Below, piece after piece: positions 1 through 64,000 of a stretch of DNA of 64,000 bases. Position 1 is the first letter of the stretch. The number at the start of each line of letters is the position of its first letter. Origin of the DNA: Devosia sp. A16 (GTDB lineage Bacteria; Pseudomonadota; Alphaproteobacteria; Rhizobiales; Devosiaceae); contig NZ_CP012945.1 of NCBI RefSeq assembly GCF_001402915.1, positions 1,126,001-1,190,000 on the forward strand, written 5' to 3'. A program made the translations under genes and the position numbers. The notes under the pieces were generated by a model. The model saw only the letters and a program-made list of their open reading frames with translations, ran no database searches and was not told the origin of the DNA.

Positions 1-675
1 GACGGCATCGGCCCCGGCATCGCCGATGTGGCGAGCCGCGAGAGCTTCTGGAAAGCGCTCGGCACCAGCCTGGCGCTGGGTTCAGGGTCCGCCATGCTGA
101 CGCTGCTGCTGGCGCTTGGCATTGGCATGGGGCGCGCCGCCTCGGACCGCCCTGTCTTGCGCATCGGCATCGGCGCGCCGGCCTATGCCTATCTCGCGGT
201 GCCCGCCGTGGTGCTGTCGCTGGGCGCATTCCTCCTGGTGCGCAATGCCGGGGTGCTGCCCGAAACCGCGGGGCCGGTGGTGGTGCTGCTCGCCAATGCC
301 CTGCTGTCGCTGCCGTTCGCCCTCGCCACGCTGGCGCCGCCGCTCGATGCCATCGCCGAAAAGCGGGGCCGGCTGATCCGCTCGCTCGGCCTCGGCGGCT
401 GGCGCCAGTTCACGGCGGTCGAATGGCCGCTGATCGGCCGCGAGGCGGGCGTGGTGCTGGCGCTGAGCTTCTGCTTCTCGCTGGGCGACCTGGGCGTCAT
501 CGCGCTGTTCGGCACCGAGGATTTCGCCACCCTGCCGCTGCTGATGTACCGGGCGCTCGGCGCCTATCGCAGCAATGACGCCGCAACCATCGCCGCGCTG
601 ATGCTGCTGATCACCATCGCCGCCTTCGTGCTGCTGCCGAAGCTCATTGGAAAGCTCACCGATGCTCATCGCTGA
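1..675 (+). CDS. thiP: Thiamine ABC transporter permease ThiP, C-terminal part
   Basis: The reading frame is open from the first base, so only the C-terminal ~224 residues of the permease are present. It shows several hydrophobic membrane segments and the cytoplasmic loop that contacts the ATPase, seen as 'GRLIRSLGLGGWRQF' followed by 'VEWPLIGREAG', the typical EAA-like loop of binding-protein-dependent permeases. The protein ends 'LLPKLIGKLTDAHR'. ThiP moves thiamine or thiamine pyrophosphate across the inner membrane with ThiB (expected upstream, outside the window) and ThiQ. The stop codon overlaps the start of the downstream ATPase gene by 14 bases, so the two are translationally coupled. 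The family assignment leans on the following thiQ-like gene. A related Fe3+-type permease is the main alternative. Confidence 0.8.
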   Translation, partial: DGIGPGIADVASRESFWKALGTSLALGSGSAMLTLLLALGIGMGRAASDRPVLRIGIGAPAYAYLAVPAVVLSLGAFLLVRNAGVLPETAGPVVVLLANALLSLPFALATLAPPLDAIAEKRGRLIRSLGLGGWRQFTAVEWPLIGREAGVVLALSFCFSLGDLGVIALFGTEDFATLPLLMYRALGAYRSNDAATIAALMLLITIAAFVLLPKLIGKLTDAHR

Positions 676-1294
676 ACATTTGCGCTTCGCCCATCCCGGC
701 GCCACCAGGCAGTTCGACCTGAGCTTCGTGGCAAAACCCGGGGAAGTCACGGCCGTCAGCGGCCAGTCCGGCGCCGGCAAATCGACCCTGCTCGATCTGG
801 TCGCCGGCTTCCTGTCGCCGCGAAGCGGCAGCCTGACGCTGGATGGCCGCGATCTGCTGCCGCTGCCGCCGGAGCAGCGCCCGATTTCCATCCTGTTCCA
901 GTCCGAGACGCTGTTCGAGCACCTGAGCGCTTACCAGAACCTCGAGCTCGGGCTGCCGCGCGGCACCACCGGGCGGGCATCGAAGATCGAGGCGGCGCTC
1001 GGCGAAGTCGGCCTCCCCGGCGTGCTGAGGCAACGCGCCGATACCCTGTCGGGCGGCGAGAAGCAGCGGGTCGCCCTCGCCCGCACCCTGCTGCGCGACC
1101 GGCCGGTGCTGCTGCTCGACGAACCGTTCTCGGCGCTCGACGACGACACCCGCGCCACCATCCGCACGCTGGTGAAATCGCTGACCGAGCGGCACGGCTG
1201 GATCACCATGCTGGTGAGTCACCATGTCGACGACGTCGAAGCGCTGGCGGCGCGCCGCTACCAGCTGCGCGACGGCCTGCTGTTCGAGGGCTGA
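662..1294 (+). CDS. thiQ: Thiamine ABC transporter ATP-binding protein ThiQ
   Basis: This is a 210-residue single-domain ABC ATPase that powers thiamine uptake through ThiP. Walker A is GQSGAGKST, the signature is LSGGEKQRVALARTLL and Walker B is VLLLDEPFSALD, followed by the switch histidine in 'MLVSHHVDD'. It is short like other ThiQ proteins and lacks a C-terminal regulatory domain. I chose the ATG at 662. A TTG at 647 is in frame, but the family normally starts a few residues before the 'L.F...' strand. The gene overlaps the end of thiP, as is usual in thiBPQ operons. Confidence 0.85.
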   Translation: MLIAEHLRFAHPGATRQFDLSFVAKPGEVTAVSGQSGAGKSTLLDLVAGFLSPRSGSLTLDGRDLLPLPPEQRPISILFQSETLFEHLSAYQNLELGLPRGTTGRASKIEAALGEVGLPGVLRQRADTLSGGEKQRVALARTLLRDRPVLLLDEPFSALDDDTRATIRTLVKSLTERHGWITMLVSHHVDDVEALAARRYQLRDGLLFEG

Positions 1295-1370
1295 GCAACT
1301 GCTCGATCGGCTACAGGAATCGCTGCAGCCGATCCGATGGGCTGGGCCTCCGTATCCGCCTCCAACTCGA

Positions 1371-1393
1371 TGTCATCCCAGCGAAAGCTGGGA
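1371..1393. repeat. Left arm of intergenic palindromic repeat, split by IS30 copy 1
   Basis: The arm TCATCCCAGCGAAAGCTGGGA is the reverse complement of the arm at 2461-2487. The same arms flank the second IS copy, and a variant (TCATCCCCGCGAAAGCGGGGA) stands alone at 57119-57140. The IS sits immediately after the GGGA of this arm. Confidence 0.85.
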
Positions 1394-2428
1394 GGTGGAT
1401 TCACATTTCAAGTGCAACAGGCGTTTTGAGAAGACCTCGGCTGGGGTTTTGAAGCCGAGGCATTTGCGTGGCGTATTGTTGAGGCGGTTGGCGAGTTCCC
1501 TGCAGGTGCTCGTCAGAGAAGCTGCCGGGATCGGTTCCTCGCGGGATGTAGCGGCGCAACCGGCCATTGGTGTTTTCGACGCCGCCCTTCTGCCAGGGAC
1601 TATGGGGATCGCAGAAGTAGGTATCGATGCCGCCCGGGTTGAGCTGATGATGCTCGAAGAACTCGGTGCCGTTGTCCTGGGTGAGGGAGCGGCGCATTTG
1701 CGACGGCAGGGCACCGAACCAGCACTTGATGCGGTCGACGACGAGCTGGGCATGCTTGCTTGGCTGCTTGCCGAGCAGGATGAAGCGGGTGCTGCGCTCC
1801 TGAACCACCAGGATGGCGGCGCCGGATTTGCGCGGATGCAGCAGGTCGGCCTCCCAGTGCCCGCACTGACGACGGTTGTTGACGTGCGCCGGCCGGCAAT
1901 CGATCGAGACGCGGTCCTTGATATGCTCCATGGGGCGGTGCGGCCGGCGGCGCCAGCCACGCTTGCTCTTGGCTTGCGGCAGATAGTGGCGCCACTCGTA
2001 GCGGTTGGTGCGCCGGATCTGGGCATAGATGAAACGATAGATGCTCTCATGGCTGATGCGCATGCTAGAGTTGCCCTGCGTCAGCCGTCCTGAGATCTGT
2101 TCGGGCGACCATCCCATTGCAAGGCGGTCCAGCACGAACTGGCGTAGGACCGGCTGACGCGCCAGCCGGCTGCCCCGCCAGCGCCGCGCCCGGGCCTGCT
2201 CGTCGGCATAGGCCGGCTTGTAGCCCACTTGCACACCGCTGTTGCGATTCAGCTCCCGACTGATCGTCGATGTCGGGCGATCCAAACGCGTAGCGATTTT
2301 CCCGAGCGAATGCCCCTCTGCTCGAAGACAGGCAATCGCACTTCTCTCGTCCAGCGAGAGCTGCTCATAATAGGTTCCCATTGCAACATGACCTTAGCAG
2401 GCTGTTGCACTTCGTTTGTGAGTCTAAC
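1394..2428 (-). mobile_element. IS30-family insertion sequence, copy 1 (1035 bp)
   Basis: The ends carry ~29-bp imperfect inverted repeats sharing TCACA and AAGTGCAACAG in register. The element is flanked by GGA at 1391-1393 and 2429-2431, which fits a 3-bp target duplication. Joining the flanks restores one arm of a palindromic repeat. Copy 2 at 14443-15476 has the same ends, same orientation and same target base, and is one base shorter because copy 1 has an extra base in the transposase gene. Confidence 0.85.
1401..2381 (-). pseudogene. IS30 transposase, frameshifted near the C-terminus
   Basis: The protein shows an N-terminal helix-turn-helix (KIATRLDRPTSTISRELNRN) and the DDE catalytic set: Asp in HWEADLL, Asp in TQDNGTEF and Glu in KGGVENTNGR. 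Compared with the intact copy at 14422-15429, an extra C at about 1498-1500 shifts the frame after 'SFSDEHLQ'. The last ~40 residues are therefore replaced by an unrelated tail. The catalytic core is complete, so residual activity is possible. A sequencing error in a short C run is the alternative explanation. Without the shift the frame would end at 1373, in the flanking repeat. Other differences from copy 2 are single substitutions such as LLGKQ for LLAKQ and VENTN for VENAN. Confidence 0.8.
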
Positions 2429-2460
2429 GGACCCATGCATCCACTTGCGCTGTGGCGAGT

Positions 2461-2487
2461 TGGGTCCCAGCTTTCGCTGGGATGACA
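2461..2487. repeat. Right arm of palindromic repeat flanking IS copy 1
   Basis: This is TGGGTCCCAGCTTTCGCTGG followed by GATGACA, the inverse of the left arm at 1371-1393. It is a RIP/REP-like intergenic element. Confidence 0.8.
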
Positions 2488-2587
2488 GCCGGTGGGTGAG
2501 GCGATGTAGTGCTTCAACTCTTCACCGCGATGCTCAAGCACGCCAGACCCGGGCTACACTCGCCCTCCGATTCACCCGGAGCCCGCC

Positions 2588-3124
2588 ATGACCGAGGCCA
2601 ATCCCGCCCGCTCCGCCGAGGGGCGGCAGATGTTCGAGAACCTCAGGCGCGCCGTGCGGCTCAGCGCCCGGCTCAGCGAGATCGGCTTCGACGACCTCGA
2701 AGGGCTGCGCGCTGCCTTCAGCGAACTGATCGGCAAACCACTGGACAAGCGGTTCATGCTCATCCCGCCCTTCTCCACCGATTGCGGCCTCAACACCACC
2801 ATCGGCAGCAACGTCTTCATCAACCAGGGCTGCCACTTCATGGACATGGGCGGCATCAGCATCGGCGATGACGTGATGATCGGACCGAAGGTGAACCTGG
2901 TCTCGGCGGGCCACCCGACCGATCCGTGTGAACGCCGCAACGGCATCGTCAAGAAGCCGATCACCATCGGCAACAATGTCTGGATCGGCGCGGCAGCGAC
3001 GATCCTCCCCGGTGTCACCATCGGCGACAACGCCGTGGTGGCGGCGGGAGCGGTGGTGAGCCGGGATGTGCCGGCCAACACCATTGCCGCGGGCGTCCCG
3101 GCACGGGTGCTGAAGCGGCTGTAA
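2588..3124 (+). CDS. Sugar O-acetyltransferase (maltose/galactoside acetyltransferase-like, left-handed beta helix)
   Basis: This 178-residue cytoplasmic protein probably transfers acetyl from acetyl-CoA to a sugar hydroxyl. The N-terminal helices (about 1-60) are followed by hexapeptide repeats typical of LbH acyltransferases, for example IGSNVFIN, ISIGDDVMIGPKV and ITIGNNVWIGAAATILPGVTI. The catalytic histidine is probably in 'SAGHPTDP', the motif shared by LacA and Maa enzymes. The C-terminus, 'TIAAGVPARVLKRL', is also typical. It stands alone between the IS and a convergent minus-strand gene. The exact sugar acceptor cannot be told from sequence. Confidence 0.85.
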   Translation: MTEANPARSAEGRQMFENLRRAVRLSARLSEIGFDDLEGLRAAFSELIGKPLDKRFMLIPPFSTDCGLNTTIGSNVFINQGCHFMDMGGISIGDDVMIGPKVNLVSAGHPTDPCERRNGIVKKPITIGNNVWIGAAATILPGVTIGDNAVVAAGAVVSRDVPANTIAAGVPARVLKRL

Positions 3125-3147
3125 GTTGAGCTGCGACTGCGCCACAG

Positions 3148-3320
3148 CGTCCCCTCGCCCCTCTGGGGAGAGGGCCAGGGTGAGGGGCAGCCAAGCACAC
3201 CGGGTGAGCGGCCGCCGCCAGAATAGTTCACTGCTGCCTCGGCGCGCTTGGCGCCCTCACCCCGCGGTAAGGCCTGCGGCCTTGCCGCCCCCCTCTCCCC
3301 AGAGGAGGGGGCGCTGGGGC
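3148..3320. repeat. Intergenic inverted repeat (CCCCTCGCCCCTCTGGGGAG family)
   Basis: Two GC-rich arms face each other here: one around 3148-3187, containing GGGGAGAGGGCCAGGGTGAG, and one around 3251-3318, containing CCTCACCCCGCGG and CTCTCCCCAGAGG. The same element recurs at 58401-58553. It lies in the convergent gap between two genes and has no coding signal. Confidence 0.7.
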
Positions 3321-3340
3321 ACCGGCGGCGCTTCACTGCA

Positions 3341-3371
3341 AAAGCAAAACGCCCGGACCTCAGTCCGGGCG
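3341..3371 (-). terminator. Rho-independent terminator
   Basis: The hairpin GCCCGGA-CCTCAG-TCCGGGC (3351-3370) is followed on the minus strand by GTTTTGCTTTTG. It lies just downstream of the stop of the gene at 3396-5537. Confidence 0.8.
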
Positions 3372-3395
3372 CTATGCAAGTTCCGTATCAGCCGA

Positions 3396-5537
3396 TCAGT
3401 TCGCCTGCGCGGCGACCGACTTGGTCCATTCGCCGACCACCTCGGTGAACATCTTCTCGGCCTCGGCATCCTTTTCCAGCGTGATGATCGCTCGCTTGCC
3501 GGTGGCATAGATCAGCGCCAGGTCTATCCATTTGCGCGAGATCAGCAGGCTGCTGTTGGCGGTGATGTCGGCCGGCGAGGCGCTGAGCGCGAACAGGAAC
3601 GAGTTGCCCACCACCCTCGCCGAAGCGCCGACCAGCGGCGTGCCCTGCACCAGCTCTTCGTTCTTCAGCAGCACGCCGGGGAGGCCGGCGATCGAGCCGC
3701 CGATGAAGCTGTCGGTCACGCGGAAATTGACTTCCATCAGATGGCTGGCCGGCAGGCTGGCATCGGAGTTCTTGCGGATCAGCACGTCGACGGCGAGGTT
3801 GCGCGCCGGGATATTGGCCTTGCCGATCAGTGTCGGCAGGCCCATTTCGTCGGTGCCTTTGCTCCATTCGACCGTGCCCGAGAACGGCACGGCGCCAGTA
3901 GTGCCGCTGTCCGAAGCTTCGAGCAGCAGCGACTGGCTGCCGGCAAGGCCGGCCGGGTCGACCGCAGCCGCTGCCTGCGCCGCATCGGCCGCCGGCGTCT
4001 GCTGGTCGGTGGTGAGGCGCTCTTCAGGCGCCGGCGGGACCAGGCGGCTCAACGCCGCCGGCGCTTCCGCCGTATCGGCGCCGAGGCGATCCTCGGTGGC
4101 CAGCACGGCGGCCGGTGCATCGTTTTCGGCCGGGGTGGCGGTATTGCCGGGACCGGTCGCAGGTGTGTCGCTGGTCGTCGTTGCGGCGGGCGTTGCCGTC
4201 GCCTGCTGGGTGGTGGTCGGGCCCCGCCCGAACATCTGGTCGAGGTCGATGAAGCCCTCGCGCCAGGCCCAGAAACCGGCGCCGCCGGCGCCGACCAGCA
4301 GCACCGCGAATACGATCAGGAAAATTGTCACCGCGCCGAGGCCGCGACGTTCGTCTTCGGCGCGGGCCCGCGGGAAGCTCGGCTCCGCATCGCGCGGCTT
4401 CCTGCCGCGCGGCTCGCGCGCGTCACGGGCGAAGGCGCTGGCCTTGGCCGCCTTGCCTTCGCGCTGCGGCCGCGCATCGGCTTTCAGCATGGCAGGCGCA
4501 AAACCGTTCTGCCGCGGCTGCTCGTCGGCCTCGTCGTCCTCGAAGGCGCGGTAGGGCACCCCGTTGCCGATCGGCTCTTCGAACTCGGTGTCGCCACGGG
4601 CTTCCCGGTCGAGCGTCGCGATGGCGCGATCGATGGCGACCTGCGGATCGGCCGGCGCTTCCACCTCGACCTCGCGGACGGCCGACATGGCGGCAGCAAT
4701 CGGCGGTTCGCTGAACAGGGCGACGGGTTCGGAAATCTGGCGGGCAGTGGCCTGGCCGTTGCGGCCCGCCGCCTCGAGGCGAGGCGCGCTCAGCTCGCGC
4801 CGCGGCTCGAGCACCGGACCACGGGCGGCGCCGGCGATCGGCGCACCGAACGCGGCATTGCCGGTCCGACTCTTGGCGGCCTCGGCGCGCGCCACGATCG
4901 AGGGCAGCGGCGAACGGGCAGCGGGCGATTTCGCCGGGATCGGCGAACGGGCCGGCATCTGCGGCGGCAGCTCGGCGCCGTCGTCCTCATCTTCGTCGGA
5001 CGGCACCGGCGCGGCGAGCTGCGCCGGCTGGCGCTGCGTCGAGGGCACCAGCTTGGGGACCGGTTTGCCCATCGGCTTGGCGTCGGGACGGACGATCGAG
5101 CGCGAGCGGTCCGAACCCTCGGTCTGCTCGGCATTGGCGGCGGCAATGATCTCTTCGATCGAGCCACCCGGCGGCAAAGGCTTGGGCGGCTCCTTGCCGT
5201 TCTGCTGCACGGGCTTCGCCACCGGCTTGGCGACGGCGGCCGGAGCCTTCTTGGCCGGCGGCTCGAAATAGACCGGCGGGGGCGGCGGATTGTCTTCCTT
5301 GCCCGATCCCAGTCCGGCGATCACCGCCTCGCTGGCTTCCTGCTCGACCTGGCGGATGCAATCTTCGAGCTGCAGGCGGTGTGCGGTGATGTCGCGGGCG
5401 GCCAGCGGCGGATTGATGGCGCGCAACTGACCCACGAGGGCGGCGCGCGCCTTCTCGTAGACCGCGCGTCGCGCAGCGCCGTTATTCTCCGGCAGAGCCT
5501 CTACCGCCCTACGTAACAGCTCTTTGTAGTCCGCCAT
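3396..5537 (-). CDS. Conserved hypothetical single-pass membrane protein with long disordered region
   Basis: I do not recognise a function for this 713-residue protein. The first ~75 residues are well ordered and helical ('ELLRRAVEALPENNGAARR', then 'LRAINPPLAARDIT'). They are followed by ~320 residues rich in Pro, Ala, Lys and Arg that look disordered. One transmembrane helix (about 398-421, 'VTIFLIVFAVLLVGAGGAGF') precedes an Ala/Thr/Pro linker and a folded C-terminal domain (about 540-713). The charges suggest a cytoplasmic N-terminus and periplasmic C-terminus. It lies downstream of purA on the same strand, 49 bp away, and ends at its own terminator. The N-terminal motif looks conserved rather than random, so I infer a real family restricted to this order. 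Confidence 0.75.
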   Translation of the reverse strand: MADYKELLRRAVEALPENNGAARRAVYEKARAALVGQLRAINPPLAARDITAHRLQLEDCIRQVEQEASEAVIAGLGSGKEDNPPPPPVYFEPPAKKAPAAVAKPVAKPVQQNGKEPPKPLPPGGSIEEIIAAANAEQTEGSDRSRSIVRPDAKPMGKPVPKLVPSTQRQPAQLAAPVPSDEDEDDGAELPPQMPARSPIPAKSPAARSPLPSIVARAEAAKSRTGNAAFGAPIAGAARGPVLEPRRELSAPRLEAAGRNGQATARQISEPVALFSEPPIAAAMSAVREVEVEAPADPQVAIDRAIATLDREARGDTEFEEPIGNGVPYRAFEDDEADEQPRQNGFAPAMLKADARPQREGKAAKASAFARDAREPRGRKPRDAEPSFPRARAEDERRGLGAVTIFLIVFAVLLVGAGGAGFWAWREGFIDLDQMFGRGPTTTQQATATPAATTTSDTPATGPGNTATPAENDAPAAVLATEDRLGADTAEAPAALSRLVPPAPEERLTTDQQTPAADAAQAAAAVDPAGLAGSQSLLLEASDSGTTGAVPFSGTVEWSKGTDEMGLPTLIGKANIPARNLAVDVLIRKNSDASLPASHLMEVNFRVTDSFIGGSIAGLPGVLLKNEELVQGTPLVGASARVVGNSFLFALSASPADITANSSLLISRKWIDLALIYATGKRAIITLEKDAEAEKMFTEVVGEWTKSVAAQAN

Positions 5538-5586
5538 CGGCTAAACGACATCCGTAATTTTAGGGGCCTGTTCTATCGAAAAAAAC

Positions 5587-6876
5587 TCAATCTTGGAACG
5601 GGTCCTGAACCAGTATGGTGTCCAGCCTTTCCGGGCTGGTGGAGAGCATGGCAACCGGTGCCCCGATCAGCTCTTCGATGTATCTGACGTACTTTACCGC
5701 CTGGGCCGGGAGTTCAGACCAGCTTCTCGCCCCTGCCGTCGTCTCCGACCACCCCTCGAGGGTTTCGTAGATCGGCTTAACAGCAGCTTGTGCTCCCATT
5801 GAGGCAGGCAAGTAGTCAATTTTTTGACCATTGAGCTCGTAGCCCACACACACTTTGAGCTCTTTGAGGCCGTCAAGAACATCCAGTTTCGTCAGCGCGA
5901 TGCCGTTTATCCCCGAAGTTCTCACCGTCTGGCGCACCAGCACGGCATCGAACCAGCCGCAGCGGCGCGGCCGGCCGGTATTGACGCCGACCTCGCGCCC
6001 TACCGTCGACAGGTGCCGCCCGATCTCGTCGTCGAGCTCGCACGGGAACGGCCCCTCGCCGACACGGGTGGTATAGGCCTTGGTGATCCCCAGCACATAA
6101 CCGATCGCCGTCGGCCCCAGGCCCGAGCCGGCCGAAGCCTGGCCGGCCACGGTGTTGGACGAGGTGACGAACGGATAGGTGCCGTGGTCGTTGTCGAGCA
6201 AAGCGCCCTGCGCGCCTTCGAACAGGATGCGCGCACCGGCGCGGCGCTTCTCGTCGAGCAGGCGCCAGACCTGGTCGACATAGGGCAGGATCTTGCCCGC
6301 GACTTCGCTCAATTCGGTGTAGAGCGCCTCGGCCGAAAGCTCGGCAAGGCCCATGCCGCGGCGCAGCGCGTTGTGGTGGCTCAGCAGCCGCTCGATCTTG
6401 GGCATCAGTGTTTCGGGCTCGGCCAGGTCGCACACCCGGATAGCGCGACGGCCGACCTTGTCCTCGTAGGCCGGGCCGATGCCGCGGCGGGTGGTGCCGA
6501 TCTTCAACCCGGAATTGCCGCTCTCGCGCACCGCATCGAGCTCACGGTGGAGGCTCAGGATCAGCGGCGCGTTGTCGGCGATCTTCAGCACTTCGGGGGT
6601 GATCTCGATGCCCTGCGCGCCGATCTTCTCCACCTCGGCGACGAAGTGGTGCGGATCGACCACCACGCCGTTGCCGATGACGCTGAGCTTGCCGCGCACC
6701 ACGCCCGAGGGCAGCAGCGCCAGCTTGTAGCTGGTGCCGTCGATGACCAGCGTATGGCCGGCATTGTGACCGCCCTGGTAGCGCACGACGACGTCGGCGC
6801 GTTCCGACAGCCAGTCGACGATCTTGCCCTTGCCCTCGTCACCCCACTGGCTGCCGACGACGATCACGTTTGCCAT
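5587..6876 (-). CDS. purA: Adenylosuccinate synthetase PurA
   Basis: PurA catalyses the GTP-dependent joining of IMP and aspartate to adenylosuccinate, the first committed step to AMP. The N-terminus [20 protein letters not shown] carries the GDEGKGK phosphate loop. It is followed by GGHNAGHT and, further on, [15 protein letters not shown] and the aspartate-binding loop region with [10 protein letters not shown]. Length is 429 residues, normal for the family. The frame is open upstream to 7053, but the ATG at 6876 matches the universal PurA start. In related bacteria purA lies near serC-serA. Here ~8.8 kb of accessory genes and an IS separate them. Confidence 0.97.
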
Positions 6877-7128
6877 GCGCTTATTGCCCCTCAGGAAGCG
6901 GCAGCCCGGCCGGGCATGCTGCCGGCGGACCGCAAAGATCAGTTTCGTTTTGCTGCAAGCTGACCCGCGTGGCTTCCCGCAAGGAAGTCCGAGGTAGTTG
7001 CGGATGTCCTTTAGAGCAGTCCTTGTCAGATGACAAATCCCGCTGCGTCGCACCTCTGGAAAACGAGGTTGGTCACACCCATGTTACCGCAACCCAGCGC
7101 GCCAACACGAGAACTTGAGGACTGCAAT

Positions 7129-8499
7129 ATGCCCCTCTCGACTGCCGCGAACACCTTCCGCCTGCCCGCCGGTTCTGCCGGCCGGGTGATCTCCGCCTCC
7201 GACGCCGACTACGACCAGCTGCGCACCGTCATGTATGGCGGCCTCGACAGGCGTCCCGCCCAGATCGTCCGCGTTTCCGACGCCGCCGATATCGCCGCCG
7301 CACTTGCCTATGCCCGCGACCACCGGCTCGAGCTCGCCATACGCAGCGGCGGGCATAGCGCCGCCGGCCACTCGACCACCGATGGCGGCGTCGTCATAGA
7401 TGTCCGCGACCTCAAGGACATCGACATCGACGCCAGCAACCGCACCGTCTGGGTGGGCGCTGGCGTCACCGCCATGGAACTGACCGCAGCCCTTGCCCCG
7501 CACCAGTTGATCGTCGGTTTCGGCGATGCCGGAAGCGTTGGTATCAGCGGCATCACGCTCGGCGGTGGCGTCGGCTACCTCGCGAGGAAGCACGGCCTCT
7601 CCATCGACTCGCTGCTTGCTGTCGAACTGGTCACCGCTGACGGCAAACAACTGCTCGCCGACGAGGCCAACCACCCGGAACTGTTCTGGGCGCTGCGCGG
7701 TGGCGGCGGCAATTTCGGCGTCGTCACCCGGCTGAAGTTCCGGCTCCACCCGCTGCCCGCCTTCACCGGCGGCATGCTGGTGCTGCCGGCCACCGCCAAG
7801 ACCATTGCCGGCTTCGTCGCAACCGCCAAGGCGGCGCCCGAGGAACTCTCGGGCATTGCCAATGTGATGCCGGCCCCGCCGATGCCGTTCCTGCCAACCG
7901 AGCAGCACGGCAAGACGGTGATCCTCGCCATGCTGGCCTTCGCCGGCGAGCCGGAGGCGGCGGAACAGGCCCTCGCCCCATTCCGGGCGCTGGCAGCGCC
8001 GCTCGCCGACTTCGTCAAGCCCGGGCCCTATGCCGGCATGTATCCGCCCGAGGACCCCGACTACCATCCGACCGCGGCGGCGCTGAACCTGCTCGTCGAC
8101 CGCATCGGCACCCCCGAGGCCGAAACCATCCTCGGCTATCTCGAGGAGTCCGACGCCGGCATGCGCGTCTGCCAGATCCGCGTCCTCGGCGGCGCGGTCA
8201 GCCGCGTCGCCCCGTCGGCCACCGCCTATGCCCACCGCAAGAGCCCGATCATGCTCAACCTCGCGGCGTTCTACGATGGCGAAGCGGACAAGCCGGCCAA
8301 ACAGGCGTGGGTCGTCGACTTCTCCAAGGCGCTGCACCAGGGCGAGGACGGCGCCTATGTCAACTTCGTCGCCGACGAAGGCCCCGCCCGCGTCCGCGCC
8401 GCCTATCCAGGCGACACCTGGGACCGGTTGCGACAGGTGAAACGGGCCTATGACCCCGATAACCTGTTCCGGCTCAATCAGAACATCCCGCCGGCCTGA
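7129..8499 (+). CDS. FAD-binding oxidoreductase (BBE / 6-hydroxynicotine oxidase-like), paralogue 1
   Basis: This is a 456-residue flavoenzyme of the PCMH/FAD_binding_4 family. The RSGGH motif near residue 75 carries the histidine that usually binds FAD covalently. 'GFGDAGSVGISGITLGGGVG' is the pyrophosphate loop, and the C-terminal BBE segment ends 'YDPDNLFRLNQNIPPA'. The second covalent cysteine of berberine-bridge and glucooligosaccharide oxidases is not seen in the glycine loop, so a single His link is likely. There is no signal peptide, so it is cytoplasmic. The start at 7129 follows GAGG at a good distance. The substrate is unknown; amines, sugars and alkaloids all occur in the family. 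A close paralogue follows at 8673. Confidence 0.85.
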   Translation: MPLSTAANTFRLPAGSAGRVISASDADYDQLRTVMYGGLDRRPAQIVRVSDAADIAAALAYARDHRLELAIRSGGHSAAGHSTTDGGVVIDVRDLKDIDIDASNRTVWVGAGVTAMELTAALAPHQLIVGFGDAGSVGISGITLGGGVGYLARKHGLSIDSLLAVELVTADGKQLLADEANHPELFWALRGGGGNFGVVTRLKFRLHPLPAFTGGMLVLPATAKTIAGFVATAKAAPEELSGIANVMPAPPMPFLPTEQHGKTVILAMLAFAGEPEAAEQALAPFRALAAPLADFVKPGPYAGMYPPEDPDYHPTAAALNLLVDRIGTPEAETILGYLEESDAGMRVCQIRVLGGAVSRVAPSATAYAHRKSPIMLNLAAFYDGEADKPAKQAWVVDFSKALHQGEDGAYVNFVADEGPARVRAAYPGDTWDRLRQVKRAYDPDNLFRLNQNIPPA

Positions 8500-8522
8500 G
8501 GCTGGCACCGGCCTCTCCGCCA

Positions 8523-8549
8523 ATCCTCCCCCGCGTGGCGGGGGAGGAT
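8523..8549. repeat. Short palindromic repeat (ATCCTCCCCCGCGTGGCGGG family)
   Basis: This is a near-perfect hairpin of two CCTCCCCC/GGGGGAGG arms around GCGTGGC. The same unit occurs at 25318-25345 and 46475-46501. Here it separates the two FAD oxidoreductase genes and may trim or terminate the first transcript, although no T run follows. Confidence 0.75.
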
Positions 8550-8672
8550 CATCGCGCCACCGGTGGGTCCTCCCCCATTCCTGATCCCTCGCTGAGCGAC
8601 GCATTCATTTGCCGTTCAATCGGCCGCCCCTAGACGCCGCGCTCTCAACGCAACCTCAGCGAGTTCAAGGGA

Positions 8673-10058
8673 ATGGACAAACGCTTTCCGCTCGAAGACC
8701 AGATCGACATGCTGGCCTCGAGCCTGCGCGGCCGCGTCGTGACGCGCCGCGATACCGCCTATGACGAGATGCGCACCGTCGCGCTCGGCAATTTCGACCG
8801 GCGCCCGGCGGCGGTGATCCGTGTCGCCAACGTCTCGGACGTGGCGGCAGTGATCAACTTCGCCCGCGCCACCGACCTCGAGCTGGCCGTCCGCAGCGGC
8901 GGCCACAGCGTCGGCGGCCATAGCGGCACCGAGGGCGGGCTGGCGATCGACCTCCGCGACCTGAACGGCATCGAGATCGACCATGCGGCCAGCACCGTCT
9001 GGGCCGGCGCCGGCCTCACCTCCGGCGAGGTGACCCGCGCCGTCGAGCAGCACGGGCTGATCGTCGGCTTCGGCGATTCCGGCACCGTCGGTATCGGCGG
9101 CCTGACCCTGGGCGGCGGCGTCGGCTACATGGTGCGCAAGCATGGCCTCACCATCGACTCGCTGCTCGCCGCCGAACTGGTGACGGCGGCCGGCGACATT
9201 CTCGTCGCCGATGCAACCCATCACCCCGAGCTGTTCTGGGCGCTGCGCGGCGGCGGTGGCAATTTCGGCGTGGTGACCCGGCTGAAATTCCAGCTTCACC
9301 CGCTCCCCTTCTTCGTCGGCGGCCCGCTGGTACTCCCCGCCACGGCCGAGAACATCGCCCGCTTTGCCGCACTGGCCGATGCGGCACCCGAGGCGCTGTC
9401 GACGATCGCCATGGTGATGCCGATCCCGCCGGTACCGTTCGTGCCGGCCCAGTTCCACGGTACGTTGGCGCTGATCGGCATGATGGCCTTCTCGGGCGCG
9501 CCCGATGCGGCGGCCGAAGCCCTGGCTCCGTTCCGCGCCATCGCCACCCCGATCGCCGATCTGGTCGGTCCGGCCCCCTATTCCGCCATGTACGCCATGG
9601 ATCCGCCGCCCGAAATGCGTCCGGCCGTGTCGTGCCGCTCTCGCTTCGTCGACGAGGTCAGTGTCGAGACCGCAGCGAAAATGCTGGCCGCGCTCGAGGC
9701 TTGTCCGTCGCCGATGAAGATGGGGCAGATTCGCGTGCTCGGCGGCGCCTATGCGCGCGTTGCGCCCGACGCCACCGCTTTCGCGCATCGCCACGGCAGG
9801 GTCATGCTCGGCTTCCTCGCCATGTATGAGGGGGACGCCGAGGTCACCGCGCATTTCGACCGCTGGGCCACCGACGCCATTGCCAGCGTCAGCGCCCGCA
9901 ACGCCGTCGCTTATGTCAACTTCCTCGGCCTCGAGGGCGGCGAAGGGTTGCGCGCCGCCTACCCGGGCTCGACCTGGGACCGGCTGCGCCAGGTCAAGGC
10001 CAAGTACGATCCTGAAAACCTGTTCCGGCTCAACCAGAACATCCCGCCGGCGGTCTGA
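8673..10058 (+). CDS. FAD-binding oxidoreductase (BBE family), paralogue 2
   Basis: This 461-residue protein is a clear paralogue of the gene at 7129. Both share RSGGHS with the likely flavin-linked histidine, GLIVGFGDSGTVGIGGLTLG and the C-terminal FRLNQNIPPA. The two diverge most in the substrate domain (about residues 220-330), so they probably differ in substrate. The gene starts at an ATG after a short AAGG. No signal peptide is visible. It is likely a tandem duplication that specialised later. Confidence 0.85.
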   Translation: MDKRFPLEDQIDMLASSLRGRVVTRRDTAYDEMRTVALGNFDRRPAAVIRVANVSDVAAVINFARATDLELAVRSGGHSVGGHSGTEGGLAIDLRDLNGIEIDHAASTVWAGAGLTSGEVTRAVEQHGLIVGFGDSGTVGIGGLTLGGGVGYMVRKHGLTIDSLLAAELVTAAGDILVADATHHPELFWALRGGGGNFGVVTRLKFQLHPLPFFVGGPLVLPATAENIARFAALADAAPEALSTIAMVMPIPPVPFVPAQFHGTLALIGMMAFSGAPDAAAEALAPFRAIATPIADLVGPAPYSAMYAMDPPPEMRPAVSCRSRFVDEVSVETAAKMLAALEACPSPMKMGQIRVLGGAYARVAPDATAFAHRHGRVMLGFLAMYEGDAEVTAHFDRWATDAIASVSARNAVAYVNFLGLEGGEGLRAAYPGSTWDRLRQVKAKYDPENLFRLNQNIPPAV

Positions 10059-10154
10059 CGGGCTGGCGCGACGCATCGGGTGCGAATAAGTTCGCGCCTC
10101 CCTCGGCCGCCGTCCTTTGTGGATGGCGGCCGATGTCCGAACCTGACGGCCCCG

Positions 10155-11102
10155 ATGACCAACTCCCCTGCCGCGACCGGCAACCGCGCATTCCACGCTC
10201 TGCTGGATCGCCCCTACCTGATCCTCATCCTCACCACGCTGTTCTGGGGCGGCAACGTCGTCGCCGGCAAGCTCGCCGTCGGCCATATCGACGCGCACTC
10301 GCTGATGATCCTGCGCTGGACCGGCGCACTGCTGCTGGTGCTGCCCTTCGCCATCACACCGCTGAAGCGCGACTGGCCGGTGATCCGCGCCAGATGGTGG
10401 CTCTACCTGTTCTATGGCGCCGTCGGCTTTGCCACCTTCAATGTGCTGGTCTATGTCGCCGCCTACTACACCTCGGGGGTCAACACCTCGCTCGAACAGG
10501 TGGCGGTCAACATCTTCGTCATCATCCTCAACTTCGCACTGTTCCGCACCCGGGTGCGCGGCCTGCAACTGCTCGGCGTGGTGATCACCATCCTCGGCGT
10601 CGCCATCATCGCCACCCATGGCGATCTGACCCGTATCCTGACGCTGGAAGTAAACCTTGGCGACCTGCTGGTGATCCTCGCCTGCTTCGCCTACGCCATC
10701 TATTCGATCGCGCTGCGCTGGCGGCCGCAAACCCACTGGACCAGCTTCCTCGTCGCCACCTGCATCGGCGCCATCGTCGCCTCGTTCGCCTACCAGGCAA
10801 CGCTCGGCAACGGCACGGCAAACCTTCCCGCCAACCTCGCCGCCATCGACACGCAAGGCTGGCTGATCGCCGCCTACACCGTGATCTTCCCCTCGGTGAT
10901 CTCGCAGCTGCTCTATGTCCGCGGCGTCGAGCTGATCGGCTCCAACCGCGCCAGCCTGTTCGTCAACCTGATCCCGCTGTTCGGCACGGTCGGCTCGGTG
11001 ATCGTCCTCGGCGAGGCGCTGCAGCTGTTCCACGTCATCGCCGCGGTGCTGGTCGCCGCCGGTCTGGTACTGGCCGAATACTCGGCGCGGCGCGGCGCAT
11101 GA
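10155..11102 (+). CDS. DMT-superfamily (EamA) transporter
   Basis: This is a 315-residue inner-membrane protein with about ten hydrophobic segments arranged as two EamA halves. The first half contains 'TLFWGGNVVAGKLAVG' and the second 'VIFPSVISQLLYVRGVELIG', both typical of drug/metabolite exporters. The substrate is unknown; the family exports amino acids, nucleosides or small metabolites. The ATG at 10155 gives the usual N-terminus before the first helix. The stop overlaps the ATG of the GNAT gene (ATGA), so the two are coupled. Confidence 0.85.
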   Translation: MTNSPAATGNRAFHALLDRPYLILILTTLFWGGNVVAGKLAVGHIDAHSLMILRWTGALLLVLPFAITPLKRDWPVIRARWWLYLFYGAVGFATFNVLVYVAAYYTSGVNTSLEQVAVNIFVIILNFALFRTRVRGLQLLGVVITILGVAIIATHGDLTRILTLEVNLGDLLVILACFAYAIYSIALRWRPQTHWTSFLVATCIGAIVASFAYQATLGNGTANLPANLAAIDTQGWLIAAYTVIFPSVISQLLYVRGVELIGSNRASLFVNLIPLFGTVGSVIVLGEALQLFHVIAAVLVAAGLVLAEYSARRGA

Positions 11103-11551
11103 GCGGGATCTCGCTCCGTGCGGCGAAACCCGGCGACTACGACGCGATCGCCGCCATCTGGCATGCGAGCGCCGGCCTGCCCGGCGTCGGCCCGGCGCAG
11201 TTGCCAAGCCTAGAGCGGCTGCGGGCCAGGGTTGACGTCGAGATGGAAGCCGGCTGGCGGGTGACCGTTGCCATCGCCGGCGAAGAACTCATCGGCTTTC
11301 TCGCCGTCAAGCCGGAGGCCGATATCCTCGACCAGCTGTTCATGCATCCTGACGCGCGTGGGCTTGGGCTGGGCCAGTTGTTGCTCGATGAAGCCAAAAG
11401 CCAGATGCCCGACGGCTTCACCCTGTTCACCCGTCCCGGCAATCTGCCGGCACGCCGGTTCTACGAAAAACACGGGCTGGTGCACCTGCGCGACGACCTG
11501 CACCCGGTCTTTGGCGATCCGATCGTCTGGTATGGGTGGAAGCGGGGGTAG
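11099..11551 (+). CDS. GNAT-family N-acetyltransferase
   Basis: This 150-residue protein carries the GNAT fold. The acetyl-CoA pyrophosphate loop is seen in 'DARGLGLGQLLLDEAKSQ' (Q/R-x-x-G-x-G/A), and the C-terminal strand in 'ARRFYEKHGLVHL'. It overlaps the stop of the upstream exporter by four bases (ATGA). The pairing suggests acetylation and export of the same class of compound, which is an inference. The acceptor cannot be predicted. Confidence 0.85.
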   Translation: MSGISLRAAKPGDYDAIAAIWHASAGLPGVGPAQLPSLERLRARVDVEMEAGWRVTVAIAGEELIGFLAVKPEADILDQLFMHPDARGLGLGQLLLDEAKSQMPDGFTLFTRPGNLPARRFYEKHGLVHLRDDLHPVFGDPIVWYGWKRG

Positions 11552-11573
11552 CGCTCACGCCGGCGCGTGGGGC

Positions 11574-11690
11574 TCCCCCCTCCCAGCCTCCCCCACAAGG
11601 GGGGAGGTGCGTTCAGTGTTTAGGGCGCGATCAAGCCAACCCACCGGGCTGGCACCTCCCCCTTGATGGGGGAGGCCGGGAGGGGGTGGA
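11574..11690. repeat. Intergenic inverted repeats (CCTCCCCC...GGGGGAGG)
   Basis: Two short hairpins lie here, 'CCTCCCCCACAAGGGGGGAGG' type at ~11587-11608 and 'CACCTCCCCCTTGATGGGGG' at ~11653-11676. They are nested within outer arms CCCCCCTCCCAG and GGGAGGGGGTGG. They lie between two convergent genes and may stop transcription from both sides. Confidence 0.65.
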
Positions 11691-11714
11691 GCCACAAACT
11701 TGATATCGCTTCGC

Positions 11715-12521
11715 CTACCCCACCACCGCCGACAGCAGCGCCGCAGTCTCCGCGTCCGCTGGCAAAAACGCCTCGATCACCAGCTCGCTGAGCGTGATCT
11801 CGGTGGGCGTACCGAACACCGTGGTGGTGGAGATGAAGCTCGCCACCTTGTCGCCCAAGCGCATCTTCATCGGCACGAACACCCCGCCATGCTCGTCGCG
11901 CCCCTCGTGGCCGGGGGCGATACCGGAAATCTCGCGCAGCTCGTCCAGCAGTTCGGCGATGGCCGGATCGCCGCTGGCTTCGAGCTGCGCCGATACCCGG
12001 CGCAGGATATCGCGGGCCCACTCGTCATAGTTGACGATCAACCGCCCCAGGCCGTCCTGGCGCATGCTGAGCCGCAACACGTTGATCGGCTCCTGCAGCA
12101 ACTGCGGATTCTGCACCTCGGCCAGGAACGCCGCTGCGGCGGCATTGGCCGAAACCAGGTTCCAGCCGCGATCGACCGCCACGGCGAGGTAGGGTTCGTA
12201 CGCCTTGAGCACCAGATCGACCGCAGAGCGCGCCGGCGCGAGGTCCGGATGGTCGAGCCGCCGCTCCGGATAGACCGGCGCGTAACCCGCGGCGAGCAGC
12301 ATCAGGTTGCGGATGCGCAGCGGCACTCCGAGGCCCGAGGCGATGCGCAGCACCACCTCGCGGCTCGGGACCGAACGCCCGCTCTCGATGAAGCTCAGGT
12401 GCTTCTGGCTGAGCTCGATCTCCAGCGCCAGGGAAAGCTGGCTGAAGCGCCGGTGCTGCCGCCAGTCGCGGATATAGTCGCCGATGGAACGGTCGGACGC
12501 CGTGGCTTGCGCATGTGTCAT
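11715..12521 (-). CDS. XRE-family regulator with MmyB-like ligand-binding domain
   Basis: This is a 268-residue transcription factor. The helix-turn-helix spans about 12-70 ('FSQLSLALEIELSQKHLSFI' with 'ESGRSVPSREVVLRIASGLG'). It is followed by an MmyB-like PAS-related domain (about 110-260) with 'PYLAVAVDRGWNLVSANAAA', the family's hallmark. MmyB proteins bind fatty-acid-like ligands in Streptomyces; elsewhere the ligand is unknown. It is divergent from the membrane protein gene at 12635, and the 113-bp gap between them should hold its operator. I see no long perfect palindrome there. Confidence 0.9.
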   Translation of the reverse strand: MTHAQATASDRSIGDYIRDWRQHRRFSQLSLALEIELSQKHLSFIESGRSVPSREVVLRIASGLGVPLRIRNLMLLAAGYAPVYPERRLDHPDLAPARSAVDLVLKAYEPYLAVAVDRGWNLVSANAAAAAFLAEVQNPQLLQEPINVLRLSMRQDGLGRLIVNYDEWARDILRRVSAQLEASGDPAIAELLDELREISGIAPGHEGRDEHGGVFVPMKMRLGDKVASFISTTTVFGTPTEITLSELVIEAFLPADAETAALLSAVVG

Positions 12522-12634
12522 GCGCCGAACCTACCCGCTCGCCTCACCGGTTCAATTACCTCTGCGTTAGTTGAGACGTGGAAGCGGGAGGTAGAAATGT
12601 CTCGCCGTCACCTACGACCCGACGGAGAACCGAA

Positions 12635-13015
12635 ATGAACCTCATCCGCCTTGCCCTCGTTGCCGACGCCGCTGCGACTGCCGCAACCGGCGCGCTGCTC
12701 GCCCTCGGCGGCAGCCTGCTTTCCGACGTCACGGGCCTGCCGGCCACCGCCACCCTGCCGCTCGGGCTGTTTCTTGTCGTCTTCGCCGCCTTTGTCGGCT
12801 GGGTGGGGCTGCAGCGTGAGACGCCGCGTGGCGCCGCGACGCTGATCGTCATCGTCAATGCCGCCTGGGTGGTCGCCAGCGTGCTGGTGGTGCTCGCCGG
12901 CGCTTTTCCGCTGACCCTGCTGGGCGTCGCCTTCGTCCTCGTCCAGGCTGTCGCGGTCGCGGCATTCGTGGCGCTGCAATGGATCGGCCTCGGCCGGGCC
13001 CGTGCCCTCGCCTGA
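12635..13015 (+). CDS. Small membrane protein with four predicted helices
   Basis: This 126-residue, almost entirely hydrophobic protein has four likely transmembrane segments at about residues 5-30, 40-62, 68-92 and 96-120. No catalytic motif is visible. It starts at an ATG after GGAGAA. It is divergent from the XRE/MmyB regulator and upstream of the epoxide hydrolase, so it is a likely target of that regulator. I do not recognise its function. Confidence 0.7.
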   Translation: MNLIRLALVADAAATAATGALLALGGSLLSDVTGLPATATLPLGLFLVVFAAFVGWVGLQRETPRGAATLIVIVNAAWVVASVLVVLAGAFPLTLLGVAFVLVQAVAVAAFVALQWIGLGRARALA

Positions 13016-13125
13016 ACCCGATCTCACGGCCGCGGATCGGCGCTGCTGACAGGCTCTGTCAGCAGCGCCGGCGCATTGTTCCGGGGCCGGTCAGACCGGC
13101 GCCGACACAGCGAGGACGACCGTCA

Positions 13126-14373
13126 ATGACCATCACCCGTCGATCCCTCATCCAATCCGCCATGGCCGCAGCCCTCGTGCCGGCGTTCACGGCCATCGCC
13201 CTTCCCGCAGCCCGAGGAGAGACCATCATGACCACCGCCAAGCCCTTCAAACTCGCGATTGCCGATGCCGATATCGCCGACCTGCAGTATCGCCTGCGCG
13301 GCGCGCGCTGGCCGGTCGAGGTCGCTCCCGACACCTGGGAGCGCGGTATCCCCGGCGGCTACCTCCGCCGGCTCGCCGAGCGCTGGGCCGATTTCGACTG
13401 GCGCGCCAAGGAGGCCGAGCTCAACCGCTTCGACCAGGTGATGCTCGACTTCGAAGGGGCGCAGATCCATGCCTTCCACATCCGTTCGAGGCGCGCCGAC
13501 GCCACGCCGCTGGTGCTCTGCCATGGCTGGCCGAGCTCGGGCATCGAATACCTGAAGCTGGTCGAGCCGCTCACCAACCCGGCGGACCCCCGGGACGCCT
13601 TCCATCTGGTGATCCCGACCGCCCCCGGTTTCGGTCTCTCCCCTGCCCCGCGCCAGCCCGGCTGGACGGCCAACAAGACTGCTGCCGCCATCGTGCAACT
13701 GCTCGACCAGTTCGGCTACGACCGCTTCGCCATCCACGGCACCGACATGGGGTCGGACGTTGCGGCCCAGCTCGACGTGCTGACCAATGGCCGCGCCATC
13801 GGCCTCCACCTCGGGACCGACCTCGACAGCGTCATCGCCGTGGCTTCGTTCATGGGCGGCGAGCTTGCACAAAACCCGGCGCTCACCCCCGAGCAGAAGG
13901 AGCGGGCCGGCGCCCTTCTCGCCAAAGTCGCCGATCGCAATGGCTACATCGCCATCCAGTCGACCCGTCCCAAGACGCTCGGCTACGCCCTCAACGACTC
14001 GCCAATCGGCCAGCTCGCCTGGATCGCCGAGAAATTCGCGGCCTGGACCAATCCGAACAAAGGAACGATCGAGGAGGCGGTCGACATCGACCAGTTTCTC
14101 ACCAATGTGAGCCTCTACTGGTTCGGCGGCGGCGGCTCGGCTTCGGCCAATGCCCTCTGGGAAGCCTTCAAGGCCATGGGCTGGGCCCCGCCCAGCGCCA
14201 CGCCGCGCGGCGTTGCGGTGTTCAACGCCAGCGATCTGGTCCGCCCGCTGTTCGACCCTCAGCAGCAGATCGAGCACTGGAGCGAGTTCCCCCAAGGCGG
14301 GCACTTCCCGGCGATGGAGGAACCGGAGCTGCTGGCCGGGGATCTGCAGAAATTCTTCCGACCGCTGCGGTAG
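13126..14373 (+). CDS. Epoxide hydrolase (EHN-type alpha/beta hydrolase), exported
   Basis: This 415-residue enzyme has an N-terminal epoxide-hydrolase (EHN) segment ('FKLAIADADIADLQYRLRGA') and an alpha/beta-hydrolase core. HGWPSS is the oxyanion motif. The nucleophile Asp lies in 'IHGTDMGSDVAAQ', and the catalytic His in 'GGHFPAMEEPE' near the C-terminus. The first ~33 residues, 'TRRSLIQSAMAAALVPAFTA', resemble a twin-arginine (Tat) signal, so folded export is likely. An in-frame ATG after it (13228) may be the start of a cytoplasmic form. The family opens epoxides to diols or hydrolyses juvenile-hormone-like epoxides; the substrate here is unknown. Confidence 0.88.
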   Translation: MTITRRSLIQSAMAAALVPAFTAIALPAARGETIMTTAKPFKLAIADADIADLQYRLRGARWPVEVAPDTWERGIPGGYLRRLAERWADFDWRAKEAELNRFDQVMLDFEGAQIHAFHIRSRRADATPLVLCHGWPSSGIEYLKLVEPLTNPADPRDAFHLVIPTAPGFGLSPAPRQPGWTANKTAAAIVQLLDQFGYDRFAIHGTDMGSDVAAQLDVLTNGRAIGLHLGTDLDSVIAVASFMGGELAQNPALTPEQKERAGALLAKVADRNGYIAIQSTRPKTLGYALNDSPIGQLAWIAEKFAAWTNPNKGTIEEAVDIDQFLTNVSLYWFGGGGSASANALWEAFKAMGWAPPSATPRGVAVFNASDLVRPLFDPQQQIEHWSEFPQGGHFPAMEEPELLAGDLQKFFRPLR

Positions 14374-14419
14374 TCACTCTAAAGGTGAGGTAAACCACTA
14401 CCTCGCCTCCTCCACCGGC

Positions 14420-14442
14420 TGTCATCCCAGCGAAAGCTGGGA
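14420..14442. repeat. Left arm of palindromic repeat, split by IS30 copy 2
   Basis: The sequence is identical to the arm at 1371-1393 and is interrupted after the same base. Its TGA (inside GGGATGACA on the minus strand) serves as the stop codon of the transposase. Confidence 0.85.
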
Positions 14443-15429
14443 GGTGGATTCACATTTCAAGTGCAACAGGCGTTTTGAGAAGACCTCGGCTGGGGTTTTG
14501 AAGCCGAGGCATTTGCGTGGCGTATTGTTGAGGTCGTTGGCGAGTTCCTGCAGGTGCTCGTCAGAGAAGCTGCCGGGATCGGTTCCGCGCGGGATGTACC
14601 GGCGCAACCGGCCATTGGCGTTTTCGACGCCGCCCTTCTGCCAGGGACTATGGGGATCGCAGAAGTAGGTATCGATGCCGCCCGGGTTGAGCTGATGATG
14701 CTCGAAGAACTCGGTGCCGTTGTCCTGGGTGAGGGAGCGGCGCATTTGCGGCGGCAGGGCACTGAACCAGCACTTGATGCGGTCGACGACGAGCTGGGCA
14801 TGCTTGCTTGGCTGCTTGGCGAGCAGGATGAAGCGGGTGCTGCGCTCCTGAACCACCAGGATGGCGGCGCCGGATTTGCGCGGATGCAGCAGGTCGGCCT
14901 CCCAGTGCCCGCACTGACGACGGTTGTTGACGTGCGCCGGCCGGCAATCGATCGAGACGCGGTCCTTGATATGCTCCATGGGGCGGTGCGGCCGGCGGCG
15001 CCAGCCACGCTTGCTCTTGGCTTGCGGCAGATAGTGGCGCCACTCGTAGCGGTTGGTGCGCCGGATCTGGGCATAGATGAAACGATAGATGCTCTCATGG
15101 CTGATGCGCATGCTAGAGTTGCCCTGCGTCAGCCGTCCTGAGATCTGTTCGGGCGACCATCCCATTGCAAGGCGGTCCAGCACGAACTGGCGTAGGACCG
15201 GCTGACGCGCCAGCCGGCTGCCCCGCCAGCGCCGCGCCCGGGCCTGCTCGTCGGCATAGGCCGGCTTGTAGCCCACTTGCACACCGCTGTTGCGATTCAG
15301 CTCCCGACTGATCGTCGATGCCGGGCGATCCAAACGCGTAGCGATTTTCCCGAGCGAATGCCCCTCTGCTCGAAGACAGGCAATCGCACTTCTCTCGTCC
15401 AGCGAGAGCTGCTCATAATAGGTTCCCAT
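14422..15429 (-). CDS. IS30-family transposase (intact copy)
   Basis: This 335-residue DDE transposase moves the surrounding IS30 element. The N-terminal helix-turn-helix (about 25-50) is followed by the catalytic core, with HWEADLL, TQDNGTEF and KGGVENANGR carrying the acidic triad. The C-terminus is encoded by the inverted repeat itself ('LHLKCEST'). The frame leaves the element and stops at a TGA in the flanking palindrome. A TTCCTGCAGG context at ~14547 replaces the extra-C version seen in copy 1. The start ATG at 15429 lies just inside the right inverted repeat. Confidence 0.92.
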   Translation of the reverse strand: MGTYYEQLSLDERSAIACLRAEGHSLGKIATRLDRPASTISRELNRNSGVQVGYKPAYADEQARARRWRGSRLARQPVLRQFVLDRLAMGWSPEQISGRLTQGNSSMRISHESIYRFIYAQIRRTNRYEWRHYLPQAKSKRGWRRRPHRPMEHIKDRVSIDCRPAHVNNRRQCGHWEADLLHPRKSGAAILVVQERSTRFILLAKQPSKHAQLVVDRIKCWFSALPPQMRRSLTQDNGTEFFEHHQLNPGGIDTYFCDPHSPWQKGGVENANGRLRRYIPRGTDPGSFSDEHLQELANDLNNTPRKCLGFKTPAEVFSKRLLHLKCESTSQLSLG

Positions 15430-15476
15430 TGCAACATGACCTTAGCAGGCTGTTGCACTTCGTTTGTGAGTCTAAC
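14443..15476 (-). mobile_element. IS30-family insertion sequence, copy 2 (1034 bp)
   Basis: The terminal inverted repeats share GAxTCACA and AAGTGCAACAG, as in copy 1. It is flanked by GGA at 14440-14442 and 15477-15479. Both copies point the same way and sit in the same palindromic repeat type. They form ~1-kb direct repeats bounding a 12-kb segment that includes purA. Confidence 0.87.
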
Positions 15477-15509
15477 GGACCCAACTCACCCCCAGCGCCA
15501 GCCGATAGA

Positions 15510-15536
15510 TGGGTCCCAGCTTTCGCTGGGATGACA
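15510..15536. repeat. Right arm of palindromic repeat flanking IS copy 2
   Basis: This is TGGGTCCCAGCTTTCGCTGG plus GATGACA, identical to 2461-2487. The spacer between the arm and the IS end differs from copy 1, so these are two independent repeat loci rather than one duplicated block. Confidence 0.8.
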
Positions 15537-15580
15537 CCGAGTTGGTGGGACGGGCGGTGCAACCACCAACGATCCACACC

Positions 15581-15612
15581 AAACAAAAAAGGCCGGGCAA
15601 CGCCCGGCCTTT
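15581..15612 (-). terminator. Rho-independent terminator after serA
   Basis: The hairpin AGGCCGGGC-AA-CGCCCGGCCT (15590-15610) has a T run on the minus strand (TTTTTTGTTT). It lies ~25 bp past the serA stop. Confidence 0.9.
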
Positions 15613-15634
15613 CGTCTCATCGCGATACCGCGCC

Positions 15635-17221
15635 TCAGTTGAACGCCACGGCCTTCGCCTGGCGCACGCCGGGGAGCGAGGCGATTTCCTTGAGCTGCTC
15701 CGCCGTCACCTCGCCGTCGATCGACAACAGCGCAATCGCGTCGCCGCCCACCTCGGCGCGGCCGAGGTTGAAGTTGGCGATGTTGATGCCGAGGTTGCCG
15801 AGGAGCGTGCCGAGCCGGCCGATGTGGCCCGGCTTGTCCTCGTTGGTGACGTAGAGCATCGACGGGGTCAACTCGGCATCCATGTTGATGCCCTTGACCT
15901 GGATGATGCGCGACTTGCCGTTGGCGAAGATCGTGCCGGCAATGCCGCGCTCCTGCCGCTCGGTGATCACCGTGAGGCGGATGTAGCCTTCATAGGCGCC
16001 CTGCTGGTCGCGGGTGATGATCTCGACATTGATGCCGCGATCCTTGGCGATCTGCGGCGCCGAAACCATGTTCACTTCCGCCACCTGCGGCTTCAGCACG
16101 CCATTGATCGCCGCAGCGGTCATCGGCTTGGTGTTGAGTGCGGCGACATTGCCCTCGTACTCGATACGGATGCCCTTGATCGAGGTCTCGGTCAGCTGCC
16201 CGGCGAACGAACCCAGCGCTTCGGCGAGCCTCACCCACGGGGTCAGCCGCGGCGCTTCCTCGGCCGAAATCGAGGGGAAGTTCAGCGCGTTGGTGATCTC
16301 GCCGGTGTTGAGATAGGCCGAGATCTGCTCGGCCACCTGCAGCGCCACGTTTTCCTGCGCTTCGGTGGTCGAGGCGCCCAGGTGCGGCGTGGCGATGAAG
16401 TTGTCGAGTTCGAACAGCGGGTTGTTCTGCGCCGGCTCCTCGACGAACACGTCGAACGCCGCGCCGGCGACCTTGCCCGATTTCAGCGCCTCGTAGAGCG
16501 CCGCTTCATCGACGAGGCCACCACGGGCGCAGTTGATGATGCGCACGCCATCCTTCATCTTGGCGATGGCTTCGGCATTGATGATGTTGCGCGTCGCATC
16601 GATCAGCGGCGTGTGCAGCGTGATGAAATCGGCGCGCTTCAGCAGTTCGTCGAGCTCGACCTTTTCCACCCCGATCGCCTGGGCGCGCTCCGGCGTCAGG
16701 AACGGATCGAACGCCACCACCTTCATCTTGAGGCCCTGCGCCCGATCGGCGACGATCGAGCCGATATTGCCGGCACCGATCAGGCCGAGCGTCTTGTTGG
16801 TCACCTCGACACCCATGAAGCGGTTCTTCTCCCACTTCGATGCCTTGGTCGAGGCATCCGCCTCGGGCAGCTGGCGGGCCAGCGCGAACATCATGGCGAT
16901 GGCATGCTCGGCCGTGGTGATCGAGTTGCCGAACGGGGTGTTCATCACGATGATGCCGGCCTTGGTGGCGGCCGGGATATCGACATTGTCGACGCCGATG
17001 CCGGCGCGGCCGATCACCTTCAAATTCTTGGCGGCGCTGAGAATCTTCTCGGTGACCTTGGTGGCCGAGCGGATGGCGAGCCCATCATACTGGCCGATCA
17101 CCTCGAACAGCTTGTCCTTGTCCTTGCCGAGATCCGGCAGGTAGTCGACGTCGATATTATTGTCCTTGAAGATCTGGACCGCGGTCTTCGACAGCTTGTC
17201 CGAAACGAGAACCTTGGGCAT
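15635..17221 (-). CDS. serA: D-3-phosphoglycerate dehydrogenase SerA
   Basis: SerA oxidises 3-phosphoglycerate to 3-phosphohydroxypyruvate with NAD+, the first step of serine synthesis. The 528-residue protein starts MPKVLVSDKLSKTAVQIF. It has the NAD-binding LGLIGAGNIGSIVADRA at about 145-160, then the catalytic Arg/Glu/His set, with the His in 'FIATPHLGAST'. An intervening allosteric domain and a C-terminal ACT domain ('LTPSMLYVTNEDKPGHIGRL') complete the long bacterial type. The ATG at 17221 follows GGAGGG. It follows serC with a 102-bp gap that contains a GC hairpin and a tRNA-like fragment. Confidence 0.97.
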   Translation of the reverse strand: MPKVLVSDKLSKTAVQIFKDNNIDVDYLPDLGKDKDKLFEVIGQYDGLAIRSATKVTEKILSAAKNLKVIGRAGIGVDNVDIPAATKAGIIVMNTPFGNSITTAEHAIAMMFALARQLPEADASTKASKWEKNRFMGVEVTNKTLGLIGAGNIGSIVADRAQGLKMKVVAFDPFLTPERAQAIGVEKVELDELLKRADFITLHTPLIDATRNIINAEAIAKMKDGVRIINCARGGLVDEAALYEALKSGKVAGAAFDVFVEEPAQNNPLFELDNFIATPHLGASTTEAQENVALQVAEQISAYLNTGEITNALNFPSISAEEAPRLTPWVRLAEALGSFAGQLTETSIKGIRIEYEGNVAALNTKPMTAAAINGVLKPQVAEVNMVSAPQIAKDRGINVEIITRDQQGAYEGYIRLTVITERQERGIAGTIFANGKSRIIQVKGINMDAELTPSMLYVTNEDKPGHIGRLGTLLGNLGINIANFNLGRAEVGGDAIALLSIDGEVTAEQLKEIASLPGVRQAKAVAFN

Positions 17222-17235
17222 GTCGCCCTCCGTGT

Positions 17236-17262
17236 TGGTTGCGGGTCTGGGATTTGAACCCG
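17236..17262 (-). other. tRNA 3'-end-like fragment in the serC-serA gap
   Basis: Read on the minus strand this is GGGTTCAAATCCCAG, then ACCCGCA, a discriminator A and CCA. That is the layout of a T-loop, 3' T-stem strand, acceptor strand and encoded CCA. The 5' T-stem strand pairs for only three of five bases, and no anticodon arm is visible upstream. It is therefore a remnant or mimic, not a functional tRNA. Confidence 0.5.
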
Positions 17263-17289
17263 TGACCGCATGAAACTGTGGGGAAGTGA

Positions 17290-17310
17290 GCCGCCCCCGG
17301 TGGGGCGGCT
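17290..17310 (-). terminator. GC hairpin downstream of serC
   Basis: The stem AGCCGCCCC/GGGGCGGCT pairs around a short CCGG-containing loop, starting ~14 bp past the serC stop. There is no T run, so it may act as an mRNA-stabilising hairpin or weak attenuator between serC and serA. Confidence 0.5.
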
Positions 17311-17323
17311 GAAGCATCGAAGC

Positions 17324-18508
17324 TCAGGCGGCAGCCTGCTTGAGCGCGGCCTTCTCGGCGGCAAAGGCATAGTCGAGCCACGGGGTCAGCGCCGCGAGGT
17401 TGGCGGTGTCGACCGTCGAGCCGGCCCAGATCCTGAGGCCCGTCGGGGCATCGCGGTAGCCGCCGATGTCATAGGCGACGCCGGCCTTGTCGAGCCGCGA
17501 GACGATCGCCTTGGCAAAAGCCGCCTGCGCCTCGTCGGAAAGCGCGGTGATCGCCGGATCCTTGATCACCAGGCAGATCGAGGTGTTCGACCGCTCGGCC
17601 TCGTTCCTCGCGAGAAACGCCGCCCAGTCGGATTTCGCCACCCAGTCGGCCAGCACCTTGGCGTTGGCATCGGCGCGCGCCTGCATGCCCTTCAGCCCGC
17701 CGACGCTCTTGCCCCACTCCATCGCGTCCACCGCATCCTCGATGCACAGCATCGACACGGTGTTGATGGTGGCGCCCTCGAAGATATCGGCCATGAGCTT
17801 GCCGCCCTTGGTCATCCGGAAGATCTTGGGCAGCGGCCAGGCCGGCTTGTAGGTCTCGAGCCGTTCGACGGCGCGGGGGCTGAGGATCAGCACGCCATGC
17901 GCCGCTTCGCCGCCGAGTGCCTTCTGCCAGGAGAAGGTGACGACATCGAGCTTCGAGAAATCGAGGTTCTGCGCGAACGCCGCCGAGGTCGCGTCGCAGA
18001 TCGTCAGGCCCTTGCGGTCATCAGGGATCCAGTCGGCGTTCGGCACCCGCACGCCCGAAGTGGTGCCGTTCCAGGTGAACACCACATCGTTGTCGAAGTT
18101 GACCGTCTTCAGGTCCGGCAGTTCGCCATAGGGCGCCTTCAGCACGCGGACATTGTCGAGCTTCAGCTGCTTCTGGACGTCGGTGACCCAGCCCTCGCCG
18201 AACGATTCCCAGGCCAGCATATCGACGCCGCGGGCGCCGAGCATCGACCACAGCGCCATCTCGACGGCGCCCGTGTCGGAAGCGGGGACGATACCGATCA
18301 GATAGTCGGCCGGGACCTCGAGCAGCTCACGCGTCAAGGCGATGGCCTTCTCGATCCGCTGCTTCGCCGGCTTGGCCCGATGCGAGCGGCCAACCAAAGC
18401 GTTGGCGAGCACATCCACCGTCCAGCCAGGACGTTTGGCGCAAGGACCCGATGAAAAATTGGGGTTAGCCGGTTTCACTGCCGGCGCAGTCAGGGGCATA
18501 TCAGCCAT
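17324..18508 (-). CDS. serC: Phosphoserine aminotransferase SerC
   Basis: SerC converts 3-phosphohydroxypyruvate and glutamate to phosphoserine, using PLP. The 394-residue protein starts [20 protein letters not shown]. It shows '[11 protein letters not shown]', the PLP lysine in '[14 protein letters not shown]' and the substrate arginine region near '[14 protein letters not shown]'. This is the longer alphaproteobacterial SerC type. The frame is open to 18592, but the ATG at 18508 after GGGAGGG fits the family. It precedes serA on the same strand, so the two first steps of serine synthesis are co-transcribed. Confidence 0.95.
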
Positions 18509-18600
18509 GGCGACCCTCCCAGGTCGAAAGCTCCACGTTAGGGTGGAGTGTCCTGAGACGGGCAGATACTCCTCATCACCGGAGCGCGTCAAGCGTCCAG
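18509..18600 (-). promoter_or_regulatory. serC 5' leader with hairpin (candidate serC RNA motif)
   Basis: The leader contains CTCCACCCTAACGTGGAG, a 5-7 bp hairpin ~30 bases before the ATG. It also contains GGTCG/CGACC around the Shine-Dalgarno GGGAGGG, so the ribosome site can pair. A conserved 'serC' RNA motif upstream of serC is known in Alphaproteobacteria. I cannot align to its model, so the identity is tentative. Confidence 0.4.
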
Positions 18601-18679
18601 AAGTCGGATGGCGGCATTGGATCGCGCCGATCGACCGGCCGACGTGATCAGTCCTGGCCTGCCCACCCCTCGGCCGCCG

Positions 18680-19012
18680 CTATAGGATCATGGCGTAGAT
18701 CATCAGGCCGAAGCCCAGCGCGATGCCGGCATAGCACACCCAGGCCAGGGTTTCCTGCCAGCGCCGCGGCCGCAGCTGTTCGAGCTCGGCATCGCTCGGC
18801 CCGCCGTTCCGCGTCTCGAGCCCCAGCACACCGAGCGAACGGTGGGTGAGGTCCTGATCCAGTTTTGTCCCCTTGATGGCGCCGCCGACGATCCGCCCCA
18901 ACAGGAAGCGCTTCATGCCGGCGACGAGCGTGCCCAGGACGGCAGTGCTGAGCAGCGCTGAGCTGGCGACGAACACCACGAGGCCCACGAAAAACACGAC
19001 CCAGTTGCTCAT
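18680..19012 (-). CDS. Small two-helix membrane protein
   Basis: This 110-residue protein has predicted membrane helices at about 3-27 ('WVVFFVGLVVFVASSALLST') and 88-108 ('TLAWVCYAGIALGFGLMIYA'), with a charged cytoplasmic middle. I chose the ATG at 19012 because GGAGGG lies at correct spacing; the GTG at 19018 would be too close. No known motif is visible. It is the third gene of a minus-strand run after the ankyrin and small secreted proteins. Confidence 0.65.
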   Translation of the reverse strand: MSNWVVFFVGLVVFVASSALLSTAVLGTLVAGMKRFLLGRIVGGAIKGTKLDQDLTHRSLGVLGLETRNGGPSDAELEQLRPRRWQETLAWVCYAGIALGFGLMIYAMIL

Positions 19013-19069
19013 CTCCACCCTCCGTCCGGCGAAACCCCAATGGTCGAGATCAAGCCCTCGACAGGGCGA

Positions 19070-19357
19070 TCACTCGTACCGACTCGAGTCGGCCTTGCAG
19101 CGATGCCACTCCATTTCATAGGCCATCTGGGTTTTCGTGCCGTAGCACCAGTTGAGCGCATCGAGCGCACGACCGGTCTCCTGCCGCTCCCCGCAAGCCT
19201 TCTGCGTCTCGGGCTTGTCGCCGGAGCCGCCCCGGCAAAGACTGTTCTGGGCGGTCCACTGATCGATCAGTGCCTGAACCGCGGCAGGCCGCGATTCGCC
19301 GAGCGCCGGCGCAACGATCAGCCCGGCGAGGGCGATGAGCATGCCAAGCTGTTTCAT
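19070..19357 (-). CDS. Small secreted cysteine-containing protein
   Basis: This 95-residue protein has a clear signal peptide (MKQLGMLIALAGLIVAPALG, cleavage near residue 20). The mature part carries four cysteines ('LCRGGSG', 'KACGERQ', 'NWCYGTK', 'HRCKADS') that could form two disulfides in the periplasm. Its ATG overlaps the stop of the ankyrin gene (ATGA), so the two are translationally coupled and may act together. I do not recognise a named family. Confidence 0.7.
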   Translation of the reverse strand: MKQLGMLIALAGLIVAPALGESRPAAVQALIDQWTAQNSLCRGGSGDKPETQKACGERQETGRALDALNWCYGTKTQMAYEMEWHRCKADSSRYE

Positions 19358-20112
19358 TGCAGGACCTCCGCATAGCCATGGTCGTCGAGCCAGTCGCGCA
19401 CGGCCTGCCGTGCCGCCTTGGTTTCCGCGTTCAACATGCTCTCCTTCGGGGCTATTGCAAACAATGGCGCGAACGTCTTGCCCGCCCGGTTGCGAATGGT
19501 CGGATCGGCACCGGCTTCGAGCAGCGTGACAAGGCTGGCATAGTCGCTGATCTGAGCCGCGACATGCAGCGGCGTGTCCCCCGACCGGTCCGCCAGGTTC
19601 GGGTTGGCCCGGTGCGCGAGCAGCAATTGCACCGCGTCCCGGTTGCCGGTCATCAGGGCCTGGGCAAGCACCGGCGCCTGCGTCCGGCCATCCTGGAGAT
19701 CAGGGCTGGCGTCGCTGTCGAGCAGGATCCTGAGGAATGGCTTGCCCTTGGCGCCAGCAGCGGCGTGGAGAGCGGTCATCTCGCCATAACCGATCTGCGC
19801 CGGGTCGGCGCCGAGTTCGAGCAGCAGCTCGAGCATGTCAGGGCGATCCTCGATCATCGACCACTGCAGCAGCGTGACGCCATCTTGGCCCCTGTCGGCG
19901 AGATCGGCGCCATCTCCCACCAGGGTGCGGACCGCCGGCTCGTCGCCGACGGCGATGGCCCGTGCCAGCGCCACAGTCTGCGGCGTGTCGAAGATGGCGG
20001 CCGGATCACTGCCGCTCCTGCCGCCCAGCAGCCCGGCACCGAGCAGCACTGCGACGAACAACAGGCCAGCCGATAAAAACAGGCCCCTTCCGGTCAGCAC
20101 TTTCGACCTCAT
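19354..20112 (-). CDS. Membrane-anchored ankyrin-repeat protein
   Basis: This 252-residue protein has a short basic N-terminus, one membrane helix or signal anchor (about 10-28, 'LFLSAGLLFVAVLLGAGLLG') and about five ankyrin repeats (for example 'DGVTLLQWSMIEDRPDMLEL' and 'SGDTPLHVAAQISDYASLVT'). The repeats should face the periplasm and bind a protein partner; the coupled small secreted protein downstream is the obvious candidate, by inference. The ATG at 20112 is chosen over the open frame upstream because it directly precedes the signal-like segment. Confidence 0.8.
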   Translation of the reverse strand: MRSKVLTGRGLFLSAGLLFVAVLLGAGLLGGRSGSDPAAIFDTPQTVALARAIAVGDEPAVRTLVGDGADLADRGQDGVTLLQWSMIEDRPDMLELLLELGADPAQIGYGEMTALHAAAGAKGKPFLRILLDSDASPDLQDGRTQAPVLAQALMTGNRDAVQLLLAHRANPNLADRSGDTPLHVAAQISDYASLVTLLEAGADPTIRNRAGKTFAPLFAIAPKESMLNAETKAARQAVRDWLDDHGYAEVLQ

Positions 20113-20429
20113 CTCGGACCTGCTGCCCCTGGCGAACAATCCCGCTCTCGCCGCCGAGGGTTGGCTCAGCCGAGCCGGAGCGTCAACCGTCCGATCCGTT
20201 TTGATCCTGCCGAAGCCGGCCCCCAGCGCTGACCGGCCGAGGCCGGCTCCCGACGGGCCGCAATGCCCTCGGATGCGACTTCCGGACGAGGCCACCCTCG
20301 GTTTTCCCAATGCTCCTTATTGGATGTTTGCCAAGGGACACGTCGCCGCGCCCGTTGTATCAAGACTGCGCGTCATGATCCGGCGCACGGCAGCTAGAAG
20401 AACTTCCGCTGCCAGGAGGAGATATAGAA
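20113..20429 (+). promoter_or_regulatory. Divergent intergenic region upstream of PQQ dehydrogenase
   Basis: This 317-bp gap has no convincing gene. It must hold the promoters of the ankyrin operon and the quinoprotein operon. An AGGAGG at 20414-20419 lies 10-11 bases before a TTG start codon. A short direct repeat (CCGAAGCCGGC / CCGAGGCCGGC) is the only other structure I see. Confidence 0.5.
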
Positions 20430-22136
20430 TTGATTCGACAGAATATTGTTCTGGCGGGTGTTGCGGCTGCATCCCTGCTGGCGGCAACTGGTTTTGCATT
20501 TGCCGCTGACGTTACATACGAGCGCCTGCTGAACCCGGAAGCTGCAAACTGGCTCAGCAATAATCGCACCTACGATTCGAACCGTTACTCGCCGCTGGAC
20601 GAGATCACCAAGGCCAATGTCGGCGACCTCAAGGTGGCGTTCACCGTCCCGCTGACCCCCTCGAGCAAGGGCGCCGGCGCCTTCTGGAGTTCGTTGCAGG
20701 GGACGCCGCTGGTGGAAGACGGCACCATGTACATGTCCGACGGCTGGGGTCGCATCTACGCCATCGACCTGAGCAAGGGCGATCGCGGCTACATCAAGTG
20801 GATCATGGACCCGCAGACCAGCCCCGAGCTGGCGACGGGCATCCTCAACAACCGCGGCGTGGCGCTTTATGGCGACTCGATCTACTCGATCACGCCCGAT
20901 TGCGGCCTGCTTCGGGTGAACAAGCAGACCGGCGAGGTTCTCTGGCGGGTCGAAACCCAGCAGGATCCGGTCGAGTACTGCACGATGGCGCCGCTCGCCA
21001 TCAAGGACAAGATCATCATCGGACCGGCCGGTGGCGATGGCCCGATGCGCGGCCGCCTCGAAGCCCGAAATCCCGAGAACGGCGATCTCATCTGGACCTT
21101 CGGCACCGTGCTCGACGCCTCCTATGACGAGGGCGCCGCGACAGGTGGCGGCGCCGTCTGGGTGACCGGCTCCTACGACGTGGAGCGGAACGAGCTGATC
21201 TGGGGGATCGGCAACCCCTACCCCGATTGGGAACCTGCCAAGCGTCCTGGAGACAACCTCTACACCAACTCGACGGTGGCGCTCGATGCCGATACCGGCG
21301 AGGTCAAGTGGCACTTCCAGTACACGCCCAATGACAGCTGGGATTTCGACGAAGTCGGCACCCAGCAGATCTACAAGGCGAATGTGAACGGCACCGAGAC
21401 CAGCGTCGTCGGGCACTTCGGCCGCAACGGCTTCTTCTACAACCTCGACGGCAGCAACGGCGCCTATCTCAACGGCACGCAATATGCCGAGAAGGTCACC
21501 TGGACCAAGGGCATCGACCCCAAGACCGGCAAGCCGCTCGAATACGATCCGGCGCTCAAGGTGCAGACCTATCTGCCCGAAAGCCGCATGGCCTTCGACC
21601 TGATGGATATGCCGGACGATTTCGAGTTCTGCCCCTATTGGGAAGGTGGCGTGAACATGTTCCCGACCACCTACAGCCATGACACCAAGCAGGTCTATGG
21701 CCTGCTCATGGAAGGCTGCACCTACAATCCCAAGAGCCGCCCCGAAGGTGAGAAGGGCTATCTGACGGGGGCGATCGTCGCCATCGACACCGCCACCGGC
21801 CAGATTTCCAAGCGTACCGACTTCAGCTCCACCGGTCGCGGCGGCCTGTTGTCGACAGCCGGCGGCGTGGTGATCGGCACCAGCTCGAACGGCGACATCT
21901 TCGCGCTCGACGACACCAGCCTCGAGCGGCTGTGGAACTTCAATGTCGGCACCATGATCGACGCGCCGCCGATCACCTTCCAGGTCAACGGCAAGCAGTA
22001 TATCGGGCTCGCGGTCGGTCCCGGTGGCGTCGGCCTTGGCTTCCACAACTACCCGGGCAAGAACGCCAACGCCGACGAAGCTGCGGCGGCGCAGAAGTTC
22101 CAGCCGGCCACCACGATGTATTTCTTCTCTCTCTGA
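20430..22136 (+). CDS. PQQ-dependent alcohol dehydrogenase (methanol/ethanol family quinoprotein)
   Basis: This is a 568-residue periplasmic quinoprotein with a signal peptide (cleavage near 'AFA-AD', residue 25). The eight-bladed propeller signatures include 'EGAATGGGAVWVTGSYD' and 'DNLYTNSTVALDADTGEVKW', which precedes PNDSWDFDEVG. The likely catalytic Asp is D305, and D307 two residues later is the extra acid that marks lanthanide-using enzymes (XoxF/ExaF type). The vicinal Cys-Cys pair common in PQQ alcohol dehydrogenases is absent. The start codon is TTG after a strong AGGAGG. A cytochrome c gene follows and should accept its electrons. The substrate is unknown; some PQQ dehydrogenases of related soil bacteria oxidise mycotoxin hydroxyls. 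Confidence 0.9.
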   Translation: MIRQNIVLAGVAAASLLAATGFAFAADVTYERLLNPEAANWLSNNRTYDSNRYSPLDEITKANVGDLKVAFTVPLTPSSKGAGAFWSSLQGTPLVEDGTMYMSDGWGRIYAIDLSKGDRGYIKWIMDPQTSPELATGILNNRGVALYGDSIYSITPDCGLLRVNKQTGEVLWRVETQQDPVEYCTMAPLAIKDKIIIGPAGGDGPMRGRLEARNPENGDLIWTFGTVLDASYDEGAATGGGAVWVTGSYDVERNELIWGIGNPYPDWEPAKRPGDNLYTNSTVALDADTGEVKWHFQYTPNDSWDFDEVGTQQIYKANVNGTETSVVGHFGRNGFFYNLDGSNGAYLNGTQYAEKVTWTKGIDPKTGKPLEYDPALKVQTYLPESRMAFDLMDMPDDFEFCPYWEGGVNMFPTTYSHDTKQVYGLLMEGCTYNPKSRPEGEKGYLTGAIVAIDTATGQISKRTDFSSTGRGGLLSTAGGVVIGTSSNGDIFALDDTSLERLWNFNVGTMIDAPPITFQVNGKQYIGLAVGPGGVGLGFHNYPGKNANADEAAAAQKFQPATTMYFFSL

Positions 22137-22204
22137 GATCGCGTCATCGACCGCGGCGGCCGGCAACGGCCGCCGCAGCCTCTTCTCTCTTCAGGAACGA
22201 CCTC

Positions 22205-22768
22205 ATGCCGAGCCGTGTTGCTTCGTCACCCCTTGGCCGCCTTGTCGCGACCCTCTGCCTGCTCCCCGCCATGGCCTGCTGCCTCGGCCTGCCTGCCGCC
22301 AACGCCCAGAATGCCCCTGCCCCCGCCGCCGCGCCTGCGGACGCCGCCGTCGAACGCGGCCTCCTGGTGTGGAAGAGCCAGGACTGCATTGGTTGCCACG
22401 GCTGGGCCGGCAATGGCGAACGCATCGGCGAGAACCCGCGCGGTCCGAACCTGCGCGCCCTCGAACTCGACGCCGAAACGCTCAAGGAAGTGGTGATGTG
22501 CGGCCGTCCCGGCACGCAGATGCCCTACCACGACCCTGCCGCCTACTCCGACGACCGCTGCTACGGCATGACCCGGACCGACACGCAGGGTATGCAGCTG
22601 CTGGAAGGCAAACCGATCACCGCCGAAGAGGCCGACGACCTGGTCGCCTATATGGAGGCGCGAATGCTGGGGCGGCCCGAACAGCCGAACCAGGACGATT
22701 GCCGCGCCTACTACGGCAAGCGCCCCTTCTGCGACAAGCTGCCGACGGCCGCCGAACAGGGCCTGTAG
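22205..22768 (+). CDS. Periplasmic cytochrome c, partner of the PQQ dehydrogenase
   Basis: This 187-residue c-type cytochrome has a signal peptide ending near 'ANAQ'. The single heme site is CIGCH (C61, C64, H65), and Met106 in 'GTQMPYH' is the likely second ligand. Four further cysteines after the heme ('MCGRPG', 'DRCYG', 'DDCRAYY', 'FCDKL') may form disulfides and set it apart from simple class I cytochromes. Position 68 bp after the quinoprotein gene argues for the MxaG/XoxG role: it takes electrons from reduced PQQ and passes them to the terminal oxidase. Confidence 0.88.
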   Translation: MPSRVASSPLGRLVATLCLLPAMACCLGLPAANAQNAPAPAAAPADAAVERGLLVWKSQDCIGCHGWAGNGERIGENPRGPNLRALELDAETLKEVVMCGRPGTQMPYHDPAAYSDDRCYGMTRTDTQGMQLLEGKPITAEEADDLVAYMEARMLGRPEQPNQDDCRAYYGKRPFCDKLPTAAEQGL

Positions 22769-22771
22769 GCC

Positions 22772-23503
22772 ATGCCCTCGGCGCCGATCCCCCGGATCGC
22801 GACCCTGCTGTTGGCGTTCGGCGCCGCCGCCTTGCCGGCGGTTGCGCAGACGCCTGAAAGGCCCGACGTGCAGCAGCTGCAGCTCGGAGCGGGCATCGAC
22901 AGCCAGCCGGGCCCGTTCCGCGATTTTGCCTGCGGTACCGATGGCGGTCCGCCATCGGTGAAAATCGGCGGCTTCGCGGAGTTTTCGCGCTGCCCGCGCG
23001 AGGTGCGCACCGGCCTGCACGAGGTGGCGTTCCGCTATGACGACGAACTCGAATACTACGCCCTGGCCATGAACCTGAAGCCGATCGCCGATCGCTATGG
23101 CGGCACCCGTTTCGGCAGTTTCCCGGTGATCGTGTCGGCGCTGTTCGACGACGAGGGCATCCTGCAGGGCTATCGCGTGGTGACCGACGACCGCGTCTCC
23201 CTGCGCGAGCGGCGCGCCGCCTACGGCATGGGCAGGTTCGCCAAGTCGCAATTCCCTGACGGCGAGCTGCACTGCCGGGACCTCCCGCCGGCCGATCGCG
23301 AGACCCCACTGGGCAATCTGTTCGTCAAACAGGATTGCACCAGCACTACCCCCGAAGGCGGGCGCGTCGAACTGAAAACCCGCCTGCTGCACCGACCGGG
23401 CCAGGCGGCGGTCGACCCGCATTCGGGTGAGAAACGCTCCGGATCCTATGAGAGCACGGCGCGGTTGGAAGTGTTCGCGCCGGGCTGGGAGCCCCAGCCG
23501 TGA
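22772..23503 (+). CDS. Secreted protein of unknown function in the quinoprotein operon
   Basis: This 243-residue protein has a signal peptide (about 1-25, 'ATLLLAFGAAALPAVAQ'). The mature part contains four cysteines in two spaced pairs ('DFACGTDGG' and 'FSRCPRE', 'LHCRDLP' and 'KQDCTST') and is rich in beta-forming segments. I do not recognise a family. The gene starts 3 bases after the cytochrome stop and overlaps the next gene (GTGA), so it is made together with the dehydrogenase system. Roles in cofactor insertion, metal delivery or substrate binding are guesses. Confidence 0.7.
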   Translation: MPSAPIPRIATLLLAFGAAALPAVAQTPERPDVQQLQLGAGIDSQPGPFRDFACGTDGGPPSVKIGGFAEFSRCPREVRTGLHEVAFRYDDELEYYALAMNLKPIADRYGGTRFGSFPVIVSALFDDEGILQGYRVVTDDRVSLRERRAAYGMGRFAKSQFPDGELHCRDLPPADRETPLGNLFVKQDCTSTTPEGGRVELKTRLLHRPGQAAVDPHSGEKRSGSYESTARLEVFAPGWEPQP

Positions 23504-24267
23504 GAGCGCTGGCAGCCTTCGCGACGGCCATGCTGCTGGCCGGTCTCGACGTTGCGCCATCCGCGGCCTGGGCCGCCGATGCCGCGTCGGCTTTCCTCGC
23601 CGGCACCAGCAAGGACTGTCCGGGCTGCGATCTGACGCGGGCGAACCTCAGCTATCGTGACCTCTCCGGCGCCAATCTCCAAGGCGCCGACCTGACCAAG
23701 GCCAGGCTGCACCGGACGGTGCTGACCAGGGCCAACCTCAGCAACGCCACCCTCACCTCAGCCAACCTCAACCTCGCCGACCTCCGCTCCGCCAATCTGA
23801 CCGGGGCCGATATGAGCCGGGCGCTGCTCTATGAGGCCAACCTCTCGGCCGCCACACTCCCTGGGGCGAAGCTCGATGGCGCACGGGTGCAGCATGCCAG
23901 GTTCCCGCGCGCCGTCATGACCGGCAGCAGCTGGACCGGCGCGGACGCCACGGGGGTCGAGTTGCCCGGCGCGGTGCTGCAGGGCGCCGACCTCACCGAT
24001 CTCTATGCCCCCAATGCCGATTTCCGGGATGTCGGTCTCCAGGGGGCGCTGCTGACCGGCGGCCTGTTTTTCGAAGCCAACTTTTCCGGCGCCGATTTCA
24101 GTCGGGCCAGCGTGCGGGATGCCGACTTCCGCCAGGCTCGGCTGGAACGCGCCAACTTCACCCAGGCCGACCTCGGCGGATCGCATTTCGAGCAGGCGTG
24201 GACCAAAGGCGCCGACTTCACCCGAGCCGTCATTGGAGACGCCATCGGGCTGAGCATCCCGCATTAG
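23500..24267 (+). CDS. Secreted pentapeptide-repeat protein
   Basis: This 255-residue protein has a signal peptide (cleavage near 'AWA-AD'), a CPGC motif at about 44-47, and then nearly continuous A(D/N)LxX pentapeptide repeats. Examples are 'ANLSYRDLSGANLQGADL' and 'ANFSGADFSRASVRDADF'. These fold as a right-handed quadrilateral beta helix. Known cytoplasmic relatives such as Qnr and MfpA mimic DNA; this one is exported, so that role does not apply. It starts with GTG inside the previous stop (GTGA). Coupling with quinoprotein genes suggests a periplasmic scaffold, which is an inference. Confidence 0.85.
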   Translation: MRALAAFATAMLLAGLDVAPSAAWAADAASAFLAGTSKDCPGCDLTRANLSYRDLSGANLQGADLTKARLHRTVLTRANLSNATLTSANLNLADLRSANLTGADMSRALLYEANLSAATLPGAKLDGARVQHARFPRAVMTGSSWTGADATGVELPGAVLQGADLTDLYAPNADFRDVGLQGALLTGGLFFEANFSGADFSRASVRDADFRQARLERANFTQADLGGSHFEQAWTKGADFTRAVIGDAIGLSIPH

Positions 24268-24367
24268 CCGCAGCAGGGGCGGCCAAGGGCAAGGCAATAG
24301 TTTCCATTGGGCCGGGCGAGCCGGCGTGGTGGCAGAACGCGTAGCAACAACAACGAGGGAATGGATT

Positions 24368-25279
24368 ATGCGAGCATTGTTGATGGGTGGATTGGCGCTG
24401 GCCGCGATGGCGAGCGCCGCCGTGGCGGCCGACAAGGTGCAGATCGGGGACAAGAACGTCTTCCCCGAGAGCATCACCTCGACGGCCGACGGCACCCTGA
24501 TCGCCGGCAGCATCGGCACCGGCGAGATCTTCAGGGCGGCACCGGGAACAGCGACCGCCGGGAGTTGGATCGCGGCGCAGACCGACGGTCCGACCGCAGT
24601 GCTCGGCGTCTTCGCCGACGAGGCCAACGGCACGCTCTGGGCCTGCTATTCCGATCTGGCGATGTTCGGCGGCGCCGGCGGCAAACCGTCGGTGCTGCGC
24701 AGCTTCGATCTCGCGACCGGCGCGGTGAAGGCGTCGATCCCCCTGGGTGAGGGGACGTTCTGCAACGATATCGCCACCACCGCCGACGGCACCGCCTATG
24801 CCGCCGACACGGCCGGCGGCCAGCTGTTCCGGGTCAAGCCCGGGGCCGACACCGCCGAGCCGTTCTTCAAGGATGCCGCCTTGGCCAGCCTCGACGGCCT
24901 GAGCTTCGGGCCGGACGGCGCGCTGTATCTGAACGGCGTGCAGACCAACAAGCTGTTCCGCCTGGCGATGAATGCCGACGGCACGCCGGGAGCGCTGACC
25001 GAACTGACGCTGTCGCAGCCGATCAAGGGGCCGGACGGCATGCGCTTCGGCGAGGATGGCGTGCTCTACCTTGCCGAGAACGGCGCAGCGCAGGTTTCGG
25101 CCGTGACCTTCGAGGGCGACAACGCTATCGTCAAAGTGGTCGAAGCCGGCGGCTGGGACATGCCGACGGCGGTGACCAAGGTCGGCGATACGCTGTGGGT
25201 GCTGGAGGCCAAGCTGTCCAAGCTGGGCGGCACCGAGGATCCCGGCGCCTTCTGGGCCTACCCGCTGACGCTGCAGTAA
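24368..25279 (+). CDS. Exported SMP-30/gluconolactonase-like beta-propeller protein
   Basis: This 303-residue protein has a signal peptide (MRALLMGGLALAAMASAAVA) and a six-bladed propeller of the SMP-30/LRE type. The candidate metal ligands are Glu in 'NVFPES', Asn in 'GTFCNDIATT' and Asp in 'GPDGMRFGEDG'. Such proteins hydrolyse sugar lactones or act as plain propellers. An alcohol or sugar oxidised by the PQQ enzyme could yield a lactone for it, which links it to the four genes before it; this is inference. A 100-bp gap separates it from the pentapeptide gene, and the ATG at 24368 follows GAGGGA. Confidence 0.8.
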   Translation: MRALLMGGLALAAMASAAVAADKVQIGDKNVFPESITSTADGTLIAGSIGTGEIFRAAPGTATAGSWIAAQTDGPTAVLGVFADEANGTLWACYSDLAMFGGAGGKPSVLRSFDLATGAVKASIPLGEGTFCNDIATTADGTAYAADTAGGQLFRVKPGADTAEPFFKDAALASLDGLSFGPDGALYLNGVQTNKLFRLAMNADGTPGALTELTLSQPIKGPDGMRFGEDGVLYLAENGAAQVSAVTFEGDNAIVKVVEAGGWDMPTAVTKVGDTLWVLEAKLSKLGGTEDPGAFWAYPLTLQ

Positions 25280-25317
25280 GCCGCTCCCGTCGTTGCTTTA
25301 TGCACTGCACTCTCGGC

Positions 25318-25370
25318 GCTCCTCCCCCGCGTGGCGGGGGAGGGGAACCAGCGAAGCTGGTGGAGGAGGC
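25318..25370. repeat. Palindromic repeat (CCTCCCCCGCGTGGCGGGGG family)
   Basis: This is the same hairpin as at 8523-8549 and 46475-46501, followed by a second small stem ACCAGC/GCTGGT. It lies after the SMP-30-like gene. Confidence 0.65.
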
Positions 25371-25531
25371 GGCCAAGCCAACCGATGCCCCCTAAGGTCT
25401 CTGACCTCACCAAGCCGATGAGCTGAGCCTCATCATTCCTGCCCCCTGCCCCGACACCGCCACGCCCATCCCTTGATAGATGCATGCGCACGCATATATG
25501 TTCTGCAACAACAGCCCGCAGGAGGCATGTC

Positions 25532-26722
25532 ATGCAGTTCGGAATCTTCTCGGTCAGCGACGTCACGCGCAACCCGCTCACCGGCACCACCCCCAGCGAG
25601 GCGCAGCGGATCGACGCCATCGGGCAGATCGCCAAGCGCGCCGATGAGGTGGGGCTCGATGTCTTCGCCATCGGCGAACACCACAACCCGCCCTTCTTCT
25701 CGTCCTCGCCGACGACGCTGCTCGCCCATATCGCGGCGCTGACGCAGCGCATCATCCTCAGCACATCAGTGACGCTGATCACCACCAACGACCCGGTGAA
25801 GATCGCCGAGGACTACGCCATGCTGCAGCACCTGGCCAAGGGCCGGGTCGACCTGATGCTGGGGCGCGGCAACACCGTGCCGGTCTATCCCTGGTTCGGC
25901 CAGGATATCCGCAACGGTGTGGCGCTGGCGCTCGAGAACTACAACCTGCTGCACCGGCTGTGGCGCGAGGATGTGGTCGACTGGCAGGGTAAGTCGCGCA
26001 CGCCGCTGCAGGGGTTCACCGCCATTCCGCGGCCGCTCGACGACGTGCCGCCCTTCGTCTGGCACGGCTCGATCCGCACCCCCGAGATTGCCGAGCAGGC
26101 GGCCTATTACGGCAACGGCTATTTCGCCAACAACGTGCTGGCGCCCAACTTCCACTTCCTGCCGCTGGTCAACTTCTACCGCGAGCGCTTCGAGCATTAT
26201 GGCCACGGCACCAAGGAACAGGCCATTGTCGGCCTGGGTGGGCACGCCTTCATCGCCAAGAACTCGCAGGATGCCTATGAGCGCTTCCGGCCGTTCTTCG
26301 AGGGCAACCCGATCTACGGCTCGAGCTATGGCCTCGAGGAGTATGCGAAGAACACGCCGCTGAGCGTCGGCAGCCCGCAGGAGATCATCGACAAGACCCT
26401 GACCTTCCGCGAAGCCTTCGGGGACTATCAACGCCAGCTCTGGGTGGTCGACGCCATGGGGCTGCCGCTCGAAGCGGCGCTGGAGCAGGTCGAGCTGCTG
26501 GGCACCGAAGTGGTGCCGGTGTTGCGCCGGGAGATGGCCGCGCGGCGTTCGCCGGGCGCTGCCGATGCGCCGACCCATGCGAGCCTCGTCAAGGCCAGGT
26601 ATGGCGACGCCCCGGCGCGCCAGCCGACGCCCAACCCCAACCGCGGCGACAATCTCACCGGCGCCCGTCCTTACCAGGACACCGCTCCCGAGATCGCGGC
26701 CAAGCTGCCGCTGGTGGGCTGA
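25532..26722 (+). CDS. LLM-class flavin-dependent monooxygenase (CE1758-like)
   Basis: This 396-residue luciferase-like TIM-barrel enzyme uses reduced FMN supplied by a partner reductase. Typical segments are 'MQFGIFSVSDVTRNPLTG', 'GLDVFAIGEHHNPPF', 'LSTSVTLITTNDPVKIAEDY' and 'GRVDLMLGRGNTVPVYPWFG'. It lies in one operon with a MarR regulator and an FMN reductase of the CE1759 type, a recognised partner pair for this LLM subfamily. The ATG at 25532 follows AGGAGG and was preferred over the upstream 25484 start. The substrate is unknown. Confidence 0.88.
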   Translation: MQFGIFSVSDVTRNPLTGTTPSEAQRIDAIGQIAKRADEVGLDVFAIGEHHNPPFFSSSPTTLLAHIAALTQRIILSTSVTLITTNDPVKIAEDYAMLQHLAKGRVDLMLGRGNTVPVYPWFGQDIRNGVALALENYNLLHRLWREDVVDWQGKSRTPLQGFTAIPRPLDDVPPFVWHGSIRTPEIAEQAAYYGNGYFANNVLAPNFHFLPLVNFYRERFEHYGHGTKEQAIVGLGGHAFIAKNSQDAYERFRPFFEGNPIYGSSYGLEEYAKNTPLSVGSPQEIIDKTLTFREAFGDYQRQLWVVDAMGLPLEAALEQVELLGTEVVPVLRREMAARRSPGAADAPTHASLVKARYGDAPARQPTPNPNRGDNLTGARPYQDTAPEIAAKLPLVG

Positions 26723-26725
26723 GCC

Positions 26726-27178
26726 ATGGCCAGCGATACCGGATTGGCCAATGCGGCCTGGGAGGCGCTGTTCCGCGCCCAGATGACCATCGCCGCCGAG
26801 CTTCACGCCGGCGATGCCTGGGGCGACCTGGTGCCGAGCGACTATGGCGTGCTCTACGCGCTCTCGACCGCGAGGACCGGCCTGCGGATGTCCGAGCTCG
26901 GCAGGGATATCCTGCTCAGCCAGGCCGGGCTCTCCCGCGCGGTGTCGCGGCTCGAGGCGCGCGGCCTGATCGAGCGTCAGCCCGACCCTGAGGATGCGCG
27001 CGCCAGCATCCTCAGCCTGTCCAAGGCTGGGGTGCATATGCAGAAGCGCGTCGGCGCAAAACATGGGCGCCATGTCGCGGAGGCGATGACCCGTCGCCTC
27101 GGCGACGCCGAACTCACCCAATTGCGCGACTTGTGCGAGCGGCTGCTCGCCGCCGCGCCCCCCACATCGGAGGTCTAG
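26726..27178 (+). CDS. MarR-family transcriptional regulator
   Basis: This 150-residue winged-helix protein has the recognition region 'MSELGRDILLSQAGLSRAVS', then 'RLEARGLIERQPDPEDARAS', which includes the wing with the conserved D-x-R. It sits between the monooxygenase and the reductase genes with gaps of 3 and 0 bases, so it probably controls its own operon. An aromatic or phenolic ligand is usual for MarR proteins, but nothing here identifies it. Confidence 0.9.
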   Translation: MASDTGLANAAWEALFRAQMTIAAELHAGDAWGDLVPSDYGVLYALSTARTGLRMSELGRDILLSQAGLSRAVSRLEARGLIERQPDPEDARASILSLSKAGVHMQKRVGAKHGRHVAEAMTRRLGDAELTQLRDLCERLLAAAPPTSEV

Positions 27179-27883
27179 ATGACCGGGCCGTTCAACACCC
27201 CTGCCGCGCCGGTGCGGCTCGTCGTCATCAATGCCGGGGTCAGCGACCCGTCTTCGACCCGCATGCTGGTCGATCGCATCGCCCAGCAGAGCCTCGATCG
27301 CCTCTCGGCGACGGGGCACGCCACTTCACTTGCCATCATCGACCTGGCGCCGCTGGCCGTCGACATCGCCAAGGCCATCGTCGCCGGCTTCCCCGGCGAG
27401 AAGGTGCAGGCCGCGATCGACACCCTCGCCAGGGCCGATGCCGTCATCGCCGCCACCCCGGTCTACAAGGCCGGGATGAGCGGGCTGTTCAAATCCTTCA
27501 TCGATCTCGTCGACAACGACCTGCTGATCGCCAAGCCGGTGATCCTCGCAGCGACAGCTGGCACGGCCCGCCATGCAATGGTGGCGGACGAACAGCTGCG
27601 CCCGCTGTTTGCCTTCCTTCGCGCCGTCCCGGTCCCCACCTCGATCTTCGCGGCGCCCGAGGATTGGGGCGCGCCTGAACTCGGCAAGCGCATCGATCGC
27701 GCCGCGACCGAGCTCGCCCAGTTCGTCGCCTCGGGGGTCGGCCGCGCCATCACCAATGCCGCCTGGGATGGCTACCAGCACCAGTTCGCCGGCAACGCCC
27801 CCAAGGCCGAGCGCGCGGCCGCCGACGTGAATTTCGACACCGACCTGATGCGACTGGCAACCGGCGGATCTTCGGTGGAGTGA
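27179..27883 (+). CDS. NADPH-dependent FMN reductase partnered with the LLM enzyme (CE1759-like)
   Basis: This 234-residue flavodoxin-like reductase should supply reduced FMN to the monooxygenase at 25532. It shows the nucleotide loop 'GVSDPSSTRMLVDRI', 'ADAVIAATPVYKAGMSGLFK' (the P-V-Y signature of SsuE-type reductases) and 'KPVILAATAGTARHA'. The ATG directly follows the MarR stop codon and is preceded by CGGAGG. The extended C-terminus (about 175-234) is typical of the LLM-partnered subfamily. Confidence 0.88.
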   Translation: MTGPFNTPAAPVRLVVINAGVSDPSSTRMLVDRIAQQSLDRLSATGHATSLAIIDLAPLAVDIAKAIVAGFPGEKVQAAIDTLARADAVIAATPVYKAGMSGLFKSFIDLVDNDLLIAKPVILAATAGTARHAMVADEQLRPLFAFLRAVPVPTSIFAAPEDWGAPELGKRIDRAATELAQFVASGVGRAITNAAWDGYQHQFAGNAPKAERAAADVNFDTDLMRLATGGSSVE

Positions 27884-27955
27884 TCCCGACGAATGGGGGA
27901 GTGACTCTGCGGGTCTCGGTGGCCTCCACACCCTTGTAGGGCACGATGGCCGCTC

Positions 27956-29097
27956 TCAGCGCGACGCACCACGCGAGCGCTGCACCCAGGCCACGGCCAG
28001 CTTCCGGGCCTGTTCTATTTCGGCCGGGCTCATCTTGGCGGTCAGGGTGTCGAGGTCCTTCACCGCGATCGGCAGGCCGTATTGGGCGGCGAGGCTGGTC
28101 CACATATAGGCCGTGACATTGTCCTCAGCCACGCCATAGCCGTTCCGGTACATCGCCCCCAGCCCATATTGCCCATAGACATCGCCCTGGTTGGCGGCCA
28201 GCGAATACCACAACACCGCCTGCTGGTCGTCCTGCGGCACCCCTTGGCCGTGGTCGTAGAGCATGCCCAGGTTCGCCTGCGCCGCAGCATGGCCCTGCTC
28301 GGCGGCGAGCTTGAACCAGCGCGCCGCGGCGACATCGTCGGGAGCGACGCCGCGCCCGGTGTGGTAGGAGATGCCGACATTGAACTGCGCCGGCGCATAG
28401 CCCTGCCCCGCCGCCAGCTCGAACAGCCGCACCGCTTCGGCCTCGTCGCGGGTGACCCCGTGCCCCTCGAAATACATGCTGCCCAGGTTGAACTGGGCAG
28501 CCGCATAGCCCTGTTTGGCCGCCTGGCGCACCCATTTCAAGGCCTCGGTGAAATCCTGCGCGACGCCGTTACCGCTGAGGTACAGCAGCCCGAGCGCCAA
28601 CTGCGCATAGGCGTCGCCCTGCTCGGCGGCGAGGCGGAACCATCTTGCGGCCTCGGCTGGGTTCTGCGGCACGCCCTCGGCGCCCGTCTTGAGGAGCACC
28701 CCGAGATTGTAGCGCGCATCGGCACGGCCCTGCTCGGCCGCCAGCCGATACCACTTGACCGCCTCGGCCGGGTTTTTCGCGACCCCGAGGCCGGCGTCGT
28801 AGAGATAGCCGAGATCATGCTGCGCTTCGGCATATCCCCCTTGGCTGCGGCGAGGCCGAGCCATCGCACCGCTTCCGCGGCGTCCTGAGCGACCCCCTTG
28901 CCGGTCGCATACATGAACCCGACCGTCGTCTGCGCCCGCACGCTGCCCGCCGCCGCGGCGGGCTTCAGCTCGCGCATCGCCGCTTCGAACGCGCCCCGTT
29001 GGTAGGCCAGCATCCCCTCGGCTTCGCCTGCTGCCGCTCCACCGGCGAAGTATCCCAGCAGCAGGATCGTCACTACGAGACGCCCGGCGAGAGCCAC
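27956..29097 (-). pseudogene. Sel1-repeat (TPR-like) exported protein, interrupted by a 1-base frameshift
   Basis: From a GTG at 29097 the protein begins with a signal-like helix ('LAGRLVVTILLLGYFAGGAA') and continues into Sel1 repeats of ~36 residues ('AYQRGAFEAAMRELKPAA'). At 28836-28840 the frame breaks within a run of five C (five G on the coding strand). One more base would join 'WLGLAAAKG' to 'GYAEAQHDLGYLYDAGLG' and give 381 codons with about nine repeats. Either the gene is newly broken, or the run was miscounted. Sel1 proteins are binding scaffolds. It starts 11 bp after the FG-GAP gene and ends the haloperoxidase operon. Confidence 0.8.
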
Positions 29098-29107
29098 AAC
29101 CGCCCCC

Positions 29108-30700
29108 TCACTCGCGCGGGGAGAACGGGCTGGCGGGCTTGTCGCGCTCCAGCACATAGAAGCCGCCGGCCGCGAGATCCGGCCACTCGCTGCGCGTCCC
29201 ATCCGGCCAGACCACCGCGACGCTCGCCGCTGCCTCATCGCCGAGCCCGAAATGCACCCAGCCGAGTTGCCCGCCGGCATGGCCGCCGCCCACCGTGAGC
29301 TCGCGGCGCATGGTGGCGTCGCCGCGCTTCACCTCGATCCAGCTGCCGATCGCATCCTCATTGGGGGCAGGTTGCCTGAGCTCGAGCTCGATCCAGTTGC
29401 CGCCTTCGGGAGCGCCGTCATTGCGCCAGACCTGCGCGCTGCTGCGGCGATTGACCACCACCAGGTCGAGCAGCCCGTCCATGTTGAAATCGGCGAGCGC
29501 CGCACCGCGGGCATTGCCGTTATTGGCGATGCCCGCCTTGTCCCCGGCTTCGACGAATTTGCCGTCGGTGCCCTGCAGCAGCAGGTTGTCGGGGTCGTGC
29601 ATGGCGAAATCCGGCATCTGGTCGACATTGCCCTTGGCGACGAACAGGTCGACGAGGCCGTCATTGTTGACGTCGTCGAACTGCGGGTGCCACGCGGTGC
29701 TGGGCCTGAGGTCCTCGCCGGTATAGGGCCGATGCGCAGTCACACCCTTGGCGTAGGCGACATCCTTGTAATCCGCCTTCGGCCCCGGCGTGGCCAGCGT
29801 CTGCAGCTTGTTGTCGGCCATGCTGGTGAGGAAATATTCGGGGTAGCCGTCGCCATCGAGGTCGTAGCTGGCAATGCCCATGCCCCAGATGCGCAGCACC
29901 TTCCAGCCATCGGCCGGCGTCAGGAGTTTTGGCGCCTCGCCGGGCAGGATGCGCCACATCTGCTCCTGCCCGCCTTCGTAATACTCGCGATCGTTGGAGA
30001 CGCGCAGGCTCGGCGTCCCCGACTTGTCCCAGTCGGTGAACAGCATCGAGAGCGCGCAGTAGCTTGGCTTCAGCGGCAATGGCGCGGCGAACTTGCCGCC
30101 CTCGCCCGGCCGATGCAGCCAGTTGTCGGTGCACGATCCCCAGGGCGACAGGTCCTCGTTGCGATCGATATAGTTGCCCACCGCGATCGTCGGCCAGTTG
30201 GCGCCGTGCTCGAAGGTCAACGCCGCCGCTGCCGTCCAGGCATCGCCGCCTTCGAACCCCCAGGCCTCGTTGGCGCGCTCGAACCTGCAGGCGCCAAGCC
30301 CGCGCATCACCAGGTTCTCGCCCACCCGCAGCACCAGGAGATCCGTGATCCCGTCGCTGTCGATATCGGCCGGATAAAGCCCGCTGACGCTGTCGAGTTC
30401 GAGCCCGCTCTGCTGCGGCGCGAAGCGCAGGCCGCCGCCCCTGCTGCTGGTGTTGACGTAGAGCTGGGCTTTCGCCTCGCCGCCCGGCAGCACGACATCG
30501 GCATAGCCGTCATCGTTGCAGTCGAAGGCCGCGACACCGCCGCCGACCATGTAGAACCAGTCGCCGTCATAGCTGGTGGTGATGCCGGAGCTCGCGGTCT
30601 CGTCGACGAAGGCCGGCACCGCCGGCGCCTGCGCCAGCGCCGGTTGCGCGAGGCCCGAGCCGACAAGCAGCATGGCGGCAAAACTGTGCGGGATGCGCAT
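29108..30700 (-). CDS. Exported FG-GAP/ASPIC-UnbV repeat protein (CRTAC1-like)
   Basis: This 530-residue protein has a signal peptide (about 1-24) and FG-GAP/VCBS-like beta-propeller repeats. These bear calcium-binding loops such as DCNDDGYADVV, DIDSDGITDLLVL, DLDGDGYPEYF, DVNNDGLVDLF and DFNMDGLLDLV. The C-terminal ASPIC/UnbV segment contains 'GGGHAGGQLGWVHFGLG', then 'VVWPDGTRSEW'. Such proteins bind partners or polysaccharide outside the cell. It follows the haloperoxidase-like gene by only 4 bases, a pairing that suggests a shared extracellular task. The ATG at 30700 fits the signal peptide. Confidence 0.88.
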   Translation of the reverse strand: MRIPHSFAAMLLVGSGLAQPALAQAPAVPAFVDETASSGITTSYDGDWFYMVGGGVAAFDCNDDGYADVVLPGGEAKAQLYVNTSSRGGGLRFAPQQSGLELDSVSGLYPADIDSDGITDLLVLRVGENLVMRGLGACRFERANEAWGFEGGDAWTAAAALTFEHGANWPTIAVGNYIDRNEDLSPWGSCTDNWLHRPGEGGKFAAPLPLKPSYCALSMLFTDWDKSGTPSLRVSNDREYYEGGQEQMWRILPGEAPKLLTPADGWKVLRIWGMGIASYDLDGDGYPEYFLTSMADNKLQTLATPGPKADYKDVAYAKGVTAHRPYTGEDLRPSTAWHPQFDDVNNDGLVDLFVAKGNVDQMPDFAMHDPDNLLLQGTDGKFVEAGDKAGIANNGNARGAALADFNMDGLLDLVVVNRRSSAQVWRNDGAPEGGNWIELELRQPAPNEDAIGSWIEVKRGDATMRRELTVGGGHAGGQLGWVHFGLGDEAAASVAVVWPDGTRSEWPDLAAGGFYVLERDKPASPFSPRE

Positions 30701-30704
30701 GGTC

Positions 30705-32021
30705 CTACTTTCTCGTCTTGAGCGCGATGGTGTAGGCGGCGATGCAGTGCCCCTGCGCCAGCCCATCCTCGATGGCGGAGCGGAAATGGATGCCGCCATA
30801 GAGCCGGGAAATCCCGGCTTCGAGCGCCGCCTCGTGGAAACTGGCGTAGTGGCGCGGGTTCCTGCCGTCCGGCGAGCCGGTCTTGTCCTCGAAAGCATAG
30901 TTGTCGCCGAAAAACGCCGTCAGCACCGCATCCATGGCGCCGGACACCGTGCTGTGTCCGCTCGGATATTCGGGGAATGGCGGGGTATTGAGGATCGGCT
31001 CCCACTTGGGATCGATCACTTTCTTGATGTAGGTGATCGGCCGCACCAGGTCGTAGACGTATTTCTGGCGCCAGCAGCCGACAAAGGCATCCGACATGGC
31101 GATGCCCATGCGGGCCAACAGGTCGACATTGTCGTCGAGCGGCAGGTCTTCGCGTTCGGCCACCTGCAGCGCGATCGACACCCAATGGCCCGGCGGCGTC
31201 ATCGACAGCATCGGATCGTCCGACCAGAAGCGGGCGATCGCCATCTGTTCCGGGGTGGCATCCTTCACCGTCTCGTAGACCTCCTCGGCCTGCTTGTAGA
31301 AGTCCGAGCCGGGCTCCGTGCTGTAAGTCGGGTTGCCCGGTAGCGGGCAGGCAGTGCCGTCTGGCGTGGCGAAGGTTCGGTTGTGCCCCCATTCGGGCAG
31401 CAGCGGCAGCTGCTGCTGGCGGACGAGGCTGGTGGGCACCCATTTGTCGTCGCCCTTGGGCAGCTCGTACTCGTAGGGAAAGCCCATGTTGAGCACGGTG
31501 GCGCCGCCATCGTTCTGCGACCAGGCGAAGATCGCCGCCGCCATGGCCTTGCCGAAGGCTTCGCTGCGCTGCACCACGTCTTCGGGCACGCCGTCGACCG
31601 CCAGCGCCCGCCACTTGCTCTGCGCGCGGTTGATGGCGCGCTGGCCGGTCGGGCCGGTATTGCCGAAATAGAAGACGATGGCGTCCGACATGGCGGCGCT
31701 GATCACCACCGTCTCGTCGTAGCCGGCGCCCGCCTCGCGCTGCGGGACCTGGTCGAGCCCATGCAGCTGGCCGACCAGCGACGTGAGCTTGTCCGAGCCG
31801 CCCACCGCCGCTTCGAACGCCGTGATCCCCAGATAGGCGAACGACCGGCTGGCGACCGGCGGCGAATAGGTCGCCGTGTGCCGCACCAGCTCGTTCATGA
31901 GAGTGTACCAGTCCCTGAGAATGACGCCCGGCTCGGGCCGCGGCTGGGCCAGCGCCCCCAGGCTCGCGACACACCACAGCAGCACCGCCGCAGCGAGCGC
32001 GGCAATCCGGCGACCACCCAT
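30705..32021 (-). CDS. Exported vanadium-dependent haloperoxidase / PAP2-like phosphoesterase
   Basis: This 438-residue protein has a signal peptide (cleavage near 'LGALAQP'). The vanadate/phosphate site is recognisable: the basic residues in 'YDLVRPITYIKK', the second motif 'PEYPSGHSTVSGAM', and the third 'SRLYGGIHFRSAIEDGLAQG' with the Arg and His that bind and activate the oxyanion. This matches bacterial vanadium haloperoxidase-like PAP2 proteins; whether it uses vanadate or hydrolyses phosphate esters cannot be settled by sequence. It is the first gene of a minus-strand operon with FG-GAP and Sel1 proteins. Confidence 0.87.
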   Translation of the reverse strand: MGGRRIAALAAAVLLWCVASLGALAQPRPEPGVILRDWYTLMNELVRHTATYSPPVASRSFAYLGITAFEAAVGGSDKLTSLVGQLHGLDQVPQREAGAGYDETVVISAAMSDAIVFYFGNTGPTGQRAINRAQSKWRALAVDGVPEDVVQRSEAFGKAMAAAIFAWSQNDGGATVLNMGFPYEYELPKGDDKWVPTSLVRQQQLPLLPEWGHNRTFATPDGTACPLPGNPTYSTEPGSDFYKQAEEVYETVKDATPEQMAIARFWSDDPMLSMTPPGHWVSIALQVAEREDLPLDDNVDLLARMGIAMSDAFVGCWRQKYVYDLVRPITYIKKVIDPKWEPILNTPPFPEYPSGHSTVSGAMDAVLTAFFGDNYAFEDKTGSPDGRNPRHYASFHEAALEAGISRLYGGIHFRSAIEDGLAQGHCIAAYTIALKTRK

Positions 32022-32323
32022 TGTTCCCCCCCGAACCCTCCTGGCCGGCGTGCTTGTTCGCCGCGCCGTCCTCCTGCGGTTCTATTTCAACTCGGCAAGT
32101 GGTCTCTGGTCAATGCCTCCGCCAAAAGTCGGGATTGACGGAAAGATGCATAATTATCCGCGACCAACGGGATGCAGATTGACTTGCTTCGACGCCTGAT
32201 GCAGCGTTGCGGCGCGTACCTCACAGGCAAATCGTCACAAGAAGCTGCGGAACGACGGCGTGGTTTGTCTGGCCAGTGGACGCGTGTGCGCCGGTTCCGC
32301 ACGGAGTCTGGGAGGGCTCTGCG
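32022..32323. promoter_or_regulatory. Divergent promoter region between haloperoxidase and xylose-type ABC genes
   Basis: This 302-bp gap has no gene. An AT-richer stretch around 32150-32165 (ATGCATAATTAT) stands out against the GC background and may be the promoter of one side. GGAGGG before the ATG at 32324 is the ribosome site. I see no clear operator palindrome. Confidence 0.4.
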
Positions 32324-33367
32324 ATGAAGTTCAAGATTCTTACGCTGCTTGCTGGTGCGGTGCTGATCACCGCCAGTTCGACTGCGGTCATGGCCGCGGG
32401 CAAGACTATCGCCGTATCGTGGAAGACTTTCCAGGAAGAGCGCTGGAAGACCGACGAAGCGGCGATCAAAAAAGTGGTCAAGGCCGCCGGCGATACTTAC
32501 CTCTCGACCGACGCGCAAGGCTCGGCCCAGAAGCAGGCCGCCGACATCGAAAGCCTGATCTCGCAGAAGCCCGACGTGATCCTCGTGGTCGCCTACGACT
32601 CCGACGCCATCCTGCCCTCGATCCAGAAGATCAGCGACGCCGGCATCAAGTCGATCGCCTATGACGTGCAGTTCGAGGATCCGAACGCGCTCTACATCAC
32701 CTTCGACAATGTCGGCGTCGGCCGCATTATGGCGCAGGAAACGCTGAAGGTGAAACCCGAAGGCCGCTATGCCTTCATCAAGGGCGACAAGGGCGATCCG
32801 AACGCCACCTTCCTGTTCCAGGGCATGCAGGAGGTGCTCAAGGACGCGCTTGCCAGCGGCAAGGTCACCAATGTCTGCGAGACCTTCACCGACGGCTGGA
32901 AGCCGGACAATGCCCAGAAGAACATGGAGCAGTGCCTGACCTCCACCAATAACGGCGTCGACGCAGTGCTGTCCGAGAACGACGGCATGGCCTCGGGCGT
33001 CGTCGCCGCCCTCGAAGCGCAGGGCATGGCCGGCTCGGTGCCGGTCACCGGCCAGGACGGCGATCTTGCCGCTATCAACCGTGTGGCGCTCGGCACCCAG
33101 CTGGTGTCGATCTGGAAGAACTCGATCGACCTCGGCACTACCGCCGCCAACGCGGCGATCGCCCTGGCCGACGGCACCGACCCGACGGCCATTCCCGGCG
33201 TCGCCAAGTTCAACGGGGGCAAGAACAAGGTGGAGATGAACGCCATCCTCCTGGCCCCCACCCCGATCACCAAGGACAATATCCAGGTGGCGATCGACGC
33301 CGGCCACATCACCAAGGAACAGGCCTGCGCCGGCGTGGCCGCCGGCTCGGTCCCGGCCTGCAACTGA
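32324..33367 (+). CDS. xylF: Sugar ABC transporter substrate-binding protein (xylose type)
   Basis: This 347-residue periplasmic binding protein of the ribose/xylose (CUT2) class has a signal peptide (about 1-24). The body has 'QKQAADIESLISQKPDVILV' and 'AVLSENDGMASGVVAALEAQ', close to XylF-type proteins. 'VPVTGQDGDLAAINRVALGT' is a hinge and ligand-contact region. It should deliver D-xylose or a related pentose to the permease downstream. A strong hairpin follows the gene, as is usual where the binding protein is made in excess. Confidence 0.82.
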   Translation: MKFKILTLLAGAVLITASSTAVMAAGKTIAVSWKTFQEERWKTDEAAIKKVVKAAGDTYLSTDAQGSAQKQAADIESLISQKPDVILVVAYDSDAILPSIQKISDAGIKSIAYDVQFEDPNALYITFDNVGVGRIMAQETLKVKPEGRYAFIKGDKGDPNATFLFQGMQEVLKDALASGKVTNVCETFTDGWKPDNAQKNMEQCLTSTNNGVDAVLSENDGMASGVVAALEAQGMAGSVPVTGQDGDLAAINRVALGTQLVSIWKNSIDLGTTAANAAIALADGTDPTAIPGVAKFNGGKNKVEMNAILLAPTPITKDNIQVAIDAGHITKEQACAGVAAGSVPACN

Positions 33368-33395
33368 CCGGTCCGGCCTGAGCTGGAGACCTAGC

Positions 33396-33425
33396 GGCCG
33401 CGTCGCCCCACCGGGTGGCGCGGCC
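33396..33425 (+). terminator. Strong intercistronic hairpin between binding protein and permease genes
   Basis: This hairpin has a 13-bp stem (GGCCGCGTCGCCC with GGGTGGCGCGGCC, including two G-T pairs) around CACC, followed by TTCTCG. It probably protects or partly terminates the upstream mRNA, raising binding-protein levels over permease. A perfect 16-bp palindrome CGGGGTTCGAACCCCG follows at 33466-33481. Confidence 0.65.
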
Positions 33426-33510
33426 TTCTCGTCGGCGCCCGCCGCGGCGCGACACTTGCAATGGGCGGGGTTCGAACCCCGGCGGCCGTATCGCTCGGCC
33501 GGAGGTTGGG

Positions 33511-34914
33511 ATGGCAGAACAATCAAGTAACGCTGGCCCCACGACCAGCAATGAGGGGCCGATCGCGCGTCTGATCCGCGCCGCCGAGATCGATACCCGC
33601 ATGCTCGGCATGCTCGCCGCCATGCTGGTGATCTGGGTCGGCTTCGACGTCATCAGCGCGATCCTCAGGCCCGGTGGCGGCGGCCTGTTCGGCGGCTCTT
33701 TCCTCACCTCGCGCAATCTCTGGATCCTGCTGGTGCAGACCTCGGTGATCGCGGTGATGACTACCGGCATGGTGCTGGTGATCGTCCTGCGCCAGATCGA
33801 CCTCAGCGTCGGCTCGATGCTGTCCATTGTGGCAATGGCAACCGGCGTGCTGCAGGTGTTCGATCTCGGCCCGCTGCTCGGCGTCGGGCACCCGGCGATC
33901 TGGATCATTGCCGTGGTATTCGCCATTCTGCTCGGCGCGGCCATCGGCGCCTTCAACGGCATCCTCATCGCCTATGGGCAGATCCCGAGCTTCATCGTCA
34001 CCCTGGGCGGGCTGATCGCCTTCAGCGGCGCAGCCTTCCTCATTGCCAGCGGCGTCACGGTGGCGCCGATGGACAAGACCTTCAAGCTGATCGGCGGCAA
34101 CGGTCCGGCCGCCTCTATCGGCCCGCTCTGGAGCTGGGCGCTGGCCGCCGTCGCCTGTGTCGGCATCGGTGTGGCGATCGTCGCCGGGCGGCGCCGACGC
34201 CTCAAGTTCAGCTTCAAGGCCAAGCCGGTCTGGGCCGAGGTGCTGAGCGTCGTGGTCGGCTGCGCCGCGGTGCTCGGCACCACCGCAGTGGTCAATTCCT
34301 ATCTCTATCCGCCGCGCGTCGCCGAGCGCTTTGCGCTCGACAACAATATTCCCATTCCGCCCGGCGTCGAGAACAAGGCCGGGCTGGCCATCTGCCAGGC
34401 CGCCGACAAGGTCGTCTCCTGCGTCGACGGGCTGACCTTTCAGACCGGTTACCCCATCCCGGTGCTGATCATGCTGGCGGTCGGACTGGTGATGACCTTC
34501 GTCGCCCGCCGCACCCGCTTCGGCCGTTACATCTTCGCCACCGGCGGCAACCCCGAAGCGGCCGAGCTCGCCGGCATCAACACCAAGCGGCTGACCGTCA
34601 TGGTGTTCACCCTGATGGGTGCGTTGGTCGGCATTTCGGCGATCATCGCCTCGGCGCGCCTCGATGCCGCGACCACCGCGCTCGGCACGCTCAACGAACT
34701 CTACGTCATCGCCGCGGCGGTGATCGGCGGCACCTCGCTGGCCGGCGGCATTGGCACCATCTATGGCGCCATCCTCGGCGCCCTGCTGATGCAGTCGCTG
34801 CAATCGGGCATGGCGCTGCTCAATGTGGATTCCGCCTATACCAACATCGTGGTCGGCATCGTGCTGGTGCTCGCGGTGTTCGTCGACCAGATCTATCGCC
34901 GGCGGGTGAAGTGA
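33511..34914 (+). CDS. xylH: Sugar ABC transporter permease (xylose type)
   Basis: This 467-residue inner-membrane protein of the BPD_transp_2 family has 10 or more hydrophobic segments. '[20 protein letters not shown]' is the conserved motif of CUT2 permeases, and '[20 protein letters not shown]' is its second signature. It is longer than E. coli XylH because of a periplasmic-looking insert around residues 230-310 ('KADKVV'-like segment with two cysteines). That insert is common in alphaproteobacterial homologues. The ATG follows GGAGG. Confidence 0.82.
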
Positions 34915-34924
34915 GGAGGCAGGC

Positions 34925-35728
<804 letters not shown>

Positions 35729-35840
35729 CGAGAGAGCTCCTCCCTCGGGGAAGAGCAATCGCACCTCTGGCGAGCCGGTGCGGGAAGAGTACCCCCCACC
35801 CTGTTCCTCCTTACGCCGCCGTCGGTGAATCGTCTTCCAC

Positions 35841-36116
35841 CTAGGGCAGGGCAAATGCATATGGGCACTGACGGTAGTTCGAGTGCCTCCTCCCCTTGTG
35901 GGAGAAGGTGGCCGAAGGCCGGATGAGGGGTTCTCTCCGCGTACTCAATCGCCCTTCGCTGCGCTCAGGTCGCGCTACACTTCGTTGCGCGGACCCCTCA
36001 TCCGCCCTTCGGGCACCTCGCGGCGAGGGCTTTGCCCTCGTCCGCTGACCACAAGGGGAGAAGGCCCTTCGTCCACTGTCAGTGCTCATACGCGATGGCC
36101 CTGCCCTTAAGAGCTG
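35841..36116. repeat. Long nested inverted repeat between xylG and lacI-type gene
   Basis: The outer arms GGGCAGGGC...GCACTGAC (35844-35873) and GTCAGTGC...GCCCTGCCC (36077-36110) are inverted. Inside are CTCCCCTTGTGGGAGAAGG and its inverse CACAAGGGGAGAAGG, with GATGAGGGG/CCCCTCATC. The inner pair recurs at 38726-38882. The 402-bp gap contains no gene. Confidence 0.75.
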
Positions 36117-36130
36117 GCGATAGCATCGCC

Positions 36131-37141
36131 CTACCGCGCCGGCGGGCCCGAACTGGCGCGGACGATCAGCCGCGGCTCGAACAGTTCGACCTCGCCCGAT
36201 GGCGCCGACTTGCTGCGGATTTCCGCCAGCAGCCGGTCGATGGCGCGCTGCGCCATCTGCTCGACCGGCGCCGCCACCACGGTGGGGGGCGGGTTCATGA
36301 TATTGGCGAAGTCGAAATCGTCGATGCCGACGACGGAAATGTCAGCCGGGACCTTGAGCCCCACCTGCTGCACCGCGTTGAGCACGCCCAGCGTCATCAT
36401 GTTGGAAAGCGCGAAAATCGCCGTCGGCGGGTCGGGCTCGCCGAGCAGGCGCAACGTCGACTCGTGCGCGGTGGCCTGGTCGAAGCGGCCGTCGATCAGC
36501 AGCCGCTGCTCCACTGCCAGCCCGTGCGCCGCATGGGCGGCGAAATAGCCGCGCATGCGATCCTCGCCGGTGACGATATTAGGCCGGCCGGTGGTCACCG
36601 CGATGCGCCGGTGCCCCAGCCCGATCAGGTGATCGGTGGCGAGCCGGCCGGCGGTGACGTTGTCGAGCTTGACCACGTCATAGGGCAGCCCGGTGACGAA
36701 GCTGTCGAGCAGCACGGTGGGCACATGGATCTGCTCGGCGAGGCGCGCCCCATGCTCGGCGTCGGAGCGGGTGGGAATGATGATCAGGCCGGCGACGCGC
36801 TGCATGCGCATCATCTCGAGGATCTGCCGCTCGCGATCGTAATCCTCGCTGGTCGAATAGACCGCATCCATGTAGCCGGCCTCGAGGCAGGCCGATTCCA
36901 CCACCTTGGCGACCTTGGCGAAATGCGGGTTGGTGATATCGGGCAGGATCAGCCCGATCAGCCGCGATTGTCCCATCCTGAGGCTGCGCGCCCCGCCATG
37001 CGGCACATAGCCGATCTCGCGCACCGCCGCCTCCACCTTGGCGATCACGTCCTCGCTGACCGGCGCCGAGCGGTTGATCGCCGCCGATGCGGTCGAAATC
37101 GCCACCCCCGCCAGGCGGGCCACATCCTTGATGGTGGCCAA
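36131..37141 (-). CDS. LacI-family transcriptional repressor of the adjacent sugar operon
   Basis: This 336-residue protein starts with TTG at 37141 (LATIKDVARLAGVAISTASA) after GGAGGAGG, the only start that puts the helix-turn-helix at the N-terminus. The sugar-binding body runs to residue 336, with 'RLIGLILPDITNPHFAKVAK' and 'GIDDFDFANIMNPPPTVVAA'. The divergent intergenic region holds two identical CGAAACGTTTCG sites, the classic LacI/GalR half-site pattern. It should repress the importer and glycosidase genes to its right, and itself, until the sugar binds. Confidence 0.92.
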   Translation of the reverse strand: MATIKDVARLAGVAISTASAAINRSAPVSEDVIAKVEAAVREIGYVPHGGARSLRMGQSRLIGLILPDITNPHFAKVAKVVESACLEAGYMDAVYSTSEDYDRERQILEMMRMQRVAGLIIIPTRSDAEHGARLAEQIHVPTVLLDSFVTGLPYDVVKLDNVTAGRLATDHLIGLGHRRIAVTTGRPNIVTGEDRMRGYFAAHAAHGLAVEQRLLIDGRFDQATAHESTLRLLGEPDPPTAIFALSNMMTLGVLNAVQQVGLKVPADISVVGIDDFDFANIMNPPPTVVAAPVEQMAQRAIDRLLAEIRSKSAPSGEVELFEPRLIVRASSGPPAR

Positions 37142-37196
37142 TCGACCCCCTCCTCCAATCGGCCCTCTTGCCAAGAGCGCATCAAAATGCACTATA

Positions 37197-37208
37197 CGAA
37201 ACGTTTCG
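37197..37208. promoter_or_regulatory. LacI-type operator O1 (CGAAACGTTTCG)
   Basis: This perfect 12-bp palindrome lies 56 bp upstream of the lacI-type start and is identical to the site at 37274-37285. The central CG and AAACGTTT are typical of LacI-family operators. Confidence 0.85.
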
Positions 37209-37273
37209 AGTATGCAAATTGCTGCCGCGAAACTGGGGAGCACCCGTTTCGGCGCTTTGCCGGAACCGAAAAA

Positions 37274-37285
37274 CGAAACGTTTCG
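37274..37285. promoter_or_regulatory. LacI-type operator O2 (CGAAACGTTTCG)
   Basis: This is the second identical palindrome, 77 bp centre to centre from O1 and 58 bp before the binding-protein ATG. The spacing of about seven helical turns would allow DNA looping by a tetramer or two dimers. Confidence 0.85.
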
Positions 37286-37342
37286 ACCGAGATATCGGCG
37301 AGACGGCAATGCGCTGGGGACGGCGCCAAGGGAGGATATCCA

Positions 37343-38632
37343 ATGCTTAAGCTTTCACGGCGCAGCCTGCTGCTGTCGTCTGCCGCTCTCGCCGCCGGCG
37401 CCGGTCTCGGGGTCGGGCGCGCCTTCGCCCAGTCGGATGCCACCGCCACCCTGAAGCTGCAGGGCTTTGGCGGCGAGGCGCAACTCGCCGCGATCAACAA
37501 CGCCATCAAGCGCTTCAACGCCAAATACCCCAACGTCACCGTCGAAGTGGAAATGGACGCCATCTCCACCGGCTGGGGCGACTACGTCACCAAGGTGCTG
37601 GGCCAGTTCAACGCCGGCGCCGCCGCCGATGTCTACGGCACCGCCATCGAGACCTTCCAGGCCTTCTCGTCGCGCGGCCTGTGGCTCGGCCTCAACGATT
37701 TCGTCGCCGCCAATACCGGCTTCTCCGATTTCGCGCCGAGCCTGTTCGAGCAGGGTTCCTACAAGGGGGAGATCAACTATGTCCCCATTGGCTGGAACAA
37801 CATCATGATCAACTACAACCGCGACCTGTTCGACAAGGCCGGGGTGGCCTACCCGGCCAATGGCGCCTGGACCTGGGAAGAGTTCCGCGAGGTGGCGAAG
37901 AAACTCACCGTCAAGGACGGCTCGGGCAACGTCACCCAGTTCGGCTACGAGGTGCCCAACCAGAACTTCTTCATCCAGCCGTGGTTCTTCTCGAACGGCA
38001 CCGGCGTCCTCAATGACGACTGGACCGCGTCCAACATGCTCGACCCCAAGGTCGCCGAGTCGCTGCAGTTCCTCTATGACCTGATCCATGTCGACGGCGT
38101 CTCGCCCATTCCGGGCAAGGACACCATGGACAACCAGTTCTTCGCCGGCCAGGTGGCGATGATCAGCCGCGGCCACTGGATCGTCGAGAACGCCAAGGCG
38201 AACAAGCTCAACATGGATATCGCCAAAGTGCCCTCGAAAGAGAGCGACACCACGGTAATCGGCTTCGGCGGCTACGCCATCAACAAGACCACCGCCAATG
38301 CCGATCTCGCCAAGGCGCTGGTCCTCGAGTTGACCAGTGAGGAGACGCAGAAGGAAGAAGGTGAAGGCGGCGGCGGCGTGCCCGGCCGCAAGTCGGCGGC
38401 CTCGACCGAAGCCTTCCTCAGCTTCCCGCCCTCGGCCGCGCTCTACTACGAGACCCTGCCGCACACCAAGGCGGTGCCCTCGCCGGCCAACTTCCAGGAA
38501 GTCGAGAAGATCTTCATCCGCTACTACACCGCGATGATGTCGGGCGAGACCTCGATCGCCGACGGCGTCAAGCAGGCCGATGCCGAGCTCAACGACTCGT
38601 TCGCCCGCCTGAAGCAGCAGATGGGCGGCTGA
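37343..38632 (+). CDS. CUT1 sugar ABC transporter substrate-binding protein
   Basis: This 429-residue binding protein is the first gene of the LacI-controlled operon. The N-terminus 'LSRRSLLLSSAALAAGAGLG' carries two arginines before a hydrophobic stretch, so Tat export is possible as in other rhizobial sugar-binding proteins. The body has the SBP_bac_1 pattern 'NNAIKRFNAKYPNVTVEVEM' and 'AADVYGTAIETFQAFSSRGL'. The ATG at 37343 follows GGGAGGA. It should bind an oligosaccharide or glycoside that GH116 then cleaves. Confidence 0.9.
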   Translation: MLKLSRRSLLLSSAALAAGAGLGVGRAFAQSDATATLKLQGFGGEAQLAAINNAIKRFNAKYPNVTVEVEMDAISTGWGDYVTKVLGQFNAGAAADVYGTAIETFQAFSSRGLWLGLNDFVAANTGFSDFAPSLFEQGSYKGEINYVPIGWNNIMINYNRDLFDKAGVAYPANGAWTWEEFREVAKKLTVKDGSGNVTQFGYEVPNQNFFIQPWFFSNGTGVLNDDWTASNMLDPKVAESLQFLYDLIHVDGVSPIPGKDTMDNQFFAGQVAMISRGHWIVENAKANKLNMDIAKVPSKESDTTVIGFGGYAINKTTANADLAKALVLELTSEETQKEEGEGGGGVPGRKSAASTEAFLSFPPSAALYYETLPHTKAVPSPANFQEVEKIFIRYYTAMMSGETSIADGVKQADAELNDSFARLKQQMGG

Positions 38633-38725
38633 CCGCTCCTCCCCCTCCGTCCGGGCAGCGCCACGAGGCGGGCCCGGACGGGGTTGCGCTGCGCCTGAGC
38701 CGGCCGATGATCTCTCAGTCGGTTT

Positions 38726-38882
38726 GCCTTCTCCCCTTGTGGGAGAAGGTGGCGCGAAGCGCCGGATGAGGGGTCCGCAACCCCTTGGTTGCGCGGCCGG
38801 AGCGAAGCGACGGGCGACACAACACGCGGAGAGAACCCCTCATCCGCCCTTCGGGCACCTTCTCCCACAAGGGGAGAAGGCG
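38726..38882. repeat. Palindromic repeat (CTCCCCTTGTGGGAGAAGG family)
   Basis: The arms CCTTCTCCCCTTGTGGGAG and CTCCCACAAGGGGAGAAGG are inverted, with inner GGATGAGGGG/CCCCTCATCC. It lies in the 272-bp gap before the permease gene and could form a large mRNA hairpin that limits read-through from the binding protein gene. Confidence 0.8.
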
Positions 38883-38904
38883 ACAACTCAAGCATTGGCG
38901 CACC

Positions 38905-39819
38905 ATGCCGACGACCGCAACTGTACCCAGATCCCGCCGCTCCGAACTGGCCCGCGCCCAGGCGCGCACCGGCTACCTGTTCGTGCTGCCGACGGCGGTG
39001 CTCTATCTCACCTTCGTCCTCGCCCCGGTGGTGCTGACCTGCATCCTCGCCTTTGCCTACTACGACCCGATGCTGGGCTCGCGCTGGGTCGGGTTCGACA
39101 ATTTCGCCCGCTTCTTCTCCAATGGGCGCTCGCTGCAGATCCTTTGGAACACGCTGCGCTTCACCTTCTTCGCGGTGACCTTCAACGTCTCGATCGGGCT
39201 GATCCTGGCGCTGGCGCTCAACCGCATGATGCCGAGCTGGCTGCTGTATTTCTTCCGGTTGAGCTTCTTTCTGCCGGTCATCATCGCCGCGGCGTTCGTG
39301 TCGATCGTCTGGACCTATTTCTACGGCGACGACCTGGGCGTGATTAACTACTTCCTCCGCGTCGTCGGGCTGCCCGGCGTACGCTGGCTGACCGACGCCA
39401 ACCAGGCCATGACCTCGATCATCATCATGGACGTCTGGAAGAACACCGGCTTCTTCATGATCATCTTCATCGCCGCGCTGCAGGGCGTGCCCAGGAACAT
39501 CCTCGAGGCCGCGGTGATGGACGGCACGCCCGCCTGGCGGCAGTTCTTCCGCATCACCCTGCCCTACATCTCGCCGGTGGTGTTCTTCTGCATCGTTTAC
39601 GCCTCGATCGGCGCGCTGCAGGTGTTCGAATCCATCGTCATCCTGACCCAGGGCGGCCCTGGCGACTCCACCCGCTCGCTTTCCATCCTCATCGTCGAGG
39701 AGGGCTTCGGCAGCTTCCAGATCGGCTATGCCGCGGCCATCTCGGTGGTGATGACGGTGCTGATCCTGCTGATCACCGCCCTCCAGCAACTGGTGTCGCG
39801 CAAGTGGGTGCAGCAATGA
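38905..39819 (+). CDS. CUT1 sugar ABC transporter permease (MalF-type)
   Basis: This 304-residue permease has six predicted membrane helices and the EAA loop 'NILEAAVMDGTPAWRQFFRI'. The N-terminus MPTTATVPRSRRSELARAQA is basic and cytoplasmic. It forms the channel with the next gene, whose ATG overlaps this stop (ATGA). No good Shine-Dalgarno is visible before the ATG at 38905, which lies close to the palindromic repeat. Confidence 0.9.
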   Translation: MPTTATVPRSRRSELARAQARTGYLFVLPTAVLYLTFVLAPVVLTCILAFAYYDPMLGSRWVGFDNFARFFSNGRSLQILWNTLRFTFFAVTFNVSIGLILALALNRMMPSWLLYFFRLSFFLPVIIAAAFVSIVWTYFYGDDLGVINYFLRVVGLPGVRWLTDANQAMTSIIIMDVWKNTGFFMIIFIAALQGVPRNILEAAVMDGTPAWRQFFRITLPYISPVVFFCIVYASIGALQVFESIVILTQGGPGDSTRSLSILIVEEGFGSFQIGYAAAISVVMTVLILLITALQQLVSRKWVQQ

Positions 39820-40667
39820 GCGCCGTGCTGCAGACCCAAGCCGCCAAGCGCTGGATCGACTGGGCCATCATCGCCTGCATGGTGCTGCTCGCCATCGGCA
39901 TGCTGCTGCCGTTCCTGTGGCTGTTCTCGATGTCGTTCCGCCCGGTGGCCGACGCCTACAAGATGCCGCCCAGCTTCCTGCCGCCGAGCCTCGATTTTTC
40001 CAACTACCTCGCCGTGCTCAACTCCAAGGTGCCGTTCGTCCGCATCTACATGAACTCGGTGCTGATTGCGCTTCTCGTGACGGTTGGCCAGATGGTCACC
40101 TGCACGCTCGCCGCCTTCGCCTTCTCGCGGCTCAACTTCCGCGGCCGCGACGCGCTGTTCTTCATTCTCCTGGTCGGGCTGATGTTCCCCGCGCAGGTGA
40201 CGATCCTGCCGATCTATCTCGGCTATGCGCGGGTCGGGCTGCTCAACCAGCCGGTCGGGCTGGCGCTGATGTACCTGACCTCCAGCTTCGGGGTGTTCCT
40301 GATGCGGCAGTTCATGCTCAGCCAGCCCAAGGCGCTGGAAGAGGCGGCGCTGATGGATGGCGCCGGCTACCTCAAGATCTTCTGGCGCATCTCGCTGCCG
40401 CAGCTGAGGCCCGCGCTCTCGGCGCTCGGCATCATCACCTTCACCCAGACCTGGAACTACTACTTCCAGGCCAAGGTGCTGCTCGGCAAGCAGGACCAGA
40501 TGACCCTGCCGCTCGCCATGGATGTGCTGCGCGGCTACATGGGCGCCGGCAACCTGTCGGTGGTCATGGCCGCCATGAGCATGTCGATCCTGCCGGTGGT
40601 GCTGCTCTTCCTCCTCGCCCAGAAATTCGTGATCGAAGGCATCACGATGAGCGGCATCAAGAACTGA
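39816..40667 (+). CDS. CUT1 sugar ABC transporter permease (MalG-type)
   Basis: This 283-residue permease has six membrane helices and the EAA loop 'ALEEAALMDGAGYLKIFWRI', ending 'VIEGITMSGIKN' as in most MalG-type proteins. It is coupled to the first permease by a 4-base overlap. The pair uses the ATPase at 43459. Confidence 0.92.
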   Translation: MSAVLQTQAAKRWIDWAIIACMVLLAIGMLLPFLWLFSMSFRPVADAYKMPPSFLPPSLDFSNYLAVLNSKVPFVRIYMNSVLIALLVTVGQMVTCTLAAFAFSRLNFRGRDALFFILLVGLMFPAQVTILPIYLGYARVGLLNQPVGLALMYLTSSFGVFLMRQFMLSQPKALEEAALMDGAGYLKIFWRISLPQLRPALSALGIITFTQTWNYYFQAKVLLGKQDQMTLPLAMDVLRGYMGAGNLSVVMAAMSMSILPVVLLFLLAQKFVIEGITMSGIKN

Positions 40668-40712
40668 GGCGTCCGGTGACCATGCCATCGGCCCACAGGT
40701 CCGGCGCGAGCC

Positions 40713-40818
40713 GCCCCCCACCCCTGTCCCCTCCCCACGAGGGGGAGGGAGACGCCATCACCAGCGCCAGTGTTTTGGTCTCCCTCCCCCTTGCGGGGAG
40801 GGGACAGGGGTGGGGGTC
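40713..40818. repeat. Palindromic repeat (CCCCACCCCTGTCCCCTCCC family)
   Basis: The arms CCCCCCACCCCTGTCCCCTC and GAGGGGACAGGGGTGGGGG are inverted, with an inner CTCCCCACGAGGGGGAGGGA. The same family occurs at 51170-51284 and, in part, at 52472-52583. Confidence 0.75.
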
Positions 40819-40876
40819 CACCATCGCCGGCGTCAATTGCCCGCACCTGAACGACAACACCAAGGATCTCAACTGA

Positions 40877-43459
40877 ATGTGGGACGATCTCGCCTCCATC
40901 GAGCCGCGCTTTCACTATGCCGGCGAACGCTCCCGCTACATTGCCTTTCCGCTCGGCGGCATCGGGTCGGGCGGGTTGTCGATCTCGGGCAGCGGCCGGC
41001 TGATCGACTGGTCGATCCGCAACCGGCCGGCGCTGCAGGGCTATAACGGCTACTCGCATTTCGCCATCAAGGCCGAAAAGGATGGCGCGCTGCTCGATGC
41101 GCGGGTGCTCAACGGGCCCTACGATCTCAACCCCTCGGGCGCGCCGGGCCTGCGCAAGATGTTCGATGGCTTCGGCCATGGCGCCAACCGGCAGACGCTG
41201 GCCGGCGTGCCGCATTTCAAGTCGGTCGAGTTCTACGGTCGCTTCCCCACTGCCGACCTGGTGTTCGCCGATCCGCATTTCCCCGGCCAGGTGCGGCTGA
41301 CGGCGCTGTCGCCGTTCATCCCGCACAATGACCGCGACAGCTCGATGCCGGTGGCGATGTTCGAGTTCGAGATCGTCAACCCGACGGCCGACGCGCTCAC
41401 CTACACGCTGGCCGGCACGCTGGGCAATTACGGCTCCAACAGCGGCCGGCACAGCTTCACCCAGTCGGACGGCATCTCATCGCTGCACCTCACCTCGACC
41501 GATACCGAGCTGCCCGAGACCGACCGCGGCGACCTCACCATCGCCACCGACGCCGACGATGTCGACCATACCGACCACCATTATCGCGGCCAGTGGTTCG
41601 ACGACCTGGCGGTCTACTGGAAGGAGTTCGCCCGCCCCGGCCGGCTGCCCAAGCGCCACTACGACCAGCCGCGCACCAGTCGGCACATGAGCCTGCAACC
41701 CGAACACGCGACGCTCGGCGCCCGCATCACGGTACCGGCCGGCGGCCGCAAGCGGGTCCGTTTCGTCATCTCCTGGAGCTTCCCCAAGGGCGATATCTAC
41801 TGGGCCTTCCGGCCCAAGCCCGATGGGGTGATCCCGGATCGGCCGACCCCGAGCTGGACCAACTACTACGCCACCCAATGGGCGAACTCGACCGCCAGCG
41901 CCACCGAGGCGCTCAAACGCTGGGACAGCCTTGCCGCTGCCACCGTGGCCTTCCGCGACGGCCTGTTCGGCACCACGCTGCCCCCCGAGGTCAAGGACGC
42001 AGCCTCGTCGACGCTCGCGCTGCTCCGCACCGCCACGGTGATCCGGCTCGAGCAGGGCGAGCTCTGGGCGTGGGAAGGCCAGCACATCAATGACGGCTCC
42101 TGCGAGGGCTCGTGCACCCATGTGTGGAACTACCAGCAGGCGCTGGCGCATCTGTTCCCGGCGATCGAGCGGACGCTGCGCGAGACCGAACTCAGCTACA
42201 ACATGCTGCCATCGGGCGGCCTGACCTTCCGCCAGAAACTGCCGCTCGGTTCGAGCTTCGACATTATCGGCCCCTGCGCCGACGGGCATTTCGGCGCCAT
42301 CATCAAGACCTTCCGCGACTGGAAGCTCTCGGGCGACAGCGATTGGCTCCGTCGCTACTGGCCGCAGGTGAAGCGGGCCATCGAATATGCCTGGTCGCCG
42401 GAGAACCCCGACCGCTGGGACCCTGACGAGACCGGCATTCTCTCGGGCCGCCAGCACCAGACGCTCGACATGGAGCTGTTCGAGCCCAATTCCTGGCTCG
42501 CCTCGATGTATGTGGCGGCTCTGCTCGCCACCGCCGAGATGGCGAGGGCGATGGGCGACAACGCACTTGCGGACAAGGCCGCCCGGCTCGGCAAGGCCGG
42601 CGCCGATTACATCAACACCGAGCTCTTCAACGGCCGCTGGTTCATCCAGAAGATCGACCTCGGCGACAAATCCGTGCTCACCCCGTTCGATGTCGGCCGC
42701 GCCGCCGGTGTCTTGGCCGACGGCTTCATGGAAACCTACTGGTCCGACGAGTTCAGCGAGCTGAAATACCAGATGGGCGAAGGCTGCATCTCCGACCAGG
42801 TGCTTGGGCTGTGGCACGCCGAAGTCGCGGGGCTCGGTGCCTTCCTCGATCCCGCCAAGGTGGAAACCGCGCTTCGCTCGGTGCATCGCAACAACTTCAA
42901 GCCGAGCCTCGAGCAGCACTTCAACCCGGGCCGCAACTACGCCTACGAGGACGAGGCGGGGCTGTTGATCGCCACCTACCCCGAGGGCATCCGCCAGCCG
43001 ATGGTCGCGGCGCCCTACGCCGAGGAAGTGTGGACCGGCATCGAATACATGTCGGCTTCGCACATGATCATGCACGGGCTGATCGAGGAAGGCCTGGACG
43101 TGGTCCGCGCCGCCCGCAACCGCCATGACGGCAGTCGCCGCAACCCGTGGAACGACATCGAATGCGGCTCCTACTATGCCCGCTCGATGTCGGCCTGGCA
43201 GCTGGTCAACGCCTTCTCCGGCCTCTCCGCCGATTTCGTCAGCGGCCGCGTCAGCTTCGCGCCCAAGCTGACGGGCGACTGCGAACTGTTCTGGTCGGCC
43301 GGCAACGGCTTCGGCCGGCTGAGCCGCAGCAACGGTCGGCTGCGTTTGAGCGTGCTGGGCGGCACCCTTGCGGCAAAGGAACTCGCGGTCGATGGCGTGT
43401 CCCATGGCCCCGTCAGCCTCGACGCCGGCGAAAGCCTCGAACTGGGAGCGGCAGCGTAA
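40877..43459 (+). CDS. GH116-family glycosidase (GBA2/DUF608-like)
   Basis: This 860-residue cytoplasmic enzyme is related to bile-acid beta-glucosidase (GBA2) and to bacterial/archaeal GH116 beta-glucosidases and xylosidases. The N-terminal beta-sandwich domain begins 'YIAFPLGGIGSGGLSISGSG'. The (alpha/alpha)6 barrel carries the conserved 'CEGSCTHVWNYQQA' with Glu410, the nucleophile candidate by position. 'QTLDMELFEPNSW' with Asp531 is the acid/base candidate. There is no signal peptide, so it acts on glycosides brought in by the same operon's importer. It lies between the permeases and the ATPase gene, which it overlaps by one base. Confidence 0.87.
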   Translation: MWDDLASIEPRFHYAGERSRYIAFPLGGIGSGGLSISGSGRLIDWSIRNRPALQGYNGYSHFAIKAEKDGALLDARVLNGPYDLNPSGAPGLRKMFDGFGHGANRQTLAGVPHFKSVEFYGRFPTADLVFADPHFPGQVRLTALSPFIPHNDRDSSMPVAMFEFEIVNPTADALTYTLAGTLGNYGSNSGRHSFTQSDGISSLHLTSTDTELPETDRGDLTIATDADDVDHTDHHYRGQWFDDLAVYWKEFARPGRLPKRHYDQPRTSRHMSLQPEHATLGARITVPAGGRKRVRFVISWSFPKGDIYWAFRPKPDGVIPDRPTPSWTNYYATQWANSTASATEALKRWDSLAAATVAFRDGLFGTTLPPEVKDAASSTLALLRTATVIRLEQGELWAWEGQHINDGSCEGSCTHVWNYQQALAHLFPAIERTLRETELSYNMLPSGGLTFRQKLPLGSSFDIIGPCADGHFGAIIKTFRDWKLSGDSDWLRRYWPQVKRAIEYAWSPENPDRWDPDETGILSGRQHQTLDMELFEPNSWLASMYVAALLATAEMARAMGDNALADKAARLGKAGADYINTELFNGRWFIQKIDLGDKSVLTPFDVGRAAGVLADGFMETYWSDEFSELKYQMGEGCISDQVLGLWHAEVAGLGAFLDPAKVETALRSVHRNNFKPSLEQHFNPGRNYAYEDEAGLLIATYPEGIRQPMVAAPYAEEVWTGIEYMSASHMIMHGLIEEGLDVVRAARNRHDGSRRNPWNDIECGSYYARSMSAWQLVNAFSGLSADFVSGRVSFAPKLTGDCELFWSAGNGFGRLSRSNGRLRLSVLGGTLAAKELAVDGVSHGPVSLDAGESLELGAAA

Positions 43460-44550
43460 TGGCCGGCATCCAGCTCAAGTCCGTCCGCAAGAGTTTTCAG
43501 GGTTTCGAGGTCATCCACGGCATCGACCTCGAGATCGCCGATGGCTCGTTCACGGTGTTCGTCGGCCCTTCCGGCTGCGGCAAGTCGACCTTGCTGCGGA
43601 TGATGGCCGGGCTCGAGGAAATCACCGCCGGTGAGGTCCATATCGACGGGGTACGCTGCGACCACCTGCTGCCGGCGGCGCGGGGCTTCGCCATGGTGTT
43701 CCAGTCCTATGCGCTCTACCCGCATATGAGCGTCGAGCAGAACCTCAGGTTCGGGCTCGAAAACCAGAAGCTCGAAAAGCGCGAGATCGCGGCGCGGGTG
43801 CAGAAGGCCGCCGGCATCCTGCAGATCGAGCATCTGCTGGCGCGCCGGCCCAGCCAGCTCTCGGGCGGCCAGAGCCAGCGCGTCGCCATCGGCCGCGCCA
43901 TCGTCAAGGAACCCAAGGCCTTCCTGTTCGACGAGCCGCTCAGCAATCTCGACGCCGAACTCAGGGTGAAGATGCGCGGCGAGCTGATCAGCCTGCATCA
44001 GCGGCTGGGCTCGACCATGATCTACGTCACCCACGACCAGGTCGAGGCGATGACCATGGCCGACCGCATCGTGGTGCTCAACCAAGGCCAGATCGAGCAG
44101 GTCGGCACTCCGGTCGAGCTCTATGCCCGGCCGCGTAACCGCTTCGTCGCCGGCTTCCTCGGCGCGCCGCCGATGAACATGCTGGCCGGCACGGTCACTG
44201 GCGGTGGCGTGCTGCTGGAGGGCGGCACACTGGTGCCGCTGCCCGGTCGCACGGTCCCGCTCGCCGAGGGCGCTCCGGTGACCCTGGGCATCCGCCCCGA
44301 GCATGTCGAAGTCCGCCCCGGCCCGCTCAAGCTCGCCGTGGCAACCACCGAGGTGCTGGGCTCCGAAACCATTGTCCACGCCACCACCGGCTCTGGCGCC
44401 CCCTTCACCGTCGCACTGCGGGGCATCAGCGGCGTCAAGGCCGGCGACAGCCTCGAGGTCGACCTCCCCGCCGCCTTCATCCACCTGTTTGACGAGGCCG
44501 GCACCACGATCGGCGCCACCGAGGACTGGCGGGCCGCGTATCTGACGTGA
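43459..44550 (+). CDS. Sugar ABC transporter ATP-binding protein (MsmK/UgpC-type)
   Basis: This 363-residue ATPase has Walker A GPSGCGKST, signature LSGGQSQRVAIGRA, Walker B FLFDEPLSNLD and switch His in VTHDQVEAM. The C-terminal TOBE domain (about 245-363, 'LGIRPEHVEV') identifies the CUT1 sugar class. The ATG overlaps the glycosidase stop (TAATG). The neighbouring operon (44775-48930) has permeases and a binding protein but no ATPase, so this protein may serve both. Confidence 0.92.
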   Translation: MAGIQLKSVRKSFQGFEVIHGIDLEIADGSFTVFVGPSGCGKSTLLRMMAGLEEITAGEVHIDGVRCDHLLPAARGFAMVFQSYALYPHMSVEQNLRFGLENQKLEKREIAARVQKAAGILQIEHLLARRPSQLSGGQSQRVAIGRAIVKEPKAFLFDEPLSNLDAELRVKMRGELISLHQRLGSTMIYVTHDQVEAMTMADRIVVLNQGQIEQVGTPVELYARPRNRFVAGFLGAPPMNMLAGTVTGGGVLLEGGTLVPLPGRTVPLAEGAPVTLGIRPEHVEVRPGPLKLAVATTEVLGSETIVHATTGSGAPFTVALRGISGVKAGDSLEVDLPAAFIHLFDEAGTTIGATEDWRAAYLT

Positions 44551-44594
44551 GGGGGCGCGGCACGTAGAGGTCGATCTTGACGCCCGCCGCCCGG

Positions 44595-44750
44595 TCCCTT
44601 CTCCCTCAGGGGAGAAGGTGGCGCGAAGCGCCGGTTGAGGGGTGAAGCGGCGCAACCTGCGCTCGCTGAAAAACTGAACCCCTCACCCTAGTTCCGCTAC
44701 GGACCTTCGGTCCTAGCTGCACTGCCCTCTCCCCTCAGGGGAGAGGGGAC
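44595..44750. repeat. Palindromic repeat in convergent gap
   Basis: The arms CCCTTCTCCCTCAGGGGAGAAGG and CCCTCTCCCCTCAGGGGAGAGGG type are separated by GGTTGAGGGG/CCCCTCACC. It sits between two convergent operons and may terminate both. Confidence 0.7.
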
Positions 44751-44774
44751 GATGTGGCGAAATCAGGCGCTCCG

Positions 44775-45602
44775 TCACCCCTTGGTCGAGCCGCCCGCCA
44801 TGCCGTCGATGAAATGCCGCTGCAGCAGCACGAACAGCATCAGGATCGGCACCACGATGATCACCGCGGCGGCCATGATCTCACCCCAGTCGCTGGAATA
44901 TTGCCCGCTGAGCAGGGTGAACGCCACCACCGCGGTCATCTCACCCTTGGCCTGCAGGAACGTCGAGGCGATGAGGAACTCGTTCCAGCAATAGAGCCCG
45001 ATGATCAGCGCCACGGTGAGGAGGCCCGGTGAGACGATCGGCAGCATCACCCTTGAGAACAACTGCCACTGGTTGGTGCCGTCGAGCGAGGCGGCTTCCT
45101 CAAGCTCCTTGGGGATGGCGATGAAATAGGTGCGCAGCAGCATGATGGCGAACGGGCTGAACATGGCGCAGTAGATGAACGACACCGCGATCGGATTGTT
45201 GATCCACCCCGCCCGGGCAAAGCCGAAATAGAGCGGGAACAGGAACAGTTGGATCGGCGCCGTCGTGGTGGCGAGGAAATAGGCGCTGACCGATTTCCAG
45301 CGCTTGATCTTCTGCCGCGCCAGCACATAGGCGGCGCCCGAGGCCGTGGTCAGCACGAGGACGATGGTCATTGCCGTGACCTTGGCCGAGTTCAGCATCG
45401 TCTCACCCAGCCGCGCATCCGACCAGGCCCGGGTGAAGTTCGACCAGTCGAGCTCGTTAGGCAGGCTGAGCGGACTGGTGATGATCTGAGGCGTCGGCTT
45501 GAAGGCGTTGAGCAGCATCAGCAGCAGCGGCCCCAGCGCCAGCGCCAGGCCGAGCGTCAGGATCAGGTAGGTCAGGACACGCGAGATGCGGCTGGACATC
45601 AT
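44775..45602 (-). CDS. CUT1 sugar ABC transporter permease 2 (MalG-type)
   Basis: This 275-residue permease begins MMSSRISRVLTYLILTLGLA and has six membrane helices. The EAA loop is 'PKELEEAASLDGTNQWQLFS'. The start overlaps the upstream permease stop by one base (TGATG). It is the last gene of the second LacI-led sugar operon and partners the gene at 45602. Confidence 0.9.
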   Translation of the reverse strand: MMSSRISRVLTYLILTLGLALALGPLLLMLLNAFKPTPQIITSPLSLPNELDWSNFTRAWSDARLGETMLNSAKVTAMTIVLVLTTASGAAYVLARQKIKRWKSVSAYFLATTTAPIQLFLFPLYFGFARAGWINNPIAVSFIYCAMFSPFAIMLLRTYFIAIPKELEEAASLDGTNQWQLFSRVMLPIVSPGLLTVALIIGLYCWNEFLIASTFLQAKGEMTAVVAFTLLSGQYSSDWGEIMAAAVIIVVPILMLFVLLQRHFIDGMAGGSTKG

Positions 45603-46444
45603 CAGTTGGCTCCCTCGCGCGCCTGCAGCCGCACATAGGCGAAGGTGGCGGTGAGGCCGAACAGCGCGATGACCAGCGCCACCGCCGCCGCCCGGCCGAG
45701 GTCGAACTCGAAGAAGGCGTTGCGATAGGCCAGCGTCGACAGCACTTCGCTCGAATAGGCCGGGCCGCCCTGCGTGAGGATGTAGACGAAGTCGAACACC
45801 AGGAACGACCAGATCACCGTCATCACCATCATCAGCTTGATGGTCGGGGCGATGGCTGGGATCAGGATGTGGCGCAGCAAGCCGAAGAAGCCGGCGCCGT
45901 CGAGCCGCGCCGCTTCCACCATTTCCTGCGGCACCTGGCGGAGCGCCGCAAGGAAGATCACCGCGAGGAACCCCCACCAGTGCCAGAGGTCGACCGCCGC
46001 GATGCCGTATAGCGCCGTCTCGGTGTGAGCCAGGGGGTCCGCCAGTTCGATGCCGAAGCGCTGCAGCAGGCCGAACACCCCGGTATTCGGGTTGTAGATC
46101 ATCCCCTGCCAGACCCGCGCGGTGATCGCCGTCGCCACCACCACGGGCATGAAATAGACGATTTGGAACAGCGTGCGGCCGCGGTGGATGAGCAGCAGCA
46201 GCGTTGCCGCGAACAAGCCGATGGCGATCGGCACGGTCAGGAAGATCAGCGTCCACTTGATGTTGTTGCCGAGCGCGATCCAGAACACGCGGTCGGCGAA
46301 CACGGCGTTGAAATTCGCCAGCCCCACGAACACCGGCATCGACAAGCCATCCCACTGGCAGAACGCCAGGGCGATGGTGAGCAGCGCCGGGATCAGGATG
46401 ATCACGACGTTGATCGAGAGCGCGGGGAGAGCAAACAGCCACAT
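45602..46444 (-). CDS. CUT1 sugar ABC transporter permease 1 (MalF-type)
   Basis: This 280-residue permease has six helices and the EAA loop 'VPQEMVEAARLDGAGFFGLL'. It has a very short cytoplasmic N-terminus (MWLFALPALSINVVII), shorter than most MalF-type proteins. A start outside the visible ATG is possible, but I see none better. It lies 96 bp after the binding-protein gene, with a palindromic hairpin in the gap. Confidence 0.9.
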   Translation of the reverse strand: MWLFALPALSINVVIILIPALLTIALAFCQWDGLSMPVFVGLANFNAVFADRVFWIALGNNIKWTLIFLTVPIAIGLFAATLLLLIHRGRTLFQIVYFMPVVVATAITARVWQGMIYNPNTGVFGLLQRFGIELADPLAHTETALYGIAAVDLWHWWGFLAVIFLAALRQVPQEMVEAARLDGAGFFGLLRHILIPAIAPTIKLMMVMTVIWSFLVFDFVYILTQGGPAYSSEVLSTLAYRNAFFEFDLGRAAAVALVIALFGLTATFAYVRLQAREGAN

Positions 46445-46474
46445 GGGCGGGATTCCGGATCGGGAGTCTCGGTT

Positions 46475-46501
46475 ATCCTCCCCCGCGTGGCGGGGGAGGA
46501 T
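46475..46501. repeat. Palindromic hairpin between binding protein and permease genes
   Basis: This is the ATCCTCCCCCGCGTGGCGGG family again (see 8523-8549). In this operon it sits just where a stabilising hairpin would raise binding-protein mRNA over permease mRNA. Confidence 0.75.
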
Positions 46502-46540
46502 GGTGGAGAGGCCAGTGGCCTTCAGACAGTCCCCATCACC

Positions 46541-47851
46541 TCACGGCAGCGGCGGCACGCTGCCTTCGGCCAGCTCGCCGGCGAAGATCTCCTGCAGCCC
46601 GGCAAGGAACTGCTCCGGCGTCGCCTTGTTGAGCCACAGCTCCTCGACGCCCGAGATGATGTACTGCTCGGATCTGGGCGGCCAGAACGTCCAGGTGGTG
46701 TAGCCATAGCTGCCATCCGCGATGGCGTCGGCGATCATCGTCGTCGCCTCCTTGTACAGCGGCGTCACCTCGCCCTGCATGGCAATGCCGGAAAGGTCCG
46801 CCAGCGGCACGTTCCACTCACCCTGCCACTGCGGCACGACGGCGCCGTAGAAATCGCCGCTGAAAATGTAGTCGATCACCTGTGCCGCGGCATCCGGGTT
46901 GGCCGACTTGGCGTTGATCGACAGGGCCGAACCCACCCCGATCGGGAACAGCGGATAGGGCACGCCTTCGGCCACCGGAATGGAGGTGAAGGCGGCATTG
47001 GCGCCTGCGGGGTCGAAATAGTCCTTCACCCACGAGAACGCCCAGGTGCCCTGCGGCGCCATGCCGGTCTTGCCGGTGACCATGCCGGCGAAGGCGTCGA
47101 TGGTCGAGGTCGAGAAATAGTCCTTGCCGTAATAGCCCTTGTCGTACCAGGCCTTGAACCTGGTCATCGCCTCGACGAACACCGGATCGGTCCATGGCCG
47201 GGTGCCGGCTAGCGCCTCGCGGATGGCGGCCGGCCCGGCCAGCTGGTTGAGCGCGACGGTGAAGAACTGCTCGTTGGCCGGGCGGAAACCGGCATTGCCG
47301 GCGACGAACGGCGTCATCCCCTCGGCCAGCATGGTGTCGGCCAGGGCTTCCATCTCGGCCACCGTCTTGGGCGCCGTCCAGCCCTTCGCGGCGAAGATGT
47401 CGGCGTTGTAGAACAACCCCATCGCCTCGTAGTTCTTGGGGATGGAGTAAAGCACGCCATCGACCTTGCCGAGGCTGAGGAACATCGGGATCAGCCGCTT
47501 GTCCCAGCCGAGCTTGGCGGCATAGTCGTCGAGCGCCAGCAACTGGCCGGCCTTGGCGGTGGCCAGCGCCGTCGCCGGACCGTTGGAGTTGATGATGTCC
47601 GGGCCACCGCCCGACATCAGCGCCAGGCGCTGCTGGTTCTCCACCGCGTTACCGCGATATTCGAGCTCGAGCGTCACCCCCGGGTGGCTGGCGGCAAAGC
47701 CGCCCACCAGCTTGTCGTCGAGCAGCTTCTGCTGCTCCGGCGTCAGCGCCTCGTACCACCACGAGACGGTCTGGGCCATCGCCTGGCCCGACGCCATGAG
47801 GGTCATGGCTGCGAACGCCACTCCCGAAAGTGAGCGAGTAAATTTGGTCAT
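46541..47851 (-). CDS. CUT1 sugar ABC transporter substrate-binding protein 2
   Basis: This 436-residue periplasmic protein has a signal peptide (MTKFTRSLSGVAFAAMTLMA, cleavage near 'AMAQ'). The SBP_bac_1 body has 'QTVSWWYEALTPEQQKLLDD', 'MSGGGPDIINSNGPATAL' and many aromatic residues in the C-terminal half, as is usual for carbohydrate binding. Its ATG overlaps the stop of the LacI gene (ATGA), so regulator and binding protein are coupled. The ligand is unknown. Confidence 0.9.
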   Translation of the reverse strand: MTKFTRSLSGVAFAAMTLMASGQAMAQTVSWWYEALTPEQQKLLDDKLVGGFAASHPGVTLELEYRGNAVENQQRLALMSGGGPDIINSNGPATALATAKAGQLLALDDYAAKLGWDKRLIPMFLSLGKVDGVLYSIPKNYEAMGLFYNADIFAAKGWTAPKTVAEMEALADTMLAEGMTPFVAGNAGFRPANEQFFTVALNQLAGPAAIREALAGTRPWTDPVFVEAMTRFKAWYDKGYYGKDYFSTSTIDAFAGMVTGKTGMAPQGTWAFSWVKDYFDPAGANAAFTSIPVAEGVPYPLFPIGVGSALSINAKSANPDAAAQVIDYIFSGDFYGAVVPQWQGEWNVPLADLSGIAMQGEVTPLYKEATTMIADAIADGSYGYTTWTFWPPRSEQYIISGVEELWLNKATPEQFLAGLQEIFAGELAEGSVPPLP

Positions 47852-48930
47852 GCTGCGTTCCCTGCTGAATTCAACTGTCTGGTGTTGTCCGAGACCTCAG
47901 GCGGCGGAGCCGTCGAGGCGCGGGCAACGATCGAAAACGGCAGGGCGACGGCCTCTCCCGGCCCGTCCACCTCGCCGCGAATACGGGCCAGCAGCCGTTC
48001 GCCGGCCAACTGGCCGAACAACTCCTGCCCCAAAGCCACCGTCGTGAGCGACGGGTTGAGCACATCGGTCATCGACAGGTTGTTGAACCCGGTGATCGAC
48101 ATGTCGCGCGGCAGCACGAGGCCGGCCGATTGGCAGGCGCGGATGGCGCCGCAGGCCAGCAGGTCGTCGGCGCACATGATGGCGCTCGGCCGCTCGCCGT
48201 CGGCGAGCAGGCGCGCCGCGCCGGCGGCGCCGCCATCGATCGAATAGCTGTCGACAGTGACGACACGCGGCGTAAGCCTCGCGGCTGCGAGCGCCGCGCT
48301 GTAGCCCGTGATACGCGCCCGCTCCGGCCCGCCCGGCGATGCCATGAAGACGATGCGCCGGTGCCCCTGCCCCACCAGTTGCGAGGCCAGCTCGAACGCC
48401 ACCTGCTGGTTGTCGACGTAGAAATCGTCGATGGCGAGCGGGCCGCCGCGCTTGGGCGCCGACTCGTAGCGCACCACCGGGATATCTCCGCCCAGCACGT
48501 CGCCCAGTTCACGCGCCGTAGTGACGAAGAACACTCCGACAATGCCGGCGACCCGGCGATCGAGGCAGAGGTTGAGGCTGCCGCGTTCGGAACTCCCCAG
48601 CCCGTCGGTACTGAGCGCGATCACATCGTACCCGGCCGGCTCCACCACCTTCTGCACCGCGCGGATCAGCGGCGGATAGAACGGATTGGACAGATCGGGC
48701 ACGATGCAGGCGATCATCATCGTGCGGTTGGTTTTCAGCGCCTGCGCCATGCGATTGGGCACATAGTTCAGGGCTGCGGCGCTCTGCCGGATCCGTTCCT
48801 GCACCGCCGGACTGATGCCGACGCCATCGCCCGACAGCACCGACGACACCGCCGCCTGCGACACCCCGGCATGGGTGGCCACATCTTTCTGGGTCGGCTG
48901 GCGCTGGCTCGATTTCATCCCGGAATTCAC
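47848..48930 (-). CDS. LacI-family regulator, first gene of the second sugar operon
   Basis: This 360-residue regulator has the helix-turn-helix 'PTQKDVATHAGVSQAAVSSV', a departure from the common T-I-K-D start, and 'NYVPNRMAQALK' as hinge helix. The ligand domain follows, with 'IACIVPDLSNPFYPPLIRAV' and 'SITGFNNLSMTDVLNPSLTT'. The GTG at 48930 has AAGG at good spacing; the ATG at 48918 is the alternative. It leads the importer operon and so probably regulates itself. The palindrome at 48951-48968, just upstream, is its likely operator and also covers the divergent ADP-ribosylglycohydrolase-like gene. Confidence 0.9.
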   Translation of the reverse strand: MNSGMKSSQRQPTQKDVATHAGVSQAAVSSVLSGDGVGISPAVQERIRQSAAALNYVPNRMAQALKTNRTMMIACIVPDLSNPFYPPLIRAVQKVVEPAGYDVIALSTDGLGSSERGSLNLCLDRRVAGIVGVFFVTTARELGDVLGGDIPVVRYESAPKRGGPLAIDDFYVDNQQVAFELASQLVGQGHRRIVFMASPGGPERARITGYSAALAAARLTPRVVTVDSYSIDGGAAGAARLLADGERPSAIMCADDLLACGAIRACQSAGLVLPRDMSITGFNNLSMTDVLNPSLTTVALGQELFGQLAGERLLARIRGEVDGPGEAVALPFSIVARASTAPPPEVSDNTRQLNSAGNAA

Positions 48931-48950
48931 GTTTCGCCTTGAAATTCTGG

Positions 48951-48968
48951 TACTGATACGTATCAGTA
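48951..48968. promoter_or_regulatory. 18-bp perfect palindromic operator TACTGATACGTATCAGTA
   Basis: It lies between the divergent LacI-type gene and the DraG-like gene, with a further half-site ATCAGTA at 48974-48980. The size, symmetry and central CG fit a LacI-family operator. Confidence 0.85.
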
Positions 48969-49052
48969 GCGATATCAGTATGAAGGATGATCGATCCCGT
49001 CAAGCGGGTGCCGATCGAACTTGAAACGACCCGCATCGTGATCGGAACCGCC

Positions 49053-51146
49053 ATGGCCCTGCCCCCCAATACGCTCGAACACATCTATGCCGGCGTGCTC
49101 GGCAAGCTGATCGGGGTCTATCTCGGCCGACCGTTCGAGAACTGGACCTATCAGCGCATCATGCGCGAGCTGGGGCCGATCACCTACTATGTCAACGAGC
49201 AGTTGGGCGCGCAGCTGGTGGTCACCGACGACGATGTGTCGGGCACCTTCAGCTTCGTGCGGGCGCTGGAGGATCACGTCTGCTCAAGCGAGCTGAGCTC
49301 GGCGGATATCGGCCGCACCTGGCTCAACTACGTGGTCGAGAACCGCGCCGTGTTCTGGTGGGGTGGCGCCGGCAACTCCACCGAGCACACGGCCTGGTTG
49401 AACCTCGCCAAAGGCATCCCGGCGCCGGCTTCCGGCGCGATCGCCACCAACGGCAAGACCGTTGCCGAACAGATCGGCGCCCAGATCTTCATCGATGGCT
49501 GGGCTCTGGTCGCCCCGGGGAACCCGGCGCTGGCCGCAAAACTGGCCCGCGCCGCCGGCAGTGTCAGCCACGACGGCGAAAGCGTGCATGCCGCGGTGTT
49601 GTGGGCGGCGATGGAAGCCGAAGCCTTCGTCAGCCGAGATGTTCAGCACCTCATCGACACCGGCCTCTCCTACATTCCCGCTGACAGCCTGATCGCCAGG
49701 CTGGTGGCCGATATCCGCGGCTGGGTCGCCGCCAATGGCGATGACTGGCAGGCCACCCGTCAGCAGATCGAGGACAGCTACGGCTACGACAAATACCCCG
49801 GCGTCTGCCACGTGGTGCCGAACCACGCCCTGATGATCATGGCGCTGCTGCACGCGCCCGACGATTTCAGCCGCGGCCAGACGATCGTCAATACCTCGGG
49901 CTGGGATACCGACTGCAATGCCGGCAATCTGGGGTGCCTGCACGGCATCATGCTCGGGCTCGCGGGGCTCGAAGGCGGGCCGGACTGGCGCGGCCCGGTC
50001 GCCGATCGGCTCTATCTCTCCACCGCCGATGGCGGACGGGGGGTCGGCGACGCCGCCGCAGTGACGCTCTGGCTGGCGGGGCTTGCCCATCGCCTCGCCG
50101 GCTTGCCCGAGCCGCAGCCGCCCAAGGACGGCGCGCAGTTCCATTTCGCCCTGCCCGGCTCGGTGCAGGGCTTCATGGCCGGCGGCTCAGAGCGGGACTG
50201 TGCCGATGTCGTGGTCTCGGGCACCGGCTCGGCCCTGGCGGTCGACCTGGTGTCGATGACCTCGGGCCGCTCCGCCTATGTCGGTACACCCGTCTTCACC
50301 CCGCCCGCGATGATCGGGCATAGCTGGTACGAAGTGCTGGCGACGCCGCGCGTCTGGCCGGGGCAGACGCTCGAGGCGAGGATCAGCGCCGAAGCGAACC
50401 TCTCGGGCAGCGTCGAAGTGGCGCTGGCCATCCGCCACTATGGCGAGGGCGATAGCTTGGTCACCCTTGTCGCTCCCGAGAGCGCGACGCTCGAAGCCGG
50501 CGGCAGCGCCGCCCTGTCCTGGCGCCTGCCGCAGCTCGACGGCAACCCGATCGCCGAGGTCGGCTTCGTCATGTCGGTGCGCGACCAGGCCACGGTAGGC
50601 CGCGTCCTCCTCGACTGGATGCGCTGGGACGGCGAGCCCGAGCTGGTGCTGAAGCGCCCGCACAACGAGGGCAGCATGTGGCGCAGCGCCTGGATCAACG
50701 GCGCCAGCGTCTTCTCCAAGAACTTCAAGGAGTCGTTCCGCATCTCCGGCAATCGCGGCGAAGGCGTCATCCTCACCGGCACAAGGCAATGGGCCGACTA
50801 CCGGCTCGACGCCACGCTGAACCTGCACCTTGGGGATTATGGCGCCGTGTTGGTGCGGGCCGAAGGCTTGCGCCGCTACTACGCGGTGCGGCTCGGCCGC
50901 AACGGCAAGCTGCAGATCGTGCGCCGCCGCGACGAGATCGAAACGGTGCTCGCCGAAACGCCGCTGCCGGTGGCCTTCGAAACCCCGATCGAACTCCGCA
51001 TCACCGCCTTGGGCCGGCAGCTCACCGGTGAGGCTGCCGGGACGAGGCTGGAAGCCGAGGATGCCACCTATCGCAGCGGCATGATCGGCCTCGCCGTGTT
51101 CGAAGGCGCGCTGTCGACGGACCGGATCCACGTCACGCCGGCTTAG
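49053..51146 (+). CDS. ADP-ribosylglycohydrolase-like protein with C-terminal beta-sandwich domain
   Basis: This 697-residue protein has two parts. Residues ~1-345 form the all-helical ADP-ribosylglycohydrolase (DraG) fold, with its metal-binding signatures TDDD at 58-61 and DTDCN from 285. Two aspartates plus a Thr in each would bind Mg2+ or Mn2+. After a beta-rich linker, residues ~545-697 resemble a concanavalin/LamG-like domain ('ADYRLDATLNLHLGDYGAVL'). There is no signal peptide. It is divergent from a LacI-led sugar importer and shares its operator, so it likely cleaves an N- or O-glycoside imported by that system rather than removing ADP-ribose from protein. An in-frame ATG at 48987 is the alternative start. 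Confidence 0.85.
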   Translation: MALPPNTLEHIYAGVLGKLIGVYLGRPFENWTYQRIMRELGPITYYVNEQLGAQLVVTDDDVSGTFSFVRALEDHVCSSELSSADIGRTWLNYVVENRAVFWWGGAGNSTEHTAWLNLAKGIPAPASGAIATNGKTVAEQIGAQIFIDGWALVAPGNPALAAKLARAAGSVSHDGESVHAAVLWAAMEAEAFVSRDVQHLIDTGLSYIPADSLIARLVADIRGWVAANGDDWQATRQQIEDSYGYDKYPGVCHVVPNHALMIMALLHAPDDFSRGQTIVNTSGWDTDCNAGNLGCLHGIMLGLAGLEGGPDWRGPVADRLYLSTADGGRGVGDAAAVTLWLAGLAHRLAGLPEPQPPKDGAQFHFALPGSVQGFMAGGSERDCADVVVSGTGSALAVDLVSMTSGRSAYVGTPVFTPPAMIGHSWYEVLATPRVWPGQTLEARISAEANLSGSVEVALAIRHYGEGDSLVTLVAPESATLEAGGSAALSWRLPQLDGNPIAEVGFVMSVRDQATVGRVLLDWMRWDGEPELVLKRPHNEGSMWRSAWINGASVFSKNFKESFRISGNRGEGVILTGTRQWADYRLDATLNLHLGDYGAVLVRAEGLRRYYAVRLGRNGKLQIVRRRDEIETVLAETPLPVAFETPIELRITALGRQLTGEAAGTRLEAEDATYRSGMIGLAVFEGALSTDRIHVTPA

Positions 51147-51169
51147 TCCCTATCGTACCTGGTGGTTGA

Positions 51170-51284
51170 CTGACCCCCACCCCTGTCCCCTCCCCCTAAA
51201 CAAGGGGAGGGAGACCCTCACACAGGCATCGCAGTCAGCGTCTCCCTCCCCTTGTTAGGGGAGGGATCAAGGTGGGGGTCAGCC
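51170..51284. repeat. Palindromic repeat between DraG-like gene and nrdB
   Basis: The arms CCCCCACCCCTGTCCCCTCC and its degenerate inverse (GAGGGATCAAGGTGGGGGTC) contain inner CCCCTAAACAAGGGGAGGGA and TCCCTCCCCTTGTTAGGGG. It lies between convergent genes. Confidence 0.75.
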
Positions 51285-51306
51285 CGCACCGGCTTCGGCG
51301 CCCACC

Positions 51307-52395
51307 TCAATCCCAGCTCAGCGCGCCGCCATTCTGGTACTCGATCACCCGGGTCTCGAAGAAGTTCTTCTCCTTCTTGAGGTCCATCGCCTCGCTCATC
51401 CACGGGAACGGGTTCTCGGTTTCGCTGAACACCGGCGCGAGGCCGAGCTGGGCGCAGCGGCGGTTGGCGATGAAGTGCATGTATTGCTCGCACAGCGCCG
51501 CATTGAGCCCGAGAAAACCCCTCGGCATGGTGTCGCGGCCATAGGCGGCTTCGAGTTCGGCCGCCTTCCTGATCATCCCCCGCACCTCGGCCTGGAACTC
51601 GGCCGTCCAGACATGCGGGTTCTCCGCCTTGATCTGGTTGATCACGTCGATGCCGAAGTTGAGGTGGATGCTCTCGTCGCGCAGGATGTACTGGTACTGC
51701 TCGGCAATGCCGACCATCTTGTTGCGCCGGCCCAGCGACAGGATCTGCGCAAAGCCCGTATAGAACCACATCCCCTCGAAGATCACGTAGAAGGCGATGA
51801 GATCGCGCACGAAGGCCCGGTCGGTCTCCGGCGTGCCGGTGGTGAACTCCGGATCGTCGAGGTGCTGGGTGAAATTCAGCGCCCAGGCCGCCTTGTCGGT
51901 GATCGAGGGCACCTCGCGATACATGTTGAACAACTCGCCCTCATCGAGCCCCAGCGATTCCACGATGTACTGGAAGGTGTGGGTGTGCACCGCCTCCTCG
52001 AACGCCTGGCGCAGCAGGTATTGCCGGCATTCCGGATTGGTCAGGTGCCGATAGATGGCGAGCACGATATTGTTGGCGACGAGGCTCTCGGAGGCGGCGA
52101 AGAAGCCGAGATTGCGCTTCAGCGTGTGACGCTCGTCCTCGGTCAGACCGTCCTTCGATTTCCACAACGCGATATCGGCCTGCATCGACACTTCGGTCGG
52201 CATCCAGTGGTTGTTGCAGCCGCTGAGGTACTTCTCCCATGCCCACTTGTACTTGAGCGGCAGCAACTGGTTCACGTCGGCACGGCAGTTGATCATCGCC
52301 TTGTCATCGACCGAGACGCGCCCGCCACGAGGATCGATGCGTGTGTTGGGGACGGGGGTTGGATTGTTGAGGTCGGAAGACCAATCGAGGGACAT
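51307..52395 (-). CDS. nrdB: Ribonucleotide reductase small subunit, subclass Ic type (radical Tyr replaced by Phe)
   Basis: NrdB carries the dimetal centre that starts radical transfer to NrdA for dNTP synthesis. The 362-residue protein has metal ligands Glu103, Glu134, His137, Glu207, Glu241 and His244. The residue seven after Glu134, where class Ia has the radical tyrosine, is Phe141 in '[12 protein letters not shown]'. The first ligand is Glu instead of Asp. Both changes, and all spacings (31, 7, 73, 34), match the Chlamydia R2c enzyme, which uses a Mn/Fe cofactor. The C-terminus 'NGGALSWD' is the NrdA-docking tail. It follows nrdA after 207 bp that hold a palindromic repeat. Confidence 0.95.
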
Positions 52396-52471
52396 TCTGG
52401 ATTTCCTGTAGGTGCTGTGGGTGAAACTGTTCGGGCTGGGTTGGTCGCCTGAGAGGCAGCCACCGCAGGCT

Positions 52472-52583
52472 GGCCTCCCTCCCCCTTGAGGGGAGGGACT
52501 GAGGGTGGGGGTGGTGCAGTCAGCACCTAGCGTCCCTCACCACCCCCACCCCCGCCCCTCCCCTCAAGGGGGAGGGGAGCGCC
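52472..52583. repeat. Palindromic repeat between nrdA and nrdB
   Basis: The arms CTCCCTCCCCCTTGAGGGGA and TCCCCTCAAGGGGGAGGGGA are inverted, with inner GGGTGGGGGTGGTG/CACCACCCCCACCC. Lying in the 207-bp nrdA-nrdB gap, it may process or attenuate the message. Confidence 0.75.
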
Positions 52584-52602
52584 AAGCCCGCGGCTTGCGG
52601 CG

Positions 52603-55476
52603 CTACTGGCAGGCTTCGCAATCAGGGTCGTCGATCAGGCATGCCGGACCGTCGAGCACGGCCATTTCCAGCGCCGGCTTCTTCGGCGCCTCGACCACCA
52701 CCACCGGTGTCACCGCCACGGCATTGAGCTTGCCATCCGTCCCCTTGAGCGTCGATTTCTCGACATGCGTCGCCGAGCGCGAACGGAGGTAATAGGTGGT
52801 CTTGAGACCCGCCTTCCAGGCGCCGCGGTAGAGCTGATCAAGCGCCTTGCCCGAGGGGTTGGCGAGATAGAGGTTCAGCGACTGCGCCTGGTCGATCCAT
52901 TTCTGCCGGCGCGAGGCGGCGGCGATCAGCCAGGCCGCATCGAGCTCGAATGCCGTGGCGTAGATCGCCTTGAGGTCATCGGGCACCCGATCGATCTGGC
53001 CGACCGAGCCGTCGAAATATTTGAGATCCGAGATCATCACCTCGTCCCACAGCCCGCGAGCCTTGAGGTCGCGCACCAGCATGGCGTTCACCACGGTGAA
53101 ATCGCCACTCATGTTCGATTTCACATAGAGGTTCTGGTAGCCGGGCTCGATCGACTGGCTCACCCCGCAGATGTTCGAGATGGTGGCGGTCGGCGCAATC
53201 GCCATGGTGTTGGAGTTGCGCATCCCGACCGCTTTGACGCGCTGGCGCAGCGTCTCCCAGTCGAGCCGCCGGGTGCGGTCGATATGGATCTCGCTGCGGG
53301 TCGCTGCCAGCATTTCGACGCTGTCGATCGGCAGCACGCCTTTCGACCACAGCGAGCCTTGGAACGAAGCGTAGGCGCCGCGCTCTGCGGCGAGGTCCGT
53401 CGATGCCGAGATGGCGAAATAGCTGATGGCTTCCATCGAGCTGTCGGCGAATTCCACTGCCGCATCGGAAGCATAGGCAATGCCCTGCACCTGCAGCGCA
53501 TCGGCAAAGCCCATCAGACCGAGCCCGACCGGCCGGTGCCGTAGGTTCGACCGACGCGCCTCGGGGATGGTGTAGAAATTGATGTCGACGACATTGTCGA
53601 GCATCCGCATCGCCGTATCGACGGTGCGCTTGAGCCGCTCGAGGTCGAGCCCCCGGTCGGTGACATGCTGCAGCAGGTTGATCGAGCCGAGATTGCACAC
53701 CGCCACCTCGTCCCTGGACGTATTTAGGGTAATCTCGGTGCAGAGGTTGGAGGAGTGCACCACGCCCACATGCTGCTGCGGCGAGCGGATATTGCACGGG
53801 TCCTTGAAGGTCACCCAGGGATGGCCGGTCTCGAACAGCATGGTCAGCATCCGGCGCCACAGATCGAGCGCCTTGACGGTCTTGAAGACCTTGATGCCGC
53901 CGGCCGCGGCCCTCGTCTCATAGGCTTCGTAGGCGGTCTTGAACGCCGGGCCGTAGAGATCGTGCAGGTCCGGCGTTTCGTCGGGCGAGAACAGCGTCCA
54001 GTCGGCGCCGGCTTCGACGCGCTCCATGAACAGGTCCGGCACCCAGTTGGCGGTGTTCATATCGTGAGTGCGACGGCGGTCGTCGCCGGTGTTCTTCCTC
54101 AGGTCGAGGAATTCCTCGATATCGATGTGCCAGGTCTCGAGATAGGCGCAGACGGCGCCCTTGCGCTTGCCGCCCTGGTTGACGGCAATGGCGGTATCGT
54201 TGGCGACCTTGAGGAACGGCACCACGCCCTGGCTCTCGCCATTGGTGCCCTTGATATGCGCCCCGAGGCCCCGCACCGGCGTCCAGTCATTGCCCAGCCC
54301 GCCCGAATACTTGGCCAGCAGCGCATTATCCTTGATGGCCTTGAAGATGCCGTCGAGATCGTCGGCGACCGTGGTGAGGAAGCAGCTCGAGAGCTGCGGC
54401 CTGAGCGTGCCCGAGTTGAACAGCGTCGGCGTCGAAGCCATGAAATCGAAGCTCGACAGCAGATTGTAAAACTCGATGGCCCGCGCCTCGCGGTCGATCT
54501 CGCGCACCGCCAGCCCCATCGCCACACGCATGAAAAACGCCTGCGGCAGCTCGAACACCGTGCCGGCGGAGTGCAGGAAATAGCGGTCGTAGAGCGTCTG
54601 CAGCCCCAGATACTGGAACTGCCGGTCTCGCTCGGGCTTGAGCGCTGCGGCGAGGCGGGCGGTGTCGAAACGCCCGAGCTCCGGGTCGATCCGTTCGAGC
54701 TCGATGCCGCGCTCGAGATATCGAGGAAAATACTCGGCATAGCGGCTGGTCATCTCCGCCTCGGTCGCCTGGTCCGGGCGGCCGGCGAGAAAGCTCAGCG
54801 CCTCGCGCCTGAGCTTGTCGTTGAGCAGCCGCGCCGAGGCGTAGGCATAGCCGGGTTCGGTTTCGACCAGCGTACGGGTGGCGAGGATCGGCGCCAGCGC
54901 CAGCTCGTCGGTCGAGATGCCGTCATAGAGATTGCGCCGCGTCTCGGCGAGGATGGTCTCGGCGACAACCCCCTCGAGGCCCGCCGAGGCTTCCGCGATG
55001 ACCGTGGCGAGCCGGGCTTCGTCGAGCGGCGAGCCATCCGCCATGCGGATCGCTGCGCTCGCCTCACCTGCCGTTGCCCTATCGGCGCGCGCCTTGGCGT
55101 GCTCCTCGCGATACAGCACATAGGCGCGGGCCACCTTCTGGTGCTCGCCGCGCATCAGCGCCAGCTCCACCTGGTCCTGCACGTCCTCGATGTGGAATAC
55201 CCGGCCGTCCTTGGCCCGTCGGGTGAGCGCCAGCACCACTTCGCCGGTCAACTGCTCGACGATCTCATGCACCCGGCGCGACGCCGCCGCCTTGTTGCCC
55301 TCGACCGCGAGGAACGCCTTCGTCAGCGCCACGGCAATCTTGCTCTGATCGAACGGCACCGTGCCGCCATTGCGTTTGATCAGCGAGAAGCCCGGTTCAT
55401 TGGCCGGGTGCGGCTCGGGCGACCTGACGACCACCGGACGGCCGGTGTCGGAATGAATGATCTCTTGAGTGGACAT
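52603..55476 (-). CDS. nrdA: Ribonucleotide reductase large subunit NrdA
   Basis: This 957-residue catalytic subunit reduces ribonucleoside diphosphates. It has one N-terminal ATP-cone for overall activity control (about 30-125, 'FSLIKRNGGTVPFDQSKIAV'). The ten-stranded barrel carries the active-site cysteines in 'LSSCFLTTVADDLD', 'NLCTEITLNTS' (thiyl-radical Cys and its Glu partner) and 'VAVCNLGSINL'. The C-terminal redox tail ends in CEACQ. The ATG at 55476 lies 5 bases after a T run that ends a riboswitch-linked terminator hairpin, so the ribosome site is unusually cramped. The upstream leader is a cobalamin riboswitch. Confidence 0.96.
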   Translation of the reverse strand: MSTQEIIHSDTGRPVVVRSPEPHPANEPGFSLIKRNGGTVPFDQSKIAVALTKAFLAVEGNKAAASRRVHEIVEQLTGEVVLALTRRAKDGRVFHIEDVQDQVELALMRGEHQKVARAYVLYREEHAKARADRATAGEASAAIRMADGSPLDEARLATVIAEASAGLEGVVAETILAETRRNLYDGISTDELALAPILATRTLVETEPGYAYASARLLNDKLRREALSFLAGRPDQATEAEMTSRYAEYFPRYLERGIELERIDPELGRFDTARLAAALKPERDRQFQYLGLQTLYDRYFLHSAGTVFELPQAFFMRVAMGLAVREIDREARAIEFYNLLSSFDFMASTPTLFNSGTLRPQLSSCFLTTVADDLDGIFKAIKDNALLAKYSGGLGNDWTPVRGLGAHIKGTNGESQGVVPFLKVANDTAIAVNQGGKRKGAVCAYLETWHIDIEEFLDLRKNTGDDRRRTHDMNTANWVPDLFMERVEAGADWTLFSPDETPDLHDLYGPAFKTAYEAYETRAAAGGIKVFKTVKALDLWRRMLTMLFETGHPWVTFKDPCNIRSPQQHVGVVHSSNLCTEITLNTSRDEVAVCNLGSINLLQHVTDRGLDLERLKRTVDTAMRMLDNVVDINFYTIPEARRSNLRHRPVGLGLMGFADALQVQGIAYASDAAVEFADSSMEAISYFAISASTDLAAERGAYASFQGSLWSKGVLPIDSVEMLAATRSEIHIDRTRRLDWETLRQRVKAVGMRNSNTMAIAPTATISNICGVSQSIEPGYQNLYVKSNMSGDFTVVNAMLVRDLKARGLWDEVMISDLKYFDGSVGQIDRVPDDLKAIYATAFELDAAWLIAAASRRQKWIDQAQSLNLYLANPSGKALDQLYRGAWKAGLKTTYYLRSRSATHVEKSTLKGTDGKLNAVAVTPVVVVEAPKKPALEMAVLDGPACLIDDPDCEACQ

Positions 55477-55481
55477 GCCTC

Positions 55482-55506
55482 AAAAACCCCGTGAGTGGCG
55501 GCGGGG
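55482..55506 (-). terminator. Riboswitch expression platform hairpin with T run before nrdA
   Basis: The stem CCCCG/CGGGG (55487-55506) is followed on the minus strand by TTTTT, then GAGGC and the nrdA ATG. It can act as an intrinsic terminator and, at the same time, masks the ribosome site. Confidence 0.75.
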
Positions 55507-55589
55507 CTTTTCGAAGACGCGAAAGCGCGCCCGGGCAGAGCCTGCCCGGCGTTTCTCGCGGCCTGTCGGGACACCCCGCCCGTGGACGA

Positions 55590-55745
55590 ACGAACCTGTC
55601 GTGGCAGGTATCTGGCTTGCCGATGCTCCATCTCAGCGCTCCGCCAAGAGACGCGCGAAGCATCCGCTTTCACAGTTGCGGGGGCAGCGCCGGACTTGAG
55701 CCTCAGGCCCTCACCAGCTTCCCTATTATCACCCGTCCTTGCGAC
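55590..55745 (-). ncRNA. Cobalamin (B12) riboswitch upstream of nrdA
   Basis: Read on the minus strand, the leader shows GGGAAGCTGGTGAG and GCTGCCCCCGCAACTGTGAA. The B12-box AGCCAGATACCTGCC (55617-55603) follows, with CGACAGG immediately after it. These are in the correct order and spacing for the class I cobalamin aptamer. A terminator hairpin follows just before nrdA. Bound cobalamin should stop nrdA-nrdB expression, as is known where a B12-dependent RNR (NrdJ) can take over. Confidence 0.92.
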
Positions 55746-55823
55746 CCGGGCGACCACGACACCATATGTAGTGTGCCTGTTCGGGATTCGCGTCAATAGG
55801 TTGCGACGCGAATTGGCGACAGC

Positions 55824-56168
55824 CTATCCAAGGGATTGCGGCACCGAGAACTCAGCCTGCAATTTGCTGAGCTCGAATCGGCTGACCCGGAGATCGAGCT
55901 CGAGCCGCCAGGTTCCGGCCGCCGGCACGGTGAGATCGCCGACGCGCCAGCCCCTGCCGGTGCCCACCGCGTCGCGCCGCATCGGCTCGATACCCAGCGC
56001 CGGCGAAGCGAGCGTGGCCGAGACGGACTGCTCGAAGTCGAGCCGCGCCAGGTCGTTCTGCAGTCCGGCGGCCTGATGCAGCGGCAGCAGCAGGGTGAGT
56101 ACATAGAGCGAGAGCACCGCCAGCGCGGTGCCGATTTCCCCTCCGCTGTCGTGCGACCTCGGATGCAT
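55824..56168 (-). CDS. Small membrane-anchored protein with beta-rich C-terminal domain
   Basis: This 114-residue protein has a predicted membrane helix (about 12-32, 'GTALAVLSLYVLTLLLPLHQ') and a periplasmic beta domain ('GTWRLELDLRVSRFELSKLQ'). The latter resembles the C-terminal domains of YtkA/CopC-CopD-type proteins, but the match is weak. The ATG at 56168 gives a clean N-terminus. It stands between nrdA's leader and bioR and has no obvious operon partner. Confidence 0.55.
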   Translation of the reverse strand: MHPRSHDSGGEIGTALAVLSLYVLTLLLPLHQAAGLQNDLARLDFEQSVSATLASPALGIEPMRRDAVGTGRGWRVGDLTVPAAGTWRLELDLRVSRFELSKLQAEFSVPQSLG

Positions 56169-56271
56169 CTTCCCCTCGCCAGCCTGCCTAGCCCGCGCCC
56201 GGCCCGTGCAAGGACGACGATGTCGCAAGCCTGCCCGCGTGCGCGGTGCTGGCGCGCCGGCATGAGATGAA

Positions 56272-56281
56272 TTATCTACAA
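56272..56281. promoter_or_regulatory. BioR-box-like site upstream of bioR (TTATCTACAA)
   Basis: This matches nine of ten bases of TTATCTATAA. It lies 5 bp before the bioR-like ATG, a position suited to autorepression. Confidence 0.65.
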
Positions 56282-56285
56282 AATC

Positions 56286-56948
56286 ATGAGCACTGCCAAA
56301 GCCGACCCCGTTTCCGTCCGCATCAGCCGGGCCTTGGCCGAGCGGATCATCGCTGGCGACGTCGAGCCCGGCGCCCGGCTGCGGCAGGACCATATCGCCG
56401 AGGAATTCGGCGCCAGTCACGTGCCGGTGCGCGAGGCGTTCCGCCTGCTCGAATCGCAGGGCCTGGTGGTGAGCGAGCCGCGCCGCGGTGTGCGGGTGGC
56501 CGGCTTCAGCCTCGACGAGGTGCGGGAGGTGGCCGAGATGCGCGCCGCGCTCGAAGTGCTGGCGCTGCGCCAGGCCGGTCCGCATTTGACCAAGGCGCTG
56601 CTCGAAGAAGCCGAAGCCATCAGCAAGGCGGGCGACCGGGCCAGCGACGTGCAGGCCTGGGAAGAGGCCAACCGGGCGTTTCACCGGCTGATCATCACCC
56701 CTTGCGGCATGCCGCGCCTGCTCCGCACCATCGACGACCTGCACAGCGCCAGCGCCCGCTTCCTGTTCTCCGGCTGGCGGGCGGAATGGGAAGCGCCGAC
56801 CGATCGCGACCACATGGCGATCCTCGCCGCCCTGCGCGCCGGCGAGATCGAAACCGCCACCGCCGTGCTGGCGCGCCACATCCGCTGGAGCGGCCAGGAG
56901 CCGAGGAAACCGGCATTGCGCAGGGCTCAGGTGGCAGCCCGACTTTAG
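56286..56948 (+). CDS. bioR: GntR/FCD-family regulator, probably biotin regulator BioR
   Basis: This 220-residue protein has an N-terminal winged helix-turn-helix ('GARLRQDHIAEEFGASHVPV') and a C-terminal FCD domain (about 75-210) with 'ANRAFHRLIITPCGMPRLLR'. BioR is the GntR-type repressor of biotin genes in many Alphaproteobacteria that lack a DNA-binding BirA. Its box, TTATCTATAA, lies upstream of bioY here. A near-match precedes this gene itself, suggesting self-control. Identity rests on this context and the boxes rather than on protein motifs alone. Confidence 0.8.
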   Translation: MSTAKADPVSVRISRALAERIIAGDVEPGARLRQDHIAEEFGASHVPVREAFRLLESQGLVVSEPRRGVRVAGFSLDEVREVAEMRAALEVLALRQAGPHLTKALLEEAEAISKAGDRASDVQAWEEANRAFHRLIITPCGMPRLLRTIDDLHSASARFLFSGWRAEWEAPTDRDHMAILAALRAGEIETATAVLARHIRWSGQEPRKPALRRAQVAARL

Positions 56949-57385
56949 ACCAGCTGAGATGCGGTGGCCCGCTCCCTCATCTCCTTTCGGATGGCATCCC
57001 AATGCAGGGCTCATACACCAAGCTGCGGATCCAGGTGGCCTGATGCACCGCGCCCTGATGGTCATTGGGTGGCGCAGGGTGCACGAGCTTGGGTTCTGCA
57101 AGTTCCCCAAAACTCGGCGTCATCCCCGCGAAAGCGGGGAACTCCGTTTGCGATGGCGCAGCCTGCAGGAAGACTGGGGTTCGCGCTTTCGCGGGAATGA
57201 CCCGGTGGGTGCGGCACCGCTCCAGCTCAAGGCGTACGAGCCAAGCTGGGACGACACCGAGCGGGGAGCGCACATGGTGCCGGCCCAGCATGAAATTTCC
57301 TGCCCTCTTGCAATTCCCCCTGAGCTGTGGACTCCTTTAGCGATAGATAACGTAGATTATCTATAATTTTTCAAGGAGCCTCCTC
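56949..57385 (+). promoter_or_regulatory. bioR-bioY intergenic region with palindromic repeat and BioR boxes
   Basis: This 437-bp gap contains a palindromic repeat (57119-57140 TCATCCCCGCGAAAGCGGGGA and 57178-57202 inverse) and AT-rich promoter DNA at ~57340-57370. A BioR box TTATCTATAA lies at 57357-57366. A second site, 57341-57350 (CGATAGATAA, inverse TTATCTATCG), adjoins it. AAGGAG at ~57373 precedes the GTG start of bioY. The open frame through the repeat is translation of the repeat, not a gene. Confidence 0.75.
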
Positions 57386-57961
57386 GTGTCCAACACCGCG
57401 ACATCCGCCTTCAGCCCGCTCGACCTCGACAGCCGCCCCCTCGCCTGGCGCGTCGGCGCCGTGGTGCTGGGCACGCTGTTCCTCGCGCTTTCGTCCTATG
57501 TCGAGGTGCCGATGGTGCCCGTGCCGGTGACGATGCAGACCTTTGCCGTGATGCTGGTCGGCGCGCTCTATGGCTGGCGGTTGGGCGCCATCACCATCGT
57601 CGCCTGGCTCGCCGAAGCGACCATCGGCCTGCCGGTGCTGTCCGGCGGCGCGGCCGGTGCGCATCACTTCGTCGGTCCCACCGCCGGCTACCTCTTCGCC
57701 TTCCCGGTGGCCGGCGCCGTGGTCGGCTGGCTGGCCGAGCGCGGCTGGAACGGGCGCCGCCCGGTGCTGGCCTTGTTCAACATGCTGCTCGGCAACGCGC
57801 TCTGCCTCGCGCTCGGCGCAGCCTGGCTGGCCGTGCTATTCGGCGCCGACGTCGCCTGGACGAGCGGCGTCGCTCCGTTCATCGTCGGTGGCGTGCTGAA
57901 ATCGGTGCTCGGCGCCGCCCTGGTGGCCCTGCTCGCCCGCGGCAAGCCGCGCACCGCCTGA
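57386..57961 (+). CDS. bioY: Biotin transporter BioY (ECF S-component type)
   Basis: This 191-residue, six-helix membrane protein takes up biotin. The signatures are 'EVPMVPVPVTMQTFAVMLVG', which is highly conserved in BioY, and 'ATIGLPVLSGGAAGAHHFVG' followed by 'PTAGYLFAFP'. Alphaproteobacterial BioY can work alone or with BioMN; none is visible here. It starts with GTG after AAGGAG, and its promoter holds BioR boxes. The stop overlaps the first base of the next frame (TGATT), so the two are coupled. Confidence 0.93.
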   Translation: MSNTATSAFSPLDLDSRPLAWRVGAVVLGTLFLALSSYVEVPMVPVPVTMQTFAVMLVGALYGWRLGAITIVAWLAEATIGLPVLSGGAAGAHHFVGPTAGYLFAFPVAGAVVGWLAERGWNGRRPVLALFNMLLGNALCLALGAAWLAVLFGADVAWTSGVAPFIVGGVLKSVLGAALVALLARGKPRTA

Positions 57962-58383
57962 TTACCATCCGGCTGCGCCCGCATCACCTGCTTTGCCTCC
58001 TCACCTATGTAGGCAAGGGCTACAGCGCGGCGTTCACCGCCAACTATGACGCCATCGCCGCGCGCATCGGCGCCGGCGAAGACGTGCTGATCGTCGCGGG
58101 GCCGGACGATATCTGCGCCCCGCTGCTGGACGAGGCCGACCCCCATTGCCACCGCGACAGCGTCATCGAACGCGACCGCCTGGCGCTGCGGGATCTGGGT
58201 GAACTGCTCGATGAGCCGCCGCAGATCGGCGGGTCGGTGGCGCTAAGTCAGGCCATCCTCAGGCAGATGCGCCAAGCCTTCGCTGCCGGCCGCACCCGCG
58301 CGGCCTGCGCAGGGTGCGAGTGGCACAGGCTGTGCACCGGCATTTCCGCGGGCGGCTATGCCGGGGTGATTGTTGCAGCCTGA
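57961..58383 (+). CDS. DUF1284 protein, apparently started with ATT and coupled to bioY
   Basis: The frame reads (I/M)TIRLRPHHLLCLLTYVGKG and continues uninterrupted for 140 residues, matching DUF1284 proteins, which begin MTIRLRPHHLLC. Cysteines at 'HLLC', 'DICAPL', 'PHCHRD' and 'CAGCEWHRLC' could bind a metal or iron-sulfur cluster. No ATG, GTG or TTG lies in frame near the N-terminus; the ATT in TGATT sits exactly where the family's Met belongs. The first ATG (58084) would remove the most conserved part. Rare ATT initiation is known (for example infC), and coupling to bioY could support it. The function of DUF1284 is unknown. Confidence 0.8.
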   Translation: MTIRLRPHHLLCLLTYVGKGYSAAFTANYDAIAARIGAGEDVLIVAGPDDICAPLLDEADPHCHRDSVIERDRLALRDLGELLDEPPQIGGSVALSQAILRQMRQAFAAGRTRAACAGCEWHRLCTGISAGGYAGVIVAA

Positions 58384-58400
58384 CACCGACGGTGGTCTCG

Positions 58401-58553
58401 CGTCCCCTCGCCCCTCTGGGGAGAGGGCCAGGGTGAGGGGCGCCAAGCGCACTCGCGGGAGTGATTGCCGCCTGCCGACTTGGACCTCATCCAGTGCTTG
58501 GCGCCCCTCACCCCGCGGCCCGCCGCCCTCTCCCCAGGGGGCGAGGGGGCGGT
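58401..58553. repeat. Intergenic inverted repeat (CCCCTCGCCCCTCTGGGGAG family)
   Basis: This is the same element as at 3148-3320, with arms CGTCCCCTCGCCCCTCTGGG and CCCTCTCCCCAGGGGGCGAG type. It lies in the convergent gap between DUF1284 and bdhA. Confidence 0.75.
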
Positions 58554-58578
58554 GTGGCGCCGTCGGCGCAAACCAGCG

Positions 58579-59328
58579 CTATCGCGCCGTCCAGCCCCCA
58601 TCGATGGCAATCGTCGTGCCGGTGATCGAGCGCGCCGCGTCGCTGACAAGATACGAGGCCAGGCCCGCCACCTCCTCCGCCTCGACGAAGCGCCGCGTCG
58701 GTTGCGAGGCGAGCATGATGTCGCGAATCACCGCCTCGCGGCTGAGGCCGTGCACTTTCATCTGGTCGTCGATCTGCTTTTCCACCAGTGGCGTGCGGAC
58801 ATAGCCGGGGCAGATGGCATTGGCGGTGACCCCGGCTTCGGCAACCTCGAGCGCCACGCTCTTGGTGAGGCCCACCAGGCCGTGCTTGGCGGCGGTGTAA
58901 GCGGATTTGAACGGCGAGGCGATCAACCCATGCGCCGAGGCGATGTTGACGATGCGGCCCCAGCGGCGCTCCACCATGCCCGGCACCGCGGCCTTGATGC
59001 ACTCGAACGAAGCATCGAGGCTGAGGGTGCGAACCAGGTCCCAGTCGGCCCGGGCGAACTCGGCAACCGGGGCCACCTTCTGCGCGCCGGCATTGTTGAC
59101 CAGCACATCGAGCCGGCCGTAGCGGGCGATGACGTCGGCGACCAGTTGCTCGCCGGCGCCCGGCTGCAGCAGGTCGGCGCGGAAATAATCGTCGGCCGAC
59201 CGCTCGACGATGTCGTGATAGGCGATGCGGAATCCGTCGGCCGCGAGCCGGGCCGCAATGGCCGAACCGAGGCCTCCCAATGCGCCGGTCACCAGCGCCG
59301 TCTTCTGCTCGGTCATCGCCCTTTGCAT
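58579..59328 (-). CDS. bdhA: D-3-hydroxybutyrate dehydrogenase
   Basis: This 249-residue short-chain dehydrogenase oxidises 3-hydroxybutyrate to acetoacetate with NAD+. The nucleotide motif is TGALGGLGSAI, then NNAG, the catalytic Ser in 'NIASAHG' and 'YTAAKHG' with Tyr-Lys. 'ICPGYVRTPLVEKQIDDQ' is typical of 3-hydroxybutyrate dehydrogenases. The ATG at 59328 overlaps the stop of the regulator gene (TGATG), so the two are coupled. A second ATG at 59316 is possible. The acetoacetate product is activated by the synthetase encoded divergently. Confidence 0.92.
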   Translation of the reverse strand: MQRAMTEQKTALVTGALGGLGSAIAARLAADGFRIAYHDIVERSADDYFRADLLQPGAGEQLVADVIARYGRLDVLVNNAGAQKVAPVAEFARADWDLVRTLSLDASFECIKAAVPGMVERRWGRIVNIASAHGLIASPFKSAYTAAKHGLVGLTKSVALEVAEAGVTANAICPGYVRTPLVEKQIDDQMKVHGLSREAVIRDIMLASQPTRRFVEAEEVAGLASYLVSDAARSITGTTIAIDGGWTAR

Positions 59329-59918
59329 CACCCTTCCCTCTCGTTGAACCATGCCATCAGCTCGGCGCCGTTGCGCACCCCGATGGTCTTCATCAGCCGG
59401 GCGCGATGCGCCTCGACGGTGCGTCGCGACAGCCGCAGCTCGGCGGCAATTTCGGCGCTGGTGCGGCCCTGCGCCACCAGCATCAGGATCTGGCGCTGCC
59501 GCCCGGTGAGCACGTGCTCGGTGGGCAGAATGCCGCGCTGCATCGGCTCGAAGCAGTAGATCGCCTCGGCGAACGGATCGTCCGGCGTATTGGAGCGGCC
59601 ATGCACCCGGCACCACAGCGTGCTGCCATCCTTGCGGCGCATCACCCGCTCGTCGAAATAGATGCTGCCGGCCGCCAAGTGGGCGCGCCACAATTCGCCC
59701 ACCCGGACGAAATCGCCGACGTCCTGGTAGAGCTGCCGGAAGCTCGCGCCGATCATCTCGGCGCGCTCATAGCCGAACAGCGCCGCGAACGGCGCATTGC
59801 AATCCCTGATGATGCGGTGGGCGGCGAACACGATGGGCACCGGGATATCGGCAAGCGAGTAACCGAAGCCTGCCGCACCGGGGTCGGCCTTGCCAAGACT
59901 GCGAGGGAGGAGGTGCAT
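59328..59918 (-). CDS. PAS-LuxR transcriptional regulator next to bdhA
   Basis: This 196-residue regulator has a PAS domain (about 20-125, 'HRIIRDCNAPFAALFGYERA') and a C-terminal LuxR helix-turn-helix ('LTGRQRQILMLVAQGRTSAE', then 'IAAELRLSRRTVEAHRARL'). There is no receiver domain, so it is not a classical response regulator; the PAS part may bind a small ligand. It is coupled to bdhA and divergent from the synthetase-thiolase pair, and it probably controls this ketone-body cassette. The start is uncertain: ATG at 59918 or a TTG at 59954. Confidence 0.85.
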   Translation of the reverse strand: MHLLPRSLGKADPGAAGFGYSLADIPVPIVFAAHRIIRDCNAPFAALFGYERAEMIGASFRQLYQDVGDFVRVGELWRAHLAAGSIYFDERVMRRKDGSTLWCRVHGRSNTPDDPFAEAIYCFEPMQRGILPTEHVLTGRQRQILMLVAQGRTSAEIAAELRLSRRTVEAHRARLMKTIGVRNGAELMAWFNEREG

Positions 59919-59997
59919 AGGGTAGAAATACGACTCCTTGTCGAGGCGGCACAAGCTCTAGCGTCGCCTCAAACGGGAGGCGCAAATACTCTGGCAG

Positions 59998-61922
<1,925 letters not shown>

Positions 61923-61926
<4 letters not shown>

Positions 61927-63098
61927 CCAACCCCGTTCATATCGTGGCGGCCCGTCGCACCCCGATCGGCCGCTTCATCGGCGGCTTCGCCGAGCTGAGC
62001 GCCAGTGCGCTGGGCGCCGTCGCGGTGCGGCAGGTCCTTGCCGACAGTGACGTCGACCCCGCTTCGATCGACGAGGTGATCATCGGCCAGGTGCTGACGG
62101 CAGGCGCCGGCATGAATCCGGCACGCCAGGCAGCGATCGCCGGCGGCCTGCCGATCCTTGTACCGGCCTTCACCGTCAACAAGGTCTGCGGCTCGGGGCT
62201 GAAGGCCATCCACCTCGGCGCCCAGGCGATCGGCGCCGGCGATGCCGAACTGATCCTCGCCGGCGGCCAGGAGAGCATGACGCAGGCCCCGCATCTGTTG
62301 GCCGGGCGTCGCGCCACCAAGCTCGGTGAGATCACTGCCACCGACAGCATCATGGTCGACGGGCTGGTCGACCCCTTCCACCACGTCGCCATGGGGATCA
62401 CCGCCGAGCGGCTGGCGCAGAAATTCGCCATCTCGCGCGAGGCGCAGGACGATTTTGCCTTGGCCTCGCATCAGAAAGCCGTCGCTGCCGCCGCGGCCGG
62501 GCGTTTCGCCGCGGAAGTCGTACCGGTCAACGTTGCCGAACGGCGCGAGCAGCGCCTCGTCGCAGCCGACGAACAGCCTCGCGCCGACAGCACGCCAGCG
62601 GCGCTGGCCAAGCTGAAGCCGGCGTTCGATCCTGCCGGCAGCGTGACCCCCGGCAATGCCGCCAGCCTCAATGACGGCGCCGCAGCAGTCCTGCTAGCCT
62701 CCGAGGCCAGGACGGCGCAGCTCGGATTGACCTCGCTCGGCCGCATCGTCGCCTGCGCCGCGGCGGCGCTCGAACCGATGGAGATGGGATTGGGCGCCGC
62801 GACCGCTGCCCAGCGGGCGCTGCAGCGGGCCGGCTGGCGCTCCGCCGACCTCGAGCTGATCGAGCTCAACGAGGCCTTCGCCGCCCAGGCGCTCGCCGTG
62901 ATGCGGACCATGGATTGGGGGCCCGACCGGGTCAATGTGAATGGCGGCGCGATTGCACTCGGCCACCCGATCGGTGCATCCGGGTGCCGCGTCGTGGTGA
63001 CGCTGCTCCACGAAATGCAACGCCGCAACGTGCGGCGCGGCCTCGCTACCCTTTGCATCGGAGGCGGCCAGGGCGTCGCCGTCTGCATCGAGCGTTAA
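61923..63098 (+). CDS. Acetyl-CoA acetyltransferase (thiolase)
   Basis: This 391-residue thiolase splits acetoacetyl-CoA to two acetyl-CoA, or condenses them for PHB. The active-site Cys is in '[10 protein letters not shown]', the His in '[15 protein letters not shown]' and the second Cys in 'LCIGGGQG'. It begins with GTG inside the synthetase stop (GTGA), so the two are coupled. With bdhA and the synthetase it completes 3-hydroxybutyrate to acetyl-CoA. Confidence 0.95.
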
Positions 63099-63207
63099 CG
63101 CCGGTTGCGCCGGCAGTTGCGCTGACATGCAGCTGACGGCGCGCATAACGCCGACGTCACGCCGGCCTGCCTAACATGCTCCCTGCATAGGGAATTCGGG
63201 TCCTGTG

Positions 63208-63248
63208 TCCTACTGCTCCCTCCCCACCAAATGGAGGGGGCAGTTTTT
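63208..63248 (+). terminator. Rho-independent terminator after the thiolase
   Basis: The stem CTGCTCCCTCC/GGAGGGGGCAG (63213-63243) is followed by TTTTT (63244-63248). The remaining sequence to 63446 (part of a 348-bp gap) holds no gene that I can support. Confidence 0.85.
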
Positions 63249-63446
63249 GCAACACTACCGGGCGAGTCGTCGACTTGCCCCGGGGCGAAGGCGCGGCCGT
63301 CACCACGTGGAGTCTTCATCGAGAAGGTGAAAGACGCCGAGGTCGCCGGCCTTGAGGTTGCCGCGATCTTGGCGTCATGAATATGTACGTGCGACAGAAC
63401 CGGCGCCACGAGGACGCCGGTCTGATTTGTCGCCTGGCGTGAACCG

Positions 63447-63923
63447 TCAGGAAACGATCTTGGCGCGACCGCGCGTTGCAGTCGCCTTGGGCTTGCGGCC
63501 AAGGCCGATGGTCTTGGCGAGACGCGAGCGGGCTTCCGAGTAGGTCGGGGCAACCATGGGATAGTCGACCGGCAACCCCCATTTGGCCCGGTATTCCTCC
63601 GGGGACATGTCGTATTCGGTTCTGAGATGACGCTTCAAAGACTTGAATTTCTTGCCGTCTTCGAGACAGATCAAGTACTCCGGCGTGATCGATTTCTTCA
63701 CCGGCACGGCGGGCCGGAGCTCGACGACTGCCTCGGGCTCGACCATCCCGCCGAGACCGCTCAGCGTTGCATGCACCGTCGCGATCAGCTTCGGAATGTC
63801 GCTGGCGCTGAGTGCGTTATGACTCACATACGCGCTGACGATATCGGCGCTCAGCTCGATCAGTTGGGAACTCCTAGCGTCCGCGATTGCCGCCGCAGCC
63901 AGGTTCGATGTTCCTGATTCCAT
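63447..63923 (-). CDS. mucR: MucR/Ros-family transcriptional regulator
   Basis: This 158-residue regulator of the Ros/MucR family controls exopolysaccharide, motility and cell-cycle genes in Rhizobiales. The N-terminal oligomerisation helices (about 15-60) and the DNA-binding domain 'ICLEDGKKFKSLKRHLRTEY', then 'DMSPEEYRAKWGLPVDYPMV', are clear. The Ros zinc set Cys-Cys-His-His is incomplete: the second Cys is Asp, and the final His is replaced by Glu-Tyr (RHLRTEYD for RHLRTHYD). It may therefore fold without zinc, as reported for some Mesorhizobium homologues. The upstream region runs out of the window, so its promoter is only partly seen. Confidence 0.92.
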   Translation of the reverse strand: MESGTSNLAAAAIADARSSQLIELSADIVSAYVSHNALSASDIPKLIATVHATLSGLGGMVEPEAVVELRPAVPVKKSITPEYLICLEDGKKFKSLKRHLRTEYDMSPEEYRAKWGLPVDYPMVAPTYSEARSRLAKTIGLGRKPKATATRGRAKIVS

Positions 63924-64000
63924 TCGTCCCTCGATATTGTTGCCTAGGTTTCGGGTCCTATATGCGGGACACTGCGGCCCACCTGCCGCGTCTCCTCGCA

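Follow-up and report, generated by a model that had tools for sequence, protein, structure and literature searches.

A DraG-fold protein fused to two β-sandwiches in a LacI-regulated sugar-import locus of Devosia sp. A16: a candidate furanosidase

The DNA stretch analyzed here (the window) comprises 64,000 nucleotides of the Devosia sp. A16 genome. It includes a gene that the current annotation (PGAP) names only "ADP-ribosylglycohydrolase family protein", a name that steers readers to protein modification or to the control of nitrogenase. The gene lies, divergently oriented, next to a LacI-family regulator and a sugar ABC importer. What role might a protein of this family play in a sugar-import locus? 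A reading of the window made from the sequence alone (the sequence-only reading) had proposed a DraG-fold glycosidase for small sugars or nucleosides. This appears to be still the best reading, and the neighboring genes of relatives would narrow it to furanosides; what it overlooked is a Cys-for-Thr replacement in the metal site, as well as four paralogues in the same genome.

Domain organization and metal site of the fusion protein

The reading frame is open from 48987 to 51146 (+) and could encode up to 719 amino acids. As the structural model leaves residues 1–21 disordered (pLDDT about 30), and almost every relative starts somewhere in residues 23–30 of the window numbering, the ATG at 49053 rather than the codon at 48987 is probably the start. 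Residues are counted from 48987 throughout. On direct reading, no export signal or signal peptide is apparent at the N-terminus; a cytoplasmic location is therefore expected, which fits an action after import.

Pfam finds a single family in the protein, PF03747 (ADP_ribosyl_GH; residues 36–328, E = 2.4e-50, 172.3 bits against a curated cut-off of 26.2), which is also matched by all 64 relatives (64/64), and NCBIfam yields no match. When used as a single-sequence query against PDB sequences the protein retrieved nothing useful, and its sequence profile retrieved CBM66 as the only match. An AlphaFold2 model built on the alignment of the 64 relatives (mean pLDDT 90.9, pTM 0.91) displays the all-helical DraG/ARH fold in residues 26–371, the best PDB match of this predicted structure being ARH3 6hh3 (Z 31.7, rmsd 3.1 Å, 306 residues), with MJ1187 1t5j (Z 31.6) and DraG (Z 30.1) close to it. 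The earlier proposal of a concanavalin-type C-terminal domain of about 150 residues was borne out by structure prediction: residues 554–719 resemble levanase CBM66 both by profile (E = 2e-5 against PDB sequences) and by fold (4azz, Z 22.2, rmsd 1.8 Å, 153 of 165 residues). What had been missed is a second, middle sandwich, predicted by itself with a pLDDT of 88.2. Its best structural matches are CBM22 4xup and 4xuo (Z about 14, at most 14.1, at 10% identity), and its best match among PDB sequences is no better than E 0.02. The fusion has, therefore, three domains and not the two first seen (Table 1). Carbohydrate-module folds are unusual on a presumed intracellular enzyme. The C-terminal part of some relatives gives weak Pfam matches to a galactocerebrosidase lectin domain (13/64) or to 3-keto-disaccharide hydrolase (6/64); as these fit the same concanavalin-type fold, the interpretation of the domain as a 3-keto-disaccharide hydrolase was rejected.

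Table 1. Coordinates of the features of the fusion locus (window positions; residues counted from 48987)
Feature	Position	Strand	Basis or remark
18-bp perfect palindrome, presumed LacI-family operator	48951..48968		between divergent lacI and fusion
LacI-family regulator	47848..48930	-	Pfam LacI and Peripla_BP_3
DraG-fold/β-sandwich fusion gene	49053..51146	+	ORF open from 48987; likely start ATG 49053, ~697 aa
Catalytic DraG/ARH-fold domain, residues 26-371	49062..50099	+	PF03747; structure matches
E51, motif equivalent of the conserved ARH glutamate	49137..49139	+	invariant in 64 + 23 sequences
T80-D81-D82-D83, predicted metal site (ARH3 T76-D77-D78 plus an extra invariant Asp)	49224..49235	+	alignment; PMC8141533 Table 2
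D307-T308-D309-C310-N311, predicted metal site; C310 in place of ARH3 Thr317	49905..49919	+	alignment; PMC8141533 Table 2
Middle β-sandwich, residues ~376-553, CBM22/CBM4-like jelly roll	50112..50645	+	structure prediction
C-terminal CBM66-like concanavalin-type sandwich, residues 554-719	50646..51143	+	profile and structure
Sugar ABC importer, solute-binding protein (SBP_bac_1)	46541..47851	-	Pfam; same protein group in relatives' operons
Sugar ABC importer, permease A	45602..46444	-	BPD_transp_1
Sugar ABC importer, permease B	44775..45605	-	BPD_transp_1
MalK/UgpC-type ATPase of the adjacent GH116 cluster	43450..44550	+	Pfam/NCBIfam; ATPase directly downstream of fusion in relatives

The metal motifs had been described as kept. 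TDDD and DTDCN are indeed present, invariant or nearly so among the 64 relatives, but they depart from the motif common to ARH1 and ARH3, E...[T/S]DDT...D[T/S]D[T/S] (PMC6309922): where the consensus would give TDDT and DTDT, the final Thr is replaced by Asp in the first motif and by Cys in the second. In human ARH3, MgA is bound by Thr76, Asp77, Asp78 and Asp316, and MgB by Asp314, Asp316 and Thr317 together with the ribose 3''-OH (PMC8141533 Table 2), the metal centre as a whole binding the ribose 2''- and 3''-OH (PMC8141533). Judged by motif, C310 would occupy the place of Thr317, a magnesium ligand, and D83 would be an additional acid; a thiolate ligand suggests that Mn2+, Fe2+ or Zn2+ may be used instead of Mg2+. 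E51, D81–83, D307, D309, C310, N311, G164 and H195 do not vary among 64 A-type relatives, nor among 23 sequences of mixed type that include the other two fusion types (B and C), and E51, DDD and WDTDCN make up a signature of the fusion group's own. The invariance of Cys310 argues that this residue is selected. The acid of the canonical GDALG motif is Val (V44) in the fusion. As the solo DraG proteins of sister operons retain the textbook motifs (GDA.G, TDDT and DTDS), the altered site marks the fusion group and not sugar loci generally. G164 and H195, aligned by eye, are at plausible positions for the Gly and His that contact pyrophosphate in ARHs, which thus seem to be retained; a phosphate-bearing substrate is therefore possible.

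Operator, importer operon and distribution

The 18-bp operator proposed between the fusion gene and the lacI/importer genes stands as a perfect palindrome, TACTGATACGTATCAGTA, the longest perfect one in the window. Even if one mismatch is allowed, the 12-bp core of this palindrome has no other occurrence in the 5.03-Mb genome. With up to two mismatches it is found upstream of lacI in 43 of 53 related loci (drawn from the best 80 of at least 570 relatives), against 0.6% in shuffled control sequence, and some of the misses are loci in which another LacI-type gene was taken. The motif is also present in Citrobacter and Chloroflexota loci. As the core is unique in the genome and recurs in related loci, the regulator looks dedicated to the fusion operon, and TACTGATACGTATCAGTA is presumed to be an operator common to the divergent lacI/importer and fusion transcripts. 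An origin of the palindrome by chance was rejected on account of this uniqueness and conservation.

A scan of GTDB species genomes yielded at least 570 relatives, the best 80 of which align with almost the full query, a single incomplete contig excepted. Among these best 80 of at least 570, the genes found near the fusion encode a binding protein (about 59 loci), permease A (55), LacI (53), an ATPase (50, in 43 immediately downstream) and permease B (46), the usual order being LacI, binding protein, two permeases, fusion, ATPase. The sequence-only reading had staked its proposal beforehand on a conserved link to sugar importers, and this link holds. The fusion is often the sole enzyme of the operon, as in many rhizobia (LacI, SBP, permease A, permease B, fusion, ATPase). 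The window carries a divergent version, with regulator, SBP_bac_1 protein, two BPD permeases and operator, without an ATPase of its own; for this reason, the UgpC-type ATPase of the neighboring cluster is its probable partner. That cluster comprises a GH116 gene (40877–43459, +), its own importer genes (36032–40667) and the ATPase gene, and it borders on the fusion operon. Pleomorphomonas (L096, L097) likewise has a GH116 cluster beside the fusion operon. Taking into account this adjacency in both genera, the ATPase or the substrate may be common to the two systems.

The fusion gene is patchily distributed, occurring in 22 of 101 close relatives, and is rare in unbiased samples, with 2 carriers among 385 genomes of the class and 2 among 398 of the phylum, strain A16 itself being counted in each. 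The Citrobacter copy has no DNA match in any E. coli genome. In Citrobacter, Huaxiibacter and Enterobacter (L102, L105, L112, L136), lacI, fusion and binding-protein genes are flanked by chiP on one side and glnS-nagE on the other, and the listed neighborhood contains no permease. An 867-aa ORF (5080–7680 of locus L110, −) adjoins an Enterobacter fusion and matches neither a Pfam family (at E 1e-6) nor an NCBIfam one.

The genome of strain A16 encodes five PF03747 proteins, the fusion and four paralogues. Three types of fusion are cleanly apart in the tree: A, to which the gene described here belongs, B, found as two fusions in one locus, and C, paired with a solo DraG protein. One locus of this genome (L036, 2169–16279) contains two fusions with a LacI/ABC importer, a nucleoside hydrolase, a PNP-family phosphorylase, a PfkB kinase and a SIS-domain protein, a gene content repeated in L044 (155–14014); these loci look like pathways for the catabolism of an unusual nucleoside. 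In another (L037, 8097–13839), a LacI/ABC operon encodes a solo DraG protein, a fusion, a CoA-transferase III and a CitE-like lyase. Such a pairing of a canonical solo DraG with a fusion, in the company of these two enzymes, characterizes the C-type operons (L037, L045–L055 and L139), and it suggests that an organic acid is freed from the imported glycoside.

Candidate substrate and alternative readings

As the little-studied fusions supply sugar-import operons with their principal or sole enzyme, this protein most likely cuts imported five-membered-ring sugars for food, modified proteins not being its target. We propose, with a probability of roughly 0.55, that the fusion is a cytoplasmic metal-dependent furanosidase, with ribose as first choice, releasing D-ribose most likely from imported ribosides; fructose or arabinose would come second. 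Once the LacI-family repressor leaves the 18-bp operator, the fusion and the carbohydrate ABC importer would be made together, and a small riboside or other furanoside would be taken up. The two metals would then hold the sugar hydroxyls while E51 acts as general acid/base, as proposed for ARH3 (PMC6309922). A part in catalysis or in holding the substrate is presumed for the β-sandwiches, which may act as a lid on the pocket or bind the aglycone. The bond cleaved would be that of a furanoside, most likely an α-D-ribofuranoside by analogy with characterized ARHs, and the ribose (or other furanose) would reach central metabolism via a kinase. Tentatively, the fusions may even constitute an unrecognized metal-dependent glycoside hydrolase family, in which DraG-fold (α-ribo)furanosidases with an invariant Cys in the second metal site and two pocket-shaping intracellular sandwiches act alone or at the center of a furanoside-import pathway that is widespread, if patchily so, among Pseudomonadota, Chloroflexota, Deinococcota and Bacillota.

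The furanose ring is the theme shared by the fusion's neighbors. A ribokinase-type PfkB gene lies within the fusion operon in L099 (TIGR02152, 215 bits; 4-bp overlap with the ATPase gene) and in L090 (284.7 bits), the cut-off of TIGR02152 being 299.65 bits. A ribokinase named by PGAP directly precedes the fusion in Deinococcus aetherius (L137) and follows the ATPase gene in an Agrobacterium C-type operon (L140). These four loci are on separate tree branches, and a rough estimate based on strain A16, whose 5.03-Mb genome has six TIGR02152-like genes, puts the number of such neighbors expected by chance well under one. In the Devosia genome itself, a ribokinase above the NCBIfam cut-off is encoded away from the fusion gene. 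If one sugar has to be named, ribose is the best choice, given that it is bound by known ARHs and that ribokinase genes turn up repeatedly; it draws on few cases, as ribokinase appears in only 4 of about 107 loci examined. A nucleoside hydrolase is found near the fusion in L124 and a GH127 gene in L133.

Other neighbors speak for furanoses different from ribose, and it is conceivable, though rather unlikely, that the fusion cleaves fructo- or arabinofuranosides (for instance α-fructofuranosyl disaccharides or difructose anhydrides) instead of ribosides, the CBM66-like module holding the terminal furanose. GH172, a family of α-D-fructofuranosidases and α-D-arabinofuranosidases (PMC8605356), is encoded inside the fusion operon in L042 (4-bp overlap with the fusion start) and L109, and in divergent or neighboring position in L066 and L119; in L127 the fusion is accompanied by ribulokinase, L-arabinose isomerase (AraA) and GH51. 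The first known ligand of CBM66 is the terminal fructose of fructans, but xanthan is bound as well (PMC11002231), so that likeness to CBM66 is no proof of fructose and does not decide the sugar. Against such substrates stands, besides the ribokinase on four separate branches, the geometry of the site: the metals of ARHs bind the ribose 2''- and 3''-OH (PMC8141533), and trans diols would fit less well. In arabinofuranose and fructofuranose, the diols corresponding to these two hydroxyls are trans.

A substrate outside the furanosides, such as a pyranoside, an N-glycoside, a modified nucleoside or an organic-acid conjugate, would require the DraG fold to have been repurposed further, and we consider this improbable. 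It would accommodate the GH116 gene adjoining the fusion in Devosia and Pleomorphomonas, which argues against a furanosidase in the window itself, GH116 being a β-glucosidase-type family, and likewise the GH31 and GH35/GH42-type genes near single fusion copies. The C-type CoA-transferase and CitE-like lyase, which a plain ribosidase leaves unaccounted for, would point to an acid aglycone. However, the metal-site acids are fully retained, the pyranosidase neighbors are mostly singletons, and all ARH/DraG enzymes known to us act on ribofuranosides.

The annotated name and the fold, with membership in PF03747, would also agree with a genuine (ADP-ribosyl)hydrolase of proteins, by which the importer or some other protein of the cell would be controlled in the way that DraG controls nitrogenase reductase. 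This is very unlikely in view of the departures from the ARH consensus (TDDD, DTDC), the two appended carbohydrate-module folds, the sugar regulator with its one target, the importer adjacent across several phyla and the fact that no ADP-ribosyltransferase was recognized among the annotated neighbors. The same departures at the metal site, i.e., Cys in place of the Thr317-equivalent ligand and V44 for the GDALG acid, might instead betray a catalytically dead sugar sensor or scaffold of DraG fold. We regard this as the least credible interpretation, as it would leave many operons without any enzyme, and neither the metal-binding acids nor the catalytic Glu vary from phylum to phylum.

Relation to known systems and further features of the window

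The proposed furanosidase shares with ARH3, ARH1 and DraG the fold (Z about 28–32), the conserved Glu and the two-metal Asp-Asp and Asp-x-Asp arrangement, at 14–20% identity; it differs from them by TDDD for TDDT, Cys for the Thr/Ser ligand of MgB, V for D in GDALG, EQIGAQIF at the place of CGAAM[R/Y] in solo members, two extra β-sandwiches and the importer operon. The C-type sister operons contain solo PF03747 proteins (the C6 group, and also L125 and L130) that belong to the same family and to the same kind of LacI/importer operon; in contrast to the fusions, they are canonical (GDA.G/TDDT/D[TC]DS), about 400 aa long and devoid of sandwiches, and are about 20% identical to the fusion's catalytic domain. 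The C-terminal fold is that of the CBM66 of Bacillus subtilis levanase SacC (4azz, 4b1l, 4b1m), which is carried by a secreted GH32 enzyme, whereas the fusion's module is on a presumed intracellular one. GH172, GH51, GH127 and inosine-uridine nucleoside hydrolases, the furanoside enzymes beside the fusion, are unrelated to it in fold and mechanism.

E. coli yegTUV and ribose loci of Bacteroides may be similar leads. In staphylococci, a published cassette (PMC3637587) joins genes for an ADP-ribosylglycohydrolase, a permease and a ribokinase, and no functional test of it was found in the literature searched. By analogy, this DraG-family gene with permease and ribokinase would follow the same catabolic logic as the fusion operon and may be considered a precedent for the ribose link; it differs by a solo protein of about 330 aa (from gene length), a nucleobase-type permease and the lack of LacI and ABC importer. 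The literature searched contains no paper that assigns the proposed function, or that deals with the fusion or with glycosidase activity in PF03747 sugar loci. A catabolic link of the DraG family has thus been hinted at before, and the fusion, its altered metal site, the operator and the operon appear undescribed in the searchable literature. The evidence moves the fusion group toward carbon catabolism, offering candidate substrates, the Cys-for-Thr change at MgB and a regulator with its exact operator. Should hydrolysis prove true, a new glycoside hydrolase family would be founded, the DraG-fold gene in sugar operons of rhizobia, Devosia and enterobacteria would be explained, and a relation between the de-ADP-ribosylation fold and an enzyme for food would be revealed.

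Two further features of the window were recorded. A GC-rich inverted repeat (cccctccccctaaacaagggg / ccccttgttaggggaggg, about 51170–51285), between the fusion gene and the gene for the small subunit of ribonucleotide reductase, might represent either a terminator or a dispersed repeat. Two IS-like direct repeats (1371–2498 and 14420–15547), 97.6% identical over 1.13 kb, have terminal inverted repeats and transposase-like ORFs (1401–2381 and 14422–15429, −), and bracket about 12 kb in what looks like the fashion of a composite transposon.
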